NCBI RefSeq assembly: GCF_000003815.2
Contig: NC_049988.1
Location: 16,984,088-17,048,087 of the forward strand
Reading direction: 5' to 3'
DNA: 64,000 nt
From: Branchiostoma floridae
Lineage: Eukaryota > Chordata > Leptocardii > Amphioxiformes > Branchiostomatidae
Of the stretch, positions 1 through 64,000 are shown piece by piece (position 1 is the stretch's first letter; every line of letters begins with the position of its first letter). Position numbers and translations under genes: made by a program. Below the pieces are notes generated by a model. It saw nothing but the letters and a program-made list of their open reading frames with translations. It was not told where the DNA came from and did no database searches.

Positions 1-375
1 TTCTTACTTGGACTTGGTCAAAACAAGGTGTACGCATTACATACAGGCCATTTGGACGTCACACCAGTCCTATTTGTCGTGGGAGGACATTCAATACGAA
101 CCTTAACAAAGGACCAGAACAGTCAACATTGCTGTTTACAATGTAAGCAACGGTGCGTTAAGACAGACTTGATCGTCGCCTCCCCAACATTGTGCCTCAC
201 TAGTTCCTCTGACTACCTTAAAGTGACGATTAACAACAGGGGAAGAAATCAAAGCCAGCACTGTTTAGATGTCTGCGAGGGAGGCTAATAATTATAACGT
301 TAGCTATTATCGCTGGGTGTAACGTGCGATCACCTTCCACCTTTGAACTCCTGTCTTGATCTACCTGTCGACAAG

Positions 376-537
376 ACAATAAGACCGTACCAAGATGTTC
401 TAGGGGTGACGCCCTATACGACAGTTATATTCCTACAAAGCTCTTTTACATTTGAATTCAACACCGTCGCATACCTTGTAGTAGCGTTAACACTGGTTTT
501 CTCAGTAAAGAGGGTAGCTCGTAAGCGGAAAAAATAA
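376..537 (+). other. Conserved transmembrane-tail reading frame upstream of DED gene, copy 1
   Basis: An open frame ending at TAA 535-537 encodes a short polar stretch, a hydrophobic segment (VAYLVVALTLVFSV) and a basic tail (KRVARKRKK). The same frame recurs at 4330-4527 and 23545-23688 and, broken, near 50040-50170, each time just upstream of a DED start exon. It looks like the last coding exon of a single-pass membrane protein or a duplicated fragment of one. There is a possible AG acceptor just before it (ending near 375). No start codon or upstream exon could be assigned, so function is unknown. Confidence 0.35.
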
Positions 538-549
538 GTAAGTGGAGGC

Positions 550-558
550 TATATAAAA
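550..558 (+). promoter_or_regulatory. TATA-like motif
   Basis: TATATAAAA lies about 130 bp upstream of the first FADD-like ATG. It matches a TATA box, but the equivalent place in the other three duplicated flanks has no such motif, so it may be chance in AT-rich DNA. Confidence 0.3.
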
Positions 559-637
559 GAAATATATAATGATAGATATCAAAATGCCCCCCTACTGACT
601 GACTCCAGATAGACTGGCGCCCTTTGCAAGTACTGTT

Positions 638-647
638 GGGGATTTCC
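638..647 (+). promoter_or_regulatory. kappaB-like site upstream of FADD-like gene 1
   Basis: GGGGATTTCC fits the NF-kappaB consensus GGGRNWYYCC and ends 42 bp before the ATG at 689. Equivalent motifs stand 40 bp before the other three DED start codons. An alternative reading is that the pyrimidine stretch and following CAG form a splice acceptor for a coding exon with an upstream untranslated exon. Confidence 0.4.
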
Positions 648-688
648 GTTGGTTTCGGCAGGTGTGTAAGTGTCGTACAATTCTCAAA

Positions 689-2646
689 ATGGCGGGCAAT
701 CCTCGACAGGCTCTATTCCTGAAGATTTCTCGAAATCTAGTAGATGAAGAACTTACCGATCTCCGTAACTATGTCAGCGGTGCAGAGATCTTATCAGCGA
801 GATTCGTCCAGAAAGCGGACCCTCATCAAATCTTTACCCAACTTGAAAAAGAAGGGAAGCTGAAACCAGGAGATCTCTCACTTCTGGCAGACCTCTTGAG
901 AAAAATTGGAAGGAATGACTACGCTGAGCAGGCGGAGAAGGTTGCTGAGGATGAATGGAAAAAAGGTACGCAATTATTCAGTAACTACAAAGTCAAGACC
1001 AACAACGACCGATCGCGAGGTCAGCACAGCCTTCCTGTAGTAGTACCAAACACACCTTTGAGTAAGAGGTCTTACTATAAAGTAAGACCAGAATCTTTTG
1101 CAAAGTTCAAGGATCGATTCAGTAGAAACTATAAATTGATGTGATGCTAACTTTGGCCTTGTGCTTTCTCAGGAAAAAAGACCAGGAAAAGGCCGACAGC
1201 CAGCGGCAGTTCATCTACCGAGGAGGCACCTGCCAAGCGACGGAAACAATATCCTGGCACAAAGCAAGAAGCAGGGCCGTCCGGACGGAAGCCGAAAGGT
1301 GAGTTAAGATTGATTTTTGTCATATTGATTAAAATACTCAATCTTTGAATATATTTCCGAGCATACCTACATATTGTTATGATACATGATTTGCACAACA
1401 TCACTCCAACTTTACTTGGTCATTGTATATTTTTAGGGGGTGGGGGAGTGCTGATTCGCGAGCTTTGATATAGGCCACGCCAGGTTCTTGCCTTGCGCCC
1501 GTCAGAGGACATAGCCTTTATTTATTTATTTATATCGCAATTCGGCGCTTCCCGAAAAATAAATGCCAGCGCTCCTAGAGGTTTGCGAATCTAGATATTG
1601 CGTAATACGCAAAAGTATGGCTTAAAAGACAATAAAATACACAAAACCTAAGAAATTTTTTTTTTATCTGTTTTATAAATTACTCGTATTTGAGTATATT
1701 TCGATCCCAGCAGTGCCGCACCGGTGCCCCAAGTCCGGAGATACCTTGGTAATGTGAAAGGGGAAGAATACTATTTTTTTGCTTATGTGTGAACAGTTCG
1801 TGAAGTGTGTGGTTGGGTTTAGCCGACTACACTATTATCTAGTGACATTTTCTATGATTTGTTGTTGTTCCAGTTGACGTGTCGAAGTATTTCGGCAAAG
1901 TCATCCGCGAGGCCAGCGCCGATTGGGACGAATTGGCACGAGAGCTGAACTTCGACGAAAACGAGATAAAAGAAATAGAAGATGAGAGACGTGGCAACCG
2001 TAGGAGATGTAGGGAGATGCTGGAACGGTGGAGAAACAGAAAGAGCAAAGCTGCCACTCTTAAAGTTCTGAAGAAGGCGCTCAAGCAAATCGATCACAAA
2101 CTCACTGCCGACCGTTTGGAAGGTAATTCTAAATATAATATCTCTTCTATTGATTGCATTGGACCTGTTACGAGTCTAACGACTATGTCCTGAACGTATA
2201 TTATAATGATACTTGCTTAACAATTGTAATCACTTTAAAAGTGTTTAGAACGAAACAATTTCCTTGTCTATTAATTAAGTTAAATTTTTCTCTGTCTCAC
2301 TCATGGCTCACGTATGGTGATTTATACCATTGGTAGTTTTAAGAAAAGCCCCGGACTGTGTCCCAAATATCGTGATGTCCTTAGTGACCACAGTGTCATA
2401 GAGTCCTGCTCCCTCACCGGAAAAACATTTACTAAGACTCTCTTGCTCACTATGTCGCCTCTACCTTAATTCCTAGAACTTAGTGAGAGTGACTTACGAG
2501 TCTGATATTCTAGACATTAGTGTACAAGGAACATAATACAATCTATTACTGTAACAACACTTCTTCAAAAGATGTTTGGAAAATAGTTATTTCTTCTTTT
2601 CTCAGATTCCTCAGCCTCATCGGAGTCTTCAGAAGACTGCAACTAA
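689..2646 (+). CDS. FADD-like: FADD-like death adaptor (DED + death domain), gene 1
   Basis: Four exons: 689-965, 1173-1298, 1874-2122 and 2606-2646. All junctions are GT-AG in phase 1 and sum to 693 nt, 230 aa (human FADD is 208 aa). Exon 1 encodes a death effector domain at about residues 7-85, ending in the DED hallmark R-x-D (LRKIGRNDYAEQ). Exon 2 is a basic linker with two clusters (TRKR and AKRRKQ), like a bipartite nuclear signal. Exon 3 is a death domain (W-D-x-L-A-R-E-L then a conserved ERWRNRK helix). Exon 4 is a Ser/Glu-rich acidic tail ending EDCN. DED followed by DD is the architecture of FADD, which bridges death receptors to DED caspases in the cytosol. ATG 689 is chosen because all three DED paralogues start at the same MA(D/G)NPRQ. 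Exon 1 stays open past its donor to 1144, but the paralogues support splicing at 966. Confidence 0.85.
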
Positions 2647-3725
2647 AGCAGAGAACGGCCAGCAAGACACGAGATTCTACAGACGTTTCTGTACACACAA
2701 TTTCTATTGAAGTGATTTCTTGGAGATTGTACGTGTTGTAGTGTGTATTGTTGGATAGGGTAGTATGTGTGGTTTCTGCTCTTACAAATTTGCTTTTTTT
2801 AATTGAAGAACGTAATCGGAGGTCAACCATGTCTGATGGTTTGATTTGTGTTGTTTTTTCATTGTTTAAAGTAACAATTTAGTCAGGATCTTCGTTTTCG
2901 GGAGGAAGATAGGAAAGTAACAATATGATTTTTGCCAACTTCTGAGAAAGAATGAAGGGGTAAAAGATAATTTAATGTATTCATAATGAAGCAATTTCTT
3001 TGTTGTGTAAAATGAAGCAAGTCTCTGTCTGTAGACCGGTATCCATCACTATTAGTATTGTACTTACCTGGTCCGAACTTTCCAACCCCCTATTTCCGAA
3101 TAAGGCGACAAAAGAGACCCGGTAGTTACAATAGATAACTACGTTTAGACTACCAGACTCCAGAAACATAGTAGAAAGCGGCTAAATAGACAGATAGCAC
3201 GCCAGAGGAGTCAGCCAATTTCTACTAAAATTTATTTTTCCAGAGACCCGTGGAGCCTGGTAGTGGCAACACTGACTGCACTACTGCTATCGAATTCTGT
3301 ATCATAGTTTTGTGTTGATCTTTTTATTTTGTGAAGTTTTATTCGAATGTATTTGCCAAAATCTCGTACACTACAGTGTTTTCCTTCAAACCTTAGAACG
3401 AGTATTTCATTTTAGCATCGTTTGGCTTATACCACAGCGTGGTTGGTAAGAAAAAAACTCATGATACTGAAAGAGTATCGGTTCCATTGCTTAAGTGTAG
3501 GAATACATTATGCTTGCATTTTAGCAACTATCAATTGTGCGTTTTGTAAATTCTGCAAGGTAGGCATTTTTTGATAGCCTGTGGCCAAATGAATAAACAT
3601 TCGACAAGAATATCTATGTTTTGTTACAACATACTTTATATCCCGGAGAAATCTTCTATCCTGACATATCTTCATTTTGGGATCCGTGTTGGAATCCTGA
3701 GGAGAATAGACGTATTTATCAATTA
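2647..3725. other. Intergenic stretch and 3' flank of gene 1
   Basis: The first ~150 bp resemble the 3' flank of the second FADD-like gene (26400-26545), so they are probably 3' UTR. Beyond that I see no coding exon, RNA gene or clear repeat before the foldback element. Confidence 0.5.
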
Positions 3726-3895
3726 AGGGTTAATGACCCGCCTCGAGGTGTATAAGGTGTCATAACGCCTGGTCCTTTGCTATAACCACCGAATAAAACC
3801 GAATTTTTGAGGAGCCGGTTTTATGAGGTGGTTATAGCAAAGGACCAGGCGTTATGACACCATATATACCGAGGAACAGGTGGGTCATTAACCCT
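3726..3895. repeat. Foldback (hairpin) element
   Basis: Two arms of about 65-70 bp are near-perfect reverse complements. The outer ends are AGGGTTAATGACCC and GGGTCATTAACCCT, and the inner pair includes GGTCCTTTGCTATAACCACC and its complement. The spacer is about 30 bp. A related but broken family member lies at 34285-35220. No coding capacity; it behaves like a MITE. A short GT run follows at 3899-3917. Confidence 0.75.
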
Positions 3896-4329
3896 ATTAT
3901 GTGTGTGTGTGTGTGTGAATGTGTGCAAGTGAGTGTGTGCGCGCGCGGGTAAGTTGGTGTGAGCGTTCCTACTTGAACGTCCGGACTTTCTTTGGTCAAA
4001 GCAAGGTGTACGCATTTCATACGGACCATTTTCACTTCACAATAGTCCTGTTTTGTTGTGACCGGACCATGCGATACGAACCTTAACAAAGGACCAGAAC
4101 AGTCAACAAATGGCCTTGTTTACAATGAAAGCAACGGTGCGTTAAGACAGAATTGATCGTCGACTCCCCAACATTGTGCCTCACCAGTTCTTCTGGCTTA
4201 CTATGAAGTGACGATTGGACAACACTGGCGGAAATCAAAGCCAGCACTGTAAGATGTCTGCGAGGGAGGCTAATAACGTCACCTTCCAACTTTGAACTCT
4301 CTTGATCTACCTGTCTGACATGACCTTAA

Positions 4330-4527
4330 GTAACAATAAGACCGCATCAAGATATTCTTAGGGTGACGCCTCATAATGCACTTATATTTCTTTACGGCTC
4401 TAGTGCATCTGGGCACAGTATCGTATATCTTATTGTAGTGTTAATATTTTTCTTCGCAATAACGAGAGTAGCTCATAAGTGGAAAAGAATTGAGACAACA
4501 GAAGTAAAACCTTTGTTGAATCAATAA
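4330..4527 (+). other. Conserved transmembrane-tail reading frame, copy 2
   Basis: Same frame as at 376-537: a hydrophobic segment (IVYLIVVLIFFFAI) followed by TRVAHKWKR and an extended tail to TAA at 4525-4527. The frame is preserved despite many substitutions. The parent gene is not identified. Confidence 0.35.
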
Positions 4528-4576
4528 CCCCCTACTGACCGTCGGGACGCCAAATAGACTGGCCCTCCTGTAGGCT

Positions 4577-4586
4577 GGGGGTTTCC
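4577..4586 (+). promoter_or_regulatory. kappaB-like site upstream of giant gene 2
   Basis: GGGGGTTTCC also satisfies the GGGRNWYYCC consensus although it differs from copy 1, and ends exactly 40 bp before ATG 4626. Confidence 0.4.
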
Positions 4587-4625
4587 GCTCGTTTCGGCAG
4601 ACGTGTGACTCGTAAAATTCTCCAA

Positions 4626-7600
4626 ATGGCTGACAATCCTCGTCAGTTTCTGTACCTGAAGATTTCTGAAAGCCTGGTAGATCAAGAACTTAGAGATCTC
4701 CGGAACTATGTCTGGGGTGAAAGAATTTTTGCAGGGGGATTTGTCCACCGTGCCAACGCTTACGAAATCTTCGACCGACTTGAACAAGAAGGAAAGTTGA
4801 AAGCAGGAGATCTCTCTCTTCTGGCAAACATCTTGAGAAAAATTGGAAGGCATGACTTCGCTGAGCAGGCATTGAAGATCGCTGAAGATGAACGGAAGCT
4901 TGAAAGTAAGTAATGATTCAATAATTATAAGTATTGGCCATGATTGTGCCTTAAAATACTTGAATTTAAGTAGATCTACTTGTGGAGCTCTAAGTGGGAC
5001 GTTCAGCGCCGGATTTGTAGATGATAACCAAACGTGCTTACGACACAAGACAGGCATGATTCAATAGCAATCTTAAATTTCCGTTAGTGACCTACAACAT
5101 GAGTAAAAGTGTGAAGAACCGTTGCATAATAGCCCTCATTACGGTTGGACGGGCAAAATTTAACGTACGCCGCCATTTTTACTTGTAAACCAGTGACGAT
5201 TTACGTCACAGCCGTTGAGACGGACCAAAGTTAATTGAAAATTCTTGACAATATACGTCCGTTTCTTATGAATTTTTGTATGTTAATGCAGATTTTTGTT
5301 TTGGACAATTGCTAACAAGACAGAAATGAACAACAGAGTATGTATAAAGTACATAGCGGAAGTTAATTGTGCCTCCCAAACACGTTCACGCCCCACGTCT
5401 ACACTTCCGCGTTGTTTCGATAGCGATATTACGTTTTTAGCAGGACAAGAGAGAAAATAAAAATACACAGAAGAAAACGAGATCTATAGCGAACGTTCGC
5501 GTGGAAGTGGGGCGTGGTTATAAACGTTTTGTATGAAATACATTGACCTTGTGCTGTGGTTTAACATGTACTTTATATTTCACGAAAGCGTTGGATTTGA
5601 TTTCAACAGTTACACAATCACACCTCATCGTGCACCGTCACTGTGTCTGACGTTTATGTATCACATCACCATACTATTATGCAGTTAATTAAGCCATCAT
5701 TTTAACAATTAACGTGCCTAATCTCAGTGAATTTATTTGTTTTCATATGGTTTGAAGTATACTGAGATAACGTAGTAACTTGTTTTCTTCATCTTGACGT
5801 TTATGCATCTTGTTTCTGTAGATTCCTTTGAGAAATTGAAGCACCTGCTAACAGAGGTGAGAGTAGAAGACCACTCCCGTCCTGACACCTACAACAGACT
5901 GGCCAGGCACGTGGCTGAGTCAGGGCTGACCTTCCGGGATGAGGTGCCGGGGGATGGGAACTGCATGTTTCACGCCGTGGCCGATCAGCTCTTCCGTACG
6001 GAGGGGAGACGGATTAGTCACGGGGTTCTGCGTCAGCGAGTAGTTGACTACTTGAGGCAGAATCCGCATAATGTAAGTAATAGTTATCTAAATATGAGCC
6101 AAACAAATTACGTAATACAAATGGCATAGATAGGGCAATTTGAAACTGTTTTGTGTTGATATGCAACATGACATTCATTGGCATAAATGTTGTCTCAAGC
6201 CAATCTCAGCAAATTTGTACAAGAGTCCTAGGAGAACTAGGATCAACTAGCGTAAATTATAGCCAGACTGGTTCGTAGGATACAAAATCTGCAAATAGAA
6301 TTAGTGACTTAGGTTTCAAAACTGTATTTCAGGGCAACGGTGACCACCTGGGAGCCTTTGTTTCCGGCAATCAAACTTGGGAAGGTTACCTGAGCACCAT
6401 GTCACGTGAGGGGACGTGGGGAGACCACATCGTCCTACAGGCCATGGCGGACATGTTTGGTCATGACGTCAGCATCGTGTCCAGTGTAGAGGCGGAGAAC
6501 TACGTCACCATTCTGACACCAAGTACCGGGACTGTGGGCAGGAGAGAACCTCCTCTGCTACTGGGGCATTATGCTGAGAACCACTATGCAAGTCTGGATG
6601 GTAAGTCATGTTAGTAACTTTATTACCATTAACTTGGAAGAATGTATTATGATGAGAAGATTTTTCTTTCTTTTAACTCACGATGATCAAGTGTTGGCAA
6701 TTTGTCTTGTGAAATTCCGGATCCCAACAGGTTTATAATAATAAATCTGGCAATAAGGTATTTTGTAAACTACGAATAATCATTGTACATGGGGATTAGT
6801 ATCAAGCCAAGCAATCAACCAAAACATTGTTTCATCAGTCCGAGGCTGGAATTACCACCACAAGAAATGGTTTACAGGATAATACTTAAGTTTTTATACT
6901 TATAAGTACAGGTAAGACAATAAATGTTTCTCCAGCATGCACTTTGTACATTCATTCTGCAGTTCCGACCAGGCAGATGATCAGGCAAGAAGTCGAGAAC
7001 ATAATCTACGGTTGGTCATATCTTTTGCTGTGTCTTTTCTTATTTGTGGTAGATGATTGGTTCTGTGCTAACTCTAAACTGGGCCTAACTGTTGTATGAC
7101 CGCATTCTACGGCATTCCAACATTATTCGAAACATTCTTATCTCATTCGATGAAGAACCGAAACGGCAAGCCACTTCGAATCCTGCCAGAATGTAGTCAA
7201 AAGAATATCTGGAATGCAGTGATAATTTCTAGAATACACTACGAATTCCCAGGAATAGAAAAGAATTTTCATTTTGACGTCATTTTGGCTCATTCCTTCT
7301 CATGTGAAGGGGATGTAAGGTTCATTTGGAATTCCCACCCGAATGGTCACGAATGTGCCACGAATTTTGCAAATACTTCATTCCGGCTGGTTCTGCTTGA
7401 TTCCTGCTAATTTGGTTTCAGTGTGAAGGCCCTATTAAGTATTATCAAGTTCTTACAGCTTATTTGCATTCTGTATAAAACACAGGGAATCCACTTCGCG
7501 AGGAGACAGACGACTTGGAGGCTAGTGAGGACACGGGGTCCTCCTCTGACGACGACGATGGAAAACTCACCGTGAAAGTACAACCCTGCCCCGATGCCTT

Positions 7601-10600
7601 TCGGACGCAAACGATAAAGGAGGTAATCTTGTATATATATATATATACACCCATGGTTAAATACAGGTCACAAGAAAAGAATAGTTGATAGATACATGAA
7701 ACAAAAACGATGCCAACCTTTGACAAGAATTAAATTATTCTACATGTTAGATTGACGCAGAAGTTTGCAAAGAGATAATTTGCGGTGTCTAGCTATGTAG
7801 CTATATAGTTTTTCATTCAAAAAAATGTGTGTTCTGTGCCTCTTGTTCAGAAAAGTCCGTACAGGATGTGCAGTCTTCCACGGGGATACGCCTTGATTCT
7901 GAATAATACGAAGTTCAACAAATTACCCAATCGACGAGGTGGTGATGTTGACCTGTACAACATGAAAGCTTTGCTCGAGGGTCTGTCATTTGAAACCTAC
8001 ACGTTGCAGGACATGAAAGCACAGGTGAGTGCCGAGCAGCTTTGTGACTTGACTTATTCGCATCTCTTACAAATCAGGATCCAACTGATCATATATAAAC
8101 AAATGTATAGTACCATATATCATTCATCATTCTTTCCAGACGATAAGTGACGAAATCCGAGCATTTTCTAAACGAGAGAAGCATGGGGAAATGGACTGTT
8201 GTGTCGTGGTGCTCATGTCAAACGGAACAAAAGATGGCATCTTTGGGACGGACGAAGAACTCGTGCTGTTGGACGACGTCTTCACCATGTTTGACGACGA
8301 GAACTGCCCTAATCTGAAAGGGAAGCCAAAGCTGTTCTTCATACAAGCTTCTGGTGGAGGTAGGTTGCTTTGTGTTTGTAATGCGTCAAGCTGAAGTGCG
8401 GCTTGTCTCCGTCATTGTTACCTGAAAATGAGATTAATTGATGACCACAGGTATATCTAATGTTGTAAGATCGGTTTCAAAACAAGTTCAATATATGTAT
8501 GGCAATGTTTCATGCCATGGATATTTGTTAACAATTGCAACCATCCTTTGAAGCTATCAAATCAAGTATTAAACATTCACAATCATAAATAATGTGATCC
8601 TGAAGGATATAATATTTCTATCACAGGAATGTTGGACAAAGGTGTAGCTGTACCTGAAGATGAAGATGACAGCTCAAGGACGGCAATGCTCCCAACCAGG
8701 CCCGACATGGTCTGTTGCTATGCAATGCACTTAGGTACGCAAAACACGCGCGCACACAGCGAGCCAGTTGTAATGTTGATGTTAGTGGTATTTAACTTTC
8801 ACATGTCGCTTAAAGGTCCCTAAGACGTTTATACCTAGCATGAACGTTTTGTGGCAGATGAACAAAAAACAATTGCAAGACTAGTTTATGTTCCCTTCTG
8901 ATCATTGGCTTACATACCATTGTATTCTTTCTTTACGTAAGGTTATATACGTCTAACGACAAGTTCTCTGTTGTTGATTTCTTGCAGTTTCTCATATCCA
9001 TCTAAGTTGTCGACGTCTGTACCTTTTCAGCTTATCACATCATTTCTGAGTAATAACAACTCATTCTTTGCTTTGTTCCATTTCCACAGGGCACGTGTCC
9101 TTTAGGAACACAATGAGTGGCACTTGGTTCATTCAGACCATAACCAAAGTCTTCATGGAGCACGCCAAGGACAACAGCCTACTCGAGATGATGACAAAGG
9201 CGAGAATGCACTTTTTTCTGAACAGTATCTATTGCTAGCCTTGATATTTGTGTCTGGATAAACTATCATGGTCACTGAGAAGCATATCTTCATAATGAGG
9301 TATTGTACTTTAGCTTCCTTAGCGCAAGATCGGCCTTTAGAAATAATTACTCCATACAGAAAGAACATTCCTTAAATTAGCCACCGGTGGATACGTACGT
9401 TTTTTTAACTGACGATCGAATGGACAATGTTATAGATGCTTTAATTTATTGAATTAGTAGAAGAGCTGTTTTGTACTTATTTCATTGTAAACTCTGATGT
9501 GGCATAAACAAAGGTTCTTATAATCGAAGAATTCCGACTTCCAACATATACAGGTGATCGACGACGTTTCCAAACGAACGGCTCGGTCACCATTCAAGTC
9601 TACCATCTCTGGGGGCAAGCAAGTGCCCGATGTTGTCTCCACTTTACTCAAGCCGCTTTACTTCTTTCCTGGTATGACCTTTTCCGTGTTAACATCATCA
9701 GAAAAAAACACGTTTGTTTGGCCATGGGTTCTTAAGCTTAGATTTGGCATGGAGGTATCTATTTGAGTTAAAATACCACGTGGAGTAATCACGCATCTTT
9801 TGGTGTCAAACTGTCAACCGTGTACATGTTGTCCCTAATATCAGCATTTGCTTATGAGTTGTGATAATATTTTATCATATATTCTCAAACCAGTTTTTGT
9901 TATATTGAAAACTGATGGTAATCTGTTCCTTTGGTGCACCATTTAAGACATATTTGTCTATGCTGGGAAAGAGTCTGACTTCAAGCAGACTTCTGGGTGC
10001 AGTTAAACTCCCTACGTTGAAAATCGCGGATAAGCACTCCCCTCGAAAATAGACACAACTGCTCCAGATTTCCGCGAAAGAAATGCAGAATGACCCAAAT
10101 AACTTTAACCAGATTGTTACATAATCCAATGAGGTTTCAATCAGATTAGATCCTCTTGATAATGAAGACAATACTATTTGAAATTTTTAGTCTGAAAAAA
10201 TATCAATCCGGTTTGAATTCCAACTGTCAAAGTATCTACGTTAATTGTATCTACATGTCAAACTTGAAAATGTCTTCATCACAGCTGGATTAGCTTTGGT
10301 AGCTGTGTGTCTAGAAAAATGACTTATGATTGTGGTGCCTACTTGTAGTCTAAGAAATAACTATGGACTAGAGATATAATTGTACATATAATTGCCAGCC
10401 AATCTCTCACATTAACTGTCTAGCAAGTGTTGTTATTACTTTGTATTTTGTTATTTTGCTAGGTATCTTTCAAGCGAACGTCTTTATATACTTAATTTCT
10501 CATCTGTTGTCTCTAGATTTCAAATATAACTCGAACTTATCTTGTACTTTGCAAACTGTTTCAGACAGGTCTACACTGATATGAACTTCACGGGTGCCAG

Positions 10601-13600
10601 TAGCATACTGAAGTTGATGTTTACGTTATCCTATTTATACTCTAGGTGCAATAAAATCATAAACAGAGAAGTGAAGTTTATACGGATGATTTTTTATCAT
10701 CATGACAGCCTTGATCACATTTCCTTTTTCTAAATCATTTTCCGCACAGATTCTGGATCAGTACCAGTTGAAGTAGAGTTGGGAGGGCCTGAAATGAGAG
10801 CTCTGTACGATCGTGCCTGTGAGGAAGGACACACGGAGGTCTACAGCACCCGATTTGTACTTATCGGCAAGTTTGGCAATGGCAAAACTAACCTGTGTAA
10901 CAGCCTACTTGGGGACGACTTTGAACCCGAGTGGAAAAAAACCGACAGCATTGCGATCCACCCATGTGTCAAGACTGAGGGACAGCAGTGGAAGGAACAA
11001 GAAGGTATATTGAAAAATTGCAGTTACTTATGATTTCAATAGGCTAGCGTTCAAGGAGAGTGATTATACATTACAGTTATTATATTTCAATTCATACAAG
11101 TTGTGCCCTTTGATTATAGATACTCCTCATTGTTATGCAACAATACCTAAGTATGCCCTACCTATCATTTTCAGGCCAACAGGATCAGTTCCCCTACGCG
11201 GCTGCAGAATGGATGAAAAAGATGGAAGATGACCAACAAAAAAGCTCCAAATCACCTGCTGAGTACAGCCAAGCCCAAAATGAATCTTTTGGTAACACGC
11301 AAAGTGGTGAGTAATGATGACTGACCATTTAGATCGTTTTGTCCATGCTAGAGCGTTGCTTAATAATCGTTAATGTACAGTAAATGGGAGGTTACAGTTA
11401 TTAATCTTCTCTTGCAGCAATGACCAATCTTGCGGAAGCGCCAGAACCACAACCATCCGAACTGACGAAACCAATCATAGCAGCTGGTGAGGTACAGTTT
11501 GTTGAGACGCCTCCGGAAAACAATGAGGTTCGCACGCAGAAACTTATCTTAAGACAGAAGAGATCTTCCCCCGAAATGAAGACCATTCCAGTCTCCTCGG
11601 TACGAGAGANNNNNNNNNNNNNNNNNNNNNNNNNNNNNNNNNNNNNNNNNNNNNNNNNNNNNNNNNNNNNNNNNNNNNNNNNNNNNNNNNNNNNNNNNNN
11701 NNNNNNNNNNNNNNNNNNNNNNNNNNNNNNNNNNNNNNNNNNNNNNNNNNNNNNNNNNNNNNNNNNNNNNNNNNNNNNNNNNNNNNNNGTATGTGGAAAT
11801 CTACAATTAAGGTACAATAATTAACTCACTTCGATGTTGATAATAAAAATGGCTTACACATTATTACAGCGNNNNNNNNNNNNNNNNNNNNNNNNNNNNN
11901 NNNNNNNNNNNNNNNNNNNNNNNNNNNNNNNNNNNNNNNNNNNNNNNNNNNNNNNNNNNNNNNNNNNNNNNGGTCATGATGTGTAGCAATTTAAAGGCCA
12001 TCGATTTTCATAATGTTGCTCATTGACTCTTTGATGGCAAAGTTAGGGGCTTTTATGTGACTCACAGCCTATGATTGGTCATGTAAGTCCTTCATTCAAG
12101 GAAATACAAATAAATGTAGTTCATATTTTACCTTTCTCTTTTGGCATTATAAACTCATGTGTCCAATGCAGACTACATCGACTATCATCTGGAGTCCATT
12201 CGGATGTATACAAGATCAGCAAAGGAAACCGAACCACAAAATGTACTGTTTATCTTCACACACAAGGACCAAGTCACTGAGGTATTTTCATGCCCGTCAA
12301 ACCCCCGTAGAAATCATTGACCTCTTTTATCTTTGTTATAACAGAAGCGTCCATAAAATGTGCTTGAATGTAAGGTATCAAATATTCATTCGTTCATTAA
12401 ATGACTTTTATAACACTACACTTCTATAGTAATCTACTGTTTCAGCAGGGTCATATATTCTAATGCTTATCATTAGCGTTACTCAAAATATCCGAATGCA
12501 TCATCGTTTTGCTGAAAGGTTTTATTATTCAGGGAACCGTACTAGCATATCGTCATTGGTATTGTAACATTCTTTTCTGCCCGCTTACCTTTTGTTGTAT
12601 TCGAAACCGTTCTTGCACTTTTTCAGGAGACAAAGAAAACGTTCCACGTCGAAACAAGAAAGCATCTTAAAGGTAAGGAAATCAACAAGCACGTCATTGG
12701 TCGGTACTTTTCGGTGGACAACACCAAACGGAATCCAGAGGATCCAGAAATGGCAGAGTTGAGAAATGCTATTTTGGACCTGGCCAAAAAACAGAGCTAC
12801 ATGGGAGAGAGGATCCCCATCAAGTGGCTGGAGCTGAAATCAAAGTTACAGGACATGCACAAGGAAGGCAAAAGGTACTGCAGCCTGCAACAAGTGATGG
12901 AAGCTATTGGCAGTCCTCCTGCAGGAACCACACAAGAAGAGAACACCATCAGCATCCTGACCTTCTGGCACCTCTGTGGAGACATAATCTACTTCCCGGA
13001 GATTGAGAACCTCCGCAACTTTGTGATCCTGGAACCACAGTGGTTTGTGGATGTCTGCAAAACCATCATCACAATCCCACAGTACCAGGATCAGGGTCCC
13101 GGAGATAGAGACGACTGGGACTGGCTGAGAGAAACCGGAGAGTTAAGAGATCGTTTGATTGAACAAGTATGGGGAAACAGGAAATATCTGATCGACCACA
13201 AGCAAGAGCTGCTGGGCATGATGGAGAAGTTTGATCTGGTTCTCCGGTGCCATGGGAATGAGGAGAGTGGTTCCAAGTCTGTTGTTGAAGAGGCGACATA
13301 CTTTGTTCCTGCTTTGCTCACAACAGTGACTGATGCCAAGAGGCTCTACCCAAGCAATACAACATGCAGCAAGCCGATCTTCATCGTATTTGACGGCAAA
13401 TTCTGTCCAGTTGGACTGTACCATCGGTTGGTCGTCAACAGCACGCGTAGGCACGACAGGAAAAAGCCACTGGCATTTGCTTCATGTGCAAGGTTCATCA
13501 CAAGTAACCCACAGCAGACCTTCATAGTCACCAAAGAGACATTCTATCTGAAGATTGAGTTGGTGTCCTCAGTCCAGGATGACGCAAGCCGCTTCAGCCA

Positions 13601-15850
13601 TGGTCCCGGTGTGAGGGCAGGTCTGGACGAAGATCTGAAAGAGATCATCGTCAAGTGGGCTCCAGGTATCGGGTACGAGTGGTGCCTCAGATGCTGCTGT
13701 GCTGACCACAAAACAAAAGGAGATGTCGACCGTTTCCTCCCTATTGCAGAGACCACAGCTGCTGAATGCTTCAAGAAAGGTAAAGTGGATTGTGAGGCTT
13801 ACGCACCTGCAACTACCTCAGTCCACGATATTGGTCTCGCCGACTGGTTTCATGACCCGTGAGTACATCCTTGTCGTTTCATTTTTTTAATCAAGATATC
13901 AGAGCTTATTTGCAACAAATACTTTTATCACACAATTGCGTTGTAGAGATCATTGATGTTTTGTTTAGACAAACCTAGCTGGCCTGGTGTTGTATTATGA
14001 CCACATTTGCTCTTTTAGGCGTACAAAAAGGGCAGACGAAAGGTCATCGGCTCAGCAGAGGGGTCCCCCATCAGGTAGGTTTATCGATATACACCAGGTG
14101 GGACTGTCATTTAAGCAAATGTTTCCGCGATGACTAGATTCTCACATTATTCACATTGGTTTGCTTTGGGCTTGGGGCCAATTAAATATGTACATGAACA
14201 AGAACATACGAGAACCACTATGCAAGTCTTGATGGCAAGTCATGTTTGTAACCGTATACATTAAACTAGACTAATGGTTAGTAATGAATGTATTATGTTA
14301 AGAGAATGTTTTCTTATCTATTTATTTCTAAACTGCAATGATTACAATGTACAATAATTCAAGTTCTTTATAAAAACACAGAAAAGCCCAATCAAACTTG
14401 CGAGGAGACAGACGACTCTGAGGCTAGTGAAAACTCTAGTGAGTCCTCCTTTGACAACGACGATGGAAAAATCACCGTGAAAGTACAACCCTGCACTAAA
14501 GATTTTCGGAAGCAAACTATAAAGAAGGTAATCTTGTAACAGTCACCCTCTTATCTTTGTGAAGACTGTTTTCAGCCCTGGTCTATTGACGTGGCGTGAT
14601 ACTATACATATAACAGCACACAATCAGGATATTGTCGGATAGTAGCTTTTTATGGATATGTGACCAAATAGAGTTATTACCTCCATGAAATGTCATGGAG
14701 GTTATATTTTACCCCGCGTTTGTCTGTGTGTCTGTGTGTCTGTCTGTGTGTAAACAAGATACTCAAGAACGGCTGGGTGGATTNNNNNNNNNNNNNNNNN
14801 NNNNNNNNNNNNNNNNNNNNNNNNNNNNNNNNNNNNNNNNNNNNNNNNNNNNNNNNNNNNNNNNNNNNNNNNNNNNNNNNNNNNNNNNNNNNNNNNNNNN
14901 NNNNNNNNNNNNNNNNNNNNNNNNNNNNNNNNNNNNNNNNNNNNNNNNNNNNNNNNNNNNNNNNNNNNNNNNNNNNNNNNNNNNNNNNNNNNNNNNNNNN
15001 NNNNNNNNNNNNNNNNNNNNNNNNNNNNNNNNNNNNNNNNNNNNNNNNNNNNNNNNNNNNNNNNNNNNNNNNNNNNNNNNNNNNNNNNNNGATGAAATAC
15101 TAATTATGCAAAATAGGAGCAAATTTGCATAATTAATGACAACATTCAATCATAGCAGTTTTTTCTATGTATCTCTTGTCTTGGACGTGATATGGTCTTG
15201 AAATTTAGGTGGTAGATAGCTTTCAGTGTCATGACAAAGTGGAGCAAGTTTCAGCCCCCTAACATTTAATTTAGCAACTGCAGGGGCGTTTTTGTCAAGA
15301 CATTCCAAAGAGGATAACTGCAGAAAGGCTTGACGGATTGGCATCATATTAGGCATGCAGGTACCTTAGGCAAAGATGTTCATAATGATATACATGTTAT
15401 GCAAATGAGGACTTAATTTGCATAATTAATGAGGAAATTGTATAATTCCATTGTTTTCAATAACTGGACTTCAATAAATGTAACACATGTTAATTATGAT
15501 AGGTGGAATATAAGCAGATACTAAATATGGTAATGAGGAACTTATTTGCATAATTTATGTAAAAATTGCAAAACCGCTTTATAATTAATAATGGGAATTT
15601 TATAATTGTGACATGTGTACGATTGGCAATGATGAACAACACCATGCATAAATTATGTTAATGTCTTAGTCATTTGCATGAAATTTACAAAAGCTCTAAA
15701 TTTTCATGGAGGTATGAGGTCGCCGAACTCTAGTTTTGTCTTATCTGTTTATCCAATGTAAATTTGGAATGTTTGACATGTGATAACGTGATCGGTGGTT
15801 TGTAAAATCTCGTTTTCGGACAAAAAGTAGCTATGCGATAATGTGCGGTG

Positions 15851-15949
<99 letters not shown>

Positions 15950-18900
15950 GGGGGTATTCAAGCATAGTTCTTGTTTTTTTTTCATTCGAAAAAAACATGT
16001 CTTGTGTGCCTCTTGTTCAGAAGAGTCCTTATAAGATGGACAGCTTTCCACGGGGACACGCCTTGATTCTGAATAATACGAAGTTCGACGAATCATCCGA
16101 TCGAGAAGGTGGTGATGTAGACCTGGACAACATGGAAGCCTTGTTCGAGGGTCTGTCATTTAAGACCTACAAATTGAAGAACAAGACAGCACAGGTCAGT
16201 GCCAAGGACTTTATATCACTCATTCTTTTACAAACCAGGATCCGCCTGATCACAGATAAACAAATAACTAGATATATCCCCATATCATTAATCTTTCCCA
16301 GAAGATAAAAGACAAAATCGAGGCATTTTCTAAGAGAAGGGAGCATGATAAAATGGACTGTTGTATCGTGGTGCTGATGTCACATGGGAGCAAAGATGTC
16401 ATCATGGGAAAAGACGACGAACCCGTGCAGTTGGACGACATCTTCACCATGTTTGACAACAAGAACTGCCCTCGTCTGAAGGGGAAACCCAAGCTGTTCT
16501 TCATACAAGCTTGCCGTGGAGGTAGGTTGTTTTGTGTTTGAAATATGACACACTGACGTGCGGCTTGTCTTCGTCACGGAAATTGTTACCCGAAAATGAG
16601 AATTATTGATAACCTGAGTTACGTTTAATACTTCATGGCTGGTTGAATATATAACAACTCATTTCGTTATATTCATATCACGCACTTATCTCTATGTTTG
16701 GGATTTGCACATCAAATATCAAATATCAAACTGACATTAACATTAACCTTTCACCCTCATGAATGGCGTTGTCCTTAAGGATAGAACATTTTAATTACAG
16801 AAAAGGTGGACAAAGGTGTAGCTGCACCTGAAGATAAAGACGACAGCCCAGGGACTAATCTCAACACCGACCTTGAAGCCCTGCTGAGTAAGCTGCTGCA
16901 GAAGACGACATCCAAGGAGAACAGACTCGAGGAGGACGAAGCAGACGGGCCTGAGAAGATCCCAACCAGGACCGACATGCTCTGTTGCTATGCGACACAG
17001 CTAGGTACGTAACGAACACGCGCCTAACGACAGCGGCAAAGCCGTAATGTTGATGTTATCATCGATAGAGAATTTTTACAGGTCTTTTACAGGTCTGTAA
17101 AACGCTTAAGCTTAGCAAGGCAATGACAAGACGTCGGTTATGTCCCTATTCTGATTGTAGGCATATAATTCATTGCGTTCCTGTACGTCTAGTGATACGT
17201 TGTCTTGCTGTTTCTCATCATTTTGGAACTACAAAGAGCCAACGTAAGTTAACGTAAAAAACACAATTTGTTGAAGTCTATACCTAACATCTTTTTATTA
17301 CATCATTTCCAGGTGATTGAAAGTCATTGTTTGCTTTGTTCCATTTCCACAGAGCACAAGGCCTTTCGAGGCGACAAGCATGGCAGTTGGTTCATCCAGG
17401 CCATTACCAAAGTCTTCATGGAGCACGCCAAGGATAACAGTATACACGAGATGATGGCAAAGGTGAGAAATTTCGCAAATTACTCTTAACACTGTCTCTT
17501 GCTAGATGTGCTAGCTAAAAGTATCATGGTCCATAAGACATACTTAATTGTGTGATGAATTTGTCTCTAATTTTAGCTCCCTTAGCTCAAAATCGACCGT
17601 TAATAATGGCTACTCCATACAGACAGAACCAGAAGCAAAATCTTTGAAATCCACAAATTAGCTACTGGTTAATATGTAGTTTTCATAGGCATGAAAATGC
17701 ATCCTATTGTACGAACAACTTTACGGATGCTTACATTTGTTTTTGGCGACGCCTCATGGGCGAGCCTAACAGTATAGTGTACGTCCGTTTGTCAAGAATT
17801 CCCAGAAGTGAACAGGTATGTCAGGAATTTATTTTCAGTGCGTATAGAGAACTCAAGACCGTGAGGCGCTGAGGCAGTGTGTTTGCCTCGGGACCGAGAG
17901 GTCTCGGGTTCAAATCCAGCTGCCGTGTTACTGATCTTGTGCCCTTGCCCCAATTGGGTAAGGCACTTTACACGACTTTCCTCACTTAACTCAGGTTAAA
18001 ATGAGCTTTGGCTAGGGCCGTCCCTCAGTTAGGGCGTTAAATGGAGGCCCCGTGTTTGGGGAGAGCAATACCCCAAGCACGTTAAAGTAAAGAACCCGCC
18101 ACATGTGCGATGGTACGGTATGAGTGGATCAAACCATTCCGGCCAAAAATGGGGTAGGGAATTTCCCGAGCAGCCCTCGTAACCCCTGCTTCGCCTATTG
18201 AGTCAGTTATTCCCCACTCATAGTGAGCAATTGGGCTGGTCTCAATCATGATGTTTCTTACCTAGGGCGAAGAGATGCTGTTACAGTAACAATGTAACCC
18301 GTAACCTGTGTGGCCAGGTTTTATTACGTGGTGACCATTAAGTAAAAAAAAAAGAACGGCTGGGTGGATTGGTTTCATACTTGGTGTGTCGGTAGGGTGT
18401 GACTAAAGCTGAAAATGATTAGATTTCGGGTCCCCTAGCGGCTTTTTAGTACTTCAGCGCAACTTACGGTTTTGCTATCGTGTTCTGAAGCAATGGTCGC
18501 TATTTTTCGGTGTTAGATAGCTCATGTGTTCCGAAAGAAGTGACACAAGTTTGGGCCCCCTAGCGGTTAGTTTTGGGATAGCAGGGGCATTTTAGTCAAA
18601 AATTTCTGAAGAGGATAAGTCAAGAAGGGAATGACGGTATTTTTATGATTTTTGGTGTAGGTACCTTAGACAATGTTGTACAAGATGAAATACAAATTAT
18701 GCAAAATAGGTGTACATTTGCATAATTAATTAGAATATTCTATCATTCAGTTTTTCCAATGTTTCTCTTGTCCCAGACATGATATGGTCTTGACATTTGG
18801 GTGGTAGATAGCGTTCAGCGTCATAACAAACTGGGGCAAGTTTCAACCCCCTAACATATTTAAATTTATAACTTAGCAAGTTGTGTTTCTTGTTGAATGT

Positions 18901-21604
18901 GATGTCAAGGACACTCGCCACACACAAGAGACCGTTTTTTCCTTGACAGTAGTGTCCTACAAACATTCACCGTGTTAAACATCCTTTATAAATACAGCCA
19001 GGCCATAGGATAAAAGGAAAATACTAAAACACATCAAGAACAGCAAATGTACAATATAATACATATAAACCATAATTCTGTTGCCATGGCAATGCATTTT
19101 CATTGCCACACTTTTTGTCATTGTGAACTCTTATGGATATGAAGAAAGGTTCTTGAACTCCAGGCATTTCGAATCCACACATATACAGGTAACCGCCGAC
19201 GTAATAACACGAACGGTTCGATCCTCAACCAAACCTACCATCTCTGGAGGCAAGGCGGTGCCCGTATCTGACTCCAGCTTGTGCAAGCCACTCTACTTCT
19301 TTCCTGGTATGACCTTTTCTTCATTCTTTACATCATCTGGAAAAAATGCTTGGGTTGCACAACGCTTGGATTTGGGATGAAAGGAGCGATTTGAGTTAAA
19401 GATACCACATGGAGTAATCACACATCGCTGGGTGTTAAACTATCAACCGTACAACATTTGATATCAACGATATCGGCATTTGTGAGTTCATGATAATGTC
19501 CTGTCCTTTGAGCCTTATCAATATCCAGATAAATCTAATCGACCTTTACGCAGGGTTCTAGACGAGATGATGTAAAGGGGCATAATCTATGTCATGGTAT
19601 TGACAATACTTAAAGCGTAATATCCTGTATTGTCAAACGAGTTTTGTTATATTGAGAACTAATTATAACTGATAGGTACACCATTCAAGAAAAGTCCTTC
19701 CAGCGGAACGAGGCCATCAAAGTCAACTGCAAAACGACCGAAGTCACCACAGCCTTCCTGCAGTGGTACCAAAGGAACGACTACAAGTCAGTTGGTTTTA
19801 GACATTTGTAAAAAAAAGGTTCACTTTCATATTCATACTTCTAACGACTGGTTGATCTAACCTTGGTTCATCGACGTCTTATGGTTTCATTTGAGACCGG
19901 AGAGTAACGTTACTAATATACGCTTTATATGACTTTTCTAGGTGGAAAATCATCTGGTGCATCCAAACACAAACATCCCTCTGAGAGTTCAAACTCTTCA
20001 GACGAAGATTCTCCTGGTGTTTCCACACGACGACAGACAACAAGAAAAGCATCAGCAAAGGGTAAGAAAAATGCAGTAGGAATCTTGATATAAACCAAGC
20101 CCAGAATCCTTTGCAACTTCAAGGGGAAATTCATTAGAAACTATAGATTGATGTAATGCTAACTGTGTCCTTGTGCTTTCTCAGGACAAAGGACCAGGAG
20201 AAGGTCGGCTGCCAGCGGCAGTTCATCCGACCCTGGCGCAAATCAAGAAGCACGACGGCCCGGACGGGAGACAAACAGTAAGTTTAGATCGATTTATGTC
20301 AAAGATATTGATGTCATTGGAAAATGTTCAAGCTTCATATGTCTTTCTGTGCATATGGATATACCGCAATGATAGATGATTTGGGCAAGGTCACTCGAAG
20401 GCTGCTTTACCTGTCCAGTGAGAAAGCATCATATCACATGAAAGATCTCTCTACCTGGCTGTCTATCCATGTAGAGATTTATTCGAACGTAGCGCCTATA
20501 CACCCTTAACGAAAATAGCATGTTCTAGATATTCTCAGGGGAATATAGCATTAACTTAACTCCAATTCATAGTCAGAACATCACGAGTTAGTCCAATTAT
20601 CGCAATTAAAATGAGATATCAAAACAAGAAGACATGCTGCCCTACCATGCCAAAAGCCGCTAGGGGCTAGCCAGAATCCAATTATATCTTCATTTTGCCA
20701 ACACCAATGAACATTCCAAATATCGTAGAAATATCAAATATCGTTGTAAGATCCATCCACTGCTTCGCGGGCTGTTCACAAATCAAGTAAACAACGTTCA
20801 ATTACTTTCACATTACCGACTTAGCATCCTTCGCAACCAGATAATTTTTGTGGGGTGGGGTCAAACCCAGGTAGAAGAACACTGATTTAATGGCCAAACT
20901 ACTCATAAAAAGGATAAAATTCGACACATTGTTTCAACCTGCACATTGTTCCAACAACTTTATTCTTTGAGAACATCGATTCGCGAAAAATTCGAACTAA
21001 GGAACTCCATTCGCTTGCAGTGGAGTGTGTTCTATTTTTCGATGGAAGCCTATGTGATGCAACTATAATGAGAAGCCTGTGTGTTACGGAAAATTATCAC
21101 CCGGTCTGGAACACCTGTATCGAACGGTTATCGCGGCCCAGGTATGACATAATTTTCCGTATCACACACTGAGGCTTCTTAGTTGTACCACACAGACATA
21201 GTCATAGATTGAGAGTCCGGTCTCAGCCATTCTGCGGGTCGGATCATCCTCCGGCCTTCGAATTTTCGGGCGATCGGACCCGCGGTCAACTTGGTATCTC
21301 GGGTGATACGGAATACACCGTTATGCATTCTAATGTTATATGTAATATAGTCATTTGTTCGGCTGTAATGGATGCGACAACTTCACGAAAAAGCATGCTT
21401 AAAAAGGTATAAACTTATATTCTACATGTACATTGGTTTCGTAATTTTATGTTTTACAAAGTTGCACAAGTACGTTTTTGTTCTTCACATTCCATTTAAT
21501 TTCAGCAACTCTAGATCGAAATAAAAGAAAGAAACAAAAGACGTTTGAAATGTTTTTTCTTTTGTATTTCAGATTCATCAGACTCGGAATATTCAGACGA
21601 GTAG
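4626..21604 (+). CDS. Giant DED-OTU-pseudocaspase-Roc-COR-caspase protein
   Basis: Proposed exons: 4626-4905, 5822-6072, 6333-6600, 7486-7622, 7851-8024, 8140-8359, 8627-8734, 9090-9199, 9554-9671, 10750-11004, 11175-11306, 11418-11788, 12172-12281, 12627-13858, 14019-14074, 14382-14527, 16021-16194, 16302-16521, 16801-17004, 17353-17462, 19189-19306, 19676-19786, 19942-20061, 20185-20277, 21573-21604. Domains in order: DED (RKIGRHDFAEQ), OTU protease, acidic linker, caspase without catalytic residues, Roc GTPase, COR, Ser/Asp-rich linker, intact caspase, basic and Ser-rich tail ending SDSEYSDE. All phases agree. If exon 11418-11788 had the 378 nt of its paralogue instead of 371, the sum would be 5157 nt (1719 codons) with the stop in frame. 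The 7-nt shortfall abuts an assembly gap. Likely a cytosolic signalling protein. A single transcript is inferred; two separate genes divided near 14-16 kb remain possible. Confidence 0.6.
5822..6600 (+). CDS. OTU cysteine protease cassette of giant gene 2
   Basis: Two exons (5822-6072, 6333-6600) enter and leave in phase 1. They encode an OTU-family deubiquitinase fold: the catalytic Cys motif is GDGNCMFHAVADQLF, the middle block is TWGDHIVLQAMADMFG, and the catalytic His lies in NHYASL at the end. All expected catalytic features are present, so activity on ubiquitin chains is predicted. The exon follows directly on the DED start exon (phase 1 to phase 1). Paralogues at 35503, 43722 and 62643 are close in sequence. 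Confidence 0.85.
7486..7622 (+). CDS. Acidic linker exon before the pseudocaspase
   Basis: A phase 1 to 0 exon rich in Glu, Asp and Ser (EETDDLEASED, SSSDDDDGK), ending VQPCPDAFRTQTIKE. Homologous exons precede each caspase at 14382-14527 and 54418-54530. Their recurrence at the same spot supports the exon call. It is probably a flexible prodomain linker. The 885-bp intron before it (6601-7485) shows nothing else I recognise. Confidence 0.65.
7851..9671 (+). CDS. Catalytically dead caspase cassette A1
   Basis: Five exons (7851-8024, 8140-8359, 8627-8734, 9090-9199, 9554-9671) encode a complete caspase fold: start YRMCSLPRGYALILNN, the R-x-GGDVD block, the large subunit ending KPKLFFIQ, and a small subunit with SFRNTMSGTWFIQ and ending PLYFFPG. 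The catalytic His motif SHG is SNG and the active-site QACRG is QASGG, so both catalytic residues are lost. The exon between subunits is 108 nt against 204 nt in the intact copy and lacks the acidic cleavage-like segment. Joined to a DED, this resembles c-FLIP, an inactive caspase homologue that modulates caspase-8. Intron 9200-9553 starts with GC, not GT. Confidence 0.8.
10750..13858 (+). CDS. Roc-COR GTPase cassette A1 (one exon disrupted at a gap)
   Basis: Exons 10750-11004, 11175-11306, 11418-11788, 12172-12281 and 12627-13858. The Roc domain shows the P-loop GKFGNGKTNLC and the G4 motif THKD (in VLFIFTHKDQVTE). The G3 motif DFGGQE seen in both paralogues falls in the run of N at 11610-11788. 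The 1232-nt COR exon carries the dimerisation-type COR fold (ENLRNFVILEPQWFVDV, later LLGMMEKFDLVLRCHG) and ends with a Cys cluster (WCLRCCCADH). Roco proteins are large GTPases that switch by dimerisation. No LRR or kinase is seen. Just before the gap the third exon differs from its paralogue by net -7 nt, which breaks frame; this may be assembly error or real decay. Confidence 0.75.
11610..11788. other. Assembly gap inside Roc exon
   Basis: 179 N hide the middle of the third Roc exon including the expected G3 motif. The base after the gap is the first of the donor GTATGT. A second gap of 100 N (11872-11971) lies in the following intron. Confidence 0.95.
14019..14074 (+). CDS. Basic linker exon after COR
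   Basis: A 56-nt exon, phase 2 to 1, encoding RTKRADERSSAQQRGPPS. Homologues at 43402-43457 and 62314-62369 have the same length and phases. It restores phase 1 after COR so the next cassette can join. Confidence 0.7.
14210..14234 (+). pseudogene. Relic of a deleted OTU cassette
   Basis: The last codons of OTU exon 2 (NHYASLDG) survive, preceded immediately by sequence that in paralogues lies in the intron upstream of OTU exon 1. The two OTU exons were therefore removed by a deletion joining the intron to the 3' end of exon 2. The donor after it is GCAAGT. Because the OTU cassette is phase 1-1, the loss does not disturb frame. Confidence 0.7.
14382..14527 (+). CDS. Ser/Asp-rich linker exon before the intact caspase
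   Basis: Phase 1 to 0, encoding an acidic stretch (EETDDSEASENSSESS) and VQPCTKDFRKQTIKK. Homologous to 7486-7622. It is separated from the caspase by a 1.5-kb intron containing a transposon copy, a gap and a GT microsatellite. Confidence 0.65.
14680..15735. mobile_element. MITE-like repeat, copy 1 (with 307-bp gap)
   Basis: Begins at a small palindrome (CCTCCATGAAATGTCATGG) followed by TTATATTTTACCCC, a TCTG-rich stretch, then a gap at 14784-15090, and ends near TTCATGGAGG at 15704. The motif AAGAACGGCTGGGTGGATT before the gap also occurs at 18352, and the segment around 15181-15260 recurs around 18781-18850, so this is a dispersed family. No reading frame is evident. Confidence 0.55.
15853..15948. 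repeat. (GT)n microsatellite
   Basis: About 48 GT units in an intron. The long Val-Cys and Thr-His frames across it are artefacts of the repeat. Confidence 0.95.
16021..19306 (+). CDS. Intact caspase cassette A2
   Basis: Exons 16021-16194, 16302-16521, 16801-17004, 17353-17462 and 19189-19306. Large subunit starts YKMDSFPRGHALILNN; the catalytic His is in VLMSHGSKD and the catalytic Cys in FFIQACRGG. The exon between subunits (204 nt) contains EEDEADG, a plausible Asp cleavage site, and is 96 nt longer than in the two dead copies. The small subunit has FRGDKHGSWFIQ (substrate-binding Arg) and ends PLYFFPG. Family knowledge predicts a cysteine protease cutting after Asp, of initiator type judging from the linked DED. 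It is the only caspase in the window with both catalytic residues. All its introns, including 17463, use GT donors. Confidence 0.85.
17840..18350. mobile_element. tRNA-derived SINE
   Basis: A tRNA-like head has an excellent B box (GGTTCAAATCC at about 17909) and an A-box-like stretch near 17845. It is followed by a body with GTAAGGCACTTTACACGACT and a tail ending in an A-rich run at about 18345. This is the layout of polymerase III SINEs. It sits in the intron between caspase exons 4 and 5 and abuts the repeat at 18351. Confidence 0.65.
18351..18860. mobile_element. MITE-like repeat, copy 2 (partial)
   Basis: Shares AAGAACGGCTGGGTGGATT and later segments with the element at 14680-15735, including the part missing there through the gap. 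It lacks the palindromic start, so it is truncated, perhaps by the SINE inserted just upstream. Confidence 0.5.
19676..21604 (+). CDS. FADD-derived C-terminal tail exons of giant gene 2
   Basis: Exons 19676-19786, 19942-20061, 20185-20277 and 21573-21604. The first two encode Ser/Thr/Lys-rich low-complexity sequence. The third (RTRRRSAASGSSS) matches the FADD-like linker exon at 1173-1298, and the intron before it (20088-20184) matches 1078-1172. The last (SSDSEYSDE, stop TAG 21602-21604) matches the FADD-like acidic tail exon. The death-domain exon that should lie between them is absent. The 3' end of this gene is therefore a FADD-like gene minus its death domain. Confidence 0.65.
21071..21180. 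repeat. Imperfect hairpin repeat
   Basis: The arms AGAAGCCTGTGTGTTACGG and the complement of CCGTATCACACACTGAGGC are inverted copies about 60 bp apart, with AAAATTAT/ATAATTTT inside. A small MITE-like palindrome in the last intron of giant gene 2. Confidence 0.55.
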
Positions 21605-22894
21605 TCCGTTCCTTGGTACAGGGCTGCAACTCAAGTAGAGAACGGCTCGGGAGAAACAGGATTCTACAGACACTTTTATACAATTAATTCCGTTATGTGA
21701 CATGAAAGTGAAAGTTGGCGCATGCCTCAAAAGAGTTAAAGAATTTGCAAAAGTATTGGAAGGCGAGCGCGAAGAAGAAAGAAATCACGAAGCCTAGAAA
21801 ACACTTGTATGAATATCCAAGCTTATGGTCTATGGTAAGAGTAATCTCCAAGCAGATCCTACGGTGGCATAAGATAGCAGGGTTCGTAATACACATACTT
21901 AACTTGCAATTTGCACATAATTTTTGATATTTGCATGTAAAATTATTACGAACTTGCAATCTTGCATGTTGAAAATACCTGGCCTATTGGAAAAATACTG
22001 AGGAATTAGACCCCCTACTCTTGGACAAAAAGACAAATGGACGTGTGTCTTTATCCTTTCTTGTTTTTGCCAGTAACTTTCTCCGGTAGCTTTACTAGAT
22101 GTAATCAAAATTCACCGATTCAAGCCAGTGATACTCGTCGCCATCACCGCCTAGTTGTATTTTGCATGTAAATTTTTCAAATTGCACGTAAAATTTTTGC
22201 CAACTTGCAATTTTGCATGTAGCAAAAAAAAAGTATTTCGATCCCTGGATAGTATCAATTTTTTTCATAATACTGTCTGTATTGCAAGTTCGTGCCCGAA
22301 GGCTAATTACAAACAAAGTAGAGCCGTGGTATATATAATTGTACACTTAGCAAAGAAGGAAAATGAGATTTATAGATAAGGTAAAATGGAAATAACATCT
22401 ATTTAAATGTAAGTCTGCTTAAACTAATTTATATCTAGAGCCATGTTGCTTCGATTACATGAAGGACATTCACACTCGCATCAATTTTCGTCTGGCTCCA
22501 ACAAAGGAAAAATAAGTCGACTGTACTGAAAGTTGTACAAGGCAGCTGCGAAATGATGAAACAGGTTGGGTAATATATAGCACACAATACCCGTTTTATT
22601 ATAAGTGGGCCCCTTGGAAGATATGCAAGATTTCAGTCTAAAGTCATTGTATAGATGATGTTGAGATAACAAAATAACATGGGGCTAGTTACGAGGTATT
22701 AATTGTAAATTTCTATGTGTGCCAGCTAAACAAATGAATAAACAAATGATCCAGTAGTAAAAACTATTACATTAAGTACAAAATAGAGGTATAGGATAAA
22801 GCTTAACAACTGGGAGTTTTGACATCTAAAGATATATACGTCCTACAGCAGGCACACTTATCCTTACTATAGCTATGTCTCCACAAAAATGGGA
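21605..22894. other. Intergenic stretch
   Basis: AT-rich. It contains two direct copies of a segment with TTGCATGTAAA and ACTTGCAA (21899-21965 and 22155-22225), and a fragment near 22300-22590 that resembles 47680-47840 (GGTTGGGTAATATATAGCAC). No coding exon seen. Confidence 0.5.
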
Positions 22895-22968
22895 GATGAG
22901 TGAGTGAGTGAGTGAGTGAGTGAGTGAGTGAGTGAGTGAGTGAGTGAGTGAGTGAGTGAGTGAGTGAG
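22895..22968. repeat. (GAGT)n microsatellite
   Basis: About 18 tandem GAGT units inside the duplicated flank upstream of the second FADD-like gene. Confidence 0.95.
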
Positions 22969-23544
22969 GAAGATTGGTCAAAGCAGGGTGTTCGCATTTC
23001 GTATGGGCTATTTTGAGTCGACACCCGATAGTTATAGTCACTACCAGACTCCGGATCGCCGGAAAAATCGTAGAAATGGAACAAATAGAGGAGTAAGCCG
23101 ACCAGAGGAATTAGCCGACCAGGGAACAGCACGCGATCCACGTGGATCGTGCATGCGAACATGCGAGACAAGCCTATACAAATACCCAGTAAATGGTTTT
23201 GTTTACAAAACTTTTTGTCTGAATCTCTCATGTTACCTGCAATTAGCCCACGGGCAAGAATTTGCAATAAACTTTTTCTATTTTACAAAGCGGCAACGGT
23301 GCAACACACAGACTCGATCGTTTCCTCTCAAACACCGCCCCTACCAAGTCCAGACCGCGGCGATTGGATAATAACAGACACAGGTGACTTCCAAGCTCGT
23401 TTGCACAACAGAGTTTGATCATAGGATTTCATATACGGCAAGCCAAATTATACAGTAGACCATACTATCCAGGTGTAACGGTACAATCTGCCACCTTCAA
23501 CCTTTGAACCCCTTCCGTGATCTACCTGTCTGACACGTCCTTGA

Positions 23545-23688
23545 GTAACAATAGGACCGTACCAACATATTCTAGGGGTGACGCTACAAAGCTCTCCTGC
23601 TGCATCTGGATACAATGTCGTATGCCTTATTGCGGCGTTCACATTTTACTTTACAGTAGAGAGAATAGCTCTTAAGTGGAAACAATGA
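23545..23688 (+). other. Conserved transmembrane-tail reading frame, copy 3
   Basis: Hydrophobic segment VVCLIAAFTFYFTV followed by ERIALKWKQ and TGA at 23686-23688, in the frame of copies 1 and 2. Confidence 0.35.
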
Positions 23689-23770
23689 GAGAAAAGATAT
23701 AATGAGAGATAAAGAAATGACCCCCTGCTGACGGACATCAAATAGACTGGCCCACTTTGCAAGTACTGCT

Positions 23771-23780
23771 GGGGATTTCC
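23771..23780 (+). promoter_or_regulatory. kappaB-like site upstream of FADD-like gene 2
   Basis: GGGGATTTCC, identical to copy 1, ending 40 bp before ATG 23820. Confidence 0.4.
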
Positions 23781-23819
23781 GCTAGTTTCAGCAGGTGTAA
23801 GTGCCGTACAATTCTCCAA

Positions 23820-26379
<2,560 letters not shown>

Positions 26380-26888
26380 GTCTTCAGAAGTGCCCCTTGG
26401 TTGCCGGTTCAGCGGTTGCAACAAAAGTGAAGAGCAGCTAGAGAACAGGATTCTGCATTTTCATACGATTAATTTCTTTTGGTGTGGATTGTTGGAGATG
26501 TGTAGACTAGCATGTTTTGTTTCCGCTCTCACAAATTTGCTGAGGGGACAGAAGAGACGTACCCACTACAGGCTACCCTGTTTATCCGTTATTGACATTT
26601 GCCAATATAATTTTAAGCAGTGCCTTTGTCTTTCAAGGCAGCTAATGTTGAACTTTTGGAAACTGAACAGTGATATTTTATAGATGAATTAAAAAATAAT
26701 GTCAAGTAATGTGTCAAGTCGCACTGACAATGAATGAAGAGTGTAATAGAGAAATAAAAGGAATAGCAACGCCAAGCCCTGGCCAAAATGGTATTCTGCA
26801 ATACCCGAAATGGCCGCTTGGAGGTTATTGGTGCATACTGTATTTGGGGTTGAATCACTGGCAGGTAAAGGTGGGTGAAATCTCAGAA

Positions 26889-27000
26889 CAGATTTATCGG
26901 TGGCAAGGTAGTATCCAAAGGGCCAGTATCTAACAGGACACAGGAGGTCTGTTAGATACTAGTTGGACCTTTGCATACTGCCTTGCCACCGATAAATCTG
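26889..27000. repeat. Long imperfect hairpin
   Basis: CAGATTTATCGGTGGCAAGG at 26889 faces its complement ending at 27000, with further pairing (CTAACAG / CTGTTAG) towards a short loop. No coding potential; probably a small MITE. Confidence 0.65.
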
Positions 27001-27680
27001 CTTGAAGATTTAGCTAGGACAACCAGGAGATGGGCTGCTTTACTATACGTGTCCGTAGGCGGCGCTTTTTAGTTGTGTTGTAAGTCCCAATATAGCAGTT
27101 TCTGCTCTCTACCCTTCCTGCCAATTACTATTTAGTGCCGATCATACTAAATTACAAAAAAAAAAAATTACACAACAAGTAAACATACGTATGAGCTATT
27201 TATGAGGGTGGTCCAAAAGTCCAAATATATGCAAAGCTTATGAAATCGGTTGCAAAGGTCATTGTCTTGTGATTGGTCACACAGCTGGCGTGATCGCTAA
27301 AACAAACTAGACCGGGGTAACACCTGAACATAGTTCAGTTTTACAGAGTGAGAAATGTACAACTCAGAGTCGAGTGCAACTGTGCGACGGCGGTTAACTA
27401 TTTTCTTGCTCCCTTTCAATTGAAAGTCTTTCATACTTACGTCTTCCATAAGTCTTTCACTCGTACAAAAACAGCCAAGGTAAGTGAACTCCATTCGTAG
27501 TTCACCTTGCAATAATTTTGGAACTAGGCATTGTGACTATAAGAAACTGATAAGCGCGTTGAAAAGTTAGTTCTCCAACCAACCAGACCATGTTTGTAAT
27601 TATATAAAGCGTTTAACCCAAATAATGGTGATGGTGATCTTTGGCATACCGACTGTGATTATACTCCGACCTGATCCTCC

Positions 27681-27969
27681 TAAGGCTTAGGTCCCAATTG
27701 GTTCACGTGCTGTTTTCTGGCATTTTCGGGCGTGACCCCTATGTGGCTCCATGGGATGCCATGCGGCTCTCGGGGTACATTTGAGTTCAGCCGGGACCAT
27801 GGTTCATTTTAAGTCGGAGTTAAATTCGGCCGGGACGCGGTAACAATTCCACGTCGTGACCTACCCGTGGGGTGCACCGAGTGGTTCCTCCGGCATCCGG
27901 AAGTCCACCGGGGCAAATTTATGGCTTTCGAGCCCGGTCGGTGCAATTCAATTGGGACCAAAGCCTTCA
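27681..27969. mobile_element. Putative 289-bp MITE
   Basis: Ends AAGGCTTAGGTCCCAATTG and the complement of CAATTGGGACCAAAGCCTT are inverted copies. The interior is G/C-richer than its surroundings and has no frame. Target duplication not obvious. Confidence 0.5.
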
Positions 27970-28895
27970 TGTAATAATCCATTTAGTTCTGTTTGAAACG
28001 TCTAACATTCATCTACGTTCTTTGTTATTGTTTTCTCACTATATAAGTAAGAGTAAAATATAGAAATACATTTATAATGTTTCTATTGCCTTAGATGCAT
28101 ACCTACTTGAGATTCAGTAGCCCATCATGCAAACAGCATGGATGTGTTATGAACCCCACTAAGATGACCTCAAATTGAACCTGGTATAGTGTCAATGTTT
28201 AGTCAATCATTAATGTGCTAGGGTTTGTTTTAGGTTAATAGGGCGTTAATGGCAAATAAAAAACGGTACAAAATAGTATGTCACTCAACGAAATTTTGCT
28301 GCGTAGCAGCCAGACATAGACATTGCTATCATTTGGCATATTAAAAACATCCTGTGTTCTTGGATATAATTCATATCAACCCGCACATGGTGAAAATAGG
28401 CAAACGTATCTATTTCTCAATGGGTGTGCTCTATTGTTGCTTAAATTGTTTAGAATGCAATGTGGACACATAGCAATTCTAGCAGCCGTAAGAATCTACG
28501 TACTATTCATTCATGCCCTAAGAAGCTTAATGGCCAACATCCGTATCTATGGGCAGGGACACAACCATCCCCTGACAGCAGTAGACTGTGTGCCATACCG
28601 TGGTATTTGTACGGACTGCCATGAGCATCCAAAGGGCATCTGGAAGATGTGAATTGTTGTATAGCTATATAGGCAATGGCATGAAGACATTCCCATTATC
28701 ATCTCTAGTAAGGTGGGCGGAAAGGCACTAGGTGCACCTTAATATACATTATCGATAGTACCAAAATTTAAATTTCGCTACGTCGATGTCATGATGTTGA
28801 TCTTGCTTCCATGAATTCGATGAAGCATCTCATGTGTATAAACATAACTGGTGGATGGATGATATAGTACATTGAATCACTCTTTTCTTGTCCAG
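27970..28895. other. Intergenic stretch
   Basis: No exon, RNA gene or clear repeat found. An open frame at 28323-28652 has no recognisable domain and no supporting signals. First exons of the ZU5 gene may be here but I cannot identify them. Confidence 0.4.
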
Positions 28896-30967
28896 CCTTC
28901 AACTGACAATAGTGTGACAGTAGATGCACCTGAGAAGGAGAGAGGTATCTCTGGTACATCACAACCACATCATGAATGTGAACAGCCACAGCTATCCCAA
29001 GTGGTCACAATGAGAAGCAGCCCTGCAGGGGAGAGTGTACATGTGGACCTTTCAATTCCAGAAGCAAATGTACACATTTACATTCCACCAAGAGCAATCA
29101 AAGCAAGTCTTCAACAAGAAGTCTGCCTGGAAAGGAACCCCAGTTGTGCCAGTTAGGTCCTGTACTTCACTGTGGGCCTCCTGGTCTCAAGTCTGATTCT
29201 CAAGTTATATTTTCATTACCCATTCGAACCAGCAAGTCTGTTTACAAATGTAGCATTATCCCGACGCGAACAGAAACGGACATTGAAAAAACAACAAACT
29301 GGACACCCATCAGTGAAAATGCCTTATGTTTAATTGAGGGAAACACTTTCACTTTCTTAGTTGACCATTTCACCGGCTTTCGCATCAATGCACAATGACC
29401 GGGCACGGCGCAGCGACGACACAATGTCGAACTTCTATTTTTGGTGCTTTTACCTCACTGTCTATAGATTCACTGCAATCTATAGGTTCATCCCAATCCA
29501 GTGTTTCACCACCATCTGGTGAAAAAGAAAACACCAAAGTTCACTTCAAGTTCCACATCAAAATTTGGAGAAATGACCTGAAGGTGACAAAGGTGAGGGA
29601 CATGCGCACTTTTTCTAGCAATATCACAATTTAATGTCTCTGATAATCTGATGGAAATACTGCAAAGTTATGTATGAGAAACAAAATACTTTTCACTTTC
29701 TGCAGAAAGTACTCTCAATGGAAAATGACCGGCGCTGCCATCTCCTGGATAAGTCATTCATCCACGTGCACACAGACAATGACAGAAACGATCTACATCT
29801 TGACATCGAAGAAGTCAGTCCTGGTTGGACTCAAGTGACACCTCGTGGCAGAACAGTGGTAAGTCCGTTGGACATTCTACTAAAGCAAAAATATATGGAT
29901 TAATGCGATACGTATAAAAATGATCCTTATTTACACATCGGACAATCAACAATGTTTTGACATTTTAAAGCAGCTGGTGATCCAACCCAGCTCTAAATAA
30001 TAAAATGGCAACAAAATTGAGCATTTTCACAATATATAATTCCCTACAATGTACATACACGCATACAGATTCCTTACAAAAGACTGATCACACCTGGCTC
30101 TGATGAGGACATTCTGGACGTCGTGGAATGTGATTTCCAAGCATACAGCAACACAAACCAGAGATTTGAATGCCATGTCATAGCCTACCAACCTGGCCAT
30201 TACCAAGCCCAAGCAAAGCTGAATATATCCTGCCCAGACAGCCCTGAGGTATGTATACGTATATAAAAGAACTTCTCATCTACATGCCAATAAAAGGTTT
30301 GCGAGAGAGTTGGCACACTTAATCAGGACCACTATTGAACTTCACTACAAAAAGCTCTAAGAAACCTGCATATATCATTTTGTGCCAGATATATGGATTG
30401 TACAAATATTGGCTAATATATCATATGCATATCAATACACCTTCCAATTACCCTATAGTGACCCTTTTTAACTTGAATGCTGTCAGGTGCTGCGTCCAAA
30501 AGGAAAAAGACTAGAGCAGCTTCTGCCATCCCAAGTTTTTAACGACATCTGTAGGTATATGGACAATGAAAATTATGCACTGGTACTAGGCCGAAATGCA
30601 AAAAGATGGCAGACTCTCGCAGAACAACTGAGATTCCCTCCAGCTTCCATTGCTGCGCTCAGCAAGACCCTGTCAGATCAAGATGGAAGGGAAAGAGACA
30701 CACCTTTGAGTGCTTCATCTGCAGCAGCAGAAGCAGCAGCAACAACCAGACAAGTCAGAGGCCCAACTGCTACCATCCTTGCCTGGTGGGAGATCCAAAA
30801 CCAAGGACAAGGACTGCAGGCAATACAGACTTTGCGTGACACATTCCACAGACTGGACAGACCAGATATTTGCAGACTCTTGGATACTGTTATAGAACAC
30901 CAAAGCCAATACTTTGAAGAACATGCTGGAGTTGAAACTCATGAACATGCTCTACAGCCATCTCAAG
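28896..30967 (+). pseudogene. ZU5-UPA-death-domain gene with frame breaks
   Basis: Exonic blocks: 28896-29592 (acceptor TTGTCCAG), 29706-29858, 30069-30248 and 30487-30967. The first block encodes a ZU5 domain: start VHVDLSIPEANVHIYIPPRA, then LHCGPPGL, then NTFTFLVDHFTGF. The next exons fit a UPA domain (KFHIKIWRNDLKV, FECHVIAYQPGHY), and the last a death domain (KRWQTLAEQLRFP, ILAWWEIQ, DICRLL) with a Ser/Ala-rich insert. This resembles the C-terminal half of UNC5 or PIDD. The ZU5 reading frame is broken at about 29130-29150 (stop TAG at 29154-29156) and again at 29396-29398 (TGA), with no room for introns. It is therefore a decayed copy or contains sequence errors. Downstream exons are in phase with each other. 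Its last donor is phase 1 into a gap region; if unspliced it ends at 30987. Confidence 0.65.
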
Positions 30968-31049
30968 GTAAGGCCATTCTAATTTGATTATATGGATCAT
31001 GATCGCGCGCATCAAATCCCCCCTCCCCTAAAAAAAACGTTTTAACCAT

Positions 31050-31220
31050 ACTGCAAATCATACAAAGCTTCATCATTGGCTGTACCNNNNNNNNNNNNNN
31101 NNNNNNNNNNNNNNNNNNNNNNNNNNNNNNNNNNNNNNNNNNNNNNNNNNNNNNNNNNNNNNNNNNNNNNNNNNNNNNNNNNNNNNGCAAATCATACAAA
31201 GCTTCATCATTGGCTGTACC
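31050..31220. other. 100-bp gap with identical flanks
   Basis: GCAAATCATACAAAGCTTCA and the following 14 bp occur immediately before (31050-31086) and after (31187-31220) the N run 31087-31186. This suggests overlapping contig ends that were not merged, so the gap may be artificial. Confidence 0.7.
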
Positions 31221-31396
31221 CGAGTTGACCGTAATAACTCCCCGTAAAGTTCAATCAGCGATCACGCACAGCTGGTACACCGTCCCACATACGGCTGGAA
31301 CGTACGGGAAACGTCCTCTCGGTCATTTTATCATGTATGGTGAAAAGCTGGAAATGGGCGGGGCTAAGAGAATAGAACACCCGTCAAATCCGGTGT

Positions 31397-33031
31397 ACCG
31401 AAAGTGCGAAAAGGAACGAAAAGGAACGAAAAGGAACGAAAAGGAACGAAAAGGAACGAAAAGGAACGAAAAGGAACGAAAAGGAACGAAAAGGAACGAA
31501 AAGGAATGGAGTATGAAGCAAACTTAAATAAAATCAATGAGAATATAAGGAATCGGTACTGCGGGCGTTAGAAGCCTATGAAACGTGTTTTATTTTACCG
31601 AGAATTTGACATTATCAAATTTTTACAGCGCTGTTTCAGGCTGTTGTTTTTGTGTGGCTAAATTATTCTTTGAAGATCTGCGAAATACAAAGAAACGGAA
31701 CTGAGATAAGAAAGTAAGGACTAAAATTCAGTGGGTGGTAGATGAATATCGATTATTATACATTTTCAGGATGAGGCAAGATTGTAACGTTGTTGTTGTA
31801 TTTGGGTGGCTTTTATTCTCCCTAGAGGGGAGCGCCGCATGCAAATGACCCGCGAAATCCGGTCAGGAAAGATATGCTAATAAACTGTTGCCCCACGAGC
31901 ATGACAGCTCCTTTCAACAGGGCCAACAACATGGTTTTCTGGAGACTGGAGACATATCTTCTCGCTCGTTCACAACGAAAGAAAAGCTGTAAAAGGAGAG
32001 ACATATATACATTGTACCAAAGAGATTTCATCAAGTTGTACAATGAGTATTCATCATTTTGGCGGGAAGAAAGGTGCCAACGTGAGGAATTTGTGCAAAG
32101 GATATTGGGAAATACAATTTCTGTCAACAATTTTCCGTCATATTCAATACAAATAAATTTCTGCCTCTTGCGACCGACATCAGGCCCTCGCTGATGATAA
32201 AAAAATCCCAATGCCGGGTTTAGATGTCCTGGTTGCAAAACAAATTTAAGGCGTTGTATTGATATTAATGAAAGTGTCAAAAAAAAGGAAGGAAGAATAA
32301 TTCCCAACATGCTGGGCTCGAACTTCCGATCGTCGACTTCCCTGGGTTCGAACATTCGACCTATATTTCTCTAAGGTCAAGTTCTTACAAATTGTGCAAT
32401 ACATATACTTGTAACTTTGCTTTCATTGCATTTTTTAAACAACTATATCCACATAGCATGGCTTTTTATGATAAAATATGCGCAATCGTTCTCAACATAA
32501 TCCATTTCTTCTTGTGAAATTTTATAATATAAATGTAATATGGATATTCTAAGGAATGTTATAACCACATTAACACGTACATGAACATAGATATGCATAG
32601 ATAGGTCTCATCAATATTCATTCCTCCATTGAACCATTGCTATAGGAATTTCGTGGAACAAGCCGCAAAATGCATTTGCCGATCACAGTTTACCTTTTCC
32701 TAATATTACCATCGATTTTATTTGAATTTGCTTCATACTTCGTTCCTTTTCGTTCCTTTTCGTTCCTTTTCGTTCCTTTTCGTTCCTTTTCGTAAAGTAC
32801 CGAAAGTGCGNNNNNNNNNNNNNNNNNNNNNNNNNNNNNNNNNNNNNNNNNNNNNNNNNNNNNNNNNNNNNNNNNNNNNNNNNNNNNNNNNNNNNNNNNN
32901 NNNNNNNNNNNNNNNNNNNNNNNNNNNNNNNNNNNNNNNNNNNNNNNNNNNNNNNNNNNNNNNNNNNNNNTTCCTTTTCGTTCCTTTTCGTTCCTTTTCG
33001 TTCCTTTTCGTTCCTTTGCGCACTTTCGGTA
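31397..33031. mobile_element. Foldback element with decamer arrays as inverted ends
   Basis: About ten tandem copies of CGAAAAGGAA (31407-31506) are followed by GGAGTATGAAGCAAACTTAA. The right side carries the reverse complement: TTGAATTTGCTTCATAC at about 32722-32739, then TTCCTTTTCG arrays at 32741-32793 and 32971-33016 around a gap (32811-32970). Outer ends ACCGAAAGTGCG and CGCACTTTCGGT are inverted. The 1.2-kb interior has no recognisable protein. It resembles foldback transposons with satellite-like termini. Confidence 0.65.
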
Positions 33032-34284
33032 GACCCGTAAAATCTAGCCTCCTTCACCGGCGTCTTTGGGGGGCATTGGCGTACTTTGTAGGCGGTGTTT
33101 AGGTTGATTCGCGATTTTTAACTGAGAATACGCCGGGGAGGAAAATATGCCGCGAAAAGAAACTGCCGGGAAAGGAATATATGCCGGGAAGCTTGTACTC
33201 GCCCCCCTGAGCCGTAGAGTACCCCAATAGATCATTTTTAATGGATTTTTGGCCGAACATAATAACAGGCTCCTTTTAGTAAATATGCACTATCAATATC
33301 ATACCAAATTTCAGTTCTGTGGGCTTATAATAAACATTCGTGGCAAATTTGGCACCAATCGCGCAAATAAGGAACATTTGAAAGCAAAAAACAGCCTCAT
33401 ATTTCATACATTAATACGAAATGCTTGGTTATTTTATCAAGTCCACTAGTATACAACATGTACGTTCAAAGTCGTCAAAAACCCTCTGTTAATGTTATAC
33501 GGGTTGAAAGACCGCCAGTTTCACAGAAAGCAGACCGAAACTCGTGCACAATTGAAAACACGAAAAGTGCGTATTTTGGAAGAAAAACAGCCTAGATGTT
33601 AAACAGAATCACGTGAAAAGAGGGCGATTAAACATCGAAGTGTTGAATTGGTCAATTTTCAATAGAAAATTTACATGGGATTTGTTGAACAGCATTAACG
33701 TTATTATCATATAGCGGGATTCGAACTCACACCTGCAGATCTACAATGCCGCATTAACACAGCACCTTAGACCGCTCTGCCATGCTTCCTCGATTGGGCT
33801 ACAACGCCGTTCCTAGAGGAGGAGTAATAAGGAGGAAAGTCTGGACTCTGGATGTTAAACAAATTTCCTGAAAAGAGAGGCGGTTAACATCGAGAACATC
33901 GTGGTCTATTTTCTGTTTCATTAAGTAATCTAGTACACAACTTGTACGTTCGGAGTCGTCTAAAACTCTTTTAAACGGGGAAAGAATGCGACAAACGAGC
34001 ACTTCCCGATATGCAACCATCAAATATGAAACCTTCCATCCTCATTAATATAATATATTAATACAGACCATAAAATATATAGTATGTAGGCATAATTGGG
34101 ATATTTCTTGTAGAATCAACGATCAAACGATCGAAGGACGAAAATGACACTCAGCTCATTACACTCAGTCAAATGAACGAAAAGAAACAGTTTATACGAT
34201 AGAGTACTATACCTACGACATGGTGGAGTGAAATACTAGTAATACTAGTAAACAGAGCAGTGAAGTTTATAATGATTATGATTC
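33032..34284. other. Intergenic stretch
   Basis: No coding exon recognised. It contains a tRNA-like sequence on the - strand (next entry) and, at 34249-34271, a 23-bp match to the intron that precedes Roc exon 1 in the paralogues. Confidence 0.45.
33713..33793 (-). tRNA. tRNA-Leu-like sequence (pseudogene or SINE head)
   Basis: On the - strand there is an A-box-like GGCAGAGCGGTCTAAGG and a B box GAGTTCGAATCCCG, both as in tRNA-Leu. However, I cannot pair the acceptor stem, the T stem has a mismatch and the anticodon arm does not give a clean 7-nt loop. More likely a tRNA pseudogene or SINE head than a functional tRNA. Confidence 0.35.
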
Positions 34285-35220
34285 AGGGTTGATGACCCGC
34301 CCCGAGGTGTATATGGTGTCATAACGCCTAGGCCTTTGCTATAACCACCGAATATAACCACCGAGTGAGCGAAGGAGCGATACACACCGGGCTGGCCGGA
34401 ATCTGTGTTACGGCGTCATAACCAGCATGGAACGGGGGCTTCTGATTGGTTCGCGGCACCTGGCTATATGATAATAAAGGGTTAATGCCCCGGCCCGAGG
34501 TGTATATGGTGAGATAATCCCTGGTCANNNNNNNNNNNNNNNNNNNNNNNNNNNNNNNNNNNNNNNNNNNNNNNNNNNNNNNNNNNNNNNNNNNNNNNNN
34601 NNNNNNNNNNNNNNNNNNNNNNNNNNNNNNNNNNNNNNNNNNNNNNNNNNNNNNNNNNNNNNNNNNNNNNNNNNNNNNNNNNNNNNNNNNNNNNNNNNNN
34701 NNNNNNNNNNNNNNNNNNNNNNNNNNNNNNNNNNNNNNNNNNNNNNNNNNNNNNNNNNNNNNNNNNNNNNNNNNNNNNNNNNNNNNNNNNNNNNNNNNNN
34801 NNNNNNNNNNNNNNNNNNNNNNNCGAAACATTGCAGGGCTTGTTAGAAAAACAAAACTCATTATCAATGTTACGAGAAGGAGCCATTCCCCCTGACAGTC
34901 TGCTCCGGCATATGTTTTGCTCCTTTTTATTGGCCAATGCCTGCATATACCTTTCTTTCGTTCCTTTTGATTGGTCAAAATGAATTAACACCAGCACCGG
35001 TGTTAATTCAAAATGAATTAACAACAGCACCGGTGTTAATTCAAAATGAATTAACACCACTGGTGTTAATTTGCACCTGCCTGGCCGGAATCGAAGTGTT
35101 ACGGCGTCATAACCAACGTGGAACGGGGCCTTCTGATTGGTCCGCGGCGCCTGGCTATATGATAATTCATGATGAACATCCGAGCTACCAGGTCATTAAT
35201 ATGATAATGGCGGGTTAACA
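34285..35220. mobile_element. Broken copies of the AGGGTTAATGACC foldback family
   Basis: AGGGTTGATGACCCGCC at 34285, AGGGTTAATGCCCCGGCC at about 34486 and matching segments at 35085-35220 (for example GTTACGGCGTCATAACCA) belong to the family of 3726-3895. A gap (34528-34823) interrupts them. This mosaic replaces whatever lay upstream of giant gene 5. Confidence 0.55.
34978..35070. repeat. Three tandem self-complementary units
   Basis: About 31-33-bp units, each holding AATTAACACC and GGTGTTAATT as inverted halves around CACCGG-like centres, are repeated three times with small changes. Confidence 0.75.
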
Positions 35221-35502
35221 GAATCTGTGGCCCTGAATGAACCATTGTTTTGGATACGTAAAACATATCTTTTGATTCCACAATAAGAAACCATTCAGCT
35301 ACCATTCTAAAGCCATAACGGAATCGTTCATACGATTTTTTTTCATCTTTTACATTATTTACATTGATTTGCTATGGGCTTGGGGTCAGTTACATATGAG
35401 AATGAACAAGAACATACGAGAGAAAACTTAGAACAGATATTACAAGTTGCATTACATTATGCGTTTTATTATTCTTAGGAAGATTTTGTAGGAAGATTCT
35501 GG

Positions 35503-36174
35503 ATGGTAAGATATTTTGTTACTACAGAAACTTTTCAGAAGTTGAAGCACCTGCTAACAGAGGTGAGAGTAGAAGACGACTCCCGCACCGACACCTACAA
35601 CAGACTGGCCTGGCACGTGGCTGAGTCAGGGCTGACCTTCCGGGATGAGGTGCCGAAGGACGGAAACTGCATGTTTCACGCCGTGGCCGATCAACTCTTT
35701 CGTACAGAGGGGAGACGAATTAGCCACGGGGAGCTGCGCAAGCAAGTAGTTGACTACTTGAGGCAGAATCCACATAATGTAAGCAATAGTTATTTAAATA
35801 TAAGTTATTAAATACACGCAATACAAATGGTATAAATAGTTTACAAGGCAATTTGAAACTGTTCGCTGATGATACGCAATATGACACTGGCATAATTGTA
35901 TTTCAGGGCAATGGTGACCACTTGGGAGCCTTTGTTCCCGGATACAAAACCTGGGAAGTTTACCTGGACACCATGTCACGCCAAGGGGAGTGGGGAGACC
36001 ACATCGTCCTACAGGCCATGGCGGACATGTTAGGTCATGACATCAGCATCGTGTCCAGTGTAGAGGCGGAGAATTACGTCACCATCCTGACACCAAGTAC
36101 CAGGACTGTGGGCAGGAAAGAACCTCCTCTGCTACTGGGGCATTATACCGAGAACCACTATGCAAGTCTGGATG
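35503..36174 (+). CDS. OTU cassette D1
   Basis: Exons 35503(or 35528)-35778 and 35907-36174. Catalytic Cys in KDGNCMFHAVADQLF, catalytic His in NHYASL. Structure and phases equal the OTU cassette at 5822-6600. Predicted active. Confidence 0.82.
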
Positions 36175-39100
36175 GTAAGTTGACAAAGTAAAAACTGTCT
36201 AGAACAAGAGTTCGTAGACCTCAGGCCTGCATGAAATGTATTGGGTGTCTGTAGACCTATTGTTTTTTTTTTTCCTTTTCGTCCGTGGTTGCGTGGTTGG
36301 AAAAGTGAGATTTTTACCTTGTTGGTTTGACTGCACCATGCCAAAGTCTGAAATTCCATTTTGGGAATGTGTAAGCTTGGGCATGGATGAACATTACTTA
36401 TTTTGGATTTCTTAAGCAGGTAACCAACCACAGTACCTTGAAGTTGTTGAGACGACTTTTCCTACCTTTTTTTGTCTCAGATGGCCCATGTAGTTATTCT
36501 GTCACATATGACTTGGCACTGGAAGGTTATTTGCATAATTTGACCAATTATATTTTTACAGTAGTTCCATAGACTATATGAATAGTGGTAGCCCCCATCC
36601 AGCAGCAACAGTTAGTCCCCAGAGTGGTATGATATTTTATTCAATCCGTCCAACTAAAACCTAAATGTCTTGAAGTACCTAAGCCAAATTTAACAGCAGA
36701 ATTTACTATTCAAAATGTCCTTTTCAATCCCATTCATAGATGGCAAGCTGCTGCTGCTTTAAAAAGTTCAGAAAGCTGTGTAGTCAGAGTNNNNNNNNNN
36801 NNNNNNNNNNNNNNNNNNNNNNNNNNNNNNNNNNNNNNNNNNNNNNNNNNNNNNNNNNNNNNNNNNNNNNNNNNNNNNNNNNNNNNNNNNNAAATTTAAA
36901 ACAGAACAAAGCCTCTACCACTTAACCCTGCCCGTACTATAGATTAAGCAGGCCCAAAAGTCAAGCGAATATGACTAGCCCCAAACTACAAATTACCTGC
37001 ATACAATACGGAAATGGCAACCCCAAAGAAACAGCAAGAAGGAAAAACCATACACATACCTTTCTCTAACACTCAAGCTCTATACATTTCTTCTCCACTT
37101 CAGAAAGTTGTATCTTCTGCTGATTGCCACACAGGGTAAAGGAACTTGTACCAGAACTTTAAACTCAGTACTACACAGCTCTCAAAACACCACAAAGTAG
37201 GACTAAGTAGCAAACTCAAATTGTACCTAACAAATACAGCAACAGATACTAGACTAGGTATGTCATCTGGCAGGTTAGACACTGTTGATACAAAGTAACC
37301 TGATACATTGAAGGTGGCAGAAGCTAGTGCAAAAACAGATGACGATTCTACACCTAAGCTTAAAGACCTATCAATCAACCCAAACCCAACCAAACCAAGC
37401 AGATATTGGGGGGATGCCCCAACCACACAAAAACAGGGTCAACCTACAGTATCAAGTTCAAGCACTAGGAGGCCCAAAATCAAACCTGACCACCAGGACA
37501 CCAGCAACAACCCACGAAACAAATAGCAACACGATGGCACCTTGCGTTCCGGAGATACAGCGCACGCGCAGTGCCCGCACAAAAGGTAACCTGGAATGTC
37601 AAGTTCAAGCACCAAGGGCGCCAAAATAAAAATTGAGAATTATTCAGCCACCGCCAACACATGTGCCAAATATCATTGCGCCCGCACCAACTGTTCAGAA
37701 GATATAACTCCGGAAATACCCCTCCCGGACACAAAATTCGACCTGCCGCGTCAAGTTCAAACGCGACAAGGCCCAAAGTCAATTCTAGGCAACAGGCAAC
37801 AACTTCCCACCCATGCACCAAAAATCGTCGCAATGACGCGTATCGTTCCGGACACACAGCGCCAAAAGTTCCCCAAAAACACCAAAAATGCCACCTGCAA
37901 TGTCAAGTTCAAGCGCCAGGAGGCCCAAAATCAAACCTGAGTGTCAGGCTACCACCCCCAACCCACGTACCAAAAATCGTTGTGCTCGCACCATCCGTTC
38001 TCGAGATACAGCGCCCTAAATCCCCGGCTTCCAAATTTTCCCAAGCCCGTGAAAACCATACCTGCATACATGCAGGTAATTAGTTTACTCTCCAGTTGAA
38101 TCGACAACGTCGAAAACAACAACAAAACGCTAAATTCGTAAAGGCGAAAAATACATATAAATGATTGTCACTGCTGAGTAGCATTCATTATTTTCACCAC
38201 TTATACCAATCAACGGATCGGAAGGAAAAGGATGCATCTACGCATTTCTTTTGCAGTTCAATCCTCTGCGCAGGTGATTACGACATCTCCACAACACAGG
38301 GACACCCCGGACGGCAACCTTAAACATGGTAGGTTACGGTACATTTTCGATAGCTTCAGGACATACAAGCGGTTAACATCAAACCATGTTGTTTCTATCT
38401 CGCTGCTTTAAAAGTGACAGAGATTCTACTGAAGTACGAAGCAATCTTAATGCGTTATGTTTAAAATTGGTAGGCAAGCATGCTGTTCTCTTGGTCATCG
38501 ACGCGTATGAAAACGCGAACGTTGGCGTGCCGACAGTGAACCGCCAGGTGGCGCGCGTGCTGAGGAGTAGAAATGTAAAGGTGTACAACACAGTGCTGTA
38601 CCGAGACAACAAGACTGGTGACATGACTGACGCGCTCATAGATGACGTTCAACTGCTTTTCCCCGAAATCCACGACGGTGATGATAGGAAGCCCTCTCTC
38701 AGCTGGCTCACGTACGACCATCGAAGTCGCTATCCAAGTCTTCCTGAAGACATCGGCTTCGTCATCGGCCATGTAGACATCACCAGCAAGGCCGCAAGAG
38801 CGCTCAAGGAACAACGCCTCCAACACGCCAAGTTCTTTCTCTTCGGCCACGTTATACCAGAAGATACAGAGCACTACAAGAGTGACGAACGGGCGATGGG
38901 GATCGGAGACAAGCGTAAAGCCATCCAAGATGACATGGAGCAGGCTGATGCGATATTCTCGGTGGGACCTGCCATCTATGACTACTACCAGAACGAGATG
39001 AGGGATTCTACACTACACTACATGTTCCTGCCTAAACCGTCCGACATCTTCTTCAAATTTAAGAAGACGTATGTTGAAACTGAGACGAAAGTGGTGCTGT

Positions 39101-42100
39101 CCATCGTCAGGGTCGAGGGCGTGGAGAACCAGAAAGGCTGCGACCTTGTTGTCAACGCCATGTCTGACGTCATCCACCAGTTCCCGAGAGCAAAGTGGCG
39201 AGCTAAAGGGATACGGAAGGACGACTTCCAACGAAGCAAGGAGATCATCGATGCTAACATCACATCAGGCTCCTTCCACTTCACACCTCTGGCGTACGGC
39301 ACGCAGTATGATCTGTGCCGTGACATCCAGCAGGCACACGTGGTCGTCATGGTGTCCCGTGCCGAGCCCTTCGGACTTGTCGGTCTGGAGGCCATCGCTG
39401 CAGGAGTTCCCGTCATCATCCCCGACAGGTCCGGGCTGGCTGAGTTCATCAGGAACGACCTCGACCCCGAGTTCGACCGCAACATCATCGAGATGGAGGG
39501 AAACGACGAAGAAGACGCGAAGAGGTTGGCTAAGAAGATCATCAAGATCCTGGAGAATGGGAAGAAGGAACACGACGCTGCACAGAGGCTGAAAGACAAA
39601 CTCTGGGAGTCGAAGTACTGGGAGAAATCTCACGAGCAGTTTCTTCAAGCCTGCGGCGGGGAAGACAGTAAGTGTATTATGCTTTTACCCATTGCCCCAA
39701 TGTTGAGGATGGATGTATCTGTAAGGTTCTCAGTCAAGTTCACAAGACACACGATCTAGATATGAGTGCACTTTATTCTTCTTCTCTCGTCACATGGCCA
39801 ACTTCCCCATCACTCTCTCCAGGAGTGCCTCTCGCCTGTCTGGATCTCCCCTCCAGACTCCTGTCTGGCCTACATTCCTTCTCTCGCCTCTGGGTTCTAC
39901 CATTCCACATACTAGTGGGGGGGGGGTTCCACTCAACACACAACAGTATCATCACATTCACAATGGCAATATTGGTTTCGATATTCATGAAGACACCTAC
40001 CTTTGCTCAGCTATGTTGTTATATGCATTAACTTTGGATGCAGTATAAATAAAGCAGTACTAGTGTCGTTTATACTGGTGGTGTTTCTCGCCATTGGTAG
40101 CCTTGATCACATCTTCTTTTTACAATTATTTTCCCCAGATTCTTCATCAGTACCGCTTGAAGTAGAGTTGGTAGGACCTGAACTGAGAGCTCTGTACGAT
40201 CGTGCATGTGAGGAGGGAACCACAGAGATGTACAGCACCAGATTTGTACTTATCGGCAAGTTCGGCAATGGCAAAACTAACCTGTGTAACAGCCTACTTG
40301 GGGACGACTTTGACCCCGAGTGGAAAATCACCGACGGCATTGCGATCCACCCATGCGTCATGACTCGGGAACAGCAGTGGAGGGAGCTAGAAGGTATACT
40401 ACGACCAGTTAAGGTTTTTGTGATTTCAATCATAGGTTCGCCGAGGGCGTTGAAGGACCCCCAAGTGGGCGAGTTACCATATTTCCACATAGCAAGCTTC
40501 GTCCCATGTTCTAATTTACGTTGTACCCATCGATTATGGATACTCCTCATTCTTGTGCAACAAGTCTTAAGTACGCCCACCTATCATTTTCAGGCCAACA
40601 GGATCCGTTACCCTATGCGGCTGCTGAATGGATAAAAAAGATGGAAGATGACAGTGAAAAACGCTCCAAGCCACCCGCTGAGTACAGCCAAGCCCAAAAT
40701 GAATCTTTTGGTAACACGCAAAGTGGTGAGTGATGCTGACTGGCCAGTTAGATCGTTTCGTCCTTGCTATAGCGTTGCTTATTATAATAATCGTTAATGT
40801 GCAGTAAATGTGAGGTTCTTGATACAGTTATTAATCTCCTCTTGTAGCAATGACCAATCTTGACGAAGCACCAGAACCACAACCATCCGAACAGACGAAA
40901 CCAACCTTAGCAGCTAGTGAGGTACAGTTTGTTGACACGCCTTCCACGCCATTGGAAACCAATGAGCTTCGATCGGAAACTTATCTGAAGACAGAAGAGA
41001 TCTTCAGAAGCTTCCGAAGAAATGACGACCCTTCCAGTCCCACCGGTACGAGAGAGTACCCCCAGATTTCTATCTGGGATTTTGGAGGCCAGGAGATTTT
41101 CTACAGTACCCAACAGGTCTTCTACACCCGCCGGGCAATCTACGGCATGACCATGGACCTCACCAAACCTTTGAATCTCACCATGAAGACAGCTTCTGAT
41201 AGTGGTCCACCTTGTCATCTTCATAAAGAAAAGGGTATGTGGAAATCTGCAATTAGGTAAAAGAATAAACTTAATTCGATGTTCATAATGTAAAAATGGC
41301 TTACGCATTATTGTAGCGTATACTTATAACTTCATCTGAATAATAAATAGTCCTTGAAAGGCCATGAAGTGTAGTAAGTTAAAGGTCATCGATTGTCATA
41401 ATGTTGCTATTATTATTGACTCTTTGATGACAAAGTTAGCTTTTATGTGCCTTACAACCTGTGATTGGTCAAGTAAGTCATTAATTCAAGGAAATACAAA
41501 TAAATGTAGTTTATAGTCTACATTTCTCTTTGGGAATTATAAGCTCATGAATGTCTCCAATGCAGACTACATCGACTATCATCTGGAGTCCATTCGGATA
41601 CATACAAGATCAACAAGGGAAACCAAACCACCACCTGTATTCTTTATCTTTACACACAAGGACCAAGTCACAGAGGTATTTTCATCCCCTGTAGAAATCA
41701 TTTACTTCTTTATCTTTGTGGTAACAGAAGCGTCCACAAAATGTGTTTGAATGTATCAAATATTCATTCGTTCATTTAAATGACTTCATAATACTACGCT
41801 AATAATCTACTGTTTCAGCAGGGTCATATTCAAATGTTTATCATTAGCGTTATTAAAAATATTCAAATAAATGCATCATCGTTTTGCTGAAAGGTTTTAT
41901 CATTCAGGGAACGGCATATCGTCATTGGTATTGTAACATTATTTTCTGTCCACTAAACCTTGTATTGTCTTGTATTCGAAGCCGTTCTTGCTCTTTTTCA
42001 GGAAACAAAGCAATCGTTCTACGAAGAAACAACAAAGTATCTAAAAGGTAAGGAAATCAACAAGCACGTCATTGGTCGGTACTTTTCAGTGGACAACACC

Positions 42101-45100
42101 AAACGCAATCCAGAAGATCCAGAAATGGCAGAGTTGAGAAATGCTATTTTGGACCTGGCCAAAAAACAGAGCTGCATGGGAGAGAAGATCCCTATCAAGT
42201 GGCTGGAGTTGAAGTCAAAGCTACAGGACATGCACAAGGAGGGCAAAAGGTACTGCAGCCTGAAACAAGTGATGGAAGCTATTGGCAGTCCTCCTGCAGG
42301 AACCACACCAGAAGAGAACGCCATCAGCATCCTGACCTTCTGGCACCTCTGTGGAGACATCATCTACTTCCCGGAGATTGAGAACCTCCGCAACTTTGTG
42401 ATCCTGGAACCACAGTGGTTTGTGGATGTCTGCAAAACCATCATCACAATCCCGCAGTACCAGGATCAGGGTCCCGGAGATAGAGACGACTGGGACTGGC
42501 TGAGAGAAACCGGAGAGTTAAGAGATCGTTTGATTGAACAAGTGTGGGGAAACAGGAAAGATCTGATCGACCACAAGCAAGAGCTGTTGGACATGATGGA
42601 GAAGTTTGATCTGGTTCTTCGGTGCCATGGGCGCGTCGATGAGGAAACCGGTACAAAGTATGATCGTGATGAACAGGCGACATACTTTGTTCCAGCTTTG
42701 CTCACAACAGTGGCTGATGTCAAGAGGCTCTACCCAAGCGACACAACATGCAGCAAGCCGATCTTCATCAAGTTTGACGGCAAATTCTGTCCAGTTGGAC
42801 TGTACCACCGGCTGGTGGTCAGCAGCATGCGCCGGTACTTCAACATCAAACCACAGGCATTCGCGTCATGTGCAAAGTTCCTGACAGGTAACCCAAGGCA
42901 AACCTTCCTCATCACTAAAGAGACATTCTATCTGAAGATTGAGTTGGTGTCCTCAGTCCAGGATGAGGCAAGTCGCTTCAGCCATGGACCCGGTGTGAGG
43001 GCAGGTCTGGATGAAGATCTGAAGGAGATCATCGAGAAGTGGGCTCCAGGTATCGGGTACGAGTGGTGCCTCAGATGCTGCTGTGCTGACCACAAAGCTA
43101 AAGGAGATGTCGACCGTTTCCTCCCTATTGCAGAGGCCACAGCTGCTGACAGCTTCAAGAATGGCAATGTGGTTTGTAAGTTCTACCAACCTGCAACTAC
43201 ATCAGTCCACGATGTTGGTCTCGCCGACTGGTTTCATGACCCGTGAGTACATCCTTATCTTTTCATCTTATTTTGATTAATGATATCAGAGCTTATTTGC
43301 AACAAATACTTATGCCAGTTGCGTCATAGAGATCATTAATATTTCGTTAAGAGAAACCTGGTATTGTATTGTGAAGACAGTAAATGTGCTTGTTTTCTTA
43401 GATGTGATGAAAGGACAGACAAAAGATCATCGACTCAGCAGAGGAGTCCTCCATCAGGTAGGTGCATCAAAATACACTAGTTGGGATTTTGCTTATCACA
43501 ATCTTGATCATTGACCGTCAGTTAAGCAAATGGTTCAGCAATGACTAGAATGTAACATTATATACATTGGCTTGCTACGGGCGTGGGTCAAATAACTTTG
43601 ATCATGAACAAGAACATGTGAGAGGAAACTTAGAACAGATATTGCATTGCATTATTTTATTAGTCTTAGTACTGTAGAAATATGCCTGGATGGAAAAATG
43701 TAAGATATTTTGTTACTACAGAAACTTTTCAGAAGTTGAAGCACCTGCTAACAGAGGTGAGAGTAGACGACGACTCCCGTCCAGACAACTACACCAGACT
43801 GGCCAGGCACGTGGCAGAGTCAGGGCTGACCTTCCGGGATAAGGTGCCGAAGGACGGAAACTGCATGTTTCACGCCGTAGCCGATCAACTCTTCCGTACA
43901 AAGGAGTTGGACACCAACCATGTGCAACTGCGCCAGCAAGTAGTTGACCACCTGAGGCAGAATCCGCATAATGTAAGCAATGATCGTGAAACATCAGTCT
44001 CTAAATTATATCTCAGCAAATACGTACACAAGAGTGGAGCACAAACTAACGTGGCTTGTTCCCAGGCTACACAATCTACAAATGAAATGCTATTTGATGA
44101 CTTTGGTGATGTTCAAAACTGTATTTCCAGGTTGACGGCGACCATCTCAGTGACTTCGTCCCAGATCAAAACTGGAGAAGATACCTGAGTACCATGTCAC
44201 GTGATGGGACGTGGGGAGACCACATTGTCCTGCAGGCCATGGCAGACATGTTTGGTCATGACGTCAGCATCGTATCCAGTGTAGAGGCGGAGAACTACGT
44301 CACCATCCTGACACCAAGTACCGGGACTGTGGGCAGGAAAGAACCTCCTCTGCTACTGGGGCATTATTCGGAGAACCACTATGCAAGTCTGGATGATGGT
44401 AAGTTGTACTGATATACAGTTTGTGTCCCGTAGTTGCAGAACTTCCAGCTTTTGTCGTTAGCCTGGACAAAACCGCAGTTGTTTCTCTCTTGAAGCTTTA
44501 TGAAATCAGAGATATTCTGCTTTTGAAATTATGAAGCAATCTAAACACGGTATGTTTGAAATTGGTAGGTAAGCATGCTGTCCTCTTGGTCAACGACGAG
44601 TACGGTACGGCGAAGGGTGGCGTGTCGACTATGAACCGCGAGGTGGCGCGCGTGTTAAGGAGTAGAAAAGTAAAGGTGTACAACACGGTGCTGTACCCTG
44701 ACAACAAGGCTGGTGACATGGCTGACGCGCTCAAAGATGGCGTTCAACTGCTTTTCCCCAAAATCCACGACGGTGATGAAAGGAAACCCTCTCTAAGCTG
44801 GCTCACGTATGACCATCAAAGTCGTTATCCAAGTCTTCCTGAAGACATCGGTTACGTCATCAGTCATGTAGACATCACCAGCAAGGCCGCGAGAGCGCTC
44901 AAGGAACAACGCCTCCAACACGCGAAGTTCTTTCTCTTTGGCCACGTGATACCAGAAGATACAGAGCACTACAAGAGTGACGAACGGGCGATGGGGATCG
45001 GAGACAAGCGTAAGGCCATCCAAGATGACATGGAACATGCTGATGCGATATTCTCGGTGGGGCCTGTCATCTATGACTACTACCAGAACGAGATGAGAGA

Positions 45101-46337
45101 GTCAAAACCGCACTACATGTTCCTGCCGAAACCGTCCGACATCTTCTTCAACACCAAGAGGACGTACGTGGAAACGGAGACGAAAGTTGTGCTGTCCATC
45201 GGCAGGGTCAAGGGCGCAGAGAAGCTGAAAGGCTACGACCTTGTTGCCAGCGCCATGCCAGACGTCATCCAGCGGTTCCCAAGAGCAAAGTGGCGAGTCA
45301 AAGGGATACGGAAGGATGCCTTCCAACGAAGCAAGGAGATCATCGAGGCTAACATGAAATCAGGCTCCTTCCACTTCACACCCCTGGAGTACGGCACGCA
45401 AGAGGATCTGTGCCGTGACATCCAGCAGGCACACGTGGTCCTCATGGTGTCCCGAGCCGAGCCGTTCGGACTTGTCGGTCTGGAGGCTATCGCTGCCGGT
45501 GTTCCCGTCATCATCTCCGACAGGTCCGGGCTGGCTGAGTTCATCAAGAAGGACCTCGACCCCGAGTTCGACCGCAACATAGTCGAGATGGAGGGAAACG
45601 ACGATGAAGACGCGAAGAGGCTGGGTAAGAAGATCATCAAGATCCTGGAGAATGGGAAGAGGGAACACGACGCTGCCCAGAGGTTGAAGGACAAACTCTG
45701 GGAGTCAAAGTACTGGGAGAAATCCCACGAGCAATTTCTTCAGTCATGCGGTGTGGACGGCTGTAAGTAATACATGTTTTCTATGTCCTTGTGATTGTTT
45801 GGATCTCCAGTAGTGTTGCACTAGTTTATATCTAATGTATCATACTTTAAATGTTGATGTACCAATTTGATGGAGGCATACAGCCATACTTCATGAGTAC
45901 ATACTGTCTTCATACAGTCATGTGTAGCGATCAAAGTATGGTAATACATAGCCTCCTTCGTAGACGTCTAGTAGCGTTGGTTTTTGATTGGGGGAGGGGG
46001 GGGGGCTGATTCCCAATTTTAACATGGGCCAAGGCTCTCTATTGTCGGAAGAGGGAGTTCCGCGGCTACTAGACGCCTGCGAGGGATGCTAGGTAATGCA
46101 AGTCATAAAACTTTAGATAAGGAAAACAACAATCTCATGATCATGTATGCTTAACAGTAGCAAGTTATGCATATATCAGCCTTGTATATTCCTTTGTTTG
46201 CAGTTAGCTGTCTGGCAAGGTCTTCCGATAAAGTTATCATTATTGTCACGGTTATGACATATAACCTATGATGTTTTTCAGGTCCTGACAGCGCAGACGA
46301 CACTGACTGTGCATCACCGACTGATGAGGGCCAGTAA
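35503..46337 (+). CDS. Giant OTU-glycosyltransferase-Roc-COR-OTU-glycosyltransferase protein
   Basis: Exons: 35503-35778, 35907-36174, 38474-39667, 40139-40393, 40594-40725, 40848-41234, 41566-41675, 42002-43242, 43402-43457, 43722-43972, 44131-44398, 44569-45762, 46282-46337. The sum is 5688 nt = 1896 codons including TAA at 46335-46337, with all phases matching, which strongly supports the model. Domains in order: OTU, GT-B glycosyltransferase, Roc, COR, basic linker, OTU, glycosyltransferase, acidic tail (DDTDCASPTDEGQ). It has no DED. ATG 35503 is in frame (MVRYFVTTETFQ), but an acceptor at 35527 would also fit, so the exon may be internal to a longer or truncated gene. Probable role: a GTP-regulated cytosolic protein that could edit ubiquitin and transfer sugar; substrates unknown. 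Confidence 0.65.
36791..36891. other. Assembly gap in intron
   Basis: 101 N in the 2.3-kb intron between OTU D1 and the first glycosyltransferase exon; no exon expected here from the second copy of the gene layout. Confidence 0.95.
37453..38075. repeat. Degenerate ~150-bp tandem repeat
   Basis: Four units start with CAAGTTCAA at 37453, 37600, 37752 and 37904 (spacing 147, 152, 152). They share AGGCCCAAAATCAA-like, CCCAC.ACGTACCAAA-like and CCGGAGATACAGCG-like segments. Intronic; open frames across it on both strands are not conserved between units. Confidence 0.75.
38474..39667 (+). CDS. Glycosyltransferase cassette D1 (degenerate motifs)
   Basis: A single 1194-nt exon, phase 1-1, encoding a GT-B fold domain of GT4 / glycosyl transferase group 1 type. 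The donor-site motif SRAEPFGLVGLEAIAAGVPV has the E-x7-E pair. Compared with copy D2, the N-terminal GGV is VGV (NANVGVPTVN) and the GR start of the second half is VR (SIVRVEG), so two conserved glycines are lost and activity is doubtful. The exon stays open past its donor (GACA|GTAAGT) to 39759, but joining to Roc at 40139 keeps frame. The acceptor ATTGGTAG is weak but sits at the same place in D2. Confidence 0.75.
39668..40138. other. Intron without recognised features
   Basis: 470 bp between the glycosyltransferase and Roc exons; a G-run near 39917 and nothing else I can support. Confidence 0.5.
40139..43242 (+). CDS. Roc-COR GTPase cassette D
   Basis: Exons 40139-40393, 40594-40725, 40848-41234, 41566-41675 and 42002-43242. 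It shows the P-loop GKFGNGKTNLC, G3 motif DFGGQE followed by the Roco-typical FYSTQQVFYTRRAIYG, and G4 THKD (VFFIFTHKDQVTE). The 1241-nt COR exon contains ENLRNFVILEPQWFVDV and LLDMMEKFDLVLRCHG, then a C-terminal Cys cluster (WCLRCCCADHKAKGDVDRF). The sequence is complete here and is the best reference for the gapped copy A1. GTP binding and hydrolysis with COR-mediated dimerisation is the family behaviour. In this gene it links two OTU-glycosyltransferase units. Confidence 0.85.
43402..43457 (+). CDS. Basic linker exon after COR (D)
   Basis: 56 nt, phase 2 to 1, CDERTDKRSSTQQRSPPS; homologue of 14019-14074. Confidence 0.7.
43722..44398 (+). CDS. OTU cassette D2
   Basis: Exons 43722-43972 and 44131-44398. 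Catalytic Cys in KDGNCMFHAVADQLF; His in NHYASL. The N-terminal half has its own variant (TKELDTNHVQLRQQ) and exon 2 begins VDGDHLSDFVPDQNW instead of GNGDH. An in-frame ATG at 43682 precedes the acceptor, so an internal start is conceivable, but the preceding COR linker exon fits in phase. Confidence 0.82.
44569..45762 (+). CDS. Glycosyltransferase cassette D2 (intact motifs)
   Basis: A single 1194-nt exon, same length and phases as D1. GT-B fold, GT4-like: N-terminal glycine motif AKGGVSTMNREVARVL, second-half start LSIGRVKGAEKLKGYDL, and the E-x7-E donor motif in SRAEPFGLVGLEAIAAGVPV. All hallmark positions I can check are present, so it is predicted to transfer a sugar from a nucleotide-sugar donor; donor and acceptor are unknown. 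No signal peptide or membrane segment precedes it, which suggests a cytosolic target. Confidence 0.8.
46282..46337 (+). CDS. Terminal exon of giant gene 5
   Basis: After acceptor TTTTTCAG, phase 1, encodes PDSADDTDCASPTDEGQ and TAA at 46335-46337. Acidic tail comparable in character to FADD-like tails but not clearly homologous. Confidence 0.6.
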
Positions 46338-46533
46338 TGATTCACTTAAAGGTATTGTTACTTTTTGCAATACTATGGATGTGTTCCAGCTATTAACATT
46401 GTTAGCATAAACAAACAAAAAGAAAGGATGATACATTTTCAGACATTATTTGCATGTGTATTTAGGTATTTATGTGTATATAAGAGCATTGAATTCAATT
46501 CAAATAGTAATTGTTATTACATTTTTATTTCAG

Positions 46534-46592
46534 ATGTATCGAAGTCATTTGAAGATTCTAATGACTTTGTATCAGTGTCAGAGTATAATTGA
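46534..46592 (+). CDS. Possible alternative terminal exon
   Basis: Acceptor ATTTTTATTTCAG followed by a phase-1-compatible frame VSKSFEDSNDFVSVSEYN and TGA 46590-46592. It could replace the exon at 46282-46337 by alternative splicing from the donor at 45763; otherwise it is 3' UTR. Confidence 0.35.
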
Positions 46593-48290
46593 CCTGATAT
46601 AAAGCCATCCAAAGCCATGAAAATCAACTATTTCGGCAGGCTGGCGGGGTCGAACTGAAAAAGAGAGCGGCTAAGATAGACAAGACTCTAGTAACCGTTC
46701 GGTACGATCAATTTCTGTTGATTTGCCAGTTTTTCTGCTATGATAATTTTTTTGAGTAAGGAACAAAGTTGGCAATAATATAATGACTCTTCATGTGTGC
46801 CTCTTTTTGACACGTGTGTTGTGGATAGTTGAATGATGCTTTTTTCCTAGGCAGCTTTGAATTTAAAAGAACAAATCCAATGACGACGTTATAAGTATCA
46901 CATGTAATCTGTTAGTACATAGATTTGAGTAGGTCTATACTGTGCTATGTTTTTTTCCCAAAATGATAACAACCACAAGTGTATACATGACTGAAAATAA
47001 GGTACACATTTCAATGGACAGAATTTTATACAATGACATAGCTAAGTACGCACTGTATGCGCTATAAACTTGTTGCTGATCTATATACCTTTAATATGTA
47101 TGGTTCAGTAGAGAACCTGACAGATGACCATGTGGAGTACTGCAGAGAACATTGCATACCGTTGTCCGTGGGAAACCTAAATTGTTGATGGTGGCCCCAT
47201 TCCTTCGTTTGGATTTGTGATCTGAGTATCTTGGTTTGTTCAATATTTTCATGGCTGCAATTTTTGTCAATTCACGTGCACGTGGTCCTTTTTTGTAACA
47301 CGAACGGATGCATGAACTTCTGGGGTTATTACAATGTTAGACAATAAGCTTTTACAGACAATAATTCTTGCTGTCATTTTTTGTTGCCAAATAGCTATCA
47401 AGTAAATTTGGGGAGGGGGGTGTTCAGTCATGCTTACGTAAAGACGATTTGGGGATCTTCTTTTATGTATAATATTAATTTTCAGTTCTATGTAACATTG
47501 GAGTAAAAATTTCCGGACACTTTGTAACTGAATAAGTTCAAAAACCAAATAACTGAATAAAAACTTTGGCAAATATATAGAAAGCGTTACATTCCAAACT
47601 TACCACAGACGCGATGCGAAAAAAAGTTTTTGGGTGTGTTTAAAATCAATACCTAAATATATTGATGAAATGTATTTGCAATTTGATGCCCGGAGGCTAA
47701 TTGTAAGTAAAATACATAGTAGAAACATAGGGAATATACATGTGACAATGGATAGTGATAAATATTGTAAAAAGAGATTACTCGATCGAATACTAGCGTT
47801 GGCTATTTTTAAACAGGTTGGGTAATATATAGCACAGAATGCACAAATATTTAGATTAAAATTACACAAGAAATTGGCAGAAGAAAATGTCGTGTCCCGA
47901 CCGACCCCAGCAAAAAACTGCTGACCCCACCCTTTTTGGTCTGCCTCTGGCAAAAGGCATAACATTATCCATCGTATATTTTGGTGACGAAATTTGAAGC
48001 AGACTTCCTAAACTTCGCACTCTGTTGGCAGTTTTATGTTATGAACAGTTGAAGTAAGAATTTGTAGTAAACATTCTTTGTTTAGTTTTGTTAATACACT
48101 TGCATTTATACACTGTACGAATACCTGATTACCTACAACATGATGTTTAAAGTACCAGAGCCTGAAGCATTTCAGTTTTACATTGGTAAACTGTATACCT
48201 CTAGGATCACTTTGGCCGAGATCTGAAAAAAATAAGAATGAGAGAGAATCCCTCCCTAATCCAATTTTACGCAGTTATCATAGAATAAAG
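46593..48290. other. Intergenic stretch
   Basis: AT-rich with no exon recognised. The fragment at about 47680-47840 resembles 22300-22590, suggesting an old shared repeat. Confidence 0.45.
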
Positions 48291-49216
48291 GCTCGTTCTC
48301 ATTTAAATGTCGAAATACTGTGGCCTGACTTTACGCCTTGATATGGAGCAAATTATAGACAACATCACTGGTTCCTTCATTTTTCCACAACCCCAGCAAT
48401 GTTTTACAAAAGATGCACCACAACATTCGTATAGTTTGATGGGTTTGAAGATTATTATAGCCACGGGTGGGATTTCACACCCTAAAAAATGGCTGTCGCC
48501 TGAGAAGAAACGAAGAATTCAAATAGTAGCCAAAAATGTAACAATTCACTTCCCAAAATGATTGTTCGGTAGGTGAAACCAGCTACCCAGGCCCTCTGCA
48601 CGATCACGTCAGATCGCTCCTGTCGCTGATCTTGGAGGCTGTGTGAGGAGGTTTATGCCTGTCGCCAGATTCTGTAACAAACGTTACCACCACCAGTTCG
48701 ATGGTTGCCACGGTTATATCATGCACGTATAAGACTAGAAATTGCCGTTTTTGTGACGCTGTACAGTTTTTCTGGTTTTCTAAAGAAACAAGAAAGGGTT
48801 GTTGACTGTCATTTGTATCCCACCTTGCTTAACAAAATGCTGTACAGAAATGACTGTAACAAACGTTACCATTGTTCGATACTGTCTAAGCTTTCTATTG
48901 GACCTGGTGTAAAAAAGCTACCCACTTATCAAATGTCCCTAGGGACATCCACTTATACTTAAATGATGTAGTCAATAAGGTAAGTCCTTTCGAAGAAAAC
49001 AGGGTAAAGTCTACTGTTGTAACAAACGTTACCGGTAACGTTTGTTACATGCCCTGTAATGCATTACCAATGGGACCGAAAATAATAAGTTGCCATTTTT
49101 TGGCTATGGTTAATAGAGGAATCTTCCCAAACAACCAAGTAGCTTTCAGTGAAAATAAAGCCGATTTATTTTTCGACCAAAAAAGGCCATTTTCGACATT
49201 TCGATGAGAACGAGTG
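48291..49216. mobile_element. 926-bp non-autonomous DNA transposon, copy 2
   Basis: Same family and same length as 24197-25122, with the same inverted ends (GCTCGTTCTCATTTAAATG left; CATTTCGATGAGAACGAGTG right). It is flanked by a different 5-bp duplication TAAAG (48286-48290 and 49217-49221). The two copies differ by scattered substitutions only, so both insertions are fairly recent. Confidence 0.8.
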
Positions 49217-49639
49217 TAAAGTATGTTTTCGTCTTTGAATCTGAGTCCTTTACTTATCGTGTCGGGGGCGAAAAAGTCTGACAAAGTTTAGATATATCAC
49301 CTTTATGACGTCTTTAGATGCACTGTCTTTTTTACTGATGCTTTCTTACCTATTGTCCAATCAGACGTTGGTGGTGAAGATTGAGACCTTATCATATACC
49401 CTGTTTTCTGTCGTCTGGAATCTCTAGCAACCGCTAATGCCTTTCTCTATGTCTGACGGAAAAGGGCAACTTTTTGACAAATGTATTCAAAGTCCGTCCC
49501 CGTGCCCCTTTTCTCAACAATCTAGGGACTGGTAACGAAAGTAGTTTTACAATCGGTAGGGCATACGATAAAAGAGTCACAATCCCTTCCACCAGCTTCC
49601 ATTTGGAGAGTACACTTACCACATTGTTCCGCCGTTCTG

Positions 49640-50315
49640 CATTGAAAGGCTATTTTAACTTGACACCAGTCCTGTTTGTTGCGAGCGGACATGCGAGACG
49701 ACCATTCACAAAAGCCTAGCTTGGTTAAAAAATGGTATTGTTTACAATGCAAGCAACTGTACGTAAAAATCCAGACTTAACCATCGTCTCCCTAACTTTG
49801 TACGTTCGAATTCAGTTCTACGGTGAGTACTCTTTACTTTAGTGGTGATGGGAGACAATAGACACCCTCACACATACAACCTCGTACATGTATATGTACA
49901 GAATTTGGTCATAGTATTATATTCCTATACATGTAGATTAGTAGGCTACCACACACGAGCCAGGTGTAAGGGTACAGTCTGCCACCTTCCACCTTGAACC
50001 CCTCCCTTGGTCTACACGTATGACGTAACCTTAAGAAACAATAGGACCGTACCAAGATATTCTATGGGGGGACGTCTTATATTGCACTCATATTTCTGTA
50101 CGGCTCTTGTGCATCTGGGCACAAAATCGTATATCTTATTGTAGTGTTACTATTTTCTTTGCAATAACGAGAGTAGCTCCTAAGTGGAAAAGAATTGAGA
50201 CAACAGAAGTAAAACATTTGTTTAAATTTGGGACGCCGAATAGACTGGCCCTCCTGTAGTATGGCTGGGGATTTCAGCTAGTTTCGGCAGACGTGTGAGT
50301 CGTAAAATTCTCCAA
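49640..50315 (+). repeat. Duplicated 5' flank of DED genes, copy 4
   Basis: Diverged copy of 1-688 and the other DED flanks. The transmembrane-tail frame (about 50040-50170) is broken here: an extra base near 50065 and a short deletion after VYLIVVLLF end it early. It is therefore a relic in this copy. Confidence 0.55.
50267..50276 (+). promoter_or_regulatory. Degenerate kappaB-like site upstream of gene 6
   Basis: GGGGATTTCA at the same 40-bp distance from ATG 50316; the last consensus C is A, so this copy is weakened. Confidence 0.3.
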
Positions 50316-52367
50316 ATGGCGGACAATCCTCGCCAGGATCTGTACCTGAAGATTTCTCGAAACCTGGTAGATCGAGAACTTACAAATCTCCGGAACTATG
50401 TCGGCGGTGCAGAGATCTTACCAGCGGGATTCGTCCAGAAAGCCGACGCTCACCAGATCTTCAACCTACTTGAAAAAGAAGGGAAGTTGGAACCAGGAAA
50501 TCTTTCATTTCTGTCAGACATCTTGAGAAAAGTTGGAAGGCATGACTACGCTGAGCAGGCGGATAAGATCTCAGAAAATGAAAGCAAAGGTATGTTATCA
50601 TTCTGTGAACATAAGAACATGTGAATATTGGCCAGAAAACATTGCTCTACAGCCACTGTGCTCCATAAGGAAATAACTTGAAATGGTCAGTTCAAGTATC
50701 GAGTATAGACTCTTTTGTATAGGAAATGTCTAAGGGCGCATAAGGGATAAACATTGTCATTTTACTGTTCAAAGAAAACGTTAACACCATTACGTATCTT
50801 ATTCGAGACATGATTATGAATTATGTTTTAGGATGATACCTGTTTATGATTTAGGATGATACCTGTTATTTTATCATAAGAGAAGCTCTCGAGATCCATA
50901 AGCATAGCGAGAATTATGGTATGGTATGTGTTATGAATTGATCGTATGTCATAAATTGGCCTCGTGTTGTGGGTAAGAATATACTTTGTGTTTCACGAAA
51001 GCATTGGATTAAATTTCTGAGGTCAAAGTGCATAGTGGCACTACTACATTTCATTGGGCAACGGATACTGTTACATGCATAGGTGTTCGATCGTCTGTAT
51101 CCCGTGTACGAAGATACATATGTAAACTGATACAATTGCTTTAAATCTTGTGTTCAAAATGCCAGTTATTCTCTTTCAAGTATTCATCTATTCGTGTCAG
51201 ACGCGGAAGCAGTAGTTGTGTCGTAAATAAACAACATGGTTGCCCTTGGGCAATTTTGGTAACATGGGTAACTGATAGTGTTGGTATCCTGTTTCTGCTA
51301 ATGGTTTAAGCAATGGACTTACCAGAAGCAGGCGAACGTAGATGCCCCATGCCCTGTTCGTTACATATTAACCACTTGTAAATGTCTATTTACTGTCTGC
51401 TGATCTTTATCCAATTATGCTTTTTTTTTCGATATTGCAGAACTAACCAAACCCGGGGTCTGGGCAAAAAGACCAAGAGATGAAAGTCGGACATATTGAG
51501 TGATAAGAAAGTTAAACTGAAAAATTGATTGTTTACTTTTGTTGCTTATCGGGTTTCCACTTTCCAGTCAAACTCCTGTGGGAGTTAGATATCTAACATT
51601 GTTTTTTAACGTTTAATTTGCTATAACGTTACGTCAATATTTTAGAAATTGATATCAAAATCGATAAAATTGTTTTAAGAACTTAACGTGGTGGCAAAAC
51701 TACATACTGTAACCACGGCTCAAGCCTATGGCAGTCTAAGATATGATAGACGAAAACATTTAATAGTAAAACCTTTTTGGACGGCAAACGGTTAGATAGA
51801 TCAAGGCATATAGTTAGATGCCCACCAACTATGACAGCAATAAGCAAAGTCTTTTTTTTCTGCAAATCAGGAGATAATGTGAAGTGTTCCGGGTTCCTAG
51901 CACAAACGAAGGTGCCATTTTTAATTTCCTATACATGATAGATATGCCGATGTGTACATTAGACACGAGGAACATTGTTTGAATATGTTCAGTGCATACT
52001 AAAAATCAATCATCTCATAAGTTGCTTCATCAACCCTTTGTTACCAATTGATCCGTCTTTTTTTTTTTCTTCAAAAATTCGATTAGTGGCTCTCCATTGC
52101 GCTTTGTTGTTGTCCCAGTTGACGTGTCGAGGTATTTCCACAAAGTCACTTGCGAGGTCAGCTTCAAGTGGGACGACTTGGCACGGGAGCTGAAGTTCGG
52201 GAGAAACGAGATAAGAAGAATAGAGGCCTCGGAACGTAACAACAAAAGAAGATGTAGGGAGATGCTGGTACGGTGGAGAAATAGAGAAGGAAAAGCTGGA
52301 TCTCTTCACACTCTGAAGAAGGCTCTCATCAGCATAGGAGAAAGGCTCACAGCCGAGTATTTGGAAG
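50316..52367 (+). CDS. FADD-like: DED and death-domain exons, third FADD-like unit
   Basis: The DED exon (50316-50589) and death-domain exon (52119-52367) are both phase 1. The linker exon between them has decayed (see 51441-51499), and no acidic tail exon is found before the mariner-like insertion at 52604. If the death-domain exon is read through its donor it ends after IYDLCSIAMSLL at 52405-52407. Confidence 0.7.
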
Positions 52368-55300
52368 GTATATATGACCTTTGTTCGATTGCAATGAGCC
52401 TGTTGTGACTATTTTGTGACAGCACGTGCCGAACAATAAATGTAACAGCTATGTAAGTCACTTGACGTAAACTTCTGTTCCTCAGCAGCAAGTCTAGGAG
52501 ATTTGTGAAGGTCTGTGTAGCATAGGAAGAAATTATATGCTGGTACAGAATTTGGTGCAATTCCTTATGCACTGTCCTATATTCACAATCAAGATGTTAT
52601 ATACGAGGGGTGATCAATATGTTCTCGGCCTAACCCAGAAATAATAAGCACAACTCAAATTTTGAGGCACAACTTTATAGTATGAAGTCTTTTATCAATA
52701 TCCTCCAAATCACAAATCATTGGAGTCATTACTTTCCAGGCATTCGTTTTATGCAAATTAGAAGGTAAGTGGCGAGAAAAAGAAGGGTGAAGTGTGATCA
52801 GACAATTTGACCCGCACACCTCAGGTTTCAGATCAATTGTCCACTTTTTTTTCGTTATCCCTTACCTAACGTTACTGGGTGTCGCCTGCAACGTAATGAT
52901 CACAATAATTTGAATTTTGGTACACATTTATATAAGATTTTATACAAGTACGTGGGATTATCAATAAGTCCTCGGTTTTGCGGAGAAATAATAAGCACAG
53001 CTCAGATTTCGAAGCATAGATGTCAAGTATAACGTCTTATATAAATCTGTACCAAAATTCAAATTATTGTGATCATTACTTTGCAGGCGACACCCAGTAA
53101 TGTTAGGTAAGGCCACAGCAAGTAGATTTTATGGATGACATCCGCGCGCTCATTACTTTTTGCCTGATTTCAGAAAAAAAACAAGATTTTTTTTCTTCTT
53201 CAGAGATGGTCAACATGACAAGAAAGTACCAAAATGGGAAAGTATGTTGTGTTGAAGCCTAATGATTGTACTTGTAGAAGTAACATTAGCGAGGTAGCCA
53301 TGATTGTAGTTATAGAAGTGAAACCAGCTGGATAGTTGGAAAAGTGGCACCACTATGGAAGTCATAATACCCCCCTGACATTAGGCGAAAACCGATCGGA
53401 TGACGATTCTGCGAGCTCAATTACGAGGAGGCATGACTCTGATGCCAACTAACAAATGGCAGAGTTTCTTCGTCGGCATCAGGGTCATACCTCCTCGCAA
53501 TTTAGAGCTCGCAGAATCGTCGTCCGATCGATTTTCGCCTAATGTGAGGGGGGTATAAGTGAAGTTGCCAACTTGGTGATACCAGTCTACCACACTAGTG
53601 TCACTTTTACTACACTAGTTCACTTCTTGAATACAGGAATGAATGATTTGTCGTCAGTACTACCATGCTTTATCACTTTAACTCTTCTTACAACATTTAT
53701 GGTGTCTATTTTGAAAATTTAGCCATCTTGTTTTTTTTTTACCCATCTTGTTTTTTTTTCGCCCTATCGCACTATTTTTGCAGCCTGCAGAGGATGTCAT
53801 CCATAAGATTTACTTGCTATGGCCTAAGGGAGAAGGACAAAAACGTGGACAATTGACCTGACCTGATGTGGCGGGTCATCTTGCGCTGCTGGAAGTCAGA
53901 CACCCAATTCTTTTTGCTTGAAATAGGAGGAGAATCATTATCAAACATTTTGACAATGTCTTTTGTTAATTTACGGCATGGGGAACTCGACCCACAGATG
54001 TCTGATCACAATTCACACCACTTTTTTCTCGCCACTTACCTTCTAATTTGCATAAAACGAATGCCTGGAAAGTAATGACTCCAATGATTTGTAATTTGGA
54101 GGATATTGATAAAAGGCTTCATACTATAAAGTTGTGCCTCAAAATTTGAGTTCTGCTTATTATTTCTGAGTTAGGCCGAGAACTTATTGATCACCCCTCG
54201 TACATGCACAATTGTAATCGCATGCATCAACTTGGACTAATAGATGTATTATGCTGAATTTCTATGTATTTATTTCCAAAGTACGATGATCATGTGTTAG
54301 CAATATGTTTTGATGTTAACTAACAAACTGATTGGATCCTATAATTACAATGTACAATAATAAAATAATTCAAGTCCTTACAGCTTGTTTGCATTCTGCA
54401 TAAAAACATAGTCACAGAACAGCCGAATCCACGTCACTCTAGTGAGTCCTCCTCTGACGACGACGATGGAAAAATACAATGGAAAGTACAACCTTGCACT
54501 GATGCCTTTCGGACGCAAACGATAAAGGAGGTAACCTTGTAACAGATGTCCTCTTATCCTTGTGAAGACATTATAATCCAGCCCTGCTCGGTTTTGCTTG
54601 CTAACATCAAAGAATAATAACAGCAATGAATGTAGACCTTTATTGTACATATATGTAAGATATATATATATATATATCCCCCTTGGTTAAATACAGGTCA
54701 CAACAAAAGAAAAGTTGACAGACACATGAAACATAAACAATGCCAACCTAAGACAAGAATTAAATAATTCTGCATGTTAGATTGACACAGAAGCTTGCAA
54801 AGAGATATTTTGCGGTGTAGTCATAGCTATATAGTTTTTCACTCGAAAAAAATGTGTGTTGTGTGCCTCTTGTTCAGAAAAGTCCGTACAAGATGAGCAG
54901 TTTTCCACGGGGATACGCCTTGATTCTGAATAATACGGAGTTCAACAAATTACCCAATCGACGAGGTGGTGATGTTGACCTGCACAACATGAAAGCTTTG
55001 CTCGAGGGCCTGTCATTTGAAACCTACATATTGCAGAACATGACAGCACAGGTGAGTGCCGAGCAGCTTTATTTGTGACTTGACTTATTCGCATCTCTTA
55101 CAAATCAGGATCCGACTGATCATAGAAAAACAAATGTATAGTAATATGTATAATTCATTATTCTTTCCAGACGATAAGGGACGAAATCCGGGCATTTTCT
55201 AAGCGAGAGAAGCATGGGAAAATGGACAGTTGCATAGTAGTGCTGATGTCAAATGGAACAAAAGATACCATCTTTGGAACGGACGGAGAACTCGTGCATT

Positions 55301-58300
55301 TGGACGACATCTTGACCATGTTTGACAACGAGAACTGCCCTCACCTGAAAGGGAAGCCAAAGCTGTTCTTCATACAAGCTACTGTTGGAGGTAGGTTGCT
55401 TTGTGTTTGAAATGTGTCAAGCTGAAGTGCGGCTTGTCACCGTCATTGTTACCTGAAATTGAGATTTATTGATGATACCACAGGTATATCTAATGTTGTA
55501 AGATCGGTTTCAAAACAAGTTCATTATATGTATGTCAATGTTTCATGCCATGGATATTTGTTACTCTGTGACTGGAGGGTAACCTCCAGCAACAGAGTCT
55601 TATAATCACTTTGAGTGTTCGCACCTATATCTCTATGTTCCGTGTTGATAGTCATATGCATATTATGGTTAGAACGTGTTTGATCATTGGGATCTTTTTT
55701 TTCGCGGTAGCTGTTTTCATTATCGATGTAATAATTTGAGAAATCACCCCTATTTCCCTGGTATTGTGGAACAGCTGGCCTATAGACGATGAGTTTTGGC
55801 AATTACTTATCTTCAAGCAGATATGGGGTTATGTTAGCTCCACAGCTGTCATTGACCCACTTTTAAAGTGGTGTGCGTCTCAAGTATCCATTGTGAAGCT
55901 GTGTTGTTGTTTTCATTTGGTGTCGTTCGATTGGGACGCTGATTTCGCTGTGTTTTTAATTTGGCAGTGATAGGTATGTTAGCTTTTAAGTAAGTTTTTG
56001 GTATAAGCTGATGTGATGTGCTCTGTATGCGATATAAACACCGTGTCATACCCCAAAGAAAACATCACAACCGACATAAATCATAATTAGGTCACAGAGT
56101 AAGTACGGTCACTTGTTAACAATTGTAACCATCCTTTGAAGCTATCAAATGAAGTATTAAACATTCACAATCATAAATAATGTGATCGTGAAGGATATAA
56201 TATTTCTATGGCAGGAAAGGTGGGAAAAGGGTGTAGCTGTACCTGAAGATGAAGATGACAGCCCAAGGACGGCGATGTTCCCAACCAGGCTCGACATGGT
56301 CTGTTTCTATGCAATGCAGTTAGGTACGCAAAACACNNNNNNNNNNNNNNNNNNNNNNNNNNNNNNNNNNNNNNNNNNNNNNNNNNNNNNNNNNNNNNNN
56401 NNNNNNNNNNNNNNNNNNNNNNNNNNNNNNNNNNNNNNNNNNNNNNNNNNNNNNNNNNNNNNNNNNNNNNNNNNNNNNNNNNNNNNNNNNNNNNNNNNNN
56501 NNNNNNNNNNNNNNNNNNNNNNNNNNNNNNNNNNNNNNNNNNNNNNNNNNNNNNNNNNNNNNNNNNNNNNNNNNNNNNNNNNNNNNNNNNNNNNNNNNNN
56601 NNNNNNNNNNNNNNNNNNNNNNNNNNNNNNNNNNNNNNNNNNNNNNNNNNNNNNNNNNNNNNNNNNNNNNNNNNNNNNNNNNNNNNNNNNNNNNNNNNNN
56701 NNNNNNNNNNNNNNNNNNNNNNNNNNNNNNNNNNNNNNNNNNNNNNNNNNNNNNNNNNNNNNNNNNNNNNNNNNNNNNNNNNNNNNNNNNNNNNNNNNNN
56801 NNNNNNNNNNNNNNNNNNNNNNNNNNNNNNNNNNNNNNNNNNNNNNNNNNNNNNNNNNNNNNNNNNNNNNNNNNNNNNNNNNNNNNNNNNNNNNNNNNNN
56901 NNNNNNNNNNNNNNNNNNNNNNNNNNNNNNNNNNNNNNNNNNNNNNNNNNNNNNNNNNNNNNNNNNNNNNNNNNNNNNNNNNNNNNNNNNNNNNNNNNNN
57001 NNNNNNNNNNNNNNNNNNNNNNNNNNNNNNNNNNNNNNNNNNNNNNNNNNNNNNNNNNNNNNNNNNNNNNNNNNNNNNNNNNNNNNNNNNNNNNNNNNNN
57101 NNNNNNNNNNNNNNNNNNNNNNNNNNNNNNNNNNNNNNNNNNNNNNNNNNNNNNNNNNNNNNAAATTGCAAGACTAGTTTATGTCCCCTTCTGATCATTG
57201 ACTTACATATCATTGTATTCTTTACGTAAGGTTATATACGTCTAACGACAAGTTCTTTGTTGTTGATTTCTTGCAGTTTCTCATATCTTAAAGCTAAAAC
57301 CTCTATCTAAGTTGTCGACGTCTGTACCTTTTCAGCTTATCACATCATTTCTGAGTAATAACAACTCATTCTTTGATTTGTTCCATTTCCACAGGGCACG
57401 TGTCCTTTAGGAACACAATGAGTGGCAGTTGGTTCATTCAGACCATTACCAAAGTCTTCATGCAGTACGCCAAGGACAACAGCCTACTCGAGATGATGAC
57501 AAAGGCGAGAATGCACTTTTTTTCTGAACAGTATCTATTGCTCGCCTTGATAATTGTGTCTGGATAAACTATCATGGTCACTGAGAAGCATATCTTCATA
57601 ATGAGGTATTGTACTTTAGCTTCCTTAGCGCAAGATCGACATCGGCCTTTAGAAATAATTACTCCATACAGAAAGAACATTCCTTAAATTAGCCACCGGT
57701 GGATACGTACGTTTTTTTAACTGACGATCGAATGGACAATGTTATAGATGCTTTAATTTATTGAATTAGTAGAAGAGCTGTTTTGTACTTATTTCATTGT
57801 AAACTCTGATGTGGCATAAACAAAGGTTCTTATAATCGAAGAATTCCGACTTCCAACATATACAGGTGATCGACGACGTTTCCAAACGAACGGTTCGGTC
57901 ACCATTCAAGTCTACCATCTCTGGGGGCAAGCAAGTGCCCGATTTTGTCTCCACTTTACGCAAGCCGCTTTACTTCTTTCCTGGTATGACCTTTTCCTAT
58001 TCAACATCATCTGTAAAAAAAACATGCTTGTTTAATTTGGGTTACACTTGGGTTTGGCATGGGGGAGTGATTTAATCTAAAGATACCCCATGGAGTTATC
58101 ACACATCGCTCAGGGTATCCACCTATCAACCGTACGTACATGTCGTAGCTAATATCAGCCTTTCATTGTTTTTCAATGGTGACGATACATTAAGCATGTC
58201 GTCATGCATTCTCAAACAGGTTTTTGTTATATTGAAAGCTGATTGTAATTTATTTCTTAGGCGACCCATCTAAAAAAGTTTCTCTATGCTGGGAAAGGGC

Positions 58301-61300
58301 CTGACTTCAAGCAGACTTCTGGGTGCAGTTAAACTCCCTACGTTGAAAATCGCGGATAAGCACTCCCCTCGAAAATAGACACAACTGCTCCAGATTTCCG
58401 CGAAAGAAATGCAGAATGACCCAAATAACTTTAACCAAATTGTTACATAATCCAATGAGGTTTCAATCAGATTAGATCCTCTTGATAATGAAGACAATAC
58501 TATTTGAAATTTTTAGTCTGAAAAAAATATCAATCCGGTTTGAATTCCAACTGTCAAAGAATCTACGTTAATTGTATCTACATGTCAAACTTCAAGATGT
58601 CTTCATCACAGCTGGATTAGCTTTGGTAGCTGTGTGTCTAGAAAAATGACTTATAATTGGGGTGCCTACTTGTAGTCTAAGAAATAACTATGGACTAGAG
58701 ATATAATTGTACATATAATTGCCAGCCAATCTCTCACATTAACTGTCTAGCAAGTGTTGTTATTACTTTGTATTTTGTTATTTTGCTAGGTATCTTTCAA
58801 GCGAACGTCTTTATATACTTAATTTCTCATCTGTTGTCTCTAGATTTTAAATATAACTCGAACTTATCTTGTACTTTGCAAACTGTTTCAGACAGGTCTA
58901 CACTGATATGAACTTCACGGGTGCCAGTAGCATACTGAAGTAGATGTTTACGTTATCCTATTTATACTCTAGGTGCAATAAAATCATAAACAGAGCAGTG
59001 AAGTTTATACGGATGATTTTTTCTCATCATGACAGCCTTGATCACATTTCCTTTTTCTAAATCATTTTCCGCGCAGATTCTGGATCAGTACCAGATGAAG
59101 TAGAGTTGGGAGGGCCTGAAATGAGAGCTCTGTACGATCGTGCCTGTGAAGAAGGAACCATAGAGATGTACAGCACCCGATTTGTACTTATCGGCAAGTT
59201 CGGCAACGGCAAAACTAACCTGTGTAACAGCCTACTTGGGGACGACTTTGAACCCGAGTGGAAAAAAACCGACAGCATTGCGATCCACCCATGTGTCAAG
59301 ACTGAGGGACAGCAATGGAAGGAACAAGAAGGTATATTGAAAAATTGCAGTTACTTATGATTTCAATAGGCTAGCGTTCAAGGAAATTGATTATACATTA
59401 CAGTTATTACATTTCAATCCATACAAGTTGTACCCTTCGATTATAGATACTCCTCATTGTTATGCAACAATACCTAAGTATGCCCCACCTATCATTTTCA
59501 GGCCAACAGGATCAGTTCCCCTACGCGGCTGCAGAATGGATTATAAACAAGATGGAAGATGACCAACAAAAAAGCTCCAAATCACCCGCTGAGTACAGTC
59601 AAGCCCAAAATGAATCTTTTGGTAACACGCAAAGTGGTGAGTAATGATGACTGACCAGTTAGATCGTTTTATCCATGCTAGAGCGTTGCTTAATAATCGT
59701 TAATGTACAGTAAATGGGAGGTTACAGTTATTAATCTTCTCTTGCAGCAATGACCAATCTTGCGGAAGCGCCAGAACCACAACCATCCGAACCGACGAAA
59801 CCAATCATAGCAGCTGGTGAGGTACAGTTTGTTGAGACGCCTCCGGAAAACAATGAGGTTCGAGCAGAAACTTATCTAAAAACAGAGGAGATCTTCAGAA
59901 GCTTCCGAAGAAATGAAGACCATTCCAGTCTCCTCGGTACGAGAGAGTACCCCCTGATTTCTATCTGGGATTTTGGAGGCCAGGAGATTTTCTACAGTAC
60001 CCAACAAGTCTTCTACACCCGTCGGGCAATCTACGGCATGACCATGGACCTCACCAAGCCTTTGAATCTCACCGTGAAGACAGCTTCTGATAGTGGTCCA
60101 CCTTGTCATCTTCATAAAGAAAAGGGTATGTGGAAATCTACAATTAAGGTAAAAGAATTAACTTACTTCGATGTTGATGATAAAAATGGCTTACACATTA
60201 TTACAGCGGTAGCTTTATCATCGTTAATAGTCAAAAATGTCTGAAAAACTTTATCTGAATAATAAACAGTCATTGAAAGGTCATGATGTGTAGCAATTTA
60301 AAGGCCATCGATTGTCATAATGTTGCTACTATCATTGACTCTTTGATGGCAAAGTTAGGGGCTTTTATGTGACTCACAGCCTATGATTGGTCATGTAAGT
60401 CATTCATTCAAGGAAATACAAATAAATGTCGTTCATATTTTACCTTTCTCTTTTGGCATTATAAACTCATGTGTCCAATGCAGACTACATCGACTATCAT
60501 CTGGAGTCCATTCGGATGCATACAAGATCAACAAGGAACACCAAACCACCACCTGTATTCTTCATCTTCACACACAAGGACCAAGTCACAGAGGTATTTT
60601 CATGCCCGTCAACCCCCCTGTAGAAATCATTGACCTCTTTTATCTTTGTTATAACAGAAGCGTCCATAAAATGTGTTTGAATGTAAAGTATCAAATATTC
60701 ATTCGTTCATTTAAAGGACTTTTATAACACTACACTTCTATAGTAATCTACTGTTTCAGCAGGGTCATATATTCTAATGCATATCATTAGCGTTACTCAA
60801 AATATCCGAATGCATCATCGTTTTGCTGAAAGGTTTTATTATTCAGGGAACCGTACTAGCATATCGTCATTGGTATTGTAACATTCTTTTCTGCCCGCTT
60901 ACCTTTTGTTGTATTCGAAACCGTTCTTGCACTTTTTCAGGAGACAAAGCAAACGTTCCACGTCGAAACAAGAAAGCATCTTAAAGGTAAGGAAATCAAC
61001 AAGCACGTCATTGGTCAGTACTTTTCAGTGGACAACACAAAACGGAATCCAGAAGATCCAGAGATGGCAGAGTTGAGAAATGCTATTTTGGACCTGGCCA
61101 AAAAACAGAGCTACATGGGAGAGAGGATCCCCATCAAGTGGCTGGAGCTGAAATCAAAGTTACAGGACATGCACAAGGAGGGCAAAAGGTACTGCAGCCT
61201 GAAACAAGTGATGGAAGCTATTGGCAGTCCTCCTGCAGGAACCACACCAGAAGAGAACGCCATCAGCATCCTGACCTTCTGGCACCTCTGTGGAGACATC

Positions 61301-63836
61301 ATCTACTTCCCGGAGATTGAGAACCTCCGCAACTTTGTGATCCTGGAACCACAGTGGTTTGTGGATGTCTGCAAAACCATCATCACAATCCCGCAGTACC
61401 AGGATCAGGGTCCCGGAGATAGAGACGACTGGGACTGGCTGAGAGAAACCGGAGAGTTAAGAGATCGTTTGATTGAACAAGTGTGGGGAAACAGGAAAGA
61501 TCTGATCGACCACAAGCAAGAGCTGTTGGACATGATGGAGAAGTTTGATCTGGTTCTTCGGTGCCATGGGAATGAGGAGAGTGGTTCCAAGTCTGTTGTT
61601 GAAGAGGCGACATACTTTGTTCCCGCTTTGCTCACAACAGTAACTGATGCCAAGAGGCTCTACCCAAGCAATACAGCATGCAGCAAGCCGATCTTTATCG
61701 TGTTTGACGGCAAATTCTGCCCAGTTGGACTGTACCATCGGTTGGTCGTCAGTAGCATGCGCCGCTACTTCAACGTCAAACCAGAGGCATACGCGTCATG
61801 TGCAAAGTTCCTGACAGGTAACCCAAGGCAAACCTTCCTCATCACTAAAGAGACATTCTACCTGAAGATTGAGTTGGTGTCCTCGGTCCAGGATGACGCA
61901 AGTCGCTTCAGCCATGGTCCCTGTGTGAGGGAAGGTCTAGATGAAGATCTGAAGGAGATCATGGAGAAGTGGGCTCCAGGTATCGGGTACGAGTGGTGCC
62001 TCAGATGCTGCTGTGCTGACCACAAAGCAAAGGGGGATGTCGACCGTACGCGTTTCCTCCCTATTGCAGAGGCCACGGCTACTGACGGCTTCAAGAATGG
62101 CAATGTGGTTTGTAAGCTCTACGGACCTGCAACTACCTCAGTCTCCGATATTGGTCTCACCGACTGGTTTCATGACCCGTGAGTACATTTTTGTCTTTCA
62201 TTTTGTTTTGAATAAAGATATCAGAGCTTATTTGAAACATACTTACATTACACAAAATTGGCGTTGTAGAGATTATTGATGTTGTATTATGACGACATTT
62301 TTTGCTTTCTTAGGCGTACAGAAAGGGCAGACAAAAGGTCATCCGCTCATCAGAGGAGTCAAACATCAGGTAGGTGCATCAAAATATACTAGGTGGGATT
62401 TTGCTCATCACGTCTTTGATCAGGACCATCAGTTAAGCAAATGTTTCCGCAATGAATAGATCGTAACATTATTTACATTGATTTGCTTTGGGCTTGGGGT
62501 CAATTAAATATGAACAAGAACATACGCGAGGAAACTTAGAACAGATATTACAAGTTACATTACATTATGCGTTTTATTATTCTTAGGAAGAGTTTGTAGG
62601 AAGATGCTTGGATGGAAACCGTAAGATATTTTGTTACTACAGAAACGTTTCAGAAGTTGAAAAAACTGCTAACAGAGGTGAGGGTAGAGGACGACTCTCA
62701 GGCTGACACCTACACCAGACTGGCCAGGCACGTGGTTCAGTCAGGGCTGACCTTCCGGGATGAGGTGCCGAAGGACGGAAACTGCATGTTTCACGCCGTG
62801 GCCGATCAGCTCTTCCGTACGGAGGGGAGACGAGTCAGCCACGGGGAGCTGCGCAAGCAAGTGGTTGACTTCTTGAGGCAGAATCCACATAATGTAAGCA
62901 ATAGTTATGAGTCAAATTTGATTTTAGCAATACAAATGATACATATAGTTAGAAAGCATTTTTGTAACGATATGGAACTTGACACTAACGGGCATAATTG
63001 TTGTCTCAAAATGACATGAAAAATATGAACATGAGAGCGGAGCAAGCTAGATTTTTGTTCCATAGTCATGATGGTTACGTAGCTGATAGTTAGGCTTGTA
63101 ATCTGCAAATAAAATGCTATTTGTGAAATTTTCTACAAAACTGTATTTTCAGGGTAATGGCGACCATTTCAGTGACTTCGTCCCAGATCAAAACTGGGAA
63201 GGCTACCTGAGTACCATGTCACATGATGGGACGTGGGGAGACCACATCGTCCTACAGGCCATGGCGGACATGTTTGGTCATGACGTCAGCATCGTGTCCA
63301 GTGTAGAGGCGGAGAACTACGTCACCATCCTAACACCAAGTACCGGGACTGTGGGCAGGAGAGAACCTCCTCTGCTACTGGGGCATTATGCCGAGAACCA
63401 CTATGCAAGTCTGGATGGTAAGTTGACATTCTAATATATACAACCTCTTTAGGTCAAATACTCTTATAACAATCACTACAAAAAGGAAGACTGAAACAAG
63501 ATCAGGTCAAGGCAAAAATGTGTCCGTCGGACATTAAACTGTTACGACAATTTCTTATAAGATGTGATCTGTACCTTGTCTGCTGTATCGTGTTGGGTAG
63601 TAGAAGAAGAAGGTTTCAAAAAAATGATATAACCATCGGTGAATCGTATGGATTATCCCGCTGTTTTTGTAATGCTTTGACCATGTTGATTTGATTGATC
63701 TTCTAATTATTAGGGAAGACAAGGAAAAGGTCGGCTGGTATTGTCAGGTCACCCGACCAGGAGAAACCTGCAGCTGCGAAGCGCCGAAAGCATCACCCCA
63801 GTGCAAAGCAAGAAGAAGGAGGATTCGGACAAAATG
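50316..63836 (+). CDS. Giant DED-DD-pseudocaspase-Roc-COR-OTU gene (runs off the right edge)
   Basis: Proposed exons: 50316-50589, 52119-52367, 54418-54530, 54878-55051, 55171-55390, 56215-56323, 57395-57504, 57866-57983, 59077-59331, 59502-59636, 59748-60125, 60484-60593, 60941-62178, 62314-62369, 62643-62893, 63153-63417, 63714-63836. Domains: DED (LRKVGRHDYAEQ), death domain (KWDDLARELKF, MLVRWRNREGK), acidic linker, dead caspase, Roc, COR, OTU, basic FADD-type linker; a further death domain and tail may follow outside. The join from the death domain (donor GGAAG|GTATAT, phase 1) to 54418 is inferred: phases agree and no FADD tail exon is found before it. Exon 56215-56323 carries an extra base that breaks frame. 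Otherwise all phases match. A separate third FADD-like gene at 50316-52367 plus a second gene starting later is the alternative. Confidence 0.5.
51441..51499 (+). pseudogene. Decayed FADD linker exon
   Basis: GGGCAAAAAGACCAAGAGAT at about 51461 followed by AAAGTCGG is similar to the start of the FADD linker exons at 1173, 20185 and 25413, but the acceptor AG is lost and TGA appears early. An AG at 51440 with an open phase-1 frame to TGA 51497-51499 could alternatively serve as a terminal exon giving a DED-only product. Confidence 0.45.
52604..54200. mobile_element. Mariner-like non-autonomous element
   Basis: Long inverted ends of about 198 bp (52604-52801 and 54003-54200), outermost CGAGGGGTGATCAATATGTT and the complement of AACTTATTGATCACCCCTCG, flanked by TA on both sides. 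TA target sites fit Tc1/mariner. Inside are a second, diverged pair of inverted segments (52859-52949 with 53026-53112, sharing CTGGGTGTCGCCTGC) and a nested MITE at 53368-53555. No transposase frame. It sits where gene 6 appears to have lost its OTU cassette and FADD tail exon. Confidence 0.65.
53368..53555. mobile_element. Nested palindromic MITE
   Basis: About 75-bp arms are reverse complements (TACCCCCCTGACATTAGGCG left; complement of CGCCTAATGTGAGGGGGGTA right) around a short loop. It is inserted inside the mariner-like element. Confidence 0.75.
54418..54530 (+). CDS. Acidic linker exon before dead caspase C
   Basis: Phase 1 to 0; HSSESSSDDDDGK then VQPCTDAFRTQTIKE. Homologue of 7486-7622. 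The sequence just upstream (54240-54400) resembles the intron that follows an OTU cassette, although no OTU is present. Confidence 0.65.
54878..57983 (+). CDS. Catalytically dead caspase cassette C
   Basis: Exons 54878-55051, 55171-55390, 56215-56323, 57395-57504 and 57866-57983. Same layout as A1. The catalytic His motif is SNG (VLMSNGTKD) and the active-site motif QACRG is QATVG, so Cys is replaced by Thr here and by Ser in A1. The inter-subunit exon is the short type and has one extra base compared with A1 and A2 (GGGAAAAGGGTGTAGC), putting the rest out of phase with the preceding exon. An 826-bp gap (56337-57162) follows in the intron. Intron 57505 starts with GC as in A1. Confidence 0.72.
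55560..56130. other. Insertion in caspase intron absent from copy A1
   Basis: Between 55560 and about 56110 the intron holds some 550 bp not present in the otherwise near-identical intron at 8400-8620. The duplicated TTGTTA/CTTGTTA-type junctions suggest a mobile insertion. No frame or clear inverted ends identified. Confidence 0.45.
56337..57162. other. 826-bp assembly gap in intron
   Basis: Starts 13 bp after the donor of exon 56215-56323. The homologous intron in A1 is only 355 bp and has no exon, so no coding sequence need be missing. Confidence 0.95.
58263..58330 (+). pseudogene. Relic of post-caspase linker exon
   Basis: ACCCATCTAAAAAAG after an acceptor-like TTTCTTAG matches the start of exon 19676-19786 of the intact caspase cassette, but runs into TGA within about 40 bp. 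The same relic is seen at about 9935-10000 in A1. In both genes the caspase can splice straight to Roc in phase. Confidence 0.45.
59077..62178 (+). CDS. Roc-COR GTPase cassette C
   Basis: Exons 59077-59331, 59502-59636, 59748-60125, 60484-60593 and 60941-62178. P-loop GKFGNGKTNLC, G3 DFGGQE, G4 THKD (VFFIFTHKDQVTE) all present, followed by COR and the Cys cluster WCLRCCCADH. Compared with A1 it has an extra residue in the second exon (EWIINKMED) and TR inserted in VDRTRFLPIAEA. Parts of the COR exon match A1 and others match D, suggesting gene conversion. Frame is intact. Confidence 0.85.
62314..62369 (+). CDS. Basic linker exon after COR (C)
   Basis: 56 nt, phase 2 to 1, RTERADKRSSAHQRSQTS; homologue of 14019-14074. 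Confidence 0.7.
62643..63417 (+). CDS. OTU cassette C
   Basis: Exons 62643-62893 and 63153-63417. Catalytic Cys in KDGNCMFHAVADQLF and His in NHYASL. Exon 2 is one codon shorter than in A. An in-frame ATG at 62612 (METVRYFVTTETFQ) precedes the acceptor, as in D1 and D2. Placed after Roc-COR and before the FADD-type linker. Confidence 0.82.
63714..63836 (+). CDS. FADD-type basic linker exon at the right edge
   Basis: Phase 1-1 exon encoding GKTRKRSAGIV, then AAAKRRKHHPSAKQEE, homologous to the linker exons of the FADD-like genes. It predicts a death-domain exon and an acidic tail exon beyond the window. Confidence 0.6.
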
Positions 63837-64000
63837 GTACACGTCCCCTGAACAGAAAGCCACTGTCTTCCGATTGAATATTAAAAACATTATCATAAGC
63901 TAGCATTGGCTACATCTAGATGTGCCGCACTTCTTTAGAATTTTCCCCTTTTTAAACGTACATTCAATGCTCATTAGCGCGTGAAATGACGACCTCACCG

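Follow-up and report, generated by a model that had tools for sequence, protein, structure and literature searches.

The original prediction for this amphioxus DNA placed a death effector domain (DED), an OTU deubiquitinase, a dead caspase, a Roc-COR GTPase and an intact caspase in one in-phase exon chain, and the question this raises is whether the chain is one gene and what its neighbourhood says of its origin. All positions are given within the window, the whole 64-kb stretch that was analysed; we refer to the locus at 4626-21604 as L1, and to two paralogous loci, at 35528-45762 and 50316-63836, as L2 and L3. Exons of L1 were modelled by hand, and the resulting model has 25 exons running from an ATG at 4626 to a stop codon at 21602-21604, encoding in order a DED, an OTU domain, an acidic linker, a dead caspase, Roc, COR, a short exon designated E16, a second acidic linker, a live caspase and four tail exons:

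4626-4905, forward strand: exon 1, DED with the start codon (phase 0 in, 1 out; Pfam DED; flank homology)
5822-6600, forward strand: OTU, exons 5822-6072 and 6333-6600 (DGNC and NHY motifs; phase 1 to 1)
7486-7622, forward strand: acidic linker exon 5' of caspase A
7851-9671, forward strand: caspase A, exons 7851-8024, 8140-8359, 8627-8734, 9090-9199 and 9554-9671 (Pfam Peptidase_C14)
10750-12281, forward strand: Roc, exons 10750-11004, 11175-11306, 11418-11788 (gapped, frameshifted) and 12172-12281
12627-13858, forward strand: COR exon (phase 0 in, 2 out; Pfam COR-A)
14019-14074, forward strand: short exon E16 (phase 2 in, 1 out)
14210-14252, forward strand: OTU remnant, the end of a second OTU exon, with the mutated donor gcaagt (self-comparison)
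14382-14527, forward strand: acidic linker exon 5' of caspase B
16021-19306, forward strand: caspase B, exons 16021-16194, 16302-16521, 16801-17004, 17353-17462 and 19189-19306 (Pfam)
19676-21604, forward strand: tail exons 19676-19786, 19942-20061, 20185-20277 and 21573-21604 (stop)

The predicted domain order was borne out by this model together with Pfam, which matched the DED (2.5e-8; 34.5 bits, slightly below the 35.9 cut-off), the OTU domain (1e-15), caspases A and B (Peptidase_C14, 6e-57 and 1.1e-60, respectively) and COR-A directly 3' of Roc (1.5e-18, compared to 1.6e-17 in L3 and 1.3e-17 in L2). Eighteen of the 23 donors, the GC donor described below included, score at least 7 of 9, compared with 4.3% of GT sites across the window, and 21 of 24 acceptors clear a threshold passed by 25% of AG sites, although both figures are biased upward because the splice sites were selected visually by someone who knew the consensus. 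The contrast drawn between the two caspases also held: caspase A has MSNG in place of MSHG and QASGG in place of QACRG, and so has lost its catalytic residues, whereas caspase B keeps the catalytic His and Cys (MSHG and QACRG; exon 16302-16521) and has 32 more residues between its subunits. The caspase of L3 has likewise lost His and Cys (MSNG, QATVG), and we regard both it and caspase A as predicted pseudo-caspases. Since the two share an Asn at the catalytic His position and the shorter inter-subunit stretch, inactivation probably predates the duplication that separated them. Among solved structures, caspase B was best matched by an entry named JF1cpCasp2, followed by CED-3 and caspase-2; Roc-COR is nearest to bacterial Roco proteins and LRRK2, and the OTU domains to OTUD5. 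With DGNC and a catalytic His, the OTU domains of L1, L3 (8e-16) and the second OTU of L2 (3.6e-15) are putative deubiquitinases; the first OTU of L2, compared with solved structures only, came nearest to OTUD5 (1.4e-7).

The case for a single gene had leaned on the exons joining in phase. The phases do agree, but the agreement proves little: the DED exon ends in phase 1, and the OTU, the linker with its caspase, the Roc-COR-E16 unit, the death domain (DD) and the FADD-type linker all begin and end in phase 1. Because these modules are flanked by phase-1 introns, any order of them joins in phase, and such joining is near-automatic and weak evidence for one gene; we therefore rejected it as proof. 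The same symmetry would explain a free rearrangement of the modules, and it would let such genes be rebuilt fast, which fits the presence-absence variation of death-domain and caspase genes described for lancelets in the text of one report (PMC12373286).

The claim that the chain closes on a stop was not confirmed: the exon order, most splice sites and the stop itself stood, but not the third Roc exon, whose gap had been assumed to bring it to paralogue length. With its run of N taken at face value, exon 11418-11788 measures 371 nt, against 387 in L2 and 378 in L3. Its gap (11610-11788) holds 179 N where L3 has exactly 179 bases, and before the gap it carries indels of +2 nt (at about 11529-11539) and -9 nt relative to both paralogues, leaving 25 codons 5' of the gap out of the paralogues' frame. 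Read in this shifted frame, the L3 sequence meets a stop at the fourth gap codon and that of L2 about 33 codons in. Either the assembly is in error near the gap, or the Roc of L1 is truly broken, or the exon is skipped, which would keep the phase because the exon is 1-1 in L2 and L3. The full-length product of L1 is doubtful on this reading frame, since Roc is frameshifted as assembled. Roc domains are recognised by the GTPase motifs G1, G3 and G4, all of which are present in L2 and L3 (GKFGNGKT, DFGGQE and THKD); the weak Pfam score of the L1 Roc (0.0091, compared to 1.3e-10 in L3 and 3.9e-11 in L2) probably reflects the position of its G3 region within the gap. A further Roc exon within the second gap was ruled out, as in the paralogues the third Roc exon can be spliced straight to its successor (phase 1 to 1).

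A second feature of the frame, overlooked in the original prediction, is that the donor after 9199 in caspase A is GC, where the live caspase B has GT. The dead caspase of L3 shares this GC donor, there after 57504, so that the route from caspase to Roc needs it in both loci; if it is unused, the frame stops after 12 more codons in L1 and 20 in L3.

What had been described as one locus has the predicted row of domains, yet two other Roc-COR loci, elsewhere in the window, had been missed. Mapping by tblastn of exon peptides against the window (E up to 0.01), together with self-comparison, located four DED exons (at 689, 4626, 23820 and 50316), four OTUs, three caspases, three Roc-COR blocks and two GT4 glycosyltransferases. 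The paralogous loci are arranged as follows:

35528-45762, forward strand: L2, with OTU 35528-36174, GT4 38377-39667, Roc-COR 40139-43242, E16 43402-43457, OTU 43722-44398 and GT4 44535-45762
50316-57983, forward strand: 5' part of L3, with DED 50316-50589, DD 52119-52367, linker 54412-54530 and dead caspase 54878-57983
59077-63836, forward strand: 3' part of L3, with Roc-COR 59077-62178, E16 62314-62369, OTU 62643-63417 and a FADD-like linker 63714-63836

Roc-COR-E16-OTU in L2 comprises 899 open codons, and in L3 the last two caspase exons, Roc, COR, E16, OTU and the FADD-like linker together comprise 1012; the L3 caspase linker and first two caspase exons are open over 170 codons, while the third (56215-56323) is thrown out of frame by one extra base, with an 826-base gap lying about 120 nt away. 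The 56-nt E16, phase 2 to 1, lies 3' of COR in all three loci. Both GT4 copies of L2 match the Pfam GT4-conflict family (3.5e-61 and 8.3e-71) and end in phase 1 at a GTAAGT donor with no earlier stop.

Comparison of the loci at the DNA level separates a shared interior from differing surroundings. L2 and L3 share DNA from about 80 bp 5' of the first Roc exon to about 8 bp past the second OTU exon, and outside this block the effectors differ: a caspase and the FADD-like linker in L3, GT4 on both sides in L2. Roc-COR paralogues thus adjoin a caspase or a GT4 within one genome, and common DNA inside with different DNA outside is the pattern expected from effector exchange through introns. In L1, 14144-14213 corresponds to the intron that precedes the OTU at the other loci, and 14210-14252 aligns with the final part of the second OTU exon, its donor mutated; judged from these matches, an OTU once lay between COR and caspase B and has since been deleted, a loss the original prediction had not noticed. 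Several junctions are supported by the paralogues: Roc-COR to OTU by L2 and L3, caspase to Roc by L3, and in L2 a GT4 copy ends at a phase-1 GTAAGT donor 5' of Roc. L1 and L3 are 93% identical in DNA over 8871-11609, and the L1 COR is 90.5% identical to that of L3 and 87.8% to that of L2; as the caspase-Roc block is a recent duplication, L1 and L3 do not support the caspase-to-Roc junction independently. In L2, we sought a clean phase match for the joint from OTU to GT4 and found none, and neither tblastn nor self-comparison revealed a FADD-like tail exon 3' of the last L2 GT4 (45763-50000).

We consider it fairly probable that the window holds a tandem array of 1-1 modules, namely the DED exon, DD, OTU, linker with caspase, Roc-COR-E16 and GT4, which have been duplicated and recombined through introns, giving exon-shuffled Roc-COR-OTU scaffolds with interchangeable effectors. 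Roc-COR-E16-OTU would be the stable core and its neighbours would be exchanged, a caspase 5' and a FADD-like linker 3' of it in L3, and GT4 on either side in L2. The same data could instead come from separate neighbouring genes, one encoding DED, OTU and dead caspase and another, starting in the intron between caspase and Roc, encoding Roc-COR with an OTU or a caspase, in which case the apparent continuity would be an artefact of phase-1 modules joining in any order. The GC donor in the dead caspase is in keeping with such an arrangement, as are an in-frame ATG in the first Roc exon (GGPEMRAL), an AATAAA at 10650 upstream of it, and the first GT4's own in-frame ATG at 38386. AATAAA occurs at 0.71 per kb in the window anyway, however, and the first Roc exon has an acceptor and phase conserved in all three loci. 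In L2, moreover, the first GT4 runs to a consensus phase-1 donor (GTAAGT) 5' of Roc, and homologous 5' flanks with a start codon were seen at DED exons only. We consider separate genes rather unlikely.

Substitution patterns bear on whether the modules are maintained. We computed dN/dS for 25 pairs and bootstrapped eight of these, plus the four-exon Roc comparison of L2 and L3. Values for COR were 0.32 (L1 vs L3) and 0.31 in the two of three pairs that were bootstrapped (0.31 to 0.35 in the full table); for OTU they were 0.23 (L1 vs L3) and 0.28 (L1 vs the first OTU of L2) in two of six pairs (0.23 to 0.38 in the full table), and for the single GT4 pair 0.27. The upper bounds of these five bootstrapped pairs are at most 0.52, and COR, OTU and GT4 are under purifying selection. 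Over all four exons, Roc gave 0.44 between L2 and L3. Caspase B gave 0.48 against the L3 caspase and 0.53 against caspase A, and the dead pair, caspase A and its L3 counterpart, gave 0.67 (0.38-1.26), which is compatible with decay; constraint on the dead caspase is weak at best. Unbootstrapped values were 0.19 to 0.74 for DED, with the L1 pairs (0.38 to 0.74) looser than some FADD pairs, and 0.41 to 0.85 for DD.

These values enter a further explanation, that L1 is decayed or mis-assembled and that functional members lie elsewhere in the array. The Roc frameshift, the dead caspase with its dN/dS of 0.67, and the OTU deletion with its mutated donor could all mark a pseudogene, and a frameshift is found in the L3 caspase as well. 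Each frameshift is no more than about 120 nt from a run of N, however, where assembly errors are likely; COR and caspase B are open, caspase B retains its catalytic motifs, and the low ratios between L1 and L3 for OTU and COR speak against decay. We give this explanation little credence.

The two ends of L1 suggest where its cassette was placed. Two FADD-like genes, of which alpha was delimited by eye, flank the locus:

689-2646, forward strand: FADD-like gene alpha, with DED 689-961, linker about 1172-1297, DD 1858-2121 and last exon 2606-2646
23820-26379, forward strand: FADD-like gene gamma, with DED 23820-24092, linker from about 25411, DD 25920-26183 and last exon 26360-26379

Alpha matches Pfam DED at 3.7e-12 and Death at 3.5e-17. 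By self-comparison, each of the four DED exons has a 5' flank homologous to those of the other three (all six pairs). At the other end of L1, tail exon 20185-20277 corresponds to the linker in alpha and gamma, exon 21573-21604 and its flank match the last exon of gamma and resemble that of alpha, and exon 19676-19786 matches DNA just 3' of the alpha DED (63 bp, 77.8%); exon 19942-20061 had no match elsewhere in the window by tblastn at E up to 0.01. These FADD-like last exons had also gone unremarked in the original prediction. FADD combines a DED with a death domain, whereas L1 has the DED, the FADD-like linker and the last exon without a DD, the DD exons detected in the window by tblastn (E up to 0.01) lying only at 1858, 25920 and 52103. 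L1 therefore looks like a FADD-like gene shell with a cassette inserted after the DED, and the cassette would consist of an OTU and dead caspase followed by Roc-COR-E16, the deleted OTU and the live caspase. From the third FADD-like copy, at 50316, only the DED and DD enter this comparison. The linker exon expected between the L3 DED and DD (51420-51500) looks degenerate by eye.

How far the combination is new depends on known systems, with which the comparisons below refer to parts of the published text of each source. In bacterial AP-GTPase/COR proteins the effector position can be occupied by at least 24 different domains, including GT4 and caspase (Kaur et al. 2021, PMC8195603). The array, in which Roc-COR adjoins caspase or GT4 at the DNA level, would resemble them in joining a Roc-COR switch to variable effectors, with several paralogues per genome bearing different ones. 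The loci described here differ in being animal, exon-shuffled and OTU-joined, DED-headed in L1, and in bearing effectors on both sides of Roc-COR; the leucine-rich repeats that are N-terminal in the bacterial systems had no Pfam match in the four chains scanned. The same paper describes GT4-TRADD-N proteins in cephalochordates, hemichordates and cnidarians, in which a conflict-type GT4 has likewise been recruited to animal immunity proteins; in its text the partner is TRADD-N or LRR, not Roc-COR-OTU, and as its figures lie outside the comparison some overlap is possible. Amphioxus itself has 45 reported caspase genes, among them bbtCaspase-1/2 with DED and DD (PMC3196919); these too set a DED or DED-DD beside a caspase-2-like caspase and expanded by domain shuffling, and the main text of that paper nowhere contains 'OTU' or 'GTPase'. 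The amphioxus 'hybrid' immune genes, with TNFR-, LRR- and death-caspase combinations, some of them cDNA-confirmed (PMC2575513), similarly tie caspases to other signalling domains in new combinations, and the portion of that text searched contains none of 'OTU', 'Ras', 'miro' or 'glycosyl' as whole words. The TIR-bearing Roco proteins of Aplysia and sea anemones (PMC9334734, PMC5094078) and the shuffled ROCO exons of brown algae (PMC11378527) share Roc-COR with immune domains and exon shuffling, but their partners in these texts are TIR, death, kinase or LRR domains, with no caspase, OTU or GT4.

Among the matches listed from open-licence PMC text, figures and supplements aside, none was an OTU-Roc-COR-caspase or GT4-Roc-COR-OTU protein. 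The view that the combination is undescribed is in line with those matches, but exchangeable Roc-COR effectors are known in bacteria, and we regard the array as a probable animal, OTU- and DED-linked form of that logic rather than as categorically new. Two scans of bacterial and archaeal genomes for GT4 relatives returned 21 and 71 pattern matches, none of which was a relative by tblastn; PADLOC assigned no family to any of three proteins, and NCBIfam matched GT4 to 21 models of generic glycosyltransferases, each scoring far short of its cut-off, and gave none for COR, DD or DED. Predicted structures were poor (pLDDT 31.1 for COR from three sequences and 38.9 for GT4 from a single sequence) and no use was made of them.

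The domains of L1 taken together suggest what would be a self-contained death or immune switch, although the single transcripts, the protein functions and the mechanism as a whole are matters that we infer from gene structure and domain content. The DED would nucleate assembly with FADD-like partners, a GTP-dependent Roc-COR switch would alter the distance between the flanking arms, and the OTU would strip the complex of ubiquitin; the GT4 paralogue would instead mount a sugar-transferring effector on this chassis. For the paired caspases the nearest analogy is c-FLIP, which consists of tandem DEDs and a dead caspase and reportedly activates caspase-8, its dead caspase serving as allosteric partner of the live one. 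L1 likewise has a DED and a dead caspase that could pair with a live one, and its dead caspase would act as an allosteric partner in the same manner, so that by analogy the protein may work like c-FLIP. The likeness is partial, in that c-FLIP-L and caspase-8 are two proteins with tandem DEDs, whereas L1 has one DED match and both caspases in a single predicted chain, flanking the GTPase. As a tentative proposal, then, the array would encode an immune chassis of Roc-COR-OTU whose arms are swapped between caspase and GT4 by intron recombination, with a DED-bearing member that places dead and live caspases on either side of the GTPase in one chain, as a GTP-controlled counterpart of c-FLIP and caspase-8. 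If this is true, a caspase in one chordate paralogue and a GT4 in the next, together with a linked deubiquitinase and surrounding death-fold exons, would represent bacterial counter-invader logic at work in an animal, and the array would offer a direct way to test how Roc-COR dimerisation gates an effector.

The DNA between the modules holds some further elements. Between the DD and the caspase of L3, 52599-54206 is an element of about 1.6 kb with 207-bp inverted ends that are 94.7% identical, probably a DNA transposon. A direct repeat of 0.93 kb, 95.4% identical between 24195-25122 and 48289-49216, indicates a recent mobile or duplicated element. Between gamma and L2, 28863-30987 contains a ZU5-like stretch (0.0018) and a death-domain-like stretch (0.0016), both below the cut-off, which we take to suggest a gene of PIDD/UNC5 type.
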